From the NCBI RefSeq assembly GCF_002097715.1, contig NZ_CP020739.1, forward strand, positions 577,160 through 641,159: a stretch of 64,000 bases of DNA. The letters run 5' to 3'. The stretch comes from Burkholderia ubonensis subsp. mesacidophila (GTDB lineage Bacteria > Pseudomonadota > Gammaproteobacteria > Burkholderiales > Burkholderiaceae). The position numbers and the translations under genes were made by a program. The number at the start of each line of letters is the position of its first letter. Within the stretch, counting starts at the first letter, position 1. Of this stretch, positions 1-64,000 are shown piece by piece. A model generated the notes under the pieces. It did not search any database. It worked only from the letters and a program-made list of their open reading frames with translations, and was not told the DNA's origin.

Positions 1-554
1 GACGTGTATTGCAGAAACGCGATGTCGTGCGCATCGGGCCGCGGCGGCGCGCCACGGCCGGCGCCGTCGGCCTGCGTGTCGTCGGCGAACAGCACGTCGA
101 GCCGCGCGAGCCATGCGGATTCCGCAAGCACCTGGCCGATCGGCTCGGCCTGCGCCCGATCGGCGAGCACCAGCCCGACGCCCGCGTTCTGCGCGATGGC
201 CTCGAGCGTCGCGGCCGAACGCCCTGGGCGCGGCAACGGCGCCGGAATCGCGATCACGCGCGCGGCCAGGCAGCCCAGGAACGCCGCGAGAAAATCCGGC
301 CCCGGCGGAAACAGCAGCAGCGCCATCCTCGGCGCATGGCGCTCGCGCGCGAAGCGCCGGTCGAGGCCGGCCGCGATCGCGTCGGCGCGGTGGACGAGGC
401 CCGCGTAGTCGAGCTGCACGGCGGGCGCGCCCTCCTGCTCCGGCAGGTAGGTAAAGGCGTTGCGGCACGGCTGCCGGTCCGCATGCCCGCGCACGACGTC
501 GACCATCGTTTCCGCGCGGGGCGCCCCGACATGGATGCGGGCGGACGTCGTCAT
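1..554 (-). CDS. Fatty-acyl-AMP ligase (FAAL), N-terminal part, cut by window edge
   Basis: Reading the minus strand from an ATG at 554, which overlaps the stop of the monooxygenase gene (ATGA), gives an open frame of 184 codons that runs off the window. Its N-terminal half fits an acyl-adenylating enzyme: an early tyrosine-containing 'LDYAGL' segment, an 'ALLLFPPGPDFLAAFLG' stretch and an 'IPAPLPRPGR' segment typical of FAAL and AMP-binding proteins. The last visible residues, 'DIAFLQYT', lead into the expected P-loop-like SGSTG motif just outside the window. FAALs adenylate free fatty acids and pass them to an acyl carrier protein. As part of this operon it would prime the megasynthase with a fatty acid. 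An acyl-CoA ligase is an alternative, but the FLQYT signature favours a FAAL. A carrier protein, if fused or adjacent, lies off the edge. Confidence 0.85.
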   Translation of the reverse strand, partial: MTTSARIHVGAPRAETMVDVVRGHADRQPCRNAFTYLPEQEGAPAVQLDYAGLVHRADAIAAGLDRRFARERHAPRMALLLFPPGPDFLAAFLGCLAARVIAIPAPLPRPGRSAATLEAIAQNAGVGLVLADRAQAEPIGQVLAESAWLARLDVLFADDTQADGAGRGAPPRPDAHDIAFLQYT

Positions 555-1492
555 GCGCGCACCGCTTCGGCGGGCTGGCGGATCAGCGCCGCCATCGCCT
601 CCACGGCGTCGACGCGGCGCGCGTGGTCATGCCACAGATGCAGCAGGATGACCTCGTCCGCGTGAAAGCGCTCGGCGAGCGCGCTTACCTGCTCGCGGCA
701 TGCGTCGTGGGTGCCGGACAGCACGACGCGCACGTCGTCCTTCAGCCAGCCTTCGACCAGACGGCGCTGGGCCGCGGCGGCGGCGGCCGTGTCCGCGCTG
801 ATGCAGCTCACAGCCACCGCGACGCGGCCGTCGGGCCGCCGCTCGCGATACGCGGCCGGCACCGCGGGATCCTGCCGGCTGCCCTTGTGGAACAGCGAAT
901 ACGCGTAATGCGCGCCGCGGGCGGCGGCCGTCGCCGCGCTTCCCGGGCCGGAGCCCATGACCCATACGGGCGGCGCGTCGACGAACGGCGGCGTCGCGCC
1001 GCACGCGAATCGGTGCCCGTCGGGAAAACGGCCGTGCAGATAGTCGAGCAGCGCGCCGAGGCGCGCGTCGAAGCTCGCCATCAACGCGCCGACATCCGGG
1101 TCCGCCCGTTCGGCGAGCGCGGCCAGCGCGACGGGATCGAGCGGCACCGCCGCGCACACACCGAGATCGACGCGGCCGGGCGTCAGCGCCGCGAGCGCGC
1201 GAAAGCTCTCCGCGAGCAGCAGCGGATTGCGCACGGGGAGCAGCACGGCCGCCGTGCCCACGCGCAGCGCGCGCGTGCGCTGCGCAAGAGCCGCGACCAT
1301 CACTTCCGGCGCGGCCCAGCAGAAATGGGCTTCGTGATGCTCGGACAGCCAGAGCCGATGGTAGCCGAGCCGGTCGAGCCGGTCCGCGAGATCGAGGCTG
1401 TCGGCCAGCACGGCAGGGCCGACGCGGCCGGGGGCCACGATCCCGAAATCGAGGACCGACTGAGCCGGCCGGGAAGGAACGAAGGTCGGCAT
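551..1492 (-). CDS. Luciferase-like (LLM) flavin-dependent monooxygenase
   Basis: A 313-aa protein with the bacterial luciferase/alkanal monooxygenase alpha-beta barrel pattern. An N-terminal 'LDFGIVAPG' strand is followed by 'GYHRLWLSEHHEAHF' (family motif around residues 45-60), then 'LRVGTAAVLLPVRNPLLLAE', and a C-terminal flavin/phosphate-binding-type segment 'PPVWVMGSGPGSA'. The start at 1492 lies 2 nt after the stop of the PLP-enzyme gene, and the stop overlaps the FAAL start, so the genes are translationally coupled. Enzymes of this family use FMNH2 and O2. Related monooxygenase domains sit next to the aminotransferase domain in cyanobacterial beta-amino-acid pathways such as microginin, where they are assigned alpha-hydroxylation of the beta-amino acyl chain. 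By analogy this free-standing enzyme may hydroxylate the carrier-bound chain. The substrate is inferred, the family is clear. Confidence 0.85.
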   Translation of the reverse strand: MPTFVPSRPAQSVLDFGIVAPGRVGPAVLADSLDLADRLDRLGYHRLWLSEHHEAHFCWAAPEVMVAALAQRTRALRVGTAAVLLPVRNPLLLAESFRALAALTPGRVDLGVCAAVPLDPVALAALAERADPDVGALMASFDARLGALLDYLHGRFPDGHRFACGATPPFVDAPPVWVMGSGPGSAATAAARGAHYAYSLFHKGSRQDPAVPAAYRERRPDGRVAVAVSCISADTAAAAAAQRRLVEGWLKDDVRVVLSGTHDACREQVSALAERFHADEVILLHLWHDHARRVDAVEAMAALIRQPAEAVRA

Positions 1493-1494
1493 CG

Positions 1495-2580
1495 TCAATT
1501 CGGCGTCTCCCACGGTGCGGTTGTGGTTGCGGCATGAGGAAAGGGCATCCCGTCGTCGAATTCGTCCGTGTCGGCGACCTCCCGCGACGGGTCGGGGTCG
1601 ATCGCGCTGTAGGTGTTCCAGAACAGCACCCGCCGTCGCTGCAGGCCCCCGCCCGCGAGCAGCGCGAGCGTCTTCGCCGTGTAGGTCGCCTCGGTGCGGA
1701 ACGCGCCGAGTTGCGCGACGTCGGCGCGCGCGCGTTCCGCAACGACGCCGGCCCGTCCGTAGCCCGGCGCCGCATGCGCGTTCACCCACAGCAGCTCGCC
1801 CCAGCGCGCGGGCGCCGACAGGCCATGGCGGCGCAGCAGCCGCTCGGTCTGCCTCGCCATGCGCAGCAGCTTCGCCGGGCCGGTGACGATCATCGGCACC
1901 ATCCGCACGGCGACGACCCGCACCGCGATGCCGCCGAGCGCGAAGCCGAGATAGACGCCCGCCGCCGTCGCGCAGGTGCCGGTGGGCACGACCACGTCGT
2001 CCGGGGCCGGCATGCTGCCCGCCCGGATCGCCTGCACGACTTCGAGCGCGCCCTCGACTGCGCTCATCACGCCGAGCGGATGATTCGCGCCGGGCGGAAT
2101 CCAGAACGGGCGGCCCGCGCCGAGCCGCGTGAGCCGCGCGCGCAGCAGCGTCGCCGGCACCGCGGCGAAGCTGCCGCAGCGCATCACTTCCATCCCGAAC
2201 GCCGGCAGCAGCCGGCGGTTCAGCTCGACTTCGGGCACGTCGGGCTGCGGCGTCATGACGCCGCGCGTGAGAAAGCCCGTCTGCCGGCCGAACACGGCGG
2301 TCGCGAGCATCTGATGGCTGCCGTACGGCCCCATCGTGACGACGCCGTCCGCGCCCTCCATGCGCGCCTTGCCGAGCAGGAACTCGAGCGCGCGGACCTT
2401 GCTGCCGCCGTACAGCGGATTCGTGAGATCGTCGCGCTTGATCCACAGGCCGGCCTGCCCCCAGCGGCGCGCGAGCGCCGGCTCCTCGGTCACGGGCGTC
2501 GGCTGCATCAGCAGATCCAGCGGTCTCACCAGCGCGTCGAGCTCGGGGACCAGTTCGGGCAGCAGGCGCACGCGGCTCAT
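1495..2580 (-). CDS. PLP-dependent enzyme of the ACC deaminase / D-cysteine desulfhydrase family
   Basis: A 361-aa fold-type-II PLP protein. It has the family substrate strand 'LWIKRDDLTNPLYGGSK' with the presumed PLP lysine at about residue 61, a 'GPYGSHQ' loop, and a 'VVPTGTCATAAGVYLGF' phosphate-binding segment. Relatives deaminate 1-aminocyclopropane-1-carboxylate or eliminate sulfide from D-cysteine; others perform beta-replacements on Ser or Cys derivatives. The ATG at 2580 overlaps the stop of the upstream gene (ATGA), which places it firmly in the NRPS operon. Inside a peptide pathway such an enzyme may supply or modify a non-proteinogenic amino acid, but the sequence does not say which. 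The C-terminal about 30 residues (DPDPSREVADTDEFDDG...) are acidic and probably a tail. Confidence 0.8.
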   Translation of the reverse strand: MSRVRLLPELVPELDALVRPLDLLMQPTPVTEEPALARRWGQAGLWIKRDDLTNPLYGGSKVRALEFLLGKARMEGADGVVTMGPYGSHQMLATAVFGRQTGFLTRGVMTPQPDVPEVELNRRLLPAFGMEVMRCGSFAAVPATLLRARLTRLGAGRPFWIPPGANHPLGVMSAVEGALEVVQAIRAGSMPAPDDVVVPTGTCATAAGVYLGFALGGIAVRVVAVRMVPMIVTGPAKLLRMARQTERLLRRHGLSAPARWGELLWVNAHAAPGYGRAGVVAERARADVAQLGAFRTEATYTAKTLALLAGGGLQRRRVLFWNTYSAIDPDPSREVADTDEFDDGMPFPHAATTTAPWETPN

Positions 2581-3750
2581 CGATGTCCTCCCGACGCGTC
2601 GGCGCCAAGGACGAGCCGCGTCAATTCGTTCACGAGCGCGTCGGCGGCAGGCCGCGCGCCCAGGATGCCGGCGATCCGCGGATCGGCCCCGCCGAGCCGC
2701 TGCACGCGCGCGGCGAGGTCCGGCAGCAGCCGGTTGAGCACCATGACCATCGCGAGCGACGGATTCCGGTATTCCGCCTCGACGTCCGGCGTGTCGCCGA
2801 GCAGGAACTGCCGGCAGGTCTTCGCGAGATCCGCGATCGCCGCAAGCAGCGTCTCCAGGAGTCGCCGGTCGTCGGCGACGTCGGCCGCGCGGCACACCGA
2901 GCCCAGATCCACGAGCCCGCCGTCGATCACCGCGTTCTTCATCTCGAGGCAATGGCCGACGCCGATGCTCTCGACGCTCCCGGGCAGGAAGCCGAGCACG
3001 AGCATCCTCGCGAGCAGCTCGAGCCAGCCGTCGATCGCGGCGGCCGGATCGGTCAGCGCGGACAGCCGCGCGATCCAGCCGGCCTCCGTCCGGGCGGCGA
3101 TCAGCTGCGGCAAATGGGCGACGCGATGCGGGACGCCCGGGTAGTGGTAGACGACCGCGCCCAGGCCGTCGGCGGCGACGCGCTCGACCGTGCGCTGCGC
3201 GCGCGCCGTCAGCAGCGGCAGCAGGCGCGCGAGATGCGCGTGCGCCGCCGCGTCGGGCCAGCGGATCGCGACGAGCGGCAACGGCACGCGCGCGATGCCG
3301 CCGAAGCGCGCGAGGTGCGCGCATTGCACGGCGGCGGCGGCCTGCACGTCTTCCAGTGCCTCGTCGACCGACATCGCGAGCGGAATCTTCTGCTCGTTCA
3401 ACGGAAAATGCTCGAGCGCGGAGAACAGCGAGCGGCCGCGCCCAGGGAACTCGACCCGGTGCGCGCTCAGCATCTGCAAATGCGCGGCGGCGTCGGCCGC
3501 GAGAATCTCGCTGCCCTTGATCGCCAGCACGCCGTCGGCGCGGCGCAGGTAGAACGCGCGCAAATGCCGGTACGGGCGCACGGCGGCGGCGTCGTCGAAC
3601 GGCGCGATCCGGTCGGCCACGGGCACGCCGGCGCGCAGCCCGGCGAGCGCGTCGGCGAGCGCAGGACGCCCGGCGAGCAGCGCCGGCGCGGCGTCGGCGG
3701 CATTCCAGAGGATCGCCGCCGGCGCATGGCGCGTCACGATCGCGGTGACG

Positions 3751-3758
<8 letters not shown>
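2577..3758 (-). CDS. Protein of unknown function in the NRPS operon
   Basis: A 393-aa protein that I could not place in a family. It is Ala/Leu-rich, largely helical in appearance, without a signal peptide or obvious membrane segments. The most constrained-looking part is near residues 255-290: a 'GFLPGSVESIGVGHCLEM' stretch followed by 'KNAVIDGGLVDLGSV'. The Gly-His, Asn and paired Asp residues recall, loosely, the catalytic-loop plus metal-binding-loop layout of kinase-like folds or SelO proteins, but this is a visual impression only. Its ATG at 3758 overlaps the end of the upstream NRPS gene by 8 nt and its stop overlaps the PLP-enzyme start, so it is co-translated with biosynthetic genes and is likely a tailoring, release or self-protection factor. 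Lengthwise the frame looks intact. Confidence 0.75.
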
Positions 3759-8477
<4,719 letters not shown>

Positions 8478-8478
<1 letters not shown>

Positions 8479-11400
8479 CAATGTCCCAGCAAGGTGAAGA
8501 AAACCTGCTCGCCGATCGCCTCGATGCGATCGGCCGCCTGCAGCGCGTGACGGATCTCCGCGCCGACGAGCGCCGCGGCCGGCTCGCCGACGATCGACAG
8601 GTGATGCGCGGGGATGTCGCGACAGCTGACGGCCGCGACGCGCGCCCAGCCCAGATCGGGCGAATCGCTGCGCTGCCGTGCGGCGGCGTCACGGACGGCC
8701 TCGGGCAGCGGCTGCGTCGCGCGCAGCAGCAGCACGCGGCGCGGATAGGGGCCGGGGCGATAGCGGCGCACGGCGGCGGTGTTGCGGCGGAACACGTCGA
8801 ACAGCCGCCGGATCCGCTCGGGCGGCGCGTCGGGCGGCAGCGAGCCGGCCGCGACGGCCAGCTCGCGCAGCCGCTCCAGCGCGGCCGCCGTATCGAGGCT
8901 CGCCAGATCCGGCGTGTCGGCCCCCGCGGTGAACGCGAGCAGCCGGGCGATCGACTGGATCAGCGCGGCGTCGGTGCGCGGGCCGGTGTCGGCGTCCGTC
9001 GCCGCAATGCTGTCGATCAGCGCGAGCAGGCCGACCTCCTCCCGCTGCGCGAGCAGTTGCCGCGCCATCTCGAACGCGACGACGCCGCCCGACGACCAGC
9101 CCGCCAGGTAGTAAGGGCCGTCTCCCGCGAGCGGGCGGATGTGCGCGATATGGAGCGCGGCCAGTTCCTCGACGCTGTCGTAGTCCGCGACGCCTTCGAG
9201 GCCCGGGTCCTGCAGCGCGTAGACCGGCCGCGCCGGGCCAAGCCGCCGCGCGAGGTCGCGGTAGCAGAGCACGTTGCCGCCCGTCGGATGCACGAGAAAC
9301 ACCGGCCGCTCGCCTTCGATCCCGCGATTGACGCGCACGACCACCGGGTCCGACGGCGCGCGCTGCCGCACGAGCGCCGCCTGGGCCGCCACGGTCGGCG
9401 CCTCGAACAGCGACGCGAGCGGCAGGTCGCAGCCGAACTCGCGCTTGATTTCCGCCATCAGCCGCACGGCCAGCAGCGAATGGCCGCCGAGATCGAAGAA
9501 CGTGCGATCGACGCCGATCGGCTGAACGTCGAGCACCCCTTCCCACACGCGTTCGAGCCTGAGCTCGACCGGATCGCGCGGCGCGCCTCCTTCGGGCGAC
9601 GCGTCGGCGCATCCGGCCAGCGCCGCGCGGTCGATCTTGCCGCTGGCGTTCAGCGGCAGCGCATCGAGCCGCCGGCACTGGCCGGGAATCATGTAGTCCG
9701 GCAGCTGCGTGGCGAGCCAGTCGCGCAATTGCGCCGGCGCCACGTTGCGGCCCGCGCGGCAGTCGTACGCGCAGACCAGCCGGGCGATGCCGTTCGCATC
9801 CAGGTCGATGCGCGCCGCCGCATTTGCGACGTCCGGATGCCGCGCGATCGTCACTTCCACTTCGCCGAGCTCGACCCGGTAGCCGCGCAGTTTCACCTGG
9901 TCGTCCGCACGGCCGAAAAACTCGAGTCGTCCGTCCGGACGCCACGCGCCCTGGTCGCCGCTCCGGTAGACGCGCGGCGCGAGCGGATCGACAGGATCGG
10001 CGACGAAGCGCTCGGCGCTCAGCTCGGGGCGGTGCAGATAGCCGCGCGCGGGCGCGGCGCCGCCGATAAGAATCTCGCCGCGCATGCCGACGGGCACCGG
10101 ACGTCCGCGCGGATCGACGACGTACAGCCGGACGTTGTCGATCGGGCGTCCGACCGGCACGGGGTCGTCGGCCGGATCGACCCGTTCCGCGCAGATCTGG
10201 ATCGTCGTCTCGGTCGGGCCGTACAGGTTGACGAGCGCCGCGCGATGCACGGCGGCGAAGCGCCGCGCCAGCTCCGGCGTCAACGCTTCGCCGCCGCAGA
10301 ACACGCGACGCAGGCCACCGCAGGCGGCGAAGCCCGGCTGGTCGACGAGCACGCGCAACAGGCTCGGAACCAGCTGCAGCACGGTGATGCGCGCCCGCGC
10401 GAGCGTTTCGACGAGCGCGGGCACGTCGCGCTCGAGGCCGGGCGGCGCCATCACGAGCCGCGCGCCTCGCATCAGCGGCAGGAAGAATTCCCAGACCGAC
10501 GCGTCGAATCCGGCCGCGGTCTTTTGCAGCACCGCATCGTCCGCATCCAGCGGGAACGCGCGCGTCATCCACGCCATGTGGTTCGCGAGCGATCCGTGCG
10601 TCACCACCACGCCTTTCGGCCGCCCGGTCGACCCGGACGTGTACAGGATGTACGCGGCCTGCTTCGGGCCGGGGATCGGCAGTGCGCCGGCGGCGGCATC
10701 CGCATCGGCTCCGTCGGGCGCGTCCGGATCGATGCACTCGAGCGCGAGATCCTTCGGCAGACCATCCGCCGCGTCCGGCCGCGTCAGCACGATCCGCGCG
10801 CGGCTGTCTTCGAGCATGTAGCGCCGGCGCTCGGCGGGCAACTCGGGCGGCATCGGCAGGTACGCGCCGCCGGCGCGCAACACGGCGAGCATCGCTGTCA
10901 CGAGCGCGAGGCCGCGCGGCAGATGGAGCACGACGGGCGTCTCCGCCGCGACGCCTGCCGCCGCCAGGCGCGCCGCCAGCGCGCGGACCGAGCGCTCGAG
11001 CGCCGCGGCCGTGACGCGCACGCGGCCGTCCTGCACGGCGAGCCGATCCGGCAGCGCGGCGGCCGTGGCCGCCACGGCCAGATGCACCGGCGTCCAGCGG
11101 CCGTGCTCCACCCGCGCGCCCTGGAAATCCGCCGTGACGAGGCGCCGCTCCGCCGCGCCCAGCAGATCCGGCTCGTCGTATCGCGCGTCCGGGTTCGCGA
11201 GCACCGCGCCGAGCAGCGTCGCGAACTGTTCCGCCAGCCGCGTCATTGCGCCGTCGTCGCGCACCGCGTCGGCATGGTGGTCGAGATCCGCGCGCAATGC
11301 GCCGTCCCGCGCGACGAGCACCGTCAGCTTGAGCAGCGCGGGCTCGCCCGCCGTCGTCACGTCGACGACGCGCAGCGGCGCGTCGTCCGGCATCCCGGCC

Positions 11401-12368
11401 GTCAGCACCTCGATCTGGAACGGTGCGAAATGAGCGTCGTCCGGCGGGGCGAGATGATGGCGCAGGTCGGCCGCCTTCAGCCGGGCGTCGGCGGCAGCCT
11501 TCGCGAGCGTCGCGAACGTGCCGTCGTGCGCGGACAACGCCGCGGACAGCGCGAGCGGCACCGGCGCCGCGAGCGGGCCGAGCGCCGTGGCGAGCTCGTC
11601 GAACGGACGCCCGTCGGCGACGATCGCGACCGGCTGCGCGTCGCCGCCCGACAGGCGGCGCAGCAATACCGCCCAGACGGCGGTCAACAGGTCGGCCGGC
11701 ATCACGCCGACGCGCGCGCAGATCGTCCTGACGCGCGCCCCCGTGTCCGCCGGAAGCGGGCAGGCGTGCCGCGCGTGGCGATACGGGGCCGCGCCGCCGC
11801 CGCGCAGCGCCGGCAGCGCCGGCCATGGCCCGTCGACGGACTGCAGCGTCCCCGCCGGCCAGCGCCACGCGCCATCTTCCGCGAGCAGATCGTGCTGCCA
11901 TTGCGCGAGATCGAAGAACTGCAGCGGCGCGTCGCCGTCCGCGTCGACGCCGTCCAGCAACGCGGCGAGCAAGGCGCCGAGGCGCAGCATCGTCGGGCCG
12001 TCGGCGCATAGCGCCGGCAGCGACAGCGTCAGGCCTTGCGCGTCCATCGACGCCTGCAGCGGCGACGCGCCGGCATCCGGCGCGGCGCCGGCGTCCAGGC
12101 GCAGGCGCGCGTCGCCCGACGCGGTCTGCAGCGGCAAGCGCATCTCGGGCAAGCGCGGGAAGCACGCACGCAGGATCTCGTGGCGGCCGATCAGCGCGTT
12201 CAGCGCCGCGTCGACCGCCTCGCGCCGCGGCGGCGCGGCGGTCCACACGAAACGGGCGGTCACCCGCTGCGCCGCCGGCGCCCGCCCGGCGTCCACCAGC
12301 ATGCAGTGGCGCTGCTGCGCGGGCGACAGCCGGAAGCCGTTCAGCGCGGTCTCGCTCGTCGTGCTCAT
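8478..12368 (-). CDS. Nonribosomal peptide synthetase, degenerate C-A-PCP-TE (termination module)
   Basis: A 1296-aa NRPS. Residues about 13-410 are condensation-like, but the HHxxxDG motif is replaced: the HH positions read P118-A119, while D123-G124 remain. The A domain (about 430-915) has YTSGSTGRPKG and NLYGPTETT; by-eye pocket residues are D-A-W-Q-F-G-L-I-Q, close to Gln-type codes. The PCP serine is S964 (GGHSLL). The thioesterase (about 1020-1290) has GWSSG with nucleophile S1092 and a late AHH (about 1255) as the likely catalytic His. The TE makes this the last module, releasing the peptide by hydrolysis or cyclisation. The start at 12368 overlaps the dioxygenase stop (ATGA). The terminal C domain of the neighbouring C-A-PCP-C protein may supply the missing condensation activity. 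Confidence 0.93.
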
Positions 12369-13432
12369 GCGAGGCGCTCCTTCAGCGCCGCCATCGCGGC
12401 CGCGTCCAGCTCCACCGCGTCGCCCATCGCGGCCAGCACCCGGCGCTCGCCGGTGAACGGCGCGCGGCCGTGCGCGACCAGCATGTTGTCCGCGATCAGA
12501 AAATCGCCCTGCTGCCACGGGAACGCGACCGTCTCGCGCGCATACGCGTCGCGCAGGTGGGCGGCAACGTCGTCGGGGATCGTCGCGCCGTCGCCGTAAC
12601 AGGTGTTGTACGGCAGGCTGTCGATCCCGAAATCGGCCTCGAAGCGGCTGCGCACCGGCTCGTGCAGGCTCGAGCTGTGCCAGAACGCGACGTGGTTGAA
12701 CCACAGTGCGTCGCCCGTGAGCGGATGCGCGTGGATCGCCGGCCGGACCTGCCGCGTGCGCAGCCAGCCATTCGGCAGCCACTGCCACGACACGTCCATC
12801 GCGCGCAGGTAGCGCTCGAGCGCGTCGACCGTCCCGACCGCGTACGCGTGCTCCCAGCTCGGCCCCATCCCGGAGCCGAAACAGCGCGCGAGCTGCCAGC
12901 CGCGGCGGCGGAATTCGTCGCGCACCGCGGGGTCGATGCGGGCGAGCACGCGCCGCACGTCGGCGAGCGGCGTCTCGCCGCCCGTCGCCGACGGCGTCAT
13001 GCAGCCGAAGAAGATCCGCCCGGGCCAGGTCTTCACGTACGACAGCTCGTTGTGCAGCGCGATCGCGTATTCCTGCGGAAAGTAGGTCGACGTGTAGATG
13101 CCCTGCCCGAGATGCTCGCGCGGCGTCGCCTTTTCGATGTAGCTCATCAGGCTCACGCCGGTCGCCGCGACCGTGCGCCGGAACGCCGCTTCGTCGGCGA
13201 TGCCGAAGCCGCGGAACAGGATCGCGCCGTGCCGCGGCAGCCAGCCCGCGAGCGTGTCGCCGTGTCGCTCGAGCCACGCGGCGGCATCCACGCCCGCCAG
13301 CGCCGGCTCGACCAGCAGCGGCAGCGCGCCGTCCGCGAACAGCGGGCGGGTCAGGACCATGCTGTCCGCCGTCACGTTGATCGTCTGGCGCCGGGCCAGC
13401 TTCAGGGGCGTCGATGGAGAGGAAGGTGACAT
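12365..13432 (-). CDS. TauD/SyrP-type Fe(II)/2-oxoglutarate-dependent dioxygenase
   Basis: A 355-aa protein of the TauD/TfdA clan, SyrP-like branch. The facial triad is visible as H127-x-E129 in ALHNELSY and a distal His at about 321 in DNMLVAHGRAPFTGERR, whose following Arg would bind 2-oxoglutarate. An early LPRHGAILFRGF strand is typical of the clan. SyrP relatives hydroxylate the beta carbon of a carrier-bound amino acid, classically aspartate. The gene directly follows the megasynthase whose A domain carries an Asp-like code, so hydroxylation of that residue is the simplest proposal. ATG at 13432 is chosen because the first recognisable conserved strand begins soon after; upstream frame extension overlaps the previous gene. 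It sits 25 nt after the megasynthase stop and overlaps the next NRPS start. Confidence 0.9.
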   Translation of the reverse strand: MSPSSPSTPLKLARRQTINVTADSMVLTRPLFADGALPLLVEPALAGVDAAAWLERHGDTLAGWLPRHGAILFRGFGIADEAAFRRTVAATGVSLMSYIEKATPREHLGQGIYTSTYFPQEYAIALHNELSYVKTWPGRIFFGCMTPSATGGETPLADVRRVLARIDPAVRDEFRRRGWQLARCFGSGMGPSWEHAYAVGTVDALERYLRAMDVSWQWLPNGWLRTRQVRPAIHAHPLTGDALWFNHVAFWHSSSLHEPVRSRFEADFGIDSLPYNTCYGDGATIPDDVAAHLRDAYARETVAFPWQQGDFLIADNMLVAHGRAPFTGERRVLAAMGDAVELDAAAMAALKERLA

Positions 13433-13457
13433 GTCGGTCGTTCTCGTGGGCGTGTGC

Positions 13458-22538
<9,081 letters not shown>

Positions 22539-22552
22539 CGGCGGCCTCGGCT

Positions 22553-23248
22553 TCAGCGCTGGTCGTGAACGTCGTGACCGATCTGGCGGAGGATCGAGGT
22601 CTCGGTCTCCTGAAGCGTGTCGTGAATGCCGGCCCAGATCCGTTCGCCGTCGTCGGCGTGCGATCCGGAAGCGATGCGGCTCTGCAGGCGGCCGATCAGT
22701 TCGAGATCGGCCATGCGCTCGCCGAGCGCGAAGCCGTGCACGCGGGTTGCGCCGGCGAACGTGCCGTAAAGCGCGAACGGGCCGTTCGTCATCACGGCGG
22801 CGGCCTCTCGCGCGCGCTCGAGGAACCGGCCCGCGCGCGCGGGATCGACCTTGATGTTCAGGTAATACAGATATTCGGCCGGTGCGTCGCGCGGCGGCAC
22901 GGGCGACAGGCCCAGATCGATCCGGTTGAGGACCGACGTGCTCATGTCCAGCACGCAGTTCTGGAATTCGCCCAGCCTGATCGCGCCTTCGTCGCCGTAG
23001 ACGTCGGCCATGACCTTGTCGAGCGAGACCATCTCGTCCATCGCGCCGAGCGAATCGAGCGGAACGATGATGTACACCGCGAGCGACGGGCCCGCGACGG
23101 TTGCGTAGGCGCTCCACTCGAGCCTCGCCGGATGCTGGCGATACGCGAAGGCAACGTGGCGGGCCAGTTCCTTGAACGCCTCGTATTTTTCGCGCCGGAT
23201 GGTCGCACGAACGAACAGGCAAAGCGGGGCTGGAAACGTCCAGATCAA
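22553..23248 (-). CDS. Protein of unknown function, possible tandem dimeric alpha/beta-barrel (NIPSNAP-like)
   Basis: A 231-aa protein not recognised with certainty. It seems to contain two similar halves: 'LFVRATIRREKYEAFKELA' with a following helix and strand near residues 10-75, and 'YLYYLNIKVDPARAGRFLER' with a similar helix near 128-190. Each half reads as strand-helix-strand, which resembles a ferredoxin-like dimeric alpha/beta barrel (ABM, NIPSNAP or EthD types). No signal peptide is seen. The only start in this frame that keeps the first strand is TTG at 23248, without an obvious Shine-Dalgarno sequence, so the start is uncertain. It lies 14 nt upstream of the megasynthase and would be cotranscribed with it. 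A small oxygenase, cyclase or resistance role is possible but unsupported. Confidence 0.65.
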   Translation of the reverse strand: MIWTFPAPLCLFVRATIRREKYEAFKELARHVAFAYRQHPARLEWSAYATVAGPSLAVYIIVPLDSLGAMDEMVSLDKVMADVYGDEGAIRLGEFQNCVLDMSTSVLNRIDLGLSPVPPRDAPAEYLYYLNIKVDPARAGRFLERAREAAAVMTNGPFALYGTFAGATRVHGFALGERMADLELIGRLQSRIASGSHADDGERIWAGIHDTLQETETSILRQIGHDVHDQR

Positions 23249-23353
23249 GGGCGGACTCGCATGGGCTCGTGAGTGGAATGCGAAGGACGCGGCGCCGTTG
23301 CGACGCGCCCTTCGCGCGCGATCACTGCTGTTGCTGCGAATGCTGCGGGAACC

Positions 23354-23581
23354 TTACTTCTCGATCTTCAGCAGGACCGCGCCGCTCCAGTCAGCGCCGC
23401 CGTTCGCGACGTGGACGTTCAGGCAGTTGGTCGACTCGACCCACTCGAGCGTGGTGACCGAACTTCCAAGATCGGCGCCGTCGGCCCGCAACGTGCCGTT
23501 CGGATCGGCCAGGAGTTTGGAGCGATAACCGGGATCTTTAACAGCTCTGCCCAATGCGGAAACGATGTCGTCGTATAGCAT
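23354..23581 (-). CDS. Small protein resembling nitrile-hydratase-like leader peptides (NHLP)
   Basis: A 75-aa protein starting at ATG 23581, preceded on the minus strand by an AGGTGG Shine-Dalgarno at suitable spacing. Longer upstream extension is unlikely because the codon use changes. The sequence follows the NHLP pattern: a helix 'IVSALGRAVKDPGYRSKLL', then 'ADPNGTL', then an acidic segment and strand 'TLEWVESTNCLNVHV', ending with ANGG and 13 further residues. In RiPP systems NHLP leaders are recognised by modifying enzymes and cut after a small-residue (often GG) site, leaving a core peptide. Here the post-GG tail is ADWSGAVLLKIEK, which lacks Cys or Thr. No RiPP maturase is visible in the window. 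It may instead be a small accessory protein for the synthetases. It is the first gene of the operon. Confidence 0.7.
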   Translation of the reverse strand: MLYDDIVSALGRAVKDPGYRSKLLADPNGTLRADGADLGSSVTTLEWVESTNCLNVHVANGGADWSGAVLLKIEK

Positions 23582-24337
23582 GTCAACCACCTCACTGTGT
23601 GAATGGGAAAAACCTCGACTTCGGAATGACTCCGGCGAGAATTCATCATGCAAACGCGAGAAAATTCCCGCCGAACCTGACACCCGCACATCCAGACGCG
23701 ATCAACTTCACAATTAAAATGAATCAACCGCTTATTGACATTTCGCTCAACAATGGGCCGCCTGCTTGAATTTCTCATTATCGGAGCAGGCGAAATACCA
23801 CTGCCAGCGCAGCGAGATTAGCACAACAGTAGACGCTCCCGAAAATCCAGCAGGAACATTTTTTCGTTAATTCCGATTTTCTTAATGTTCGAGGCCATCG
23901 CATCGATAATCGCTTCATTGTTCCGAATCGATTGATGCGCCAGTTGAAAATGCCGACCACCATTTCGGCGTTCGTCATCTTAATTAAATGCCTAAATTAT
24001 TGAAAATCCTTCTTTCAACCGTCGGCGGCTCATTCGTGATCGTCGGGATCGCTTGCGTTTCAGACCTGAAACGTTTCTTACGTTTTGCAGACGTCCCGCT
24101 GACATCTCCAGGAGAAAACGTCCGGCGCATCAACGATTTGAAAGCGTTGGCACGCTAATAGCTATATACGCCGTACAAGTCGAGCGTCGCGCTGTCGCGC
24201 TCGCGTCGCAGCGTGCCGCTCCCCCCTTCGCGGCCTGCGTTGCGGCGCCGCCGCAGCGCGGCGCGCCGGCTTGTGCAGGCGCACCATGCGTCATTCCGAA
24301 AATCCGGAGCGCGTCGACCGCCTTCAGGTTCGTTTAT
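23582..24337. other. 756-nt non-coding stretch ahead of the PKS-NRPS operon
   Basis: This lower-GC interval separates the leader-like gene (transcribed leftward) from the 3' end of the TPR gene on the same strand, so it should hold the main operon promoter and any TPR terminator. Short open frames exist on both strands but none has a convincing start with a ribosome binding site and protein-like composition. No clear -35/-10 pair, lux-type dyad or hairpin terminator was picked out by eye. Confidence 0.5.
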
Positions 24338-26245
24338 TTACATACGATCGAGCGACAAAGCGCAAACATGATCGGCGGGCGGACAGTATTCGGCGAGCCG
24401 TTTCCGGGCGCTGTCGTAGTCGTTTTGTTGTTCGGGTGTCAAATTCCCGATCCCTTTTCTTTCGTAAGCCTGCGTCAAGCCGAAATACGCCCAGCCGTTG
24501 CCTTTGAAATTCGTGTACAGGTCACGATTCGGGTCGTCGCCGCCGAGTGACGCGTGGAGCGCGTCGATCGCGTTGTCGTATCGGCCGAGGTCGATCAGAA
24601 GCGCGGCGAGGGTCTGTCTGACCGGCACCATCCAGTATGGCGGCTCGTCATAGTTCATCGCGTCCTGCTGCCTGACCGAGCGTTCGAGAACGCGTACGCC
24701 GCTTTGCGCGTCGCCTTTCATCTGGTCGATCCGCGCGTGCGCGACCGATTGCATGATCTGCGCTGCCTGGTGACCCATCACTTCTTCGCGCCGCTCGTTC
24801 CTGAAAGCGATCACGTCCTTCTCGAGCTGCGCATACGCACTTCGTGCGCCGCGTTCATCACGTTTGCGGACGTATGCAAGCACTTGTGCGTAGTCCCAGG
24901 AAATGCGTACATAGCGCCAGTCCTTTTCCTTCCCGTCAGGCGGCGGCTGCTGGATGATCTCGTCCGGCGACATGAAATACGGCAGCGATTGGTAATAGAC
25001 GCCACGATAACGGTCGGTCCGGAACGTCACGCCCTTGCCTTCCGAACTCCGGAGGCGATCGGCGGCCCAGTTCATGTCCTCGACGTTGCCGGTCATGATC
25101 GCCGAAGCAAGCGCGAAATGGATGTTGTGCCGGTAGTAGCCCCAGCGGTAACGGTCGCCGTCCGGGTGATCGATGCCGCCCGTGAGCCTGGCGTCGACCT
25201 TGCTGAAATAGGCTTCGTCACTCGCCGTTGCATTCCGGTTCGCTTCGAACGATTTGAGGTGGTCGCCGGTGCGGTAATAGATGTGCGACGGCATATGGAC
25301 CAGGTGGCCCGCACCGGGCGCGAGGTCGGCCAGCTTGTTCGCATAAGGCGTCACGGCGTTCGGCTCCGTCGACCCCTCGCGAATATGAATGTACCAATGG
25401 ACGAGTCCCATGTGATCGGCGTGGTCCTTCAGCCCGCCTTCGACCGCATCGACTGCCGGCGGAATGGCCGGGTAAGCCGCGTTCCCCTGATGGTCCCAGT
25501 ATTCCCAGGGCTTGAGGTTCATCACGGCATCCGCATACTGGGTCTGGATGTCGGGATCATCCGGGTAGCGGTGGGCCAGCGCGGTCATCGCGTCGGCATA
25601 GTCCTTGTTGCGCCGGGTCTGGCGCTCATGCTCGCCGGGAATCTGCTGATGCGCTTCATAGCGTGGCAGCGCCGCCTCGACAAGCGCGCGCTCCTTCCGA
25701 TCCGCATCACGGATACGCAGCGCGTCCTTGAGCATCTGTTGCGCGATCCGGCGGTCCTGTTCCGGCTGATCGAGCTGATTGATGTTCACGCCCAGCGACA
25801 TCGCGATCCCCCATCGGCACATGACGCAGTCGGGGTCTCGCTTGAGCGCGGCCCTGTACGCGCGGTACGCCTCGCGAAAGTTGAACGCACAGTAGAAGCG
25901 CAAGCCTTGATCGAAAAAAGCTTGCGTCTCCGGGTTTGCCGTCTTGATTGGTTTCGTCAGCGTCCCGATTTGGAAATCCGTCGGCGGCTCGGGATCGTTG
26001 GCCGCGATGTCCGACAGCGAGACCGAGGCCTTGCTGCCGGGCAGCGCGCTCATCATGTGCTCGCTTTCCATGCCCTGCATGCTGTGAACCGCCGCGCCAT
26101 GCACGGCGCCGCTGGATGCGGACATCGCGCAAGGCGCGCTCAGCAGCGCCACCAGGCCGATCGCCCCGGACAGGCAGGCTTGCCTCAAGCCGCTTCGATG
26201 ATTGCCGTCGCCGCAGGAACGCGAGCGATTGTCGGTTGCTCCCAT
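24338..26245 (-). CDS. Exported TPR-type protein with His/Met-rich N-terminus
   Basis: A 635-aa protein. ATG at 26245 is chosen because a signal-like segment, 'AIGLVALLSAPCAMSASSG', follows shortly after an Arg-containing N-terminus. Immediately downstream lies 'VHGAAVHSMQGMESEHMM', unusually rich in His and Met, as in copper-binding proteins. The body has TPR-like helices such as 'FRFY/FREAYRAYRAALKRDPDCVMCRWG' near residues 95-125 and later repeats, and conserved His-containing segments 'HWYIHIREGSTEP' and 'GHLVHMPSHIYYRTGDH'. It is the last gene of a four-gene leftward cassette with a tyrosinase. A periplasmic scaffold or metal-handling role is inferred; the family is common in proteobacteria but uncharacterised. 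The frame appears intact. Confidence 0.8.
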   Translation of the reverse strand: MGATDNRSRSCGDGNHRSGLRQACLSGAIGLVALLSAPCAMSASSGAVHGAAVHSMQGMESEHMMSALPGSKASVSLSDIAANDPEPPTDFQIGTLTKPIKTANPETQAFFDQGLRFYCAFNFREAYRAYRAALKRDPDCVMCRWGIAMSLGVNINQLDQPEQDRRIAQQMLKDALRIRDADRKERALVEAALPRYEAHQQIPGEHERQTRRNKDYADAMTALAHRYPDDPDIQTQYADAVMNLKPWEYWDHQGNAAYPAIPPAVDAVEGGLKDHADHMGLVHWYIHIREGSTEPNAVTPYANKLADLAPGAGHLVHMPSHIYYRTGDHLKSFEANRNATASDEAYFSKVDARLTGGIDHPDGDRYRWGYYRHNIHFALASAIMTGNVEDMNWAADRLRSSEGKGVTFRTDRYRGVYYQSLPYFMSPDEIIQQPPPDGKEKDWRYVRISWDYAQVLAYVRKRDERGARSAYAQLEKDVIAFRNERREEVMGHQAAQIMQSVAHARIDQMKGDAQSGVRVLERSVRQQDAMNYDEPPYWMVPVRQTLAALLIDLGRYDNAIDALHASLGGDDPNRDLYTNFKGNGWAYFGLTQAYERKGIGNLTPEQQNDYDSARKRLAEYCPPADHVCALSLDRM

Positions 26246-26300
26246 TGCATGCTCTCCCCGCGCGCCATGGGAGGCGCGTCGCGTGTTCAGAACACCGCTT

Positions 26301-26816
26301 TCAAGCGTTGATATGTTCGACGCATATGCATAGTCGACCGATGTGAATCGCGACGCCGCCGGGAAGCGCATGTCGAGGACGTATCGACACGCAGAAAAAC
26401 TCTTCCACGGGCACGGTCGCGTTCTGCAGCAGCGCGGCGTGCGACGTGATGTCGAGGGAGTAGAGCAGCCCCTCGCTCGAATCGTCCGAGCTTGCCCGCC
26501 TGAGTCCGAACAAGCCGACGCTGGCCAGATAGGTGTCCTGGGGGTGGCCGGCATGGGCTGAGCTTTGGGTCCGCAGAAATGCTTGCAACACGGTCGCGTC
26601 GTGCGTGCCGCGGACGTGCTCCAGCATCAGGTAGAAACGGAACAGGGATGCGTCGCCGGCGTGGGCGGCCTGCTCGGATGCCAGTGCGACGACGGCCGGG
26701 CTGTCGATGCGTAGCTGGACCACCACGCCGTCGCCTTGCACGAGGATTGGCGCGTCGCTCGATGCAATCACACGCAGCGAGCGAAGCGAGCCTGTCACGT
26801 TGGTTGGGTCGGTCAT
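26301..26816 (-). CDS. Stand-alone tyrosinase C-terminal-like domain protein
   Basis: A 171-aa protein that aligns by eye with the last about 170 residues of the tyrosinase two genes upstream. Shared landmarks include 'LMLEHVRGTHDATVLQAFL' versus 'LQLENVRGTLDSTVLGVYV', 'VGLFGLRRAS' versus 'IALFGLRRAS', 'YSLDIT' versus 'YVLDIS', and matching C-terminal strands ending in 'IHIGRL' versus 'IEVGRV'. Such all-beta domains in plant polyphenol oxidases and related bacterial enzymes cover the copper site and must be displaced to activate the enzyme. This free copy has no copper ligands of its own. Its start at 26816 overlaps the stop of the membrane-protein gene (ATGA). Likely a partner or duplicated shield of the tyrosinase. 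Confidence 0.75.
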   Translation of the reverse strand: MTDPTNVTGSLRSLRVIASSDAPILVQGDGVVVQLRIDSPAVVALASEQAAHAGDASLFRFYLMLEHVRGTHDATVLQAFLRTQSSAHAGHPQDTYLASVGLFGLRRASSDDSSEGLLYSLDITSHAALLQNATVPVEEFFCVSIRPRHALPGGVAIHIGRLCICVEHINA

Positions 26817-27613
26817 ACGAGTCCATGTTCCCGAGCTTGGCGTTCAGGGCGTTGCCCCCGTTGACGCAGCACGCGCAACTTGACGTGCACGATTTCGCGG
26901 CGCAGCCAAAGGCCGGCCGTGGGAAGCCCCCTGAGCCGCCATGCGGGCATCCTCGGTGGGTCCAGCCGCTCGCAAAACGCCAGCGCCGAAACGACGGCCA
27001 TCGCCGCCAGTTGCCATCCAGGCAGCAGGACCGTCGCCAACATCAGCGCCCAGCAAGTGCCGACGCACCACAGCCCGTGCCGCAGCCCGAGCCGAAGGGC
27101 ATCGACATCGGCCTTCAGCCCGAAAGGCGACAGCGGACGGTGCGCGTGACAGCGATTGAGGCACCGCTGCTTGAACGGCGAGACGTGCCAAACGCAAGCG
27201 ACTAGCGCTGCCAACGCGGCCGGACCGTACGAATTCGCCATCGCGTCTCTCACGGCCGTTTCAAGCGCCGTCATCGCCAGGCCCGCCATTACCCAGACGG
27301 CCATGAAGCCCAGCAAGAACAGTGAAACGGCACGCCAGCGTCGGCTGGCAAAGGTGCTGACACGAATGTGCACGATGGCAGGCAGCGTCATCGGGCCCAT
27401 CATGGCCACGATCATCAACAGCCAACCGCGGCTGGCCGACAGCATCCAGCCTGCGGTCAGCCACGTGGCTCGTTGCGTCGAACTGCACAACGCGTCCGAC
27501 AGCCCCCCTTGCCCAAACCCGAGCGACGACGCGGCAATGGCGATCCAGGCAGCAGCGCTTGCTCCAAGAACACCGAACTGCACGTGGGCAAGCTCACGCC
27601 GATTGAGGATCAC
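26813..27613 (-). CDS. DUF2182-type integral membrane, predicted metal-binding protein
   Basis: A 266-aa polytopic protein with five to six hydrophobic segments: near 14-34, 55-80 ('GWLLMIVAMMGPMTLPAIVH'), 95-115, 128-142, 175-200. The hallmark features of DUF2182 are present: the MMGPM motif in a membrane helix, 'SPFKQRCLNRCHAH' with Cys/His residues after the fourth helix, and 'GLWCVGTCWALM' in a later helix. These Cys, His and Met residues suggest metal binding in or near the membrane. The Arg-rich C-terminus is probably cytoplasmic. It begins 12 nt after the tyrosinase stop, so the two are cotranscribed. By context it could move or hand over copper for the tyrosinase; this role is inferred, not shown. 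Confidence 0.82.
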   Translation of the reverse strand: MILNRRELAHVQFGVLGASAAAWIAIAASSLGFGQGGLSDALCSSTQRATWLTAGWMLSASRGWLLMIVAMMGPMTLPAIVHIRVSTFASRRWRAVSLFLLGFMAVWVMAGLAMTALETAVRDAMANSYGPAALAALVACVWHVSPFKQRCLNRCHAHRPLSPFGLKADVDALRLGLRHGLWCVGTCWALMLATVLLPGWQLAAMAVVSALAFCERLDPPRMPAWRLRGLPTAGLWLRREIVHVKLRVLRQRGQRPERQAREHGLV

Positions 27614-27625
27614 GACGCGCCCCGC

Positions 27626-29260
27626 TCAATCGGGCTGCCGATAGACGCTCACCCGGCCTACCTCGATCGTGCCTTTCGGAGGCAGCGCGCGTCGCGCCAG
27701 CAGGGTAACGGTGATGTTTCCGCTCGGCAGCTGGTCTTCCAGATACAGTTGGTCCAGCAAGCGAGAGATGTCCAGGACGTAGGTCAAGCCGTCCCCGCCA
27801 TGCGCACCATCCGCCGTGCTTGCGCGCCGCAGGCCGAACAGCGCGATCGCGCCGGCCTGATGCGCGCGCAGAAGCGCCGGACTGCTGGCATCGGCGGGCA
27901 GGTTGACATAGACGCCCAGCACGGTCGAATCCAGCGTGCCGCGCACGTTCTCCAGCTGGAGGTACACCCGATCGGGCGGCGCCGAGAGCGACGCTTGCGC
28001 GAGACTCTTGATCACGCGCGCCTGGACATCCGCGTCCAATCGCACACTGATGGGCCCGGTGCCGGCTCCCGAGATCTGAACGGCGCCGACGCTGGCGCCC
28101 AGCAGCTCGGCAGGCGCTTGCGTCGCCCTCGGGCTGGGCGCGCGGTGCGCTACCGTGGCCGGGAGGCCGGCGACGCCCAACTTCTGCAGTCTCAGCAGCA
28201 GCGGCGCCGTCGCGGCCTGGACGGCCGTGGCAAGGTCCTGGTAGGTGTAGTCCAATGTGGCAAGGCTGGTCACGTCCCGGGGGACGAACTGCCAGCTTTC
28301 GCCGCCCGGCATCGGGACCACGAACAACTTCACGGGGCCTTTGAGCCAGTCCGTGTCCTCGGGGTTGGCGTTGCCCGCCGCGTTCCACGAAGCCCACATA
28401 CGGTCGATGTTGCAGTGATGAAGGTAGAAGATCGGGTCCAGTCCCGCCGTGCCGGGGTCGGCCATCAAGCCGAAATCGGTGTCGCTGATCTCGCCCCCCG
28501 TGTACACATGGACCAGGTCGTGCGGATTGTGTTCCATGTTTCCGTGGTGGCGGCCCGAATGGGAAAACTTGGTAACCGGACCACCGAATCCCGGCAGCGG
28601 GGTTGACTGATCCGACCCGGTGTAGAGGTCGTTGGTCATGCAGGCTTGCGTCACGTCCTCGTTGGGCATGCCGGAACCCTGCTCGTTCGCCGGCCCCCGC
28701 GTGTCCGTGGGGATGTAGATGTCGCCGTTTCCATCCGGCCCATACCGCATCGCCACATACAGAGGATTGGGCGTGGTTCCGTCGGGCATCGTCTGCTGGG
28801 CGAAAGCCGGCGGCATCTGCGCGTCGGCGCCGTGCGCTCCGCCAAAGTAGTTCCAGTAAGGGAGCGCCCAGGTTGCGGGGCCGCCCAGGCTCACGATGTC
28901 GGCGCGCAACTGAGCCTCGAGCGCCAGCAGATATCCGCGGTGCCATGGCAGGAAGTACCAGGTGCCATGCTGGCACTGATTCCAGTACCGCTCCCGGGTC
29001 GCCAGGTCCGGCACCGGCGTGGTCGGCACGCTCGGCGGGCTTTTGATCTGGCTCCATCTCGGATAGGTGTCCGGAGGAATCTTCCTGGTCGTATCGGGCG
29101 TGATGTACTCGCCATGAATGGCGGCGAAGAACCACCAGCTGGCCGGGTCGTCCAGCGCTCGCTCCATCATCTTCCCGACGCCCCTCGCGTACCAGAGGAG
29201 ATCCTCATTGTTGAAATCACCGCCCGCATTCCAGGCGTCCTTGCGAACAAAGCTGGCCAT
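27626..29260 (-). CDS. Tyrosinase / polyphenol oxidase (type-3 copper)
   Basis: A 544-aa dinuclear copper oxidase. CuA ligands are H49 (AAIHGEY), H98 (QCQHG) and H107 (LPWHRGY); the Cys at 96 next to H98 may form a thioether as in related enzymes. CuB ligands are H247 and H251 (NPHDLVHVYTGG) and H281 or H282 (FYLHHCNIDRMW). The family oxidises phenols or catechols to quinones with O2. Residues about 370-544 form a beta-rich C-terminal domain, also present as a separate protein downstream. There is no signal peptide, so the enzyme is probably cytoplasmic or exported by an unusual route. It heads a four-gene operon. Start at 29260 is preceded by a purine-rich AGGAGACC-like Shine-Dalgarno (minus-strand reading of ggtctcct). 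Confidence 0.93.
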   Translation of the reverse strand: MASFVRKDAWNAGGDFNNEDLLWYARGVGKMMERALDDPASWWFFAAIHGEYITPDTTRKIPPDTYPRWSQIKSPPSVPTTPVPDLATRERYWNQCQHGTWYFLPWHRGYLLALEAQLRADIVSLGGPATWALPYWNYFGGAHGADAQMPPAFAQQTMPDGTTPNPLYVAMRYGPDGNGDIYIPTDTRGPANEQGSGMPNEDVTQACMTNDLYTGSDQSTPLPGFGGPVTKFSHSGRHHGNMEHNPHDLVHVYTGGEISDTDFGLMADPGTAGLDPIFYLHHCNIDRMWASWNAAGNANPEDTDWLKGPVKLFVVPMPGGESWQFVPRDVTSLATLDYTYQDLATAVQAATAPLLLRLQKLGVAGLPATVAHRAPSPRATQAPAELLGASVGAVQISGAGTGPISVRLDADVQARVIKSLAQASLSAPPDRVYLQLENVRGTLDSTVLGVYVNLPADASSPALLRAHQAGAIALFGLRRASTADGAHGGDGLTYVLDISRLLDQLYLEDQLPSGNITVTLLARRALPPKGTIEVGRVSVYRQPD

Positions 29261-29746
29261 TTAAAGGTCTCCTTAATAATTTGCACTCGATCCGCGAGCT
29301 TGAAACGTCGACGCAGGTTTCGTCCGGTTGCTTTCTCTTTATCGACGAAATCGCCGTCCGGCGCGCATGAACGGCTTCGCGATGCGCGGAGGGATTCCGT
29401 AAGTGAAATCCCTTGCGGACGGAACTCGAGTCTAGGATAAGCGTCGACGGCTTTTATTCAGACAAATACGCATTGAAATTCGCGTTGCTTTTGCTATAAA
29501 GCTAGCCCGGGTTCTGCGATCGCAGATTGGATTGCGCGAGAGCGGAGAAATGCGAGACTCGCCTCGAATCGATAAGCGGTCGGCATATTCCATCTCCCCG
29601 ATACATCCCCCCGCATCGGTCGGCTCCGGCTCGCAGCGCGCACGCTGCCGGCGTACGCCTGCGCGGCGCTGGCCGCGTTCTCTGCACTGAATGAGCTTCA
29701 CCGTGACTTTCACGATACCGAGCACGGAGGTCGAGAGCGATGCGCG
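29261..29746. other. Intergenic region upstream of the tyrosinase operon
   Basis: About 490 nt without a convincing gene. Two short minus-strand frames (29432-29725 and 29502-29687) are Arg/Cys-rich, start without ribosome binding sites and look like chance openings. The stretch next to 29261 should carry the tyrosinase promoter, but no clear promoter pair or operator was identified. Confidence 0.45.
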
Positions 29747-30076
29747 CTATGGGGCAAGCGCTCGTTGCATAAACTGCTTGATCATTGCCTCCACAACAGT
29801 TTGATCTGCTATTGAAAACAAGGGATCATGGATTCTGCTTGTCGTGCAAAGCAACTTATATATTCTTGCCCCGCTCTCTGGAGAAACCTTCACCACCACG
29901 GCCTCGTCCGAATCCGGGTTTATCGTGGCAACGGGCTGCTTGTTCTCGTCAAGTAGCATGCCATAGCCAACCTCTGCCCGGGCCGCCCCCTTGCCGCAGG
30001 CTACTTTCGCAAGCGCCATCGATTGCTGAAAGGTGAGCCCCTCGAGCGTGATCGGCTGTTGGAAGATCGTGCGCAC
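29747..30076 (-). CDS. Small protein, possible variable C-terminal tip of a decayed RHS protein
   Basis: A 109-aa frame beginning at a GTG (30076); the frame stays open upstream to a TAA at 30128-30130. The sequence is not recognised. It reads like a folded soluble domain: helix 'FQQSMALAKVACGKGAARA', strands 'EVGYGMLLDENKQPVATI' and 'EAVVVKVSPESGARIYKL', and a C-terminal helix. The RHS core fragment just upstream is in another frame. RHS proteins end with exchangeable toxin-like tips, so this could be such a tip separated from its core by a frameshift, or a small independent gene. The base composition is lower in GC than in neighbouring genes. No immunity gene is obvious. Confidence 0.45.
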   Translation of the reverse strand: MRTIFQQPITLEGLTFQQSMALAKVACGKGAARAEVGYGMLLDENKQPVATINPDSDEAVVVKVSPESGARIYKLLCTTSRIHDPLFSIADQTVVEAMIKQFMQRALAP

Positions 30077-30109
30077 CCAAAGTGAATGTCCGCCGAGCCT
30101 CGTCTGGAG

Positions 30110-30335
30110 CAGACGATGAAGTCGGATTTATGCAGTCCGTCACGGGAAAACCCGATTTTTTTCCAAAATTCCTAGTATCTGGATCGGACATATTCGTCGG
30201 GTCGTTCCCGACGTAAGCGCCCCCGTTCAGGTCATCCTTGTACTCGATCGGATCGGTCTGGAAGAAACGTCCGAACCGCGGCGCCGGCGTACCATTCGTC
30301 TCGCCAAACAACCCATATACCTGACCGCTCGTCAT
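30110..30335 (-). pseudogene. RHS-repeat core C-terminal fragment
   Basis: The minus-strand frame contains the hallmark end of an RHS core, 'GRFFQTDPIEYKDDLNGGAY' followed by 'VGNDPTNMSDPD', which in complete RHS proteins marks the junction to the variable toxin domain. Only about 75 residues are present; the long upstream YD-repeat region is absent and the preceding DNA belongs to another gene. An NG-G replacement in the usual DDLNLYAYVG suggests drift. The fragment most likely lost its 5' part by deletion. Ends are approximate. Confidence 0.75.
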
Positions 30336-30361
30336 CGCACCGCTTCCGGGAACGGCAGCGC

Positions 30362-31282
30362 CTACCGCGCGCTCTGCTGCCGCTGGATTTCCTTCGCCTT
30401 CATCTGCAAGTAGTCCTGCCGGTCCATCTCGTGGAGCTGCCGCGCGTACTGCTCGGTCGCATCGAACCAGCGCGCGAGACGCTGGTCGAGCGGCTTGTCG
30501 AGCGTCCCGAGGTACGCGTCGATCGCGAGGTAATAGCGCATCGTGTTGCGCTCCAGCAGCCCGCGCACGCCGCCGATGTACGCGGGCGGCGATGCGGCGG
30601 GCGCGCCGGCGACGGTGAAGCCGACCTTGTCGCGTCCGATGGTGCCCAGATAGGCCTTCATCGCCATGCGGCCCATCGTGCCGAAGCCATACGCGTACGT
30701 CAGATGCAGGAACGTGCGGGTATCGCCGACCGGGATCGCTTCCAGCGCGATGCGATAGTCCTTCGTGCTCATCGGCCCGCTGTCGGCATCGAGATTGACC
30801 TGGAAATAGCCCGGGGTCGCGGGCGACGCACGGTAACGGAACGTCAGGCGATAGGTGTCGTCCAGCTTCTGCTCGACCTTCCTGCCGAGGTTGACGTCGA
30901 GCGTCGCGCCGTCGCTGTTCGACGATGCGCGGCAATACTTGACGTTGAGGTGCAGGATCAGGACGTCGCACCAGTTGGCCGGCCCCCGAACGGGGTCGTT
31001 GAGCCTGCCGTCGACCACGCCGAACGGATAGTCGACGACGGCGTAGATGTCGCCCCGCAGCGCCGACTTCCCCTCCGACGATTCGAGGGTCAGCGGACGA
31101 CGGAACGGGTTGTGCTTCAGTTGCTCCGACAGGTCGTGATAGCGGTCGAGCAGCGTCGCGGCGGCGTCCGCGCCGAACGACAGCGCGCTCCAGCACAGAC
31201 ACCATGCGGCGAGGATGGCGTGGCATCCCGGCCGGAACAGTCGGAACGGCCCGTTTACTTCGGTATTTTCAGCGGTCGACAT
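30362..31282 (-). CDS. Exported protein of unknown function
   Basis: A 306-aa protein; ATG at 31282 is preferred because a GGAG sits 7 nt upstream, although the frame is open to an ATG at 31318. Residues about 20-38 (AILAAWCLCWSALSFGADA) look like a signal peptide, predicting a periplasmic location. The mature part has mixed alpha/beta character with 'DIYAVVDYPFGVVDGRL', a strand-rich middle and an 'LTYAYGFGTMGRMAMKAYLG' segment before a helical, charged C-terminus. The steroidogenic-acute-regulatory-like (START) or polyketide-cyclase fold is a possible match from the spacing of strands and the long C-terminal helix, but I cannot confirm it. It lies just upstream of the RHS remnant with the same orientation. 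Confidence 0.75.
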   Translation of the reverse strand: MSTAENTEVNGPFRLFRPGCHAILAAWCLCWSALSFGADAAATLLDRYHDLSEQLKHNPFRRPLTLESSEGKSALRGDIYAVVDYPFGVVDGRLNDPVRGPANWCDVLILHLNVKYCRASSNSDGATLDVNLGRKVEQKLDDTYRLTFRYRASPATPGYFQVNLDADSGPMSTKDYRIALEAIPVGDTRTFLHLTYAYGFGTMGRMAMKAYLGTIGRDKVGFTVAGAPAASPPAYIGGVRGLLERNTMRYYLAIDAYLGTLDKPLDQRLARWFDATEQYARQLHEMDRQDYLQMKAKEIQRQQSAR

Positions 31283-31334
31283 GTGCGTGCTCCGACCGGC
31301 GGCGCCGGTCATGAACAAGCTTACCCCTTTTGCA

Positions 31335-31658
31335 TCAGCGCTTGCGCGGCTTCGGCGGCGGCAGCTGCGCGGCCGTGATCTGGATCAGCCGGGACAACCA
31401 TTCGTGCTCATCCCAGCGCTCGCCCGAAATGACGAAACACGGCTTCGCGCCCGGATACGGCGGGCCTTCGTCGCATTCACCGAGAAAGGCCTTGCCGTCG
31501 GGCGTCGGCTTGACGAACAGCTGATCGTCGCAGACGAGCGCCACCATCTTTCCGTCGCAATAGATGCCGTATTCGCCGAACATCTTCCGCGCCGACACGG
31601 CGCCGGCCGCCGCGATCTGTTCGACGATGAAATCCACGGTGCTTTGGCTCGATGCCAT
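31335..31658 (-). CDS. TfoX N-terminal-domain protein
   Basis: A 107-aa protein matching the N-terminal domain of TfoX/Sxy: 'ARKMFGEYGIYCDGKMVAL', 'CDDQLFVKP' and 'GPPYPGAKPCFVI' are the family landmarks. Full TfoX proteins regulate natural competence together with CRP; single-domain versions like this one are widespread and of unknown function. No C-terminal helix-hairpin domain is present. The Lys/Pro/Arg-rich tail ends at a stop within 55 nt of the next gene on the same strand. Convincing as a gene; a role in competence is not implied by this domain alone. Confidence 0.88.
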   Translation of the reverse strand: MASSQSTVDFIVEQIAAAGAVSARKMFGEYGIYCDGKMVALVCDDQLFVKPTPDGKAFLGECDEGPPYPGAKPCFVISGERWDEHEWLSRLIQITAAQLPPPKPRKR

Positions 31659-31713
31659 GCGTTTCCTCGAAACAAGTCAGGTTGATGCGACGCACGATGC
31701 GCTTGCGCCCCCG

Positions 31714-33417
31714 TCACTTTTCCGCCGAGAACGCGTCCGACAGCTGACGCGCCCGTTTCACGTCGTCGCCGTGCAGGTAGATCGACGTGGTCGAGATCGA
31801 CGCGTGACGCAGATTATCGCGCACGGTCGTCAGCTCGGCGCCGCGCGCGAGCGCGTGGGTCGCGTGCGTGTGGCGCATCCAGTGCGGGCTGGCTTGCCGC
31901 AGCTTCGCGGCGAGCGCCGGGTTGTCCGCGTCGACGAGGCCGGCCGTCTGCCCGAAGAAGCGCTGCAGCACTTTCCAAAGCCGCACGCTGGTGATCGCGG
32001 CGTCGCCGTCCTCGGTCAGGCTCGGGATCAGCGGCGTATCGGGCCGCCAGCGGCTCGGCGTGACCGGCAGGCGGCGCGCGACCAGATGGCGGTCGAGCGC
32101 CGCCCGGGCCAGCGGCGGCAACGCGACCCTGGCCGCCTTGCGCCCCTTCCCGACGACCTTGATCCACGGATCGCCGTGCGCATCGGTCTCGATGTCGCCG
32201 AGCGTCGCGCCGACCAGCTCGCTCGCGCGCAACCCCGTCGCATAGCCGAAGTCCAGGATGAAACGCAGCCGCTGCGCCGCCGCCGGCTCCCAGCCGTACG
32301 ACCATTCGAGCCCGTCGGCAATCGTCCTGACGAGCAGCCACTCCCCTTCGGTAAACGCATGCGACGTGTCGAGCACAATCGACCGGCGCGTATCGCGCAC
32401 CTTGACGCCGGCGAACGGATTCGCGAGCAGATAGCGCTGCTCGATCAGCCAGCGGAACAGCGCGCCCAGCACGGACAGCGTGTACGCGGCCGAGCGCGCC
32501 GACAGGCCGCCGGAGAACGGGCGCCAGTCGGCCGCGCCGCGCGGCCGGACCGGCCCGATCCAGCGTTCGGCCGGCGTCGGGCGGCGCAGGAACGCGCGGT
32601 ACGCGACCGCGTCCTCGGTGGTCAGCGACGACAGTGCGCGGCCGCGCTCGACGATCGCCCACAGGATCAGCCGCTCCGCTTCCTTCCGGTACGCGCGCCG
32701 GGTCGCCGTCGATTCGTGCAGCGACAGCCACGCCTGCACCGCCTGGTAGTCGTTGTCCGCGTCGAGCGTGCAGGTGGCGCGCGGCGCGCGGAAGGTCCCG
32801 GCCGACCCGTCGACTTCGTGCGGCAACCGGAGCTGTTCCCACGGGACGATGCCGCTCGGCGGCGACACCGCGACGAGCGCCCGCGCGCGCGCCGTCAGTT
32901 CCGGATGCGCGGCGAAGAATGCCTCGATGCGGCGTGCGCTGGTCAGGCCGAGCCCGGGAACCGCCTTCCACCACTGGCGACGGCGCGGAATCCGCACGGT
33001 GAGATCGGCCAGCGTCGCAATGCCATGCGCCCGCAGCGCAGCGACCGCCCGGGCGGGCAGCCAGTCGTCGACCGCATCGCCGATGTGCGGCGACGGCGCG
33101 CGCGCATGCCGCAGGATCTCGATCGCTTCGGCGACCGCTTTTGCTTCCCGTAAACGCTCACCTTCGGGGTGCGCCAGCACGTCCGCGAGATCGGGCCGGC
33201 GCGCTGATTGCGCGGCGCGCACGAGGCGGCGGCGAATGCCGCCGAGCACACCGCGCGCCGAGCGCCGTGCGCCCAGCCGGTCCGGCAGGTAGCGTTCCAC
33301 CGCGTGACGGACGGTCATCCCGGCATACCACGCGCGCAGCGCGGCAAGCTCGTCGGCATCGGGAAAGCCGGCGGGAGCGGGTTCGGTCGGGCGTGGCGGG
33401 AACGGGAGCGGGTTCAT
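31714..33417 (-). CDS. Tyrosine recombinase / integrase with DUF3701-type N-terminal region
   Basis: A 567-aa protein. The catalytic half (about 330-567) shows the tyrosine-recombinase residues: Arg in 'GYATGLRASELVG', Lys in 'VVGKGRKAARV', the H-x-x-R box 'HWMRHTHATH', and the nucleophile region 'SISTTSIYLHGDD'. A SAM-like core-binding domain precedes it. The N-terminal about 190 residues contain a helix-hairpin-helix-like stretch 'AVPGLGLTSARRIEAFFAAH' typical of the DUF3701 region found with this integrase class in Burkholderia and relatives. No attachment site, tRNA gene or excisionase is visible nearby, so it is either an orphan chromosomal recombinase or a relic of an element. ATG at 33417 is chosen over an upstream one because the AT-rich extension lacks coding character. 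Confidence 0.9.
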   Translation of the reverse strand: MNPLPFPPRPTEPAPAGFPDADELAALRAWYAGMTVRHAVERYLPDRLGARRSARGVLGGIRRRLVRAAQSARRPDLADVLAHPEGERLREAKAVAEAIEILRHARAPSPHIGDAVDDWLPARAVAALRAHGIATLADLTVRIPRRRQWWKAVPGLGLTSARRIEAFFAAHPELTARARALVAVSPPSGIVPWEQLRLPHEVDGSAGTFRAPRATCTLDADNDYQAVQAWLSLHESTATRRAYRKEAERLILWAIVERGRALSSLTTEDAVAYRAFLRRPTPAERWIGPVRPRGAADWRPFSGGLSARSAAYTLSVLGALFRWLIEQRYLLANPFAGVKVRDTRRSIVLDTSHAFTEGEWLLVRTIADGLEWSYGWEPAAAQRLRFILDFGYATGLRASELVGATLGDIETDAHGDPWIKVVGKGRKAARVALPPLARAALDRHLVARRLPVTPSRWRPDTPLIPSLTEDGDAAITSVRLWKVLQRFFGQTAGLVDADNPALAAKLRQASPHWMRHTHATHALARGAELTTVRDNLRHASISTTSIYLHGDDVKRARQLSDAFSAEK

Positions 33418-33679
33418 TCCGTCAGTGTGGCATAAAAATGATCGCATTAAGATAACTTTCATTATCTTGATGAATCGATTTTCATCCAAAACATACCCAC
33501 ACGAAAATACGCGTCACATCGGCGCTGTCGCGCGATCCGGTTCCTGCCGGCATTTTCGATCCGGATGCCCGGATTTCCGGGCTCAAGGCATCGGATACCG
33601 ACTGCCGGATGCGTCAGAATGAATCACCCGCGCAAAGCAGGCGCGTCACGAATCAACCGACCGCCAAGGCAGGCGACAC

Positions 33680-34153
33680 ATGAAACCGGGCGCTTCGATC
33701 GGAATCCTCTGGGCAGCGTTGTGCGCCGCCATCGGCTCGACATGGGTGGAACTGCTGTTGTGGTGGCTCCACGGCGACGACGCCATTCGGAACCTGTATC
33801 GCGACGCGCGCCTCACGGCCGCCATCGTCATGGGCCGACGCGTGCTTGGGCCGCCCGCCGGCTTCGAGCCGCTCGTCATGGGCATGGCGACGCTCGTGCA
33901 TTTTTCTCTCTCGCTCGCCTACACCGCCGTGCTGGCGGTGGCGATTCGCCGTCTGTCGCTTCGGCCTGCGCTGCTCGTGGGGGCCGTGTTCGGGCTTCTT
34001 CTCTACGTAATCAACCTGTACGGTTTCACCGGAATCTTCCCGTGGTTCATTCCGGTTCGCGGCGCCATCACGCTGGCGGCCCATCTGACATTCGGGATCA
34101 TGGCGGCGGCAACCTACCGGCTTGCCGGATGGTCGACACGGCGTCGGTTGTGA
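33680..34153 (+). CDS. Small integral membrane protein
   Basis: A 157-aa protein with four predicted transmembrane helices: about 7-30 ('IGILWAALCAAIGSTWVELL'), 65-90, 95-117 and 125-148. A short polar loop after the first helix contains 'GDDAIRNLYRDARLTAAIVMG'. No catalytic motif is evident. Proteins of this kind are common in Burkholderia and are annotated simply as membrane proteins. It stands alone between the oppositely oriented recombinase and the 3' end of the adhesin gene. Codon positions are GC-biased as in neighbouring real genes, which supports it as genuine. Confidence 0.7.
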   Translation: MKPGASIGILWAALCAAIGSTWVELLLWWLHGDDAIRNLYRDARLTAAIVMGRRVLGPPAGFEPLVMGMATLVHFSLSLAYTAVLAVAIRRLSLRPALLVGAVFGLLLYVINLYGFTGIFPWFIPVRGAITLAAHLTFGIMAAATYRLAGWSTRRRL

Positions 34154-34207
34154 CGGGGCCCCGGACGAGGACCGAATGGTCCTGCGCCGGGCGCGTTTGT
34201 TACCTTG

Positions 34208-37200
34208 TTACCACTGGTACGAGACACCTCCGCCGTATGTGCTGCCCTGCCCGCTCATGCCGACGCCGAGCTTCGCCTTCAGGTTGTCGGAGAATCGGAC
34301 GGACACACCGATTGCCGATGCCGAATAGCCTTGATAGCTGCCTGCCCCGATCCCGACCGCAATCGTCTTGCCGGGATCGACTTCCGGGATCATCGTCAAT
34401 GCGGTGGCGGCCGCCACGCCCGAATAGGCACGGCGAGCAGCTTGATTGACGCTCGATTGCACGTCCCTGAGCTGATTCATGTTCGCCGCGTCGGTGCCGT
34501 CAATCCCCGGTGCGACGTTCGTGAGCCGACGTTCATGGCCCGGCGAACCGAATGACACCGTGTTCGGCTCGGACGCTACCGAGTTCGCGCCGATCGCCAC
34601 CGCATTCGGCGCCGATGCCGTCGAATGGGCGCCCAGCGCGGTCGCGTTCGTACCGGACGCGATCGCCCCCTGGCCGAATGCCGACGACCCGTCTCCCGGC
34701 GCGCTCGCGCCCTGCCCCACCGCCGTGGAACCCCTTCCGGACGCACTCGACGCCTGCCCCAGCGCCGTCGAGTTATCGCCCGATGCATTCGACGCCTGAC
34801 CGAGCGCGGTTGCGTTGGCTCCCGATGCCGACGCCGCGCCACCCACCGCCGTGCTGTTGGCACCCGACGCGTTCGCCGCCGGCCCCACCGATACACCACC
34901 CAAGCTGTTGGCGTGGATTCCGCCGCCGGATATCGCGGTCGACAGCGACGCGAGACTGTCGTTCGTCGTGCTCAACCCGGTTGAAAGCGACGCGATCCCG
35001 CTCTGCGACGTGCTCAAACCGGTCGAAAGCGACGAAATGTTGCTGCTCGTCGTGCTCAGCCCGGTCGACAGGGAACTCACGCTGCTCCGCGTCGAACTCA
35101 GCCCGGTCGACAAGGAACTCAGGCCGCTTTGCGTCGTCGACAGTGCACTTGCCGTCGAAGTTGACAGCGATGCCAGCGCCTGGGTGACGGCGTTCATCTG
35201 CGACCCGTTCACCGCGTCGGTCGACGTCGCGGAAATCCGCCCCGCCGCGACGTTGATGATCTGGCGTTCGGCCCCCGGTGCGCCGACGCTCACCACGCTT
35301 GTCGGCAGACCACCCGCGAACGAATACGTCTGACCGGCAATGGGGGCGCTGCCGACCGGACTTGCAATCGCGGTAACGCTGCCCGAGCCCAGCGCGACAT
35401 CATTTGCATTGCTTGCGATTGCATTGGCGCCCAACGCGATCGCGCCCCCTGCTGCCGCCGTGGAGGTATTGCCGAGGGCCAGCGAGCCCGTTCCCGTCGC
35501 AACGTTCGCGTTGCCGAGCGCCACGGCGCCCTGGCCGTTCGCCGAGTTGTTCGCGCCCAATGCGACCGCGCCGGTGCCCGTTGCGACGTTCGGATCGCCG
35601 ATCGCCACCGCTCCGTCCCCGCTCGCCGTATTTGCAACGCCGATCGACACCGATTGCCCGCCTGTCGCGACCGCGGTTCGGCCGATCGCCACCGCGCCGC
35701 CTGTCGACGCGTTCGCGTTATCGCCCATGGCAATGCTGCTCGCGCCCGAGGCTGTGGCCGCCGGGCCGACGGCGATCGCGTTCGTCCCGAGCGCCTGGCT
35801 GTCAGGCTGCGTCGAGTTGGTGTGGAAGTACTTCGTTCCGCCGCCGTTGACTGCGGTCGACAGCGAACTCAACCCGGTGGACAGCGAAGAGATGTTGCTG
35901 CTTGCGGTGCTCAGGCCCGTCGAGGTCGAGGTCGACAGTGATGCGACTGAGCTGGTCGTTGACGAGAGACCCGTCGACAGCGAATTGATGCCGGTCGACG
36001 TGGAAGTCGACAGTGATGCGATCGAGCTGGTTGCTGAGCTGATGCCCGTCGAGGTCGAGGTGGACAGCGACACCACCGCGCTGTTGGTCGACGACAAGCC
36101 AGTGGACAGCGAATTGACACCGCTTTGCGCCGTGCTGATGCCGGTCGATGTCGAAGTCGACAGCGATGTGATCGAACTGTTCGCCGAACTGATGCCCGTC
36201 GAGGCCGACGTGGACAGCGACGCGACCGAGCTGTTGGTCGACGACAAGCCAGTGGACAGCGAATTGACACCGCTTTGCGCCGTGCTGATTCCGGTCGAGG
36301 CCGACGTAGACAGCGATGCAACCGAGCTGTTGGTTGACGACAGACCCGTCGACAACGAACCGATGCCGGTCGACGTCGAGGTCGACAACGACGCGATCGA
36401 ACTGTTCGCCGAACTGATGCCTGTCGAAGCCGACGTGGACAGCGATGCAACCGCGCTATTGGTTGACGACAGGCCGGTGGACAGCGAATTGACGCCGCTT
36501 TGTGCGGTGCTGATGCCGGTCGACGTGGACGTCGACAATGACCCGATCGAACTGTTCGCCGAACTGATGCCTGTCGAAGCCGACGTGGACAGCGAAGCGA
36601 CCGAGCTGTTGGTCGACGACAAGCCAGTGGACAGCGAGTTGACGCCACTTTGCGCCGTGCTGATGCCTGTCGACGTGGACGTCGACAACGACGAGATTGA
36701 GCTGTTCGCCGAGCTGATGCCCGTCGAGGCCGACGTGGACAACGATGCAACCGAACTGTTGGTCGACGAGAGACCGGTGGACAGCGAGTTGACGCCACTT
36801 TGCGCCGTGCTGATACCGGTCGACGTGGACGTCGACAACGACGAGATCGAGCTGTTCGCCGAACTGATGCCCGTCGAGGCCGACGTGGACAACGATGCAA
36901 CCGAACTGTTGGTCGACGAGAGACCGGTGGACAGCGAGTTGACGCCACTTTGCGCCGTGCTGATACCGGTCGACGTGGACGTCGACAACGACGAGATCGA
37001 GCTGTTCGCCGAACTGATGCCCGTCGAGGCCGACGTGGACAACGATGCAACCGAACTATTGGTCGACGAGAGACCGGTGGACAGCGAATTGACACCGCTT
37101 TGCGCCGTGCTGATGCCGGTCGACGTGGACGTCGACAACGACGAGATCGAGCTGTTCGCCGAGCTGATGCCCGTCGAGGCCGACGTGGACAGCGATGCAA

Positions 37201-40200
37201 CCGAACTGTTGGTCGACGAGAGACCGGTGGACAGCGAGTTGACGCCACTTTGCGCCGTGCTGATGCCGGTCGAGGTGGAAGTCGACAGCGACGCAACCGC
37301 GCTATTGGTCGACGACAGACCTGTCGACAGCGACGATATCGAAGTCGTAGCCGAGTCGAGCTTCGACGCAACCGCGTACAGCTGGCTGCCGTTGATCGCT
37401 TCGGTACTGGCAGCCGTGACCTGACCGGCTGCGACGTTGGTGATCTGGCGTTCCGCACCCGGCGTGCCGACGCTCACGACCCCCACGGGCGCGCTGCCGG
37501 CGAATGCGCCGAATGTAGTCGCGCCGACCACCGCGCTGCTAGTCGGGTTGGCCACGGCCGTTGCCGAGTTCGCGCCGAGCGCGACCGAGTCGTTGGTCGA
37601 GGCGGCCGCGCCCTTGCCGATCGCAACGGCGTCGGCGCCCGTCGCGACGCTGTCCGCGCCCGTCGAATTCGCGTGGACGTACTTGATGCCGTTCGCGTTG
37701 ATGTTGTCGATCGCCGAGCCGACGCTATTGTTTGTCGTCGTCGTGCCGTTCGCGTTGTACGTCGTGTACGACGGCGCGGAGATCGCGCCCGTCGCCGGGT
37801 TGTACGCCGCGCCGCCGCCGAGCGCCGCAGCAGTGCTGCTGCCGAGGTTGTTGGTCGTGGTCGTGATCGTCGACAGGCCCGTCGACAGCGAGCTGATGCC
37901 GGTCGACGTAGAAGTCGACAACGAGGCGATCGAGCTATTGGCCGAACTGATACCGGTCGAGGCCGAGGTGGACAACGACGCTACTGAACTGTTGGTCGAC
38001 GACAGGCCGGTCGACAGCGAGTTGACACCGCTTTGTGCCGTGCTGATGCCGGTCGACGTGGACGACGACAACGATGTGATCGAGCTGTTCGCCGAGCTGA
38101 TGCCCGTCGAGGCCGAGGTGGACAGCGATGCAACCGAGCTGTTGGTCGATGACAGACCGGTGGACAGCGAATTGACGCCGCTTTGTGCCGTACTGATGCC
38201 GGTCGATGTGGAAGTCGACAGCGAAGCAGCCGTGCTATTGGTCGACGACAAGCCGGTCGACAGCGAATTGACACCACTTTGTGCCGTACTGATGCCGGTT
38301 GACGTGGAAGACGACAACGAGGCGATCGAGCTGTTCGCCGAGCTGATGCCCGTCGAGGCCGAGGTGGACAGCGATGCGACCGAGCTGTTGGTCGATGACA
38401 GACCGGTCGACAGCGAATTGACACCGCTTTGTGCCGTGCTGATTCCGGTCGAGGTGGAAGTCGACAGCGAAGCAACCGTGCTATTGGTCGACGACAAGCC
38501 GGTCGACAGCGAATTGACACCACTTTGTGCCGTGCTGATGCCGGTCGACGTGGAAGTCGACAACGACGCGATCGAGCCATTCGCCGAACTGATGCCTGTC
38601 GAAGCCGAGGTGGACAACGACGTAACTGAACTGTTGGTCGACGACAAGCCAGTGGACAGCGAATTGACACCGCTTTGCACAGTACTGATGCCCGTCGACG
38701 TGGATGATGACAGCGATGTGATCGAGCTGTTTGTAGAGCTGATGCCCGTCGACGTCGAAGTCGACAGCGAAGCAACCGAACTATTGGTCGACGACAGGCC
38801 GGTGGACAGCGAATTGACACCGCTTTGCGCCGTACTGATGCCGGTCGACGTGGAAGATGACAGCGACGTGATCGAGCTGTTGGCCGAACTGATGCCTGTC
38901 GAAGCCGACGTGGACAACGAAGCGACCGAGCTATTGGTCGACGACAGGCCGGTGGACAGCGAGTTGACACCGCTTTGTGCCGTACTGATGCCCGTCGACG
39001 TCGAAGTCGACAGTGACGCAATCGAGCTGTTCGCCGAACTGATGCCCGTCGAAGCCGACGTGGACAGCGATGCAACGGAACTATTGGTCGACGACAAACC
39101 GGTCGACGTAGAAGTCGAAAGCGTATTGATCGCCTGAACGGTTGCAAAAAGCTGCGAGCCGTTCACTGCGTCGGTGCTCGACGCCGTCAGGCTTCCGGCC
39201 GCAACGTTCGTGATCTGCCGCTCGGCTCCCGCGGCGCCGACGCTCACGACGCTGGCCGGCGCAGTGCCGGCGAACGTATAGGACGCTCCACCGATCGTTG
39301 CGCCCGGCGTCGCATTGGGCGCCGCGGTCACGGAGCTCGAACCCAGCGACACGTCATTCGCGTTATACGCCACTGCGCCGGCGCCGAGCGCCACACCGCC
39401 GTTGGCCACCGCGGTCGACGCATTGCCAAGCGCAATCGCGCCCGTGCCGGTTGCCATGTTCGAATTGCCGAGCGCGACCGCGCCCTGCCCGTTCGCCACG
39501 TTGTTGGCGCCGATCGCAACCGCCCCGGTCCCGGTTGCCGTGTTGGGATCGCCGATCGCAACCGCACCGTTGCCGCTCGCCGTCTGCTGGCTGCCGATCG
39601 CGACCGCGCCCGTGCCGCTACTGGCGCTCGACTGGTAGCCGATCGCGGTCGCCCCCGTACCGGCGGACGCAGCAACCACGTTCGAATCGCCGATCGCGAC
39701 CGAAGACGACGCGCCGGCGGATGCACCCGATCCCAGCGCGACCGCCTTGGCGGCCGAGCTCGCCGCGCCGCCGATCGCGATCGAGCCGGTGCCGTTCGCG
39801 ACCGCCGCATTGCCGACCGACACGGTGTTCTGGCCGCTCGCCGTCGCGGCATGCCCGAACGCCACGGCCGATTGCTCGGACGTTCCGGATGTGATGCCCG
39901 AATTGGCCGCCGATTGCGCGCCGATTGCAATGTCGCCCTGCCCGCTGGCTTTCGCAAGCGCGCCCACTGCGAAGGTGTCCATCGCCGACGCGACCGCGCC
40001 GATCCCGAACGCGACCGCACCTTGACCCGACGCGGTCGCATACACGCCAACCGCGACCGCCCCGGCTCCACTCGCATTCGCGCCCCAGCCGAATGCCTGC
40101 GACGCCCAGCCGTTCGCATGCGCGTCGCAGCCCATCGCTGTCGTTTGCAGTCCGTATGCAGTCGTGCCTGCGATTCCGTTGGCGCTCTGCTGGACATTGC

Positions 40201-40687
40201 CGGTCACGCTGTTGTTCGCGGTGTAGCCTTGCATTCCGGTCGTTTGTCCGGCGCCTGCGTTCGTCGGCGTGTCGTAGCTCGTTGCGGAGTTCTGAACGCC
40301 GAAGCCGTAGATGCCGCCGGTGAAATTCGCCCCCGTACCGTAAACGCCGGCTACGGTGAATGGCCCTGACGTCAATCTGTTGCAATCCCCGTCGCCCACC
40401 ATCGCGATCGAGTTTGCCGACGCCGTCGCGCCAAGCCCTCCGGCACTTCCCCCCGCATGCGCGGTACCGGCACTGTTAGTCGAGACGCCGTTATCCGACA
40501 CCGTAATCGCCGCGTAGGCACTGGACGACAGCACCAACGTCGCAAGCAGCGACACCGTGCTCCCGACGGCCGCCACCAGGCCGGTTCCCCGCGACGCGCT
40601 GCCAGGCGAATTTCCGGATGACCGTTCGGAAACGACCACAATCTGGCCCCTCGACCTGTTCCAGACTTTTCTATATATCTTGTTCAT
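34208..40687 (-). CDS. Trimeric autotransporter adhesin (YadA/Hia type, BpaC-like)
   Basis: A 2159-aa surface adhesin. The N-terminus 'MNKIYRKVWNRSRGQIVVVS' is the extended signal peptide region (ESPR), followed by a hydrophobic core and cleavage near AYAA. Head repeats of the type AxGxxAVAIG occur at about 200-455, 1000-1045, 1620-1765 and 1930-2050. Necks of the form 'GAERQITNVAAG' with 'STDAVNGSQL' end three of the heads. Two long stalk arrays, about 520-940 and 1100-1605, use a 50-residue repeat built from 'SLSTSTSTGISTAQSGVNSL'. The last about 90 residues form the YadA anchor, with 'AVGIGAGSYQGYSASAIG' and a terminal aromatic residue, which trimerises as an outer-membrane barrel. Burkholderia BpaC has similar architecture and mediates adherence and serum resistance. 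The long low-complexity plus-strand frames opposite are shadows. Confidence 0.95.
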   Translation of the reverse strand: MNKIYRKVWNRSRGQIVVVSERSSGNSPGSASRGTGLVAAVGSTVSLLATLVLSSSAYAAITVSDNGVSTNSAGTAHAGGSAGGLGATASANSIAMVGDGDCNRLTSGPFTVAGVYGTGANFTGGIYGFGVQNSATSYDTPTNAGAGQTTGMQGYTANNSVTGNVQQSANGIAGTTAYGLQTTAMGCDAHANGWASQAFGWGANASGAGAVAVGVYATASGQGAVAFGIGAVASAMDTFAVGALAKASGQGDIAIGAQSAANSGITSGTSEQSAVAFGHAATASGQNTVSVGNAAVANGTGSIAIGGAASSAAKAVALGSGASAGASSSVAIGDSNVVAASAGTGATAIGYQSSASSGTGAVAIGSQQTASGNGAVAIGDPNTATGTGAVAIGANNVANGQGAVALGNSNMATGTGAIALGNASTAVANGGVALGAGAVAYNANDVSLGSSSVTAAPNATPGATIGGASYTFAGTAPASVVSVGAAGAERQITNVAAGSLTASSTDAVNGSQLFATVQAINTLSTSTSTGLSSTNSSVASLSTSASTGISSANSSIASLSTSTSTGISTAQSGVNSLSTGLSSTNSSVASLSTSASTGISSANSSITSLSSSTSTGISTAQSGVNSLSTGLSSTNSSVASLSTSTSTGISSTNSSITSLSSSTSTGISTVQSGVNSLSTGLSSTNSSVTSLSTSASTGISSANGSIASLSTSTSTGISTAQSGVNSLSTGLSSTNSTVASLSTSTSTGISTAQSGVNSLSTGLSSTNSSVASLSTSASTGISSANSSIASLSSSTSTGISTAQSGVNSLSTGLSSTNSTAASLSTSTSTGISTAQSGVNSLSTGLSSTNSSVASLSTSASTGISSANSSITSLSSSTSTGISTAQSGVNSLSTGLSSTNSSVASLSTSASTGISSANSSIASLSTSTSTGISSLSTGLSTITTTTNNLGSSTAAALGGGAAYNPATGAISAPSYTTYNANGTTTTNNSVGSAIDNINANGIKYVHANSTGADSVATGADAVAIGKGAAASTNDSVALGANSATAVANPTSSAVVGATTFGAFAGSAPVGVVSVGTPGAERQITNVAAGQVTAASTEAINGSQLYAVASKLDSATTSISSLSTGLSSTNSAVASLSTSTSTGISTAQSGVNSLSTGLSSTNSSVASLSTSASTGISSANSSISSLSTSTSTGISTAQSGVNSLSTGLSSTNSSVASLSTSASTGISSANSSISSLSTSTSTGISTAQSGVNSLSTGLSSTNSSVASLSTSASTGISSANSSISSLSTSTSTGISTAQSGVNSLSTGLSSTNSSVASLSTSASTGISSANSSISSLSTSTSTGISTAQSGVNSLSTGLSSTNSSVASLSTSASTGISSANSSIGSLSTSTSTGISTAQSGVNSLSTGLSSTNSAVASLSTSASTGISSANSSIASLSTSTSTGIGSLSTGLSSTNSSVASLSTSASTGISTAQSGVNSLSTGLSSTNSSVASLSTSASTGISSANSSITSLSTSTSTGISTAQSGVNSLSTGLSSTNSAVVSLSTSTSTGISSATSSIASLSTSTSTGINSLSTGLSSTTSSVASLSTSTSTGLSTASSNISSLSTGLSSLSTAVNGGGTKYFHTNSTQPDSQALGTNAIAVGPAATASGASSIAMGDNANASTGGAVAIGRTAVATGGQSVSIGVANTASGDGAVAIGDPNVATGTGAVALGANNSANGQGAVALGNANVATGTGSLALGNTSTAAAGGAIALGANAIASNANDVALGSGSVTAIASPVGSAPIAGQTYSFAGGLPTSVVSVGAPGAERQIINVAAGRISATSTDAVNGSQMNAVTQALASLSTSTASALSTTQSGLSSLSTGLSSTRSSVSSLSTGLSTTSSNISSLSTGLSTSQSGIASLSTGLSTTNDSLASLSTAISGGGIHANSLGGVSVGPAANASGANSTAVGGAASASGANATALGQASNASGDNSTALGQASSASGRGSTAVGQGASAPGDGSSAFGQGAIASGTNATALGAHSTASAPNAVAIGANSVASEPNTVSFGSPGHERRLTNVAPGIDGTDAANMNQLRDVQSSVNQAARRAYSGVAAATALTMIPEVDPGKTIAVGIGAGSYQGYSASAIGVSVRFSDNLKAKLGVGMSGQGSTYGGGVSYQW
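35870..37330 (-). repeat. Second stalk array of the adhesin, 150-bp tandem repeats
   Basis: Within the adhesin gene, units of 150 bp (50 codons) repeat in register; for example the same segment occurs at 36781, 36931 and, with few changes, 37081. From about 36630 to 37250 the copies are nearly identical, while units nearer 35900-36500 are more divergent and some are shortened. Such arrays expand and contract by slippage or recombination, so stalk length is likely variable between isolates. Confidence 0.9.
37865..39130 (-). repeat. First stalk array of the adhesin, related diverged tandem repeats
   Basis: The same stalk motif family as in the downstream array, but the units alternate between full 50-codon and shortened forms (the segment beginning gacagcgaattgacacc recurs at 38164, 38269, 38410, 38509, 38655 and 38811). 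Copies are more diverged than in the second array, suggesting an older expansion. Confidence 0.8.
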
Positions 40688-41257
40688 AATCAGTCACCCA
40701 TCAAAGCAACGATACGCAGTCCAAATTAAACGGCAAACGACATTTCTTCCGATTTATATATTTTGGTGGAACCAGATTCCCTGAACATCAACAACGGACC
40801 CGGCGCACGCCATCCGCAGGTTTCCTCGAACGAAGAACGCCGCGAATCGGATGCCAAATGAGTCAGATCAATCTCATCGTATTTTTCTGGATAGAGACTG
40901 ATCGAGAATCGCCATGACAAGAAAAATCAGCGATCGACCGCCACACATCGCCAACCGGTTCACACAGCTTATATTCGATTCCAAAAAAGTGACACGACTC
41001 GACACCACAGCATTGTTAATTTTATATAAATCGATATCGCCAGATAAAACACGGCACATATTTTTTATTCAATAAAACAAGCCCAGAAATTCATATGACC
41101 ATCTGTATTGGCAAATAAAACATCTCGCCCTGCGAAACCGAATGATTGAAATGCGGACGTCTTTCCTGAAGTGTTTTCGCAGGATCGTGTCGGCCGCCCA
41201 ATTGCCGGCATCCACGTCGAGGTTTCCGGCCTCACCCGGCACGCGTGCGCGCGTCCG
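40688..41257. other. AT-rich intergenic region upstream of the adhesin gene
   Basis: About 570 nt, clearly lower in GC than the flanks. Two short minus-strand frames (40726-40920, 40874-41059) lack convincing starts. The region should carry the adhesin promoter and long 5' leader, and AT-rich DNA of this kind next to a surface gene is a usual target for H-NS-like silencing, notable because an H-NS-like gene follows. No specific operator was identified. Confidence 0.45.
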
Positions 41258-41551
41258 CTACTGCTCGTCGTCCTGGCTCGGAATCAGAAATTGACGCAGA
41301 TCCTGGCCAACCAGCCACTTGGGCACACGCCCCCGTCCCGACCACGTCGCGCCCGTGTGCGGATTCCAGTATTTCGGTGAAACTTTCCGCCCGCGCGGCG
41401 GCGACTTCGCCATTTCACGAACGTCCACACCGCTTTCGGCCAACAGTTCAAGCACTCGCCGGGCGATGCGTTGAGCCTCGTGCTCCCTCGCAATTTCGAT
41501 CTCTTTCTTCAGTAGATCGAATTGCATCATGAGTTCGCTATACGTCTTCAT
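41258..41551 (-). CDS. H-NS-like nucleoid-associated protein
   Basis: A 97-aa protein with the short Burkholderia H-NS-family layout: an N-terminal coiled-coil oligomerisation helix (about 5-45, 'FDLLKKEIEIAREHEAQRIA') and a C-terminal DNA-binding segment 'VSPKYWNPHTGATWSGRGRV' followed by 'PKWLVGQD', which matches the family consensus (Y-x-N-P..G.TW.GRGR.P.W). Such proteins silence AT-rich, often acquired DNA. ATG at 41551 is preferred to the GTG one codon earlier; a GGGGA lies upstream. It is a stand-alone gene downstream of the IclR gene on the same strand, adjacent to the AT-rich region that precedes the adhesin. Confidence 0.92.
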   Translation of the reverse strand: MKTYSELMMQFDLLKKEIEIAREHEAQRIARRVLELLAESGVDVREMAKSPPRGRKVSPKYWNPHTGATWSGRGRVPKWLVGQDLRQFLIPSQDDEQ

Positions 41552-41581
41552 CACGTCCCCTGCTCATCGAATCGAAGCCCA

Positions 41582-42340
41582 TTACGTCACGGCGCGCGTC
41601 GAGACCCGGCCGAGTTCGACGGAGATCGCGTTGCTGCAGGCCTGCAGCCGCGCGAGATAGTCGTGAACGTCGGCGCGGCTGATCCGTACCTCCGGCCCCG
41701 TCACGCTGAGGGACGCGATCGCCGTGCCCGCCCGGTCGCAAACCGGCACCGCAATCGCGACGACACCCGCCGTCACTTCGCCGACGCTCACCGCGTAGCC
41801 TTTGCGCGCGACCGCGTCGAGTTCCTCGGCAAGCTTGAACGGATCGCCCTGCCCCGTTCTTCGCACTTTCGCGAAATAGGTGTCGCGCACCTCGCCGGGC
41901 GCGAACGCGAGCAGCACCTTGCCCGACGCGCCGAGGCTGACCGGCCGCCGATTGCCGACGGCGCCGATCGTCCGGATCTCGCGGGACGTCTCGCAGCGCA
42001 TGATGCAGACCGTTTCGAGCCCGTCTCGCACGCGCAGCACGACGGTCTCGTTGATCGCCTGGCTGAGCGCAAGCATGTGGCACTGTGCGGCGTGCACGAG
42101 CGCGGTCTGCCGCAACGCGGCGGCACCGATCACAAACGCCTGCGTTCCAAGCGCATAAGTCGACGTGCGCTCGTCCTGCACGACGAAGCGATGGATCTCG
42201 AGCGTGCAAAGCATGCGGTACGCGCGCGATTTGTTGATGCCGAGCTTCAACGCAAGCCGGGTCACGCCGAGATGTGGATGCTCGGCCACGCAGTTCAAAA
42301 GCTTCAGCGCGCTGTCAACCGCTTCGACGATGTAGTTCAT
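41582..42340 (-). CDS. IclR-family transcriptional regulator
   Basis: A 252-aa regulator. The N-terminal winged helix-turn-helix covers about 5-65 ('LGVTRLALKLGINKSRAYRM' is the HTH). The C-terminal effector domain (about 80-250) has the family segments 'NETVVLRVRDGLETVCI', 'LGASGKVLLAFAPGE' and the late 'GVVAIAVPVCDRAG'. IclR proteins sense small aromatic or organic acids. No catabolic operon adjoins it, so the target is unknown. ATG at 42340 follows a G-rich stretch (GGGGGGGCC) that can act as a ribosome binding site; an upstream ATG at 42364 would add an unlikely extension. It ends 30 nt before the H-NS-like gene. Confidence 0.92.
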   Translation of the reverse strand: MNYIVEAVDSALKLLNCVAEHPHLGVTRLALKLGINKSRAYRMLCTLEIHRFVVQDERTSTYALGTQAFVIGAAALRQTALVHAAQCHMLALSQAINETVVLRVRDGLETVCIMRCETSREIRTIGAVGNRRPVSLGASGKVLLAFAPGEVRDTYFAKVRRTGQGDPFKLAEELDAVARKGYAVSVGEVTAGVVAIAVPVCDRAGTAIASLSVTGPEVRISRADVHDYLARLQACSNAISVELGRVSTRAVT

Positions 42341-42415
42341 TACAGGCCCCCCCACCCTGGGCAACGCAGATAATCTCGAATGCGTGGCTGGCTGCCTCGC
42401 ACCGCACTCATGCGC

Positions 42416-42781
42416 TCAGCACGAGCCCCTCAAGTCCGCGCCGTGTTTAATGCCGATATGGCGCAGACTTTCCAGCTGATCGCTTGTCCATTTTGAATTC
42501 CCAACCGGACAGAGCGGCGACATCGACGATATTTCCACCAAGTCGTAATAGCTCAACGCGACAGACGATCCATAAATATTCTTCGCCTGCACATCCCCGG
42601 GTGTGATTTCATTGGATGCGCAGCGCTCGATGATCGTGTTGCCACGCAGCACGCACCGCTGCGCCCAGACGACGGAGGGAAGATATTGATCGATCGGAAG
42701 CGGGCAATTTGCAAGCAGCCACAGACATAACCGTGGCGTCCGCCAACGTTCCGGCAGCCAACGCAGAATGCTCACCATCAT
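42416..42781 (-). CDS. Hypothetical protein
   Basis: A frame of about 121 aa from tandem ATG codons at 42781/42778, with GGGG just upstream; the frame is open further to 42946 but that AT-rich part lacks coding character. The N-terminus 'RWLPERWRTPRLCLWLLANC' is amphipathic and moderately hydrophobic. A Cys-containing middle ('CVLRGNTIIERCASNEITPG') and a polar C-terminus follow. No family is recognised. It lies between the IclR gene and an AT-rich gap with no partner genes. Could be a real small gene or a remnant. Confidence 0.4.
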   Translation of the reverse strand: MMVSILRWLPERWRTPRLCLWLLANCPLPIDQYLPSVVWAQRCVLRGNTIIERCASNEITPGDVQAKNIYGSSVALSYYDLVEISSMSPLCPVGNSKWTSDQLESLRHIGIKHGADLRGSC

Positions 42782-43318
42782 CCCCGATCCCCGAATCGAT
42801 GCCGACAATACCGTTATCCCCTGACGTCCTGCGAATATGTTATTTCGGCGCGAGACATATACTTCCATCACACAAATTCGCAGCCTTGTTTTATTAGGCG
42901 ACACACGGACGGTATCACTTATCATCACACAATTAATCGCCGGCACATCATTATTGCGGGACGCAGTCTAACTCGACTCCTTATTTGTTTACCAATGAAA
43001 ATGACACGAATTTGTTAAATTTGGACAAGCTGTTTTACCTGTCGAAAATCTCTTCGTTTTGTTTTTCCTGTTGAAACACAAACATGGATTTCCGTCGGTC
43101 ATGTATCGGCAGGCAAAACATTTCACCGGGAGGACCGGTCAACCCGCTTCCCGCCTTGCAATTCGTCCGACGAGACGATTGCGTTCGACCCTTCGCGCGC
43201 CGCGTGTTGAATTTGGCCTCGGCCTGCACTAGCTTTTTTAAATGCCCGAACGATGCTGCGATGCCTCGCCAGCCGCGAATCGACGATCGTCGCGGCGCAA
43301 TCCGATGGAGCACCTGCG
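42782..43318. other. AT-rich intergenic stretch
   Basis: About 540 nt with runs of A/T around 42840-43080, no convincing gene on either strand and no clear hairpin. The plus-strand frame from 43084 is a likely chance opening that overlaps the upstream region of the PEBP gene. The 3' part should contain the PEBP promoter. Confidence 0.4.
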
Positions 43319-43873
43319 ATGCGCTGCCGCGCAGCATCCCTTCTGATCCCGCTGATCTGCGCCGCCGGATTGGCGGCGCAGAGCATCGCCGAGGAGCACG
43401 CCATGACCTTGACCCTGACTTCGCCGGCCTTTCGCGAAGGGGGCGAGATTCCCCGCCGCCATACCTGCATGGGCGCGGACGTGTCGCCGCCGCTCGCGTG
43501 GTCCGGGGTGCCCGCCAACGCAAAGAGCCTCGCGCTGATCGTCGACGACCCTGACGCGCCGGACCCGGCCGCGCCACAGATGACATGGGTCCACTGGGTG
43601 CTGTACAACATCCCGCCCACGGCACCCGGGCTGCAGGAGGCGCTCGCCGGAAGCGCGCTGCCACCGGGCACGCTCGAAGGCACCAACGACTTCCGGCGTG
43701 TCGCGTATGGCGGCCCCTGCCCGCCTGTCGGCCGCCACCGCTATTTCCACAAGCTGTACGCGCTCGATACGGTGCTGCCCGATCTCCACAAGCCGACCAA
43801 GGCCGCGCTGGAGAAGGCGATGCAGGGGCATGTGGTTGCGCACGCGGAACTGCTCGGCACGTTTCGGAAGTAA
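43319..43873 (+). CDS. Exported YbhB/YbcL-type phosphatidylethanolamine-binding-like protein
   Basis: A 184-aa protein of the Raf-kinase-inhibitor-like/PEBP family. Landmarks are 'GGEIPRRHTCMGADVSPPLAW', the 'IVDDPDAPD' loop, 'TWVHWVLYNIPPTA' and 'YGGPCPPVGRHRYFHKLYAL', which together line the ligand pocket. The ATG at 43319 adds a signal peptide-like segment (SLLIPLICAAGLAAQSIA), predicting export; the E. coli relatives YbcL and YbhB exist in periplasmic and cytoplasmic forms. The biochemical role in bacteria is unsettled. The gene is alone and convergent with the valyl-tRNA synthetase gene. Confidence 0.9.
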   Translation: MRCRAASLLIPLICAAGLAAQSIAEEHAMTLTLTSPAFREGGEIPRRHTCMGADVSPPLAWSGVPANAKSLALIVDDPDAPDPAAPQMTWVHWVLYNIPPTAPGLQEALAGSALPPGTLEGTNDFRRVAYGGPCPPVGRHRYFHKLYALDTVLPDLHKPTKAALEKAMQGHVVAHAELLGTFRK

Positions 43874-43969
43874 AGGAACATGACAGGCCGACGAACCCGG
43901 CCGCGATGAAAATAGTCGCGCGCCCGGGTCGCGCCGGCCTCGCCTTGCGCCCCGAGCGCGCGCGCAGCT

Positions 43970-46534
43970 TCACGCAAGCGTCACGTCGACGCGAAACCGC
44001 TCCGACTCGACCATGTCGAACTCGCCGATATGCCCGGCGTCGCGCAGATCGCCTTGCGCCTGCCGCAGCAGCGCGAGGCGCCCCGCCGCGTCGCCGACCG
44101 TCACGATCGAAGCGGTGGCCTTCATCGACACCTTCGCCTCCGACTTTGCGCGGCGAATCTCACGCAGCACATCGGAAACGACGACACTCATCGCGCTGTC
44201 CGTATCCGCTCCTGCGAGCATTCGCAGCGATGCGGCGTCGGGCCACGCCGAGCGATGGATCGACTCCGTTTGCCACCATGACCAGCACTCTTCCGCCGCG
44301 AACGGCAGAAATGGCGCGAACAAGCGCTGCAACACGGACAGGGAAGCGGCCAGCGCGCGGTGCGCGGAGACGGCGCGCGCATCGACACCCCGCGCGCGGC
44401 CTTTCACCAATTCCACATAGTCGTCGCAATACCACCAGAAAAACGCCTCGATATGCTCGATCGCCTTGCTGTAGTCGAGCGCCTCGAATGCCGTGGTCGC
44501 CAGCGTCACGACTTCCGCGAGACGCGCGACCATCGCGCGATCGAGCGCCTCGCAGAGCGGCGCATCGGGCGCCTCCGCAAAGCCGAGCGCAAGCTTCGAG
44601 ACGTTCAGCAGTTTCAGCGCGAGACGACGGCCGTTGCGCATCTGCGTTTCGTCGAAGGCCGTGTCCATGCCCGGGCGTCCCAGCGCCGCCCAATAGCGCA
44701 CGCCGTCCGAGCCGTGCGTGTCCAGCAATGCGGCGGGCGTCACGACGTTGCCTTTCGATTTGGACATCTTCTTGCGGTCCGGATCGAGAATCCAGCCGGA
44801 CAGCATCGTGTGCGTCCACGGCAAACACGCGCTCTCCAGATGCGAACGCGCGACCGTCGAGAACAGCCACGTGCGGATGATGTCGTGCCCCTGAGGACGC
44901 AGGTCCATCGGGAACACGCGCCCGCAGCATTCGTCCGGCTCACCCCATGCGGCGGCGATTTGCGGCGTCAGCGAACTGGTCGCCCAGGTATCCATGATGT
45001 CGCTTTCGCCGATGAAGCCGCCGGGCTTGCCGCGTTGCGCCTCGCAATAGCCGGGCGGAACGTCGATTTGCGGATCGACGGGCAGCGTCGCATCGCCGGG
45101 CTGGATCGGCGCGCGGTAATCGGGCTGCCCAACCGCGTCGAGCGGATACCACAGAGGAAGCGGCACACCGAAAATCCGCTGACGGCTGATCAGCCAGTCG
45201 CCGTTCAGGCCGCCCACCCAGTTCGCATACCGGCTGCCCATGAACGGCGGATGCCAATGGAGCTCGGCGCCGCGCGTCAGCAATTCGTCGCGCAGCGATG
45301 GATCGCGCCCGCCGTTACGCAAATACCACTGGCGCGTCGCGACGATTTCCAGCGGCCGCTCGCCCTTTTCGAAGAACTTGACGGCGTGACGGATCGGTCG
45401 TGGTGCGCCCATCAACGCGCCCGCAGATGCGAGTTGAGCCACGACCTCGCGGCGCGCATCGGATAGCGGCCTTCCTGCAATGCGCGCATAAGCGGTTCTG
45501 CTTTCATCCGACAGGAGCCATTCGGGCATCTCGTCGCGCAAGCGGCCGTCCTTGCCGACGATCGCGCGCGTCGGCAGTTCGAGTTCGCGCCACCAGATCA
45601 CGTCGGTCAGATCGCCGAACGTGCAGATCATCGCGATGCCCGTCCCCTTGCCGGGATCGGCAAGCGCATGCGTCATCACAGGAATGTCGACGTCGTACAG
45701 CGGGCAACGCACGCGCGTGCCTGCGAGTGCGCGAAAGCGCGCATCGTCGGGATGGACGACGAGCGCCACGCAGGCGGCAAGCAGCTCCGGCCTCGTCGTG
45801 GACACGACGACGTCGTTTCCCGCCGCATCCAGGAAGCGGAGATCGTGCCATGCGCCGTCGATCTCGCGGTCTTCGAGTTCGGCCTGGGCGACCGCGGTCT
45901 GGAACGTGATGTCCCACAGGCAAGGCGCTTCCTGCTGGTAGAGTTCGCCGCGCTGCAGGTTGCGGAGCAACGCCCGTTGGCTGATGCGCTGCGCGCGTGC
46001 GCCGATGGTCGCGTAGTTGAGGTCCCAGTCGACCGAGATACCGAGCCGCACGAACAACGCGCGAAACGCGGTTTCGTCGATGGCGGTCAACCGATGGCAC
46101 AACTCGATGAAATTGCGGCGGCTGATCCGCTTGAACGATGCGCGCTGCGTCGGCACCACGTCCGGCGCGCGAAAGTCGGGATCGTATGGCGCGTGGGGAT
46201 CGCAGACGACGCCATGGAAATTCTCGACGCGACGCTCGGTCGGCAGGCCGTTGTCGTCCCAGCCCATCGGATAGAAGACCGTCTTTCCGGTCATGCGCTG
46301 ATAGCGGGCGATGATGTCCGTGTGCGTGTAGCTGAACACGTGGCCGACATGCAGCGAGCCGGAGACGGTCGGCGGCGGCGTGTCGATCGAGTACACCGCA
46401 TCGCGTGCGGCGGCGCGGTCAAAAGCGTAGATACGCTGCGTTTCCCATCGTGTGCTCCACTTCGCTTCGATTCCTTCGAGACCCGGTTTTTCCGGGGTGG
46501 TGCGGTTGATGGGTTGTGTCGTTTGTTGAGACAT
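43970..46534 (-). CDS. valS: Valyl-tRNA synthetase, archaeal/actinobacterial-type
   Basis: An 854-aa class-I synthetase. The HIGH-like motif is H62-V-G-H65 within 'PPPTVSGSLHVGHVFSYTHT', and KMSKS lies at about residue 588. 'FYPMGWDDNGLPTERRVENF' and 'GDWLISRQRIFGVPLPLWYP' belong to the ValRS type found in archaea, Rickettsia and many actinobacteria, not the usual proteobacterial type (which has 'TDHAGIATQ' in the same place). The C-terminal coiled-coil tail of the standard 950-aa enzyme is absent. Editing-domain segments with T-T-R-P are present ('VVSTTRPELLAACVALVVHP'). Burkholderia normally carries a standard ValRS elsewhere, so this is probably a second copy, possibly conferring resistance to a ValRS inhibitor. 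Start at 46534. Confidence 0.92.
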   Translation of the reverse strand: MSQQTTQPINRTTPEKPGLEGIEAKWSTRWETQRIYAFDRAAARDAVYSIDTPPPTVSGSLHVGHVFSYTHTDIIARYQRMTGKTVFYPMGWDDNGLPTERRVENFHGVVCDPHAPYDPDFRAPDVVPTQRASFKRISRRNFIELCHRLTAIDETAFRALFVRLGISVDWDLNYATIGARAQRISQRALLRNLQRGELYQQEAPCLWDITFQTAVAQAELEDREIDGAWHDLRFLDAAGNDVVVSTTRPELLAACVALVVHPDDARFRALAGTRVRCPLYDVDIPVMTHALADPGKGTGIAMICTFGDLTDVIWWRELELPTRAIVGKDGRLRDEMPEWLLSDESRTAYARIAGRPLSDARREVVAQLASAGALMGAPRPIRHAVKFFEKGERPLEIVATRQWYLRNGGRDPSLRDELLTRGAELHWHPPFMGSRYANWVGGLNGDWLISRQRIFGVPLPLWYPLDAVGQPDYRAPIQPGDATLPVDPQIDVPPGYCEAQRGKPGGFIGESDIMDTWATSSLTPQIAAAWGEPDECCGRVFPMDLRPQGHDIIRTWLFSTVARSHLESACLPWTHTMLSGWILDPDRKKMSKSKGNVVTPAALLDTHGSDGVRYWAALGRPGMDTAFDETQMRNGRRLALKLLNVSKLALGFAEAPDAPLCEALDRAMVARLAEVVTLATTAFEALDYSKAIEHIEAFFWWYCDDYVELVKGRARGVDARAVSAHRALAASLSVLQRLFAPFLPFAAEECWSWWQTESIHRSAWPDAASLRMLAGADTDSAMSVVVSDVLREIRRAKSEAKVSMKATASIVTVGDAAGRLALLRQAQGDLRDAGHIGEFDMVESERFRVDVTLA

Positions 46535-47208
46535 GGTGGCGCTTCCCTGTCGTCGGCATGACGTGAAAACCGGATGGCGCGGAATGGGCGCGAGCGCGGT
46601 CCGTCCGCGGGCCATGCGGATGCTTGATAAGAATCGCCGCGTTCAACGGCGATGGTGGCGGCTGGATGAGGTGTCGCGGCGGCTGCCCGACGGGCGCGCG
46701 AGACGAAGCCGGTCTCCTCGCAGGTCGTCCGGGTCTGGCGGCGTGGGGACGCGCCATCCGAGCGGACGGACTACATCAAGGCCGGGAATGCGTTCGGGGG
46801 AAGCGTGACGAGGGTGCGCGCAATGGCGCAAGCGCTTGAGGCGGGATACAGCGATTGAACGGATTGCCGTCGCGGCGATCAGCGCGGCATTACGTTTAAC
46901 GGTGACATAGCATCCTCCACAGGTAAGGGGAATGGAATTCCAGGCTCGTAGCCCGAACGGCAATTTATAGACGAATATCGGAGCGGTCGCAATACCTGCC
47001 TGGAGGTTCGAGCGAGAGCCGGCACGTCGGATCGCAAACTGCCGGTCGTGCAATGGAAACACGCATGGCTCGCCTGGCGCCGATGGCGTATTTTGAGTGT
47101 GGATGCGACCCTGCTGGCGGGTCACTTTCCGTTGATCCGACGAGTATCGGCGACACCGTGGTTACGGTATCGACACATCGTGCAACTTGATGATTCAAGG
47201 AGAGTGTG
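46535..47208. other. Divergent intergenic region between valS and the RidA-type gene
   Basis: About 670 nt. Long frames on both strands (for example minus 46643-47125) have Arg/His/Pro-rich, non-protein-like composition. The region must hold promoters for both divergent genes. A minus-strand mini-ORF with a strong Shine-Dalgarno lies inside it and is listed separately. No hairpin attenuator was recognised. Confidence 0.4.
46879..46908 (-). other. Nine-codon mini-ORF with a strong ribosome binding site upstream of valS
   Basis: On the minus strand GGAGG (46913-46917) stands 5 nt before an ATG at 46908 that opens a nine-codon frame, MSPLNVMPR, ending at TGA 46879. It precedes valS by about 345 nt. 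A leader peptide is conceivable, but it contains only one Val codon, so classic valine attenuation is unlikely. It may also be the truncated start of a lost gene. Confidence 0.25.
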
Positions 47209-47688
47209 ATGCGAACTCATCTCATTGCCTGCGGCCTGGTGATTTCCGGCTTGATACCCGGCGGCGTGGCGAAGGCTCAGCAACCGGCAGCCGACACCCG
47301 CACGTCAATCGAATACATCCGTCCGGGCGGACAGTTCGTCAACCCCGTGCCGTACTCGCCGGCCGTCAAAGCTGGCCATCTTTTGTTCGTCGCAGGCACC
47401 CCAGCCCTGGACAAGGATGGGAAGGTCGCCGTCAACGACTTCACCGCCCAGATGAATCAGGTCATGGAAAACATCGGTGGCGTGCTGAAGGCTGCGGGCG
47501 TGGGCTGGGATCGTGTCGTCAAGGTGACCGTATTGCTCGTGCGGCGTCAGGATTTCAAGGAGATGAACCGCATCTATGCAACGCATTTCGCGCCGGGGAA
47601 ATATCCGGCCCGCACCACTGCGATCGTGAGTTCGTTGCCGAATCCGGACTTCCTGCTGGAAATCGATTGCGAAGCAGTCGTTGAATAG
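47209..47688 (+). CDS. RidA/YjgF/UK114-family protein with signal peptide
   Basis: A 159-aa protein. An AAGGAGA sequence lies before the ATG at 47209. Residues 1-24 ('LIACGLVISGLIPGGVAKAQ') look like a cleavable signal peptide, so the protein is probably periplasmic; canonical RidA is cytoplasmic and lacks one. The RidA fold is shown by 'YSPAVKAGHLLFVAGTPALD', 'NIGGVLKAAGVGWDRVVKVT' and 'YPARTTAIVSSLPNPDFLLE'. The Arg in 'PARTT' aligns with the residue that binds the carboxylate of 2-iminoacids in RidA, suggesting retained ligand binding. Function in the periplasm is unknown. The gene is monocistronic, divergent from valS. Confidence 0.9.
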   Translation: MRTHLIACGLVISGLIPGGVAKAQQPAADTRTSIEYIRPGGQFVNPVPYSPAVKAGHLLFVAGTPALDKDGKVAVNDFTAQMNQVMENIGGVLKAAGVGWDRVVKVTVLLVRRQDFKEMNRIYATHFAPGKYPARTTAIVSSLPNPDFLLEIDCEAVVE

Positions 47689-47835
47689 CCTGGAAGTCGA
47701 CGTCGTTGCGGCGTGCGCCAGCACGCCCAACCGCGCGACCGTCCGGTTCTCGGACGCAAGCGGCCGTCGGCCGTCCGCTCATGGCAGCGAATCCATCTGC
47801 CTACGGCTTTGGCATCGTGTGACGGACGCGATCCG

Positions 47836-48762
47836 TCATGCCGCAGCACGCGCCCCCGCGACACGCCGCAGCACCGCCATAGGACCGAGCGTTCTGATCA
47901 CCTGCATCTGCGCGGCGTCGCGCACGAAGAGCGATCCGGCAAAACCCAATGCGTTGATCGAAATGCCGTCGACGCACTCCACGGATCTTGGAACGAGCAG
48001 CATGCCTTGCGGCATGACGAGCAGGTTATAGGCCGAGGATTGACGCGCTTCGCCGGCGACATCGATCGCATGCAGCCCCGTGGCATCCAGCAGATCGCGA
48101 TAAATACCGAACGCGCACTGCGCGCAGTCGATCGGCGGCGTGCCCGGTGACAACGCCAGCCTTGCGAACGCGTGAGGAAATGCGAGACCCGCGACGGCGC
48201 AGACCGAACCGTCGTCGCGCGCGGAAGCCAGCAGCGGCGCGATCGGCGGCACGGGTTCGCCTTGCGCAAACGGCAGCGGAACGATCTGCAGATGTTTGTG
48301 CGGCTGGCTCGCACCGGCTACCGCCCCGCCGTTGTAGAAACCGAGGCCCTGAAATCCGGCCATGCAGGTGAACAACGCGGTGAAGTCCGCGACGTTCAAC
48401 AGCGCTTCCTGCGATTCGAAACGACGCGTGACGACCAACAGATGACGATCGATCACGTTGAACTTGTTGAGCAACGCGAGATGGGTGTCCGTAATGTCGG
48501 CAACGAAGAGATCCGGATCGCACGGCAGAAACGGATCGATCGACGCGCGTTTCGCGGGCTGCCCGGCTTCCCGCTTCCACCCCTCTTCGTCCTTGCGCGC
48601 AAGGCTCGATACCTGGCGCACGAGAAAGCGTACGCCGCCGTCTTCGATCGTAGTCTGGGTGGTTTCGACCGGGCGCAGCGCGCCACAGGCCAATGCGTGT
48701 TCAATCCGGCGCAGGACGGCGGGCCAGAGCATGCCGGGCTGTGGACGCACGGAGTCGCACAT
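47836..48762 (-). CDS. Ap4A phosphorylase / ATP adenylyltransferase family protein
   Basis: A 308-aa protein resembling the APA1/APA2 (ATP adenylyltransferase) family of the HIT superfamily. The HIT-like catalytic motif appears as 'GASQPHKHLQIVPLP' with the nucleophilic His in HKHLQ at about residue 164. 'KFNVIDRHLLVVTRRFESQE' and 'FYNGGAVAGAS' are the other family segments, and the C-terminal half matches the second APA2 domain ('YNLLVMPQGMLLVPRS'). These enzymes split diadenosine tetraphosphate phosphorolytically to ATP and ADP and are involved in nucleotide stress turnover. The gene stands alone. Start at 48762. No anomalies were seen. Confidence 0.88.
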   Translation of the reverse strand: MCDSVRPQPGMLWPAVLRRIEHALACGALRPVETTQTTIEDGGVRFLVRQVSSLARKDEEGWKREAGQPAKRASIDPFLPCDPDLFVADITDTHLALLNKFNVIDRHLLVVTRRFESQEALLNVADFTALFTCMAGFQGLGFYNGGAVAGASQPHKHLQIVPLPFAQGEPVPPIAPLLASARDDGSVCAVAGLAFPHAFARLALSPGTPPIDCAQCAFGIYRDLLDATGLHAIDVAGEARQSSAYNLLVMPQGMLLVPRSVECVDGISINALGFAGSLFVRDAAQMQVIRTLGPMAVLRRVAGARAAA

Positions 48763-49050
48763 GGGAAAGCCTCGCCACTTGATCGGCCTGGAAAATGTTC
48801 ACGGTGCTCACCGCCACATACTAGTCCCTTCGGCAAGCATTCGTCGTACTCCCGCTTCATCGAGCTTCACCGCTACTTCGGTCGGTCGAGTCCGTCATGC
48901 AACCGTGCGGTCAATCCATCGAGTCATTCGAGCCGGCCGCAGCTGGAATTTTTGAGGACTGCGGGAATATTCGATGTGACGCGAACGTTTAGCTTCCTCG
49001 GGCGCTCACGCATGGAGCGATTTCTCACCAGTCAGACTGAGGAGGACACC

Positions 49051-50238
49051 ATGTCCCAGGTCTCGTGGGGTCTCAAGGCGGCGGCCGTCATTGCCCTCGC
49101 CGCCGGATTCACCATTGCGCATGCCGCTGACGATGATGCTTACGTCGTCACGCCACTCGTATCCAATCTGGCAGGCGCGGCCCCGAAGGTCGACCCCGTG
49201 CTGCAGAACGCGTGGGGGGTTGCCTTCAGTCCGGCAGGAAGTCCATTCTGGGTCAACGACAATGCCACCGGCTGCGCCACGCTGTACGACGGCCAGGGAA
49301 CCAAGGTGCCGCTGCAGGTTTCCATCCCGCTGCCAGGCAATGTGATACCGGCCAGCGCCTGTCATCCCGTCTCTTCCATCAATCCACCGAATCCCGCGCC
49401 CGCGGCGCCGACCGGCATCGTGTGGAATCCGTCGTCGGCATTTCTCGTGCCCGGTACCAAGATTCAGGCTGCATTCATCTTCGCGACCGAGGACGGCACG
49501 CTATCCGCTTGGGCCGGTGGCTTGAATCCGGCGGACCACGCCGTGCTCGCAGCCGATAACTCGTCCACGCCCTCCGCGGCCAGCGGGGCCGTCTACAAGG
49601 GTCTCGCCTTTGGCGTGAACGCGAAGGGCCCTCTCCTGTTCGCAACGAACTTCCGCGCGGGGCGGATCGATGTATTCGGGCCTAACGGTGCAAGCGGCAT
49701 GTTCACGCCCGCGACGACAGACGGCGGCTTCATCGACCGGCGCATCCCGGCCGGCTACGCACCGTTTGGTATCGCGAACATCGACGGCGATCTTTTCGTC
49801 ACCTATGCGCAACAAGACGATCAGAAACATGACGACGTGGCAGGCAACGGTCACGGATTCGTCGACGTATTCGATACGGACGGCCACCTGCTGCGCCGCT
49901 TCGCCAGCCAGGGCACGCTCGACTCGCCATGGGGAATCACGCGCGCATCGTTTGCATTCGGCCGCTTCAGCGGCAAGATCCTGATCGGCAACTTCGGCGA
50001 TGGCCGGATCGGTGTCTTCGACGATAACGGCAGGTTTGTCGAGCAGTTGGAGAACGCGTCCGGCAATCCGCTGGCGATTGACGGCCTGTGGACGCTGACG
50101 CTCGGTGGCGGCCGCAACTCGAGCCCGGACACGGTGTACTTCACCGCAGGTCCCAACAAGGAGACCAACGGCCTGTTCGGCACCATCGCTCCGTTGAATG
50201 GCGCCAAGGGACGAAGGTCCGATCAGAACGGGCAATAA
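49051..50238 (+). CDS. Exported TIGR03118-family beta-propeller-like protein
   Basis: A 395-aa protein. ATG at 49051 follows a GGAGGACACC Shine-Dalgarno. Residues 5-26 ('AAAVIALAAGFTIAHA') form a signal peptide. The mature part repeats a propeller-blade pattern: 'LQNAWGVAFSPAGSPFWVND', 'GPLLFATNFRAGRIDVF', 'GFVDVFDTDGHLLRRFASQG', 'SGKILIGNFGDGRIGVFDD'. This layout is that of the TIGR03118 family, which in other bacteria may carry PEP-CTERM tails; here the C-terminus is a short polar tail without a sorting signal. The function is unknown, and a six-bladed NHL-like propeller binding a ligand in the periplasm is a plausible reading. Confidence 0.88.
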   Translation: MSQVSWGLKAAAVIALAAGFTIAHAADDDAYVVTPLVSNLAGAAPKVDPVLQNAWGVAFSPAGSPFWVNDNATGCATLYDGQGTKVPLQVSIPLPGNVIPASACHPVSSINPPNPAPAAPTGIVWNPSSAFLVPGTKIQAAFIFATEDGTLSAWAGGLNPADHAVLAADNSSTPSAASGAVYKGLAFGVNAKGPLLFATNFRAGRIDVFGPNGASGMFTPATTDGGFIDRRIPAGYAPFGIANIDGDLFVTYAQQDDQKHDDVAGNGHGFVDVFDTDGHLLRRFASQGTLDSPWGITRASFAFGRFSGKILIGNFGDGRIGVFDDNGRFVEQLENASGNPLAIDGLWTLTLGGGRNSSPDTVYFTAGPNKETNGLFGTIAPLNGAKGRRSDQNGQ

Positions 50239-50282
50239 CCGGCAGTCGCGCGTGGCCAGCGGCGTGTTCCGCTGGCCCGCCC

Positions 50283-51341
<1,059 letters not shown>

Positions 51342-51388
51342 TCAACAATCGGCGTACGATTGCATGCGGTATTGAGGAAAATTCACCA

Positions 51389-52378
51389 ATGTCGCGTGCA
51401 GGCCTGACCGAACTGACGACCTTCATCACGATCGCGGAGCAGCGCAGCTTCAGCGGCGCGGCGCGCATCATGGGCGTATCGCCGTCCGCGCTCAGTCACG
51501 CGATGCGCAATCTCGAGGCGCGGCTCGGCGTGCGACTGTTCAACCGCACGACGCGCTCGGTGGCGCTGACCGAGGCCGGCGAGCAACTGTTGCGCCGCGT
51601 CCGGCCGGCAGTCGCCGACCTGGAGGACGCGGTCAACGAGGTCACGTCGAGCCGCAACCGTCCTTCGGGGACGATACGGATCAGCGCATCCGAGAGTGCG
51701 GCAAAGCCGCTGGTGCGCCACGTGCTGCCCGCGTTTCTCGCGCAGTATCCGGACATTCACGTCGAATTCGTCACGGATTCGCGGCTCGTCGACATCGTCG
51801 CGGAGGGGTTCGATGCCGGCATTCGCGTGCTCGACGACGTTCCGCGCGACATGATCGCCGTCCGCTTCGGGCCCGACATGCGGTTCGTCGCGGTCGCTTC
51901 CCCGGCCTATCTGGAACGGCATGACGCGCCGCAAACGCCGCACGATCTCGCGAAGCACCGGTGCATCCGCTTTCGCTTCGACAGCGGCACCCTGTTTCGC
52001 TGGGAACTGACACGCAGGGGCAAGAGCGTGAGCCTCGACGTCGCGGGCCCGCTGACGCTCGGCAATCTGAACCTGATGGTCGACGCGGCATTGGCCGGCA
52101 TCGGCATCGCGTGGGTGCCGGACACGCATGCCGCCGAGCATGTCGCCGCGAAACGGCTGATTCCGTTGCTGCAGGCGTGGAGTCCGACGTATCCGGGGCT
52201 GTGCCTCTATTACCCCGCGAACCGGCATCCGCCGACAGCGCTCAGGCTCTTTGCCACGGCCGTGCGGGAATGGGCCGAGCGGGATGCGGGCCGGTCGGTC
52301 GCGGCGAGTGACCCCCAAGACGGCGAGCGGCCGGTTGCGCGGTCAAGGCGTTCGACGAAGAAGGCGGTGCAGCGCTGA
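51389..52378 (+). CDS. LysR-family transcriptional regulator
   Basis: A 329-aa regulator. The N-terminal winged HTH is typical: '[20 protein letters not shown]' and '[20 protein letters not shown]' with '[13 protein letters not shown]'. The effector domain at about 90-290 includes '[16 protein letters not shown]', '[20 protein letters not shown]' and '[20 protein letters not shown]'. It belongs to the group of LysR proteins often divergent from aldo/keto reductases. A basic tail of about 30 residues beyond the fold ([12 protein letters not shown]) is unusual. Start at 51389. The divergent 122-nt gap with the reductase gene would hold their shared operator. Confidence 0.95.
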
Positions 52379-52481
52379 TCGTCCGGCGCATGGGCATCTG
52401 CAGGCCGTCTGTAGTTCTTTAAGGCGGACCGCGTTTGCGATCAGGCAATCGTGGGGAAAATCAGATAGGCTAGCGTGCAAA

Positions 52482-52510
52482 TTGAGACAATGCCTACCGT
52501 GGACTAGGAA
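52482..52510 (+). promoter_or_regulatory. Candidate sigma-70 promoter for rdrAB
   Basis: TTGAGA (52482-52487) and TAGGAA (52505-52510) stand 17 nt apart upstream of rdrA. The -35 is a good match and the -10 weak, so this is only a candidate; the gap to the rdrA start is about 145 nt. Confidence 0.25.
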
Positions 52511-52654
52511 CGCGATGAACGAAGATGATCGAACAGTGACGAGCGACGCCATTCACCAATGAAAATCGATCTATGCGCTTCATTTTATTTACCAGCCCGC
52601 CCACTGGATCTTTGCTTCCAATTAAAATAATTTTGCACTAACATTTAAAACAAA

Positions 52655-55267
52655 ATGGCACTTAACAGACCAATCAATAACCAAATGACCAGGTATATTC
52701 CGCTCAATCGTCCAGAAAGCGCATCACACAAAAATCCTGAAACTTTGCTCGCCACCGGAATCTACAAGAAACTTGAGGAATTCATTCAGGCGGCGACTAG
52801 TACCGCGGAGGACGGAACGGATGGCGAGAGACTTCACTCGAACCGAAGACATAACACCGTCTTAATCCATGGCGCACGAGGCATGGGAAAAAGCTCCGTT
52901 CTGGTTAACCTTGAGACCGCACTCAAGGGAAACGACTCCTTGCTCAGAAAGATTCACATTCTAAAGCCAGTAGACCCGACATTATTGGAAGCGGATGACG
53001 ATCTGTTTCTCAACGTGATAGTCGCCGCCGTACTCTCGGACACGAAAGTAATTGAGGCACAGGAGCGAAAATCTCAACATCGGCAGGAGCTACAACGAAC
53101 TCTGCAGAACTTGGGGCACAAGCTTGAGAGCATGCAATCTCAACGCAGCGAACGCGGTCTTGATAAAATACGATCCTTTATCGGAAATCATCAACTGATT
53201 GAAGAGGTGCATCGCTTCTTTGAGGCAGTTCTTAAATTACTCGATAAGAAGCTGCTGGTTTTGACAATTGACGATGTCGACACATCATTAAATCGGGCAT
53301 TTGAAAATCTAGAGGTGGTTCGCCGCTATTTGACAACGCCCTATGTACTTCCGATTCTGAGTGGTGATTTAGACCTTTATCACGAGGTAACGTGGCGTGA
53401 TTTTCACGGCCGACTGATGAGGGAGACAACGTACCAGAAACGCGAAGCGTTTGACCGCGCACACACCCTGGCAGTAGAGTATCAGCGAAAGGTACTACCG
53501 TTTCAGTATCGGCTTTCAATGCCGTCGGTGGTGGATTACCTCGCAAATCCCAACATCGAATTGGGTGAACCCGAGGGGGAAAGCAATCTTGCATTACCGC
53601 ATTTTCATGCATGGTTGGAGGGATTGCTAAACGGGCCGGTGAATGGACTCGAGAACAGCTACATGGCTGTGCCCTTGCCTAGTCTGAGAGCCTTGGCGCA
53701 ACTTGCCTTCCGATTGAAGCATCGAATTCCCAAGCTTGCCAAGGGGTTGAATAGGGACTGGAGCAGGCTGCAAGTTCGACGGGCAATGCTGATGCCCACG
53801 TCCTCGTTTTCCGCCCTGGATGATTTTCAGCAAGCGTATCGTCAAGGCGAATCCAATACTCGCGCCTACTCACATTTTTACACTTCAGTCAATGAACAAA
53901 GGCAAGACACTCATGACAATTTTCCGCCCCTGCGTGAAATGGCTAACGCTTGGCATGAGGATCTGATCGATCACTTCCGTACCGAAAGAGACGCAGGCGC
54001 AGCCTATATGGTGATGCTTACACATCAGCATTGGAGAAATTCGTCTGTGGACAACGAAGCCTGGCGAAGCATATTCGATACGCCGTTGTTTCAGCCGTTG
54101 CGACACGACGCCCCTGGATTTCCGAGATTTGACCGCGAAGCTGATCTGAGCGATTGGCGTGAGAAACTGAAAGGCCGTGCTCCAGAGACCTGGCTGATGC
54201 GACTGCCCGAACGCGCGATTATTCCTTATCCGGTACCCGAAGCGGGCCGGGTGACAACCGTCAATATGGAGAGTTCCATCGACGACGATCGAGAGGGTGA
54301 AGTCCGTTTGCTCCTCGATTTAGTGTTGCACCGAAATTTCTATTCAGCCTCGCAACGTGGCAGCTTAGCATGCACTGGCCGGGTAATTGAACTTGTAGTC
54401 ACCAGTCTGATTCGTGACGTGGACGAACGCGACATCGCGATCATCATGCAGCGGCCACCGTTCTACTCATTTAGTCAGTTCGCACAAACGAAGACGCTTT
54501 CAGAATTGCACGCAGATGAATCGGATGATAATAATCCGATAGATGATAACGAACCACTATCACATGGCGCAACTTCAGCAATCGAAAAACTTGCAAACGA
54601 CATTAATTTGTGGCGGAATAGAAATTCACTCACAAAATGGCAAATGTCTCCATGGCTAATTTATAACGTAATAAATAAGGTCATCAATCAGGCATGGATT
54701 TTCAATCGACCACTCGGCAACAACCAGCAGCCCACGCCACTTCCCGTGACGAGTGTACTTTGGATAGCCAGACAAACGTTCTACAGTCTGTGGGCCGCGT
54801 TCGGGAGTTTCGAAAAAGGGCCAATTTTCGGCTTTCCTGAGATCGTCGCGAATGTGAACATTGGCGACGGTCAGCTTTTCGAAAATAGTTTGCTACATCA
54901 ACAGAATATTGCGCCATTCTACGGCCCAGGACGCGCCGGCAGAAAACGCTATGGCACGTATGTTCATGCGTTTACAGCAGTATTTGAAGATCATCCGTTA
55001 CGTTTTCTTCTCGACACTTACTCAGCGCCGCCATCGTCCGCCGATGGTGATGCGCGAAGCTGGATCAAGCAAAAACTCAAGCTAAGACACATTGCTCAAA
55101 ACGAAGTCAGATCATTCACCACGGCAATGAAGCGGTTTCCGGGTGATGCGTCGGAGATCGACGAACTGCTACAAGCATTCGACCACCAGTTCGAAAATGA
55201 GCACGCATTGTCCAAATCGCTTCTTACGGCATTCCGGAATGCTTTCCCAGATTACAACGAGCGATAA
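52655..55267 (+). CDS. rdrA: RdrA, ATPase of a RADAR anti-phage system
   Basis: An 870-aa AAA+-type ATPase. Walker A is 'GARGMGKSS' at residues 73-81 and Walker B 'LVLTIDDVD' with D206-D207 at the end of a hydrophobic strand; 'VLPILSGDLDLYHEV' follows like a sensor segment. The long C-terminal part (about 330-870) is alpha-helical, as in RdrA. Its length and its pairing with an adenosine-deaminase-like protein immediately downstream (3 nt gap) identify the RADAR operon. In characterised systems RdrA forms heptameric rings that associate with RdrB shells and are needed for defence. Start at 52655 has no strong Shine-Dalgarno; ATG 52685 is an alternative. The composition is of lower GC than neighbouring genes. 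Confidence 0.92.
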   Translation: MALNRPINNQMTRYIPLNRPESASHKNPETLLATGIYKKLEEFIQAATSTAEDGTDGERLHSNRRHNTVLIHGARGMGKSSVLVNLETALKGNDSLLRKIHILKPVDPTLLEADDDLFLNVIVAAVLSDTKVIEAQERKSQHRQELQRTLQNLGHKLESMQSQRSERGLDKIRSFIGNHQLIEEVHRFFEAVLKLLDKKLLVLTIDDVDTSLNRAFENLEVVRRYLTTPYVLPILSGDLDLYHEVTWRDFHGRLMRETTYQKREAFDRAHTLAVEYQRKVLPFQYRLSMPSVVDYLANPNIELGEPEGESNLALPHFHAWLEGLLNGPVNGLENSYMAVPLPSLRALAQLAFRLKHRIPKLAKGLNRDWSRLQVRRAMLMPTSSFSALDDFQQAYRQGESNTRAYSHFYTSVNEQRQDTHDNFPPLREMANAWHEDLIDHFRTERDAGAAYMVMLTHQHWRNSSVDNEAWRSIFDTPLFQPLRHDAPGFPRFDREADLSDWREKLKGRAPETWLMRLPERAIIPYPVPEAGRVTTVNMESSIDDDREGEVRLLLDLVLHRNFYSASQRGSLACTGRVIELVVTSLIRDVDERDIAIIMQRPPFYSFSQFAQTKTLSELHADESDDNNPIDDNEPLSHGATSAIEKLANDINLWRNRNSLTKWQMSPWLIYNVINKVINQAWIFNRPLGNNQQPTPLPVTSVLWIARQTFYSLWAAFGSFEKGPIFGFPEIVANVNIGDGQLFENSLLHQQNIAPFYGPGRAGRKRYGTYVHAFTAVFEDHPLRFLLDTYSAPPSSADGDARSWIKQKLKLRHIAQNEVRSFTTAMKRFPGDASEIDELLQAFDHQFENEHALSKSLLTAFRNAFPDYNER

Positions 55268-55270
55268 CAC

Positions 55271-58021
55271 ATGCTGACACACTCCCTCCATGAACGAGCG
55301 ATCGAAGGCCTGTTTGGCAGCTCCGATATAGGATCAGAGTTGCTGAACTACCTGCTTGATCCAAGCTACGACAGCGATGCACTGGCTATCCGGTGTATCG
55401 ATGCACTTGAACGGACGCTCGAACGAGACCATCGTCGAGAATTTCGTCGCAACGATATTCAGCGAGTCGTGTCAGGAGTCGGCACGTTTCTCTCATCGCC
55501 GACGCTGCCAGTACTGGACGAACTTTTCGATCGCCTCATGATACGAAACGGCGATCTGCTTCAATATCGCGATAGCTGCGTTCAGGACTTCGTTCGTCTA
55601 GCTGCTGGTGTCGACCCGACGCTGCTCGTGGGATGGCATCTCGCCGGCTGGCTCGATCAGGCCGTGCGCCCGTCGACGAGCGACGTGCGCCGTGTCGTCG
55701 AAGCCCAACTCCCGATGTTCACGCCACCATCGCCCGCAAACCGCGCATATGCAGAGGGCCACGTTCACCTCGGCGGTATCACATTCGACGGATTGGTTTT
55801 GGCTGACCATTTGCTTTCTGATCACAAGATACGGGACGAAAAGGAGCGCACGACGGTCAGACGTTTGCAACAAGTACTTCGTGTGCTGGTGGAGAACACT
55901 ATTCAGCGCGCGGCGACCGAAGACCAGAATGGCAACACGCCAGAATTGCGCGCACGATTGCAGCGAGCCGTGGAGGCAAGCTCCATCCACGGCGAAGACG
56001 ATCTCCATATCCAGCTCGATTGGCCAACCGTTGCCAACACATGCATCCTGACCAATCGTGTTGATGCGCAATGGCTCGTATTCCAACTCGCAAGCACTAT
56101 TAACTCAAACCGGATCTCCCTAGCCTGGTTGTGGCTTGTAATATATCTCTGGGCGACCTTTCGTGCGCCGGACGCTCTGCTCTGTGAGCGTGCAGCCATT
56201 TGCTATCTGATCAACGGCCTTATGGGATTGCGCCGCAAGATCATCATGGATGGCCAAGGTTTGACACGATTTTCCGCCGATTACTACGCAGCTCCACTGC
56301 GAAGACATGGTAACGGCCACGCCGATGCCATAGACCGCGTCAACCGTCTGCTCCCCGGGCAATCTGATGTTGCGGAAATTAAGATCATGACCGACGCGTT
56401 TGGCCCGACCATCGCGAGTCAAGTTGCGAATGCCTTGGTCGCCAGTGCGGATATACGGCTCCCATATTTGCCAACTGTGCGCACCGCTGATTTCGATTTG
56501 ACCAGAGATCCGTTCACCAGCAACTACGTTGCTCATCTGAATCGCTGGCACTTTTGCGCGCACATGTCACGCTCGAACTCGAAGAACCTGACTCGTAGCC
56601 AACATCAGCGCGATCAGTGGCTAAAGGCGAAAAGCTTTCGAAAGTCGCTTGAACGCCAAGCCGGATGGCGAGCAGATGTTTTTTTGCATGGTAGCTTGAA
56701 TGCGGACGTAGCACTGCACCCGAGCCGCTGGCTACGCGGTCTCGATGTGGCCGGAGACGAGAATGTCACGCGCATTGAGCTGTTCGCTCCAATATTGCGC
56801 TGGTTGCGAGCCGGATTGATGTCGCGTCCCGACGGCGCACGTGCATCCGGAGGATTTCATCTGAGTATTCATGCTGGAGAAGATTACGCACATCCGTTGT
56901 CAGGGATGCGCCATATCGACGAAACAGTACGCTTTTGCAATATGCGAAGTGGTGACCGGCTCGGCCACGCATTGGCATTGGGTATCGACATGGCGATATG
57001 GACTGATCGGCAAGGAGACATGGTACTGCCGGTCGACGAACACCTCGACAATCTGGTTTGGGCGTGGCACTACGCCTGCGAACTGAGCGGCAAGCTACCG
57101 CTCGCGGCCAATATCCTGCCTCGGCTGGAACGACGGATTGCGCGGCTCACACGGGAAATCCCATGGCTCAACGGTTCTCTGACATATAACAGCGAGCCAT
57201 TGCTCCAGCCGGGACCTTCTGGTGAGTTTTTCGATGCGTCGCGCGAGCCCCTTGGCAACGGGAGAACAAGACACATCACGTACGCGCCAGACACGCTATA
57301 TCGCGCGTGGCAATTGCGACGTAACTGTGCGATGACACTGCATGAGAACATTGCGGTCGCCATCCATGACGAAGTGCTTGATGCCGCTGTACCTGACTTT
57401 GAGACGCTCAAAGACACGTGGGACCATCATGTCGAAGGGACGCCTGAAGCGCTCTATCTGGCGCGCGAAATGGTTTTCTCGACGCATCCTGAAACTAAGC
57501 TTCGCGACGTACTTGTACGCGTAGCGCCACAACGTGATGCCGATCAGATTGTGCATCTGGAACACGATCGAGCACAGAACCATGCAGATTTTCTATATGA
57601 CCACGACACATTAGAAGATCTGGAGTTCATACACGCACTTCAAGATCTTTTGTTGCACCGATATGACCGGCAAGGTTTGATCATCGAAGCGAACCCAACA
57701 TCGAATGTCTATATCGCACGATTAAAAACGTATGCCGAGCATCCGATCTTTCGTTGGAATCCTCCGGATGATCAACACCTCGCACACGGCGAGCGCTACA
57801 ACCGTTTCGGCTTGCGTAGTGGCCCGATCCAAGTGCTGGTCAACACAGATGACCCCGGCATTATGCCAACCACACTGAGGACAGAATTTGCATTGCTTCT
57901 AGAAGCTGCCGTCGAGCTTGGCTATTCGCGTACAAAAAGCGAGATATGGCTGGACCGTATTCGGCAAGCCGGGATCGACCAATTTCATCGCAATCATCTA
58001 CAGGTGTTCCCTGGGGTATGA
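55271..58021 (+). CDS. rdrB: RdrB, adenosine deaminase-like effector of a RADAR anti-phage system
   Basis: A 916-aa protein with a split adenosine deaminase signature. The first zinc ligands are H164-x-H166 in 'AEGHVHLGG'. The next landmark, 'LSIHAGEDY' with H534 followed by Glu, is the HAGE motif that holds a zinc ligand and catalytic Glu, and 'LVNTDDPG' near 858-863 gives the final Asp residues. 'DRLGHAL' (around 560) supplies the conserved His. The long insertions between these motifs match RdrB, which assembles into a large dodecameric shell and deaminates adenosine in RNA or ATP/dATP pools during phage infection. All catalytic residues that I can identify are intact, so the system appears functional. 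It follows rdrA after 3 nt. Confidence 0.93.
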   Translation: MLTHSLHERAIEGLFGSSDIGSELLNYLLDPSYDSDALAIRCIDALERTLERDHRREFRRNDIQRVVSGVGTFLSSPTLPVLDELFDRLMIRNGDLLQYRDSCVQDFVRLAAGVDPTLLVGWHLAGWLDQAVRPSTSDVRRVVEAQLPMFTPPSPANRAYAEGHVHLGGITFDGLVLADHLLSDHKIRDEKERTTVRRLQQVLRVLVENTIQRAATEDQNGNTPELRARLQRAVEASSIHGEDDLHIQLDWPTVANTCILTNRVDAQWLVFQLASTINSNRISLAWLWLVIYLWATFRAPDALLCERAAICYLINGLMGLRRKIIMDGQGLTRFSADYYAAPLRRHGNGHADAIDRVNRLLPGQSDVAEIKIMTDAFGPTIASQVANALVASADIRLPYLPTVRTADFDLTRDPFTSNYVAHLNRWHFCAHMSRSNSKNLTRSQHQRDQWLKAKSFRKSLERQAGWRADVFLHGSLNADVALHPSRWLRGLDVAGDENVTRIELFAPILRWLRAGLMSRPDGARASGGFHLSIHAGEDYAHPLSGMRHIDETVRFCNMRSGDRLGHALALGIDMAIWTDRQGDMVLPVDEHLDNLVWAWHYACELSGKLPLAANILPRLERRIARLTREIPWLNGSLTYNSEPLLQPGPSGEFFDASREPLGNGRTRHITYAPDTLYRAWQLRRNCAMTLHENIAVAIHDEVLDAAVPDFETLKDTWDHHVEGTPEALYLAREMVFSTHPETKLRDVLVRVAPQRDADQIVHLEHDRAQNHADFLYDHDTLEDLEFIHALQDLLLHRYDRQGLIIEANPTSNVYIARLKTYAEHPIFRWNPPDDQHLAHGERYNRFGLRSGPIQVLVNTDDPGIMPTTLRTEFALLLEAAVELGYSRTKSEIWLDRIRQAGIDQFHRNHLQVFPGV

Positions 58022-58084
58022 CTTGCATTATCATGCGGCTGCCCGGCACAATCGTCCACGCCGGGCTTCCGCAAGATTCGCTCC

Positions 58085-59344
58085 TCAGAACCGATGCCGC
58101 AGCCCCAACGCGACAATGACCTGGTTGTCGTTCGCGGACGGCGCCAGCGTCCATACCGTCGCGTTGAATGCCGGGTTACCCCTGCCCCCGCTCACGCTCT
58201 GGTAGACGCCCTCGAGATACACGTCCGTCCGCTTCGAGAACGCGTAATCGGCTTGCGCGACCACCTGATTCCATTTCGGCCGGGTTTCGCCCGAACGCGA
58301 CGAGAAGCGGCCCATCGTGTACGTGTACGCGGCGGCGAGACTGAACGCGCGCGTAACGAAGTAGCGCCCGTCGATCGAGAAGTTGTCGAACACCAGCGAA
58401 TCGCCCTTGAGCGCAGCGATGCTGCCGCCCTGCAGCACGCCGGTCACGCCGTCGGTCGCCGAATGCGACCATCCGAGGCCGACCGAATGCAGGCCGAACG
58501 CGTAGCGCCCCGCAAGGGACCAGATCTGCTGGCTGCCGCCGGTGATCGTCGCCGAGCCGTCCACGGTGCTCAATGCGCCGTTCGGATTGGCCAGGTTCCG
58601 GTCCCGGTTGATCTTCAGATACCCCGCGCCGAGCTTGAACGGGCCGTTCGCATAGGACACCCCAGCGCTCCACGCCGCGTTGTTGCCGAACTGGCCGGCC
58701 GTGTTCGAGAAGCCGTACATCAGGCCGAACGTCAGCCCGTGGTACGTCGGGCTCGTGTACTTGACCGAGTTGTTGATGCGGATGTTGCGGTTGGAATCGT
58801 CATTGTCGTACGGATGGACGGCGAGGTTGCCGCCCCAGCCGGGACCCGATGCGCCCAGCGGCGTCACGAAATCCAGGATGAGGTCGTACTGGCGGCCGAA
58901 CGTGAGCGACCCGGCCGTCTTCGAATTCAGCCCGACCCACGCCTGGCGGCCGAACATGTCGACGCCTTTCTGCGACAGCCCGCCGGTGGTGCCCGAAAAG
59001 CCGTTCTCGAGCGCGAAGATCGCCGACATCCCGCCACCGAGATTCTCGGTGCCGCGAATCCCCCAGCGCGACGCGTTCTGCGCGCCGCTCGTCATCGACC
59101 AGTTGCTGCTGCCCGGCGAACCTGCGCCGTGCGTGCGCTGGTTGTTCGCGTAGGTGATCGACGTGTCGATCAGGCCATACAGCGTCACGCTGCTTTGCGC
59201 GTGGGCCGCGCCCGCGCCGAAGCCGGCCAGGCAGGCCGCCACGACGGTCCCGGCGAGGCCGGACACCCGCCGGCCACCGAAAGTTGCTCCATGCGCGCTG
59301 GCGCGGGTCTTGTCGTGCGTGTTCTGGTTTCTATCGCAGTACAT
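58085..59344 (-). CDS. General porin of the Burkholderia (Gram-negative porin) family
   Basis: A 419-aa outer-membrane porin. After a long signal region ending near 'CLAGFGAGAAHAQ', the mature protein begins 'SSVTLYGLIDTSITYANNQ', the standard start of beta-proteobacterial porins. It continues with alternating amphipathic strands, 'FALENGFSGTTGGLSQKGVD' and 'MFGRQAWVGLNSKTAGSLTF' (an FGRQAWVGL motif), and ends in 'VALGLRHRF' with the terminal Phe required for barrel assembly. It forms trimeric channels for small hydrophilic solutes. The 5' end is preceded by an intergenic region, and the gene is convergent with rdrB. The signal region is slightly long; a shorter start is possible. Confidence 0.95.
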   Translation of the reverse strand: MYCDRNQNTHDKTRASAHGATFGGRRVSGLAGTVVAACLAGFGAGAAHAQSSVTLYGLIDTSITYANNQRTHGAGSPGSSNWSMTSGAQNASRWGIRGTENLGGGMSAIFALENGFSGTTGGLSQKGVDMFGRQAWVGLNSKTAGSLTFGRQYDLILDFVTPLGASGPGWGGNLAVHPYDNDDSNRNIRINNSVKYTSPTYHGLTFGLMYGFSNTAGQFGNNAAWSAGVSYANGPFKLGAGYLKINRDRNLANPNGALSTVDGSATITGGSQQIWSLAGRYAFGLHSVGLGWSHSATDGVTGVLQGGSIAALKGDSLVFDNFSIDGRYFVTRAFSLAAAYTYTMGRFSSRSGETRPKWNQVVAQADYAFSKRTDVYLEGVYQSVSGGRGNPAFNATVWTLAPSANDNQVIVALGLRHRF

Positions 59345-59608
59345 ATATTATTTTTTCAGGTTGCTTTGGCGAGAACGCCGGCGTGTCACCGCGGTGGATC
59401 GACCGACGGATGGGCGGCCATTATTGGAGATGGCACGACCGTCGATTAACGCGTTGCACAGGAAAGGTCTTCTGCAAAATCCTGACTAATCGCGCGATGC
59501 ACCGGCTCGGCCAGCCTCCCGGTACGGTTGCTCACACAACGTTCATCGCACTGTGCGCCGCGTGCGATCAAGTACAGACATTTCGAACACCGCAGGTTTC
59601 GCCGCCCC
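59345..59608. other. Upstream region of the porin gene
   Basis: About 260 nt between the porin start and the terminator behind the DoxX gene. It should hold the porin promoter (minus strand). A T-rich segment near 59345-59365 precedes the ATG. No convincing gene or operator was seen. Confidence 0.4.
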
Positions 59609-59651
59609 AAAAACGACAAAGCCCGGTGCGCATCCGCACCGGGCTCGTTAT
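59609..59651 (-). terminator. Rho-independent terminator of the DoxX gene
   Basis: A perfect 10-bp GC-rich inverted repeat (GCCCGGTGCG and its complement, 3-4 nt loop) is followed on the minus strand by TTTGTCGTTTTT. It lies about 25 nt after the DoxX stop, in the right direction to end that transcript before the porin promoter. Confidence 0.85.
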
Positions 59652-59674
59652 ATCGCCGACGACGCGGCGAGACG

Positions 59675-60088
59675 TTACTTCCTGTCGAGCGAATACTTGC
59701 CCGGACCGGTCAGCGCGAGCAGCAACAGGCCGCCCACGATGCTGACGTTCTTGTAGAAGTGGATCATCGCCATGTACTGATCCATCCCGTGCAGCGCCCA
59801 GAAGCGATGCCCGATGAACGCGGTGGCTACCGTATAGGCGGCAAACAGCAGCGCGAGCGGCCGCGTGTAGAAGCCGATCGCAATCAGCAGGCCGCCGACC
59901 AGCTCGACCGCGACCGCGATCACCGCCGACAGCTCGGGCGACGGCGCCCCGGTCGACGCCATGTAGGCGACGGTGCCCGAGAAGCCGGTCAGCTTCTGCC
60001 ATCCGAACAGGACGAACAGCACCATCATCAGCACGCGGGCGGCGAGCAGCAGCCCATCCTTCTTCGATTCCAGTGAAACGTAACGCAT
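59675..60088 (-). CDS. DoxX-family membrane protein
   Basis: A 137-aa protein with four membrane helices: about 13-33 ('LLAARVLMMVLFVLFGWQKL'), 52-74, 80-98 and 110-130. 'LFGWQKLTGFSGTVAYMAS' after the first helix and 'VELVGGLLIAIGFYTRPLAL' in the second are the DoxX signatures. Such proteins are linked to redox stress or sulfur metabolism in other bacteria. The gene is monocistronic and followed by a clear hairpin terminator. Start at 60088. Confidence 0.93.
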   Translation of the reverse strand: MRYVSLESKKDGLLLAARVLMMVLFVLFGWQKLTGFSGTVAYMASTGAPSPELSAVIAVAVELVGGLLIAIGFYTRPLALLFAAYTVATAFIGHRFWALHGMDQYMAMIHFYKNVSIVGGLLLLALTGPGKYSLDRK

Positions 60089-60354
60089 GGCAAGCCTCTT
60101 TCAATTGACGGGTCGATGCGTCCGTCGGCGGCCGCGCCCCGATTCGGCGGGACACGTGGACGGCGGACTACCTCTTCGCACGATCGACCGGCAAACCGGA
60201 GCGGATCTCGCGAAGCACATGTGCAGTTTACTGTCTCGCCATGATTCATCAATCCTCTGAAATCGGATTCGCTGTCGCATTCTGGTGGACAATAGCCGCG
60301 CACCGAGCCGTGACCGGGCCCGATGGCGCATCGCCGACGGGCCCGCCGGCAGCG

Positions 60355-61299
60355 CTATGCCGTGCCGGCCTCGCGCGCCGAGCGCGCTTCGTAAGTCTTC
60401 AGATGGTTGTACGCGATGCGCAGCAGCGAAAGCCCGGCGTTCGCCGCCTGCGCGTCGTCACCACGCGCGAGCAGGTCGCCGATCACGTGATCCGCTTCGA
60501 CACGCGCGCCCTGCTCGATGTCGCGCAGCATCGACGCAGTCATGTTGGACGGCGTGAAAAGCATCTTCTGCGTGCGGGCATCGAATTCGCCGCTCGGCGC
60601 GTAGCCGTTGTGCCGGGCGATCGCCACGCATTCGCCCAGCAGGGTTTCGAGCAGGCGCCTGCCATCCGGCGCGGCCAGGATGTCGCCCACCGCCCCGCGA
60701 AACAGCGAGGTGCTCGCCGCGAGCGTGGCCAGAAACACCCATTTCTCCCACATACGCGCGATGATCGCGTCGCTCAACGTGACGTCGAAACCGGCGTCGC
60801 CGAGCACGTCGGCGACCGCCTGGGTGCGGGCGGACACCCCACCGCCCAACTCGCCGAACGACACGCTGTGCGCGTCGTTCAGGTGCACGACGTGCTGCTG
60901 CGCATCGAGCGTGGCGCCGATCACGCACAATCCGCCCAGCACCCGGGACGGCCCGAATTTCGCCTGCAGCACGTCCAGGTGACGCATCCCGTTGAGCACC
61001 GGAAGAATCAGCGTGGCCGGGCCGACGAACGGCGTGATGGCCGCGATCGCGTCATCGAGGCTGTACGCCTTGCAACTCAGGAAAATCAGGTCGAACGGCT
61101 CGGCCGGGTCGCTCGCGCTGACGGTATTCACGTCGGTAAGCGTCAGGTCGCCGCGCGGGCTGCGGATGACCAGGCCGTCGCGGTCGAGCGTCCGCGCGCG
61201 GGAATCGCGCACCAGAAACGTCACGTCGCGTCCCGCCGCCGCGAGGCGACCGCCGAAATAGCCGCCCGTCGCGCCTGCACCAAGTACCAGAATTCGCAT
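60355..61299 (-). CDS. Ketopantoate reductase (ApbA/PanE)-family protein
   Basis: A 314-aa NADPH-dependent oxidoreductase. The Rossmann fingerprint 'LGAGATGGYFGG' is at residues 5-16. 'FDLIFLSCKAYSLDDAIAAI' and 'LPVLNGMRHLDVL' are family motifs around 75-120, with the Lys of SCKAY positioned as in PanE. The C-terminal helical domain starts near 180 ('MWEKWVFLATLAASTSLFRG'). PanE reduces 2-dehydropantoate to pantoate for coenzyme A synthesis. Burkholderia genomes hold several paralogues, so this may act on another 2-keto acid. It is a single gene, about 265 nt from its neighbour upstream of DoxX, with nothing unusual. Confidence 0.9.
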   Translation of the reverse strand: MRILVLGAGATGGYFGGRLAAAGRDVTFLVRDSRARTLDRDGLVIRSPRGDLTLTDVNTVSASDPAEPFDLIFLSCKAYSLDDAIAAITPFVGPATLILPVLNGMRHLDVLQAKFGPSRVLGGLCVIGATLDAQQHVVHLNDAHSVSFGELGGGVSARTQAVADVLGDAGFDVTLSDAIIARMWEKWVFLATLAASTSLFRGAVGDILAAPDGRRLLETLLGECVAIARHNGYAPSGEFDARTQKMLFTPSNMTASMLRDIEQGARVEADHVIGDLLARGDDAQAANAGLSLLRIAYNHLKTYEARSAREAGTA

Positions 61300-61424
61300 A
61301 GTCGCCTCAATCTCTCCGTATCGTCATCGCATCGACGACGCCGATGTCGCGATGCATGTGAGCGAAAAGGTAGCGCAAATTGCGATGGCGTGCCGGCGGC
61401 CCGGCGCGCCGCCTTTGGGTCAGG

Positions 61425-62099
61425 CTATCGGAGTCGTGCTGCCCGACTCACGGCACGCGCACGCGTGCCACGGCGCGCGGAGACCGCCTCGATGCCGCGC
61501 CCGACGATCCGCGCAGTGGCGTCGCGCATCTCGCGCGGCGCCGCATGAAACGCGCACAGCCGCGCGTGCCCCACCAGCAACGCCTGGAGAAAATAGGCGT
61601 CGATCTCGGTTTCGCCCGCCGACGCTTTCGTGCCGTGTTCGCCGGCGTCGTCGGGCTTGTTCAGGATCGCGACGAGCGTCTCGTGCATCTCGTGAAACAG
61701 TTCGATCGCGAGGTTCGCCGTCAACGGCTCGGCGAGGAAAATCTCGTCGTGCGGCGACAGCTTGCCGCCTGGCCGGCAGATCGCCTTCGCTTCTGCGCAG
61801 CGCGCGCCGCCCGACAACAACAGGCGGCAGAACGCCCTGATGCTCGCGCGCCGGCTGCCGCGCCGCGCGAGTGCAAGCAACCGGTCGCGAAACGACTCCC
61901 GCGCGCGGACAAAGAGCGCCAGCAGCAGATCGCGCTTGTCCTTGAAGTGCCAATACACCGCGCCGCGCGTGACACCGGCCGCCTCGGCGATGTCCTCGAG
62001 CGACGCGGCGCCATAGCCGCATGCGTCGAAAAGGCGCTCGCTCGCGTCGAGAATGGCTTCCCGGGTCAAGAGCGCCGCTTCCTTAGTCTTGCGAACCAT
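61425..62099 (-). CDS. TetR-family regulator adjoining an RND efflux operon
   Basis: A 224-aa repressor. The N-terminal HTH is '[20 protein letters not shown]' (about 35-55), followed by '[10 protein letters not shown]', the classical TetR/AcrR pattern. The ligand-binding half is helical, with '[20 protein letters not shown]' near 90-110. The gene starts 19 nt after the stop of the outer-membrane efflux lipoprotein gene on the same strand, so it is probably the last gene of the efflux operon and may regulate it, as AcrR-type repressors do for pumps such as BpeAB-OprB. The Arg-rich last 20 residues are a likely disordered tail. Confidence 0.92.
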
Positions 62100-62117
62100 T
62101 TTTCGGCATGCGTGCGG

Positions 62118-63644
62118 TCAGTTCGCCCGCGCTGACGCGGCGGACGCAACCGGTGCGCCAACCTTGTCGTAATCGACCGGCTGGTCGGCCGGACGCGGCG
62201 TCTCGCCGGCCCGCTCGATCCAGCCGCCGCCCAGCGCGCGATACAGGTCGACGAGGTTGGTCCAGCGCGCGAGCCGCGCGGTGATCAGCGTCTGCTGCGC
62301 CGAGTACAGGTCGGTCTGCGCGGTCAGCACCGACAGGTAGCTGTCGACGCCGTTCTTGTAGCGCAGGTCCGACAAGTCGTAACGGCGCTGCTGCGCATGC
62401 TCGTTGCGCTCGAGGGCGCCGATCTGCTGGTCGTACGTGCCGCGCGCGGCGAGCCCGTCCGCCACTTCGCGGAACGCCGACTGGATCGCCTTCTCGTAGC
62501 TCGCGATCTCGATCCGCTTCTGTACATGTGCGAGATCGAGGTTCGCGAGATTCGCGCCGCCCTCGAAGATCGGCATCGCGATCTGCGGCGCGAACGACCA
62601 CGCCGCGGTGCCGGCCTTGAACAGCCCGCCAAGCGTCGGGCTCGCGGTGCCGAACGCACCCGTCAGCGAGATGCGCGGGAAAAACGCCGCGCGCGCCGCG
62701 CCGATGTTCGCGTTCGCGGCGAGCAGATTCTGCTCCGCTTCCATGATGTCCGGACGACGCGCGAGCAGATCCGACGGCAGCCCGGCCGGGATGTCGGTCA
62801 GGAAATTCTGCGCGTCGAGCGGCATGCCCGCCGGCAGGTCGTCCGGCAGCGGCTCGCCAACGAGCAGCACCAGCGCGTTGAGCGCCTGAGCGCGCAGACG
62901 CGCCTGCGCCTGCTGGTTCGCGAGCGCCGTCTCGACGATCGTCTGCGCCTGGCGCAGGTCGAGCTCCGAGCCGGTGCCGTTGTCGAACTTCAGCTTCGTC
63001 AGGTCGTACGACGCCTGCGCGGTCTTCAGCGTGTCTTCCGTCACTTTCAGCAGGTCGTCAAACGCAAGCACCGTCAGGTACTGATCCGCGACCTGCGACA
63101 CCAGCAGGATCTCCGAAGCCTTGCGGGCCTGCGCGGTCGCGAAGTATTTCGCGAGCGCCTGGTCCTTCAGGCTCTGGAGCCGGCCGAACAGGTCGAGTTC
63201 CCACTGCGCCTGCAGGCCGACGTTGTAGGTCGTCGAGATGTTGCGTCCCGGGATCGCCGTCAGCGCGTTCGGCGTACGGGTGCGATTGCCGGTGCCGACC
63301 GCATCGAGCGACGGCATCAGGTCCGCGCGTGTGATCTGGTACTGCGCGCGTGCGGCCGCGACGTTCAGCACCGCGACCCGCAGGTCGCGGTTGTTCGTCA
63401 ACGCGATCTCGATCAGCCGCTGCAGGCGCGGATCGACGAAGAACTCGCGCCAGCCGATGCCGGCCGCCGCCTGGCCGTTCGCGCTGCGCGCGCCGGCCTT
63501 CGCGGCCGGCTGCGTCGCGTAGACGCCGCTGGACGGGAACGCCTGCGCGACAGGCGCATCGGGCCGCGTGTAATGCGGCGCCATCGTGCAGCCTGTGGCG
63601 AAAAGTGCGACCGCGATTGCAGTCAAAGCGTGTTTTTGCATCAT
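62118..63644 (-). CDS. OprM-type outer-membrane lipoprotein of an RND efflux pump
   Basis: A 508-aa TolC/OprM-family channel. The signal peptide ends in a lipobox, 'VALFATGCTMAP', with the acylated Cys at about residue 19. 'DLFGRLQSLKDQALAKY' and 'LTNNRDLRVAVLNVAAARAQ' belong to the periplasmic alpha-barrel repeats, and the second half repeats the pattern ('ARRPDIMEAEQNLLAANANI', 'GAARAAFFPRISLTGAFGTA'). Such proteins form the trimeric outer duct for drug export with an inner-membrane RND transporter and a fusion protein. The gene overlaps the end of the transporter gene (TGATG), the usual order fusion protein-transporter-channel in Burkholderia (BpeAB-OprB / RND-4 class). Start at 63644 (second ATG follows at once). 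Confidence 0.95.
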   Translation of the reverse strand: MMQKHALTAIAVALFATGCTMAPHYTRPDAPVAQAFPSSGVYATQPAAKAGARSANGQAAAGIGWREFFVDPRLQRLIEIALTNNRDLRVAVLNVAAARAQYQITRADLMPSLDAVGTGNRTRTPNALTAIPGRNISTTYNVGLQAQWELDLFGRLQSLKDQALAKYFATAQARKASEILLVSQVADQYLTVLAFDDLLKVTEDTLKTAQASYDLTKLKFDNGTGSELDLRQAQTIVETALANQQAQARLRAQALNALVLLVGEPLPDDLPAGMPLDAQNFLTDIPAGLPSDLLARRPDIMEAEQNLLAANANIGAARAAFFPRISLTGAFGTASPTLGGLFKAGTAAWSFAPQIAMPIFEGGANLANLDLAHVQKRIEIASYEKAIQSAFREVADGLAARGTYDQQIGALERNEHAQQRRYDLSDLRYKNGVDSYLSVLTAQTDLYSAQQTLITARLARWTNLVDLYRALGGGWIERAGETPRPADQPVDYDKVGAPVASAASARAN

Positions 63645-64000
63645 CACTTGCCCTTGTTGCCTGCGTCTTCGCCGTTGTCCGGTCGATCTTCATGATGCGA
63701 ATGAGCCTGCGCGAGACGCAGCGCGTCATCGGCATCCTCCTGCTCGCCGCTGAAGATCTGGCGTACCTTCACGAAGAACATCGGGATCATGAAAATCGCG
63801 AGGAACGTCGCGGTGATCATCCCGCCGATCACGCCCGTGCCGATCGCGTGCTGGCTCGCCGAGCCCGCGCCGTTGCTGACCGCGAGCGGCAGCACGCCGA
63901 GAATGAACGCGAGCGACGTCATCATGATCGGACGCAGCCGCAGGCGGGCCGCTTCCAGCGCGGCCTCGATCGGCCCCATCTTCTCCGTCTGCTGCAACTC
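63644..64000 (-). CDS. RND multidrug efflux transporter, C-terminal end (truncated by window)
   Basis: The last 118 residues of an AcrB/MexB-like inner-membrane pump; the rest lies beyond the right edge. Typical C-terminal motifs are '[20 protein letters not shown]' and '[20 protein letters not shown]', followed by '[20 protein letters not shown]' and 'FFVKVRQIF', the last two membrane helices of HAE1-type RND transporters. A polar His-rich tail ends the protein ([12 protein letters not shown]). It precedes the OprM-type channel gene and overlaps it. The substrate range cannot be stated from this part. Confidence 0.95.

Follow-up and report, generated by a model that had tools for sequence, protein, structure and literature searches.

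The nearest known counterparts of the locus reported here include the iturin, mycosubtilin and bacillomycin pathways (MycA, ItuA, BamA), which it resembles in FAAL and ACP loading, in a KS-AT-ACP module without KR or DH, and in the in-line class-III aminotransferase (AMT) that follows. The product of the iturin-type line is a cyclic heptapeptide. Puwainaphycin and microginin offer a second point of comparison through a luciferase-type oxidase and, in the accessible part of the puwainaphycin literature, through separate FAAL and ACP genes and an AMT placed between PKS and NRPS. Within Burkholderia itself, the accessible text of PMC4906002 records 'PKS-3100_1300_1500', an orphan clade I PKS-NRPS hybrid of B. 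pseudomallei and B. thailandensis, named after its protein sizes.

The window, by which we mean the whole stretch of 64,000 nucleotides of Burkholderia ubonensis subsp. mesacidophila that was analysed, carries at positions 1-23581 a tight minus-strand operon that extends 1.5 kb beyond the left window edge. From 22538 leftwards, adjacent genes overlap or are separated by 25 bases at most. The features, from the first gene of the operon onwards, are as follows.

23354..23581, minus strand: NHLP-clan protein, 75 aa, the operon's first gene (NF038399, PF14407)
22553..23248, minus strand: tandem ABM-like (dimeric alpha/beta barrel) protein, 231 aa, unnamed family
13458..22538, minus strand: NRPS1, 3026 aa, KS-AT-ACP-AMT-C-A(Asp)-PCP-E (Pfam, A code, motifs and tree)
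12365..13432, minus strand: TauD/TfdA Fe(II)/2-oxoglutarate dioxygenase, 355 aa (PF02668, 2.1e-44)
8478..12368, minus strand: NRPS2, 1296 aa, degenerate C (HHxxxDG lost)-A(Gln)-PCP-TE (Pfam, A code, motifs and tree)
11109..12368, bounds approximate, minus strand: degenerate condensation domain of NRPS2, member of a hydroxylase-associated clade
3751..8478, minus strand: NRPS3, 1575 aa, C-A(DLYDFSLIW, residue X)-PCP-C (Pfam and A code)
2577..3758, minus strand: U393, SelO-like kinase-fold protein, 393 aa (fold comparison)
1495..2580, minus strand: PLP enzyme of the D-cysteine desulfhydrase/ACC deaminase group, fold type II, 361 aa (PF00291, 9.7e-24)
551..1492, minus strand: MsnO8-family luciferase-like oxidoreductase, 313 aa (TIGR03558 above cut-off; 4us5, 7.3e-26)
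3..554, minus strand: FAAL, N-terminal 184 of 608 aa (FAAL profiles), the remainder lying left of the window

The FAAL gene runs on to window position -1272 (L001:15888-17714) and is followed by a 92-aa ACP at -1547 to -1269 (L001:15613-15891). The first-pass annotation had described a FAAL, a KS-AT-ACP module without reductive domains, an embedded class-III aminotransferase, three NRPS modules and one TE in an overlapping minus-strand operon, and Pfam and NCBIfam profiles bear this out: the operon contains three A domains, one each in NRPS1, NRPS3 and NRPS2, and a single TE, and Pfam places no KR, DH or ER between AT and ACP. NCBIfam matches 2 to 8 of the FAAL are FAAL models, every one below its curated cut-off, and the AMT of NRPS1 resembles the GSAM family. 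Overlooked at that stage were the genes for the 393-aa, PLP, ABM-fold and NHLP-like proteins, all part of the conserved set, and the fact that the N-terminal C domain of NRPS2 is without HHxxxDG.

In contrast to the iturin-type lines, FAAL and ACP are here separate proteins whose genes lie at the distal end of the operon, and TauD, PLP, luciferase-like, ABM-fold, NHLP-like and SelO-like proteins are added. Only three residues would be incorporated instead of seven, given three A domains (Asp type, DLYDFSLIW and Gln type). Compared with puwainaphycin and microginin, the locus encodes its MsnO8-family oxidase as a separate protein and not as an in-line domain, has an E domain as well as a degenerate C domain in addition, and lacks a methylating PKS. 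The likeness to 'PKS-3100_1300_1500' lies in its being a PKS-NRPS hybrid whose named sizes fit proteins of 3026, 1296 and 1575 aa; the identification rests on these sizes and on two homologues, a B. thailandensis-labelled one for the ABM gene (90%) and a B. pseudomallei-labelled one for the NHLP gene (91%), so that close homologues carrying a label of the B. pseudomallei group exist for two genes of the family. Because of this fit in size, the locus has probably been catalogued already under that name, as far as the accessible text allows the comparison. The earlier remark was that no described Burkholderia product with this exact domain order is known; the literature searched yielded no product of this locus, and the locus itself is probably a named orphan. 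The NRPS/PKS 'cluster 11 (II1089-1108)' of B. pseudomallei, as it appears in the accessible part of PMC9040570, may or may not be the same locus. Three known compounds were set aside: the cluster for AFC-BC11 has no C domains according to the accessible text of PMC12186527, malleipeptin has 12 residues in that of PMC9581180, and no graminine (GrbD/GrbE) siderophore family occurs among the Pfam and NCBIfam matches.

The reading that we favour, and regard as reasonably probable, is an orphan hybrid line for a beta-amino-acyl lipotripeptide, beta-aminoacyl - D-Asp - X - Gln, assembled in the order NRPS1 > NRPS3 > NRPS2, with TauD acting on Gln. The sequence itself shows which parts are present, in which order they lie and how they are conserved, and the predicted beta-amination by iturin logic is well supported. 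A fatty acid would be loaded by FAAL together with the free ACP and extended by one malonate on the KS-AT-ACP module, leaving the 3-ketone, and the in-line class-III aminotransferase would convert this to the 3-amine, after which the first C-A-PCP-E would add D-Asp. The chain would then skip the next NRPS gene and pass to NRPS3, which would add X; the last C domain of NRPS3 would join the chain to Gln carried on NRPS2, and the terminal TE would release an acid or close a ring, possibly via the 3-amine. As a prediction, the course proposed by the first-pass annotation (fatty acid plus C2, beta-amination, then D-Asp, X and Gln, with one TE) is supported, the D configuration following from the E domain.

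The A codes, extracted by motif anchors, are DLTKVGHVG for NRPS1 (Asp type), DLYDFSLIW for NRPS3 and DAWQFGLIQ for NRPS2 (Gln type); across the family the Asp-type and Gln-type codes are kept, and DLYDFSL(I/V)W is found in 7/7. The last domain of NRPS1 is an E domain by its position inside a 100/100 E clade, and the PCP motifs, GGDS upstream of E in NRPS1 and GGHS in NRPS3, are present in 7/7 each. NRPS3 is placed in the middle because the PKS start sits in NRPS1 and the only TE in NRPS2. The first C domain of NRPS3 falls in a starred 14-row tree group together with all four non-family C domains that directly follow an E domain, but the same group also holds six non-family domains with no E seen directly before them, which counts against this placement.

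The core gene order, from the ABM protein to the ACP, is kept in all six fully read loci of alpha- and betaproteobacteria, and because of this recurrence the arrangement is not a matter of chance. The gene set comprises ACP, FAAL, luciferase-like oxidase, PLP enzyme, the 393-aa protein, two NRPSs, TauD dioxygenase, the KS-AT-ACP-aminotransferase-C-A-PCP-E megasynthase, the ABM-fold protein and the NHLP-like 75-aa protein. With the SelO-like protein included, it recurs in distant bacteria and is a coherent natural-product family; if the favoured reading is true, this defines a cross-order family of beta-amino lipotripeptide clusters and a testable structure class. The ABM gene was found in 7/7 genomes and the NHLP-like gene in four of the seven, as far as the examined stretches show, and TauD is 51-83% identical to its counterparts in six relatives. 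Motif counts among the seven are uneven: the KS active-site pattern occurs in 5/7, the ACP pattern in 6/7, the AMT lysine pattern in 3/7, the AT malonyl and luciferase patterns in 2/7 each, and the two FAAL patterns in 3/7 and 0/7, which we take to reflect the strictness of the patterns. At the DNA level, window positions 1-23600 share only short pieces with plasmids (5 records). Neither Undibacterium nor Niveispirillum was named among the matches listed in the literature search.

Among the alternatives, the one that fares best, while still unlikely in our estimation, is the full microginin/puwainaphycin logic, in which the luciferase-like enzyme hydroxylates carbon 2 and the product is an aminopeptidase-inhibitor-like lipotripeptide with a 2-hydroxy-3-amino acyl group. 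The luciferase-like gene adjoins FAAL in seven relatives (L009-L015), and PuwE, whose aminotransferase and monooxygenase are in line, is the proposed maker of such a 3-amino-2-hydroxy acyl group in the accessible text of PMC4219810. A solved chain named PuwE matches the luciferase-like enzyme weakly (4.7e-6). However, the enzyme scores 193.6 bits against TIGR03558 (MsnO8; cut-off 166.95) and only 43.5 bits against TIGR04020 (MupA/Atu3671; cut-off 244.45), which puts it in the MsnO8 group and not in the MupA/Atu3671 group (NCBIfam seco_metab_LLM); it is the latter that is presumably tied to the beta-amino-alpha-hydroxy logic. Moreover, the oxidase is a free protein, the AMT of NRPS1 being followed by a C domain and by no in-line monooxygenase, and it could equally act on X. 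On these grounds, the microginin-type alpha-hydroxylation suggested earlier is weakened.

The hydroxylation of Asp, also suggested earlier, has shifted: a hydroxylase is present, but Asp is not its likelier target, as the partner of TauD is the degenerate C domain in the Gln module. In this domain [PS][AS]LC[AG]D[GA] replaces HHxxxDG in 7/7 family members, and it belongs to a 100/100 clade of 11 domains, none of which has HHxxxDG; the motif is also lost in six other tree domains outside the clade. Of the 12 TauD loci that the tree covers, seven contribute seven of these 11 domains (four cyanobacteria, Methylocystis, Klebsiella and Bradyrhizobium, the last a long branch of unsure placement). 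Taken alone, the domain has no match among PDB sequences at 0.001. The TauD of the window has HNE in its translation, the first H.[DE] match being a chance HGD. The catalytically dead N-terminal domain of NRPS2 probably docks TauD, which would then beta-hydroxylate Gln on its carrier. By description, the domain is like the 'interface' condensation domains of beta-hydroxy-Asp pathways, which are also without HHxxxDG and beside a TauD hydroxylase; unlike theirs, the adjoining A domain reads Gln and not Asp. If true, this would be a Gln-directed version of the pairing of TauD with a dead C domain. Since the degenerate domain sits on the Gln module, we consider Gln the likelier target, but given that the A code following it is of the Asp/Asn type in five of the six readable among the seven TauD loci, and Gln-type here, the Asp of NRPS1 may still be hydroxylated. 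We consider it distinctly unlikely that TauD makes beta-hydroxy-Asp for a metal-chelating lipopeptide: TauD and the degenerate domain do resemble pairs at Asp-type modules and the line includes an Asp module, TauD of a Vibrio locus has a TonB siderophore receptor as its neighbour, and in the relative L011 a TonB-dependent receptor barrel (PF00593, 2.9e-22) is encoded some 5 kb beyond the ACP gene, but there are three residues only, the degenerate domain is on the Gln module, and no receptor was noticed beside this operon or in the stretches of the other relatives, in a survey of ORFs read mostly by eye.

Under the favoured reading, X is probably a non-standard amino acid of a size to fit a Cys pocket. 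DLYDFSLIW and five variants of it are absent from the literature searched; the nearest A domain met (47% identity) is coded DLYNFSLIW, on a Klebsiella plasmid, a code which we take to be of the Cys type. 2,3-Diaminopropionate was considered for X because the Cys-like pocket contains an acidic residue and because a PLP enzyme is present. A plasmid cluster of Janthinobacterium lividum (sbnA, sbnB, TauD, FAAL, ACP), with one of its two NRPS genes truncated by the end of the stretch read, has DLYD in none of the 10 A-domain places read there; a DNA match to the A3 region of the window lies inside a domain coded DLYNNALTY. The PLP enzyme, which has 4d8t as its closest solved chain (1.4e-24) and carries the GGSKVR lysine motif in 7/7, may supply X, with the SelO-like protein as an ATP-using transferase on the X precursor.

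This second protein, U393, models as a SelO-like kinase fold at about 12% identity to SelO, and Foldseek returns YdiU at E 2.6e-3, with Rio1 and PRPK ahead of it. Its likeness to SelO/YdiU, a protein AMPylase/UMPylase, consists in the kinase-like fold and in the conserved Lys, Glu, Asn and DxG positions. In contrast to SelO/YdiU, its genes lie in operons beside FAAL/PKS, and at the sequence level there is no match: no Pfam or NCBIfam model indicates homology to SelO, and a profile search of PDB sequences gave a single chance match, Cse1 at E 0.21. In SelO, the catalytic Asp stands just before the metal-binding Asn; in U393 the conserved Asn is preceded by Lys or Gln, by motif reading only. We tentatively propose, as a possibility that we would not call likely, that U393 is a dedicated biosynthetic enzyme transferring a nucleotide or phosphate to the X precursor, followed by PLP beta-substitution, that the product is beta-aminoacyl - D-Asp - X - beta-hydroxy-Gln, and that the NHLP-fold protein is a helper whose RiPP role has been lost. 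If so, X would be an amino acid not yet described, and the further U393 branch that other Burkholderiaceae carry next to FAAL-PKS genes would mean that this enzyme class is employed there in parallel. Should the favoured reading be right, the pathway would provide a route to the substrate code DLYDFSLIW. As judged by title and abstract, the literature search gave nothing on point linking the SelO fold to NRPS, and within that scope U393 would, on the favoured reading, be the first known SelO-fold protein inside a PKS/NRPS pathway.

It is improbable that the island has fallen silent or is in decay and yields no product. No exporter gene lies directly downstream of the operon in this genome, as opposed to ABC exporters in L009, L011 and L012 and RND pumps in L013 and L015, and a close form of U393 is found in this genome alone among the 65 of its genus sample; but the large ORFs are open, the genes overlap tightly and most active-site motifs are intact, and the two homologues labelled B. 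thailandensis and B. pseudomallei likewise argue against decay.

Least credible is a ribosomal/nonribosomal hybrid with the NHLP-like ORF as RiPP precursor, to which the matches to NF038399 (1.1e-6) and PF14407 (1.3e-6), both under the curated cut-off, a GG ahead of the last 13 residues of the window copy and the different, longer tail of the homologue P0072 could point, but no variable core is seen, as 12 of 13 alignment rows, the window copy included, stay conserved right through the C terminus, P0072 differs from P0068 in the tail alone and may reflect a frame error, and the Niveispirillum copy has AG instead of GG. Judged by title and abstract among the matches listed, the literature search held nothing on point on NHLP proteins with NRPS or FAAL. 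Homologues of the NHLP-like protein occur at the same place in L023 (76% identity) and L024 (54%), whereas those of L011 and L012 (51%) lie some 3 kb beyond the ACP gene.

Translation together with Pfam and NCBIfam domain calls resolves a single minus-strand operon, transcribed right to left across the window. The window covers 577160-641159 of the 641159-base contig C3, up to its right end, in a genome of 7.84 Mb and 4 contigs.

Genes of the operon (positions in the window; negative positions lie to its left, in the flanking stretch L001)
23354-23581, minus: NHLP-like protein, 75 aa, first operon gene
22553-23248, minus: ABM-fold protein, 231 aa
13458-22538, minus: NRPS1, 3026 aa, KS-AT-ACP-aminotransferase-C-A-PCP-E
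12365-13432, minus: TauD, 355 aa
8478-12368, minus: NRPS2, 1296 aa, C-A-PCP-TE
3751-8478, minus: NRPS3, 1575 aa, C-A-PCP-C
2577-3758, minus: U393, a 393-aa protein modelled with a SelO-like kinase fold
1495-2580, minus: PLP enzyme
551-1492, minus: luciferase-like enzyme
554 to -1272, minus: FAAL, 608 aa, running past the left window edge
-1269 to -1547, minus: ACP, 92 aa, left of the window

From the ABM gene onward, the genes overlap or are separated by at most 25 bases, and 105 bases lie between the end of the NHLP-like ORF and the ABM ORF. The G+C content is 73-76% across 1-22000 as against 52-70% over the remaining window. A phage-integrase-family protein with DUF3701 is encoded at 31714-33489, 8 kb off the operon start, and this integrase and the G+C step may be the sign of a mobile region. 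Immediately downstream of the operon ACP, a 152-aa AMP-binding fragment (L001:14964-15422) is perhaps the leftover of another acyl-activating enzyme.

We class the cluster as a variant among beta-amino lipopeptide pathways. The domain observations of the first-pass annotation are correct, and its core inference, a putative beta-aminoacyl lipopeptide pathway, holds up well. NRPS1 carries KS-AT-ACP with an embedded aminotransferase, the domain search found no reductive domain in it, and the three NRPS modules with their one TE are C-A-PCP-E on NRPS1, C-A-PCP-C on NRPS3 and C-A-PCP-TE on NRPS2. What our analysis adds to that annotation is an order for the chain, the association of TauD with a dead condensation domain in the Gln module, the recognition of a SelO-like protein, and the finding that helper genes are conserved and that the cluster spans distant taxa.

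The A-domain pockets were read via motif anchors on our own alignment, with positions in GrsA numbering. The window codes are DLTKVGHVG (NRPS1), DAWQFGLIQ (NRPS2) and DLYDFSLIW (NRPS3), and across the window and six relatives they read DLTK[VI]GH[VI]G, DAWQ[FC]GL[IV][QE] and DLYDFSL[IV]W, respectively. We take the first to be of Asp type and the second of Gln type, and assign no substrate to DLYDFSLIW. Because the PKS start is on NRPS1 and the only TE on NRPS2, NRPS3 is placed in the middle of the line, despite its gene being the last of the three. A maximum-likelihood tree built from 66 C and E domains puts the first C domain of NRPS3 into a starred group of 14 rows, together with the four non-family C domains found directly behind an epimerisation (E) domain, which come from Leptolyngbya NIES-3755 (two), Streptomyces NBC_00335 and Methylomagnum; for the remaining six non-family rows of that group, an E domain directly before was not seen. 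This placement fits a possible role of the domain as acceptor of the D-Asp chain.

The N-terminal condensation-like domain of NRPS2, here C*, carries [PS][AS]LC[AG]D[GA] where HHxxxDG is expected in all seven family copies. It lies inside a 100/100 clade of 11 domains, none with HHxxxDG; the seven clade members from outside the family represent 7 of the 12 tree loci retrieved via the TauD protein. Since six domains elsewhere in the tree also miss the motif, and the Bradyrhizobium member sits on a long branch, loss of HHxxxDG alone is not the mark of the clade. In these seven loci, the A domain behind C* is of Asp/Asn type in five of the six readable cases (Bradyrhizobium, Leptolyngbya boryana, Nostoc, Klebsiella and Leptolyngbya NIES-3755); that of Methylocystis reads DSALIAEVW, and that of Trichormus is partial. 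In Leptolyngbya boryana, an NRPS with a terminal C is followed by TauD and then by a protein starting with C*-A, a split like that between the last C of NRPS3 and NRPS2. In two further TauD loci, of Azospirillum and Vibrio, the Asp-type A domain is preceded by another altered motif, HHIAGDY; both fall outside the C* clade. We term C* interface-like only, after domains described in 2019 as cited in PMC12230676. TauD most likely acts on the Gln held by NRPS2, with Asp a possible alternative target. Of the D-Asp (or hydroxy-Asp)-X-Gln-like chain proposed earlier, the Asp- and Gln-type codes and the E domain support the residues, and hydroxylation of Asp is less likely than that of Gln. A Klebsiella pneumoniae plasmid (NZ_CP026396.1, 1-12895) bears an NRPS locus where TauD occurs with a dead condensation domain of C* type and an Asp-type A domain; another A domain there is 47% identical to that of NRPS3, and an IS5-like transposase sits between its NRPS genes.

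Two peptide patterns of U393 matched 38 stretches in a scan of 84,980 species genomes. Seven of these are relatives, with identities to the window of 55-83% in Niveispirillum and about 30-61% in the others. Gene order from the E or TauD gene through ACP is identical in L009, L010, L011, L012, L013 and L015, and L014, ending at a contig end, covers the NRPS3 A domain to ACP. The upstream halves, from 6 of 7 genomes, keep the order ABM, KS, AT, ACP, aminotransferase, C, A, PCP, E, TauD, NRPS2, NRPS3 in 6/6, and the ABM gene is present in 7/7. Downstream of ACP lies an RND pump (L013, L015) or an ABC exporter that carries a cNMP-binding domain (L009, L011, L012). Both L011 and L012 also have a phosphopantetheinyl transferase there, and L011 a thioesterase and a TonB receptor barrel besides.

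U393 matches occur in 5 of 299 Burkholderiaceae-sample and 6 of 65 genus-sample genomes; in both samples the close form is confined to the window's genome, the other matches reaching 33-37%. A homologue 85% identical (P0002) represents a cluster of 347 member sequences, listed from the lgn source only, where a near relative of U393 seems well represented. U393-type genes also occur in a second, unlike pathway of other Burkholderiaceae (L032:3592-18333, also L029, L030 and L031), which in L032, the one of these four covered by profile tests, comprises an amidohydrolase, an HMGL-like synthase, an asparagine synthase, the U393-like protein and FAAL-ACP-KS-AT-DH-KR-ACP-TE.

The NHLP-like protein matches NHLP/Frankia peptide models weakly, under cut-off. 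Its gene is at the operon head in L023 and L024; in L011 and L012 it sits about 3 kb past the ACP gene, and it was not found in the fetched stretches of the other three genomes. Because 12 of 13 aligned rows are conserved over their full length, we take it, on the alignment, as a small conserved protein rather than a precursor with a variable core; our guess at its role is docking or chaperone. Among its homologues, P0072 equals P0068 over one stretch, then switches to a different tail.

Esmaeel et al. list an unknown hybrid of Burkholderia clade I, 'PKS-3100_1300_1500', named for its protein sizes, sharing no pattern with curated Norine peptides and located on chromosome 2 as the flattened table reads (PMC4906002). 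The window proteins of 3026, 1296 and 1575 aa fit these sizes, the ABM protein is 90% identical to one labelled Burkholderia thailandensis, and the NHLP-like protein is 91% identical to one labelled B. pseudomallei, found on contigs up to 3.3 Mb, which fits a chromosomal location. By these two labelled homologues, the source is probably a Burkholderia species distinct from both. Judged by protein sizes and the labelled homologues, the window operon is likely this catalogued cluster. Malleipeptin, with 12 residues, and AFC-BC11, whose cluster is without C domains, are different products. A FAAL review names occidiofungins as Burkholderia products with FAAL (PMC11837247).

A small copper enzyme locus adjoins the operon at 26813-29260 and encodes a tyrosinase carrying DUF7868 along with a PpoB2 copper-chaperone-like protein. 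The stretch 34208-40687 encodes a YadA-type trimeric autotransporter adhesin of 2159 aa. A class I aminoacyl-tRNA synthetase of I/L/M/V type (43970-46615, 881 aa) could be an extra copy; the 64-kb window holds no tRNA genes. Two neighbouring ORFs at 52655-58021, 870 and 916 aa long, have a G+C of 52-54% against the high G+C of the genome; they encode RdrA (PADLOC 2.2e-239) and RdrB (1.9e-296), the two paired proteins of RADAR anti-phage defence.
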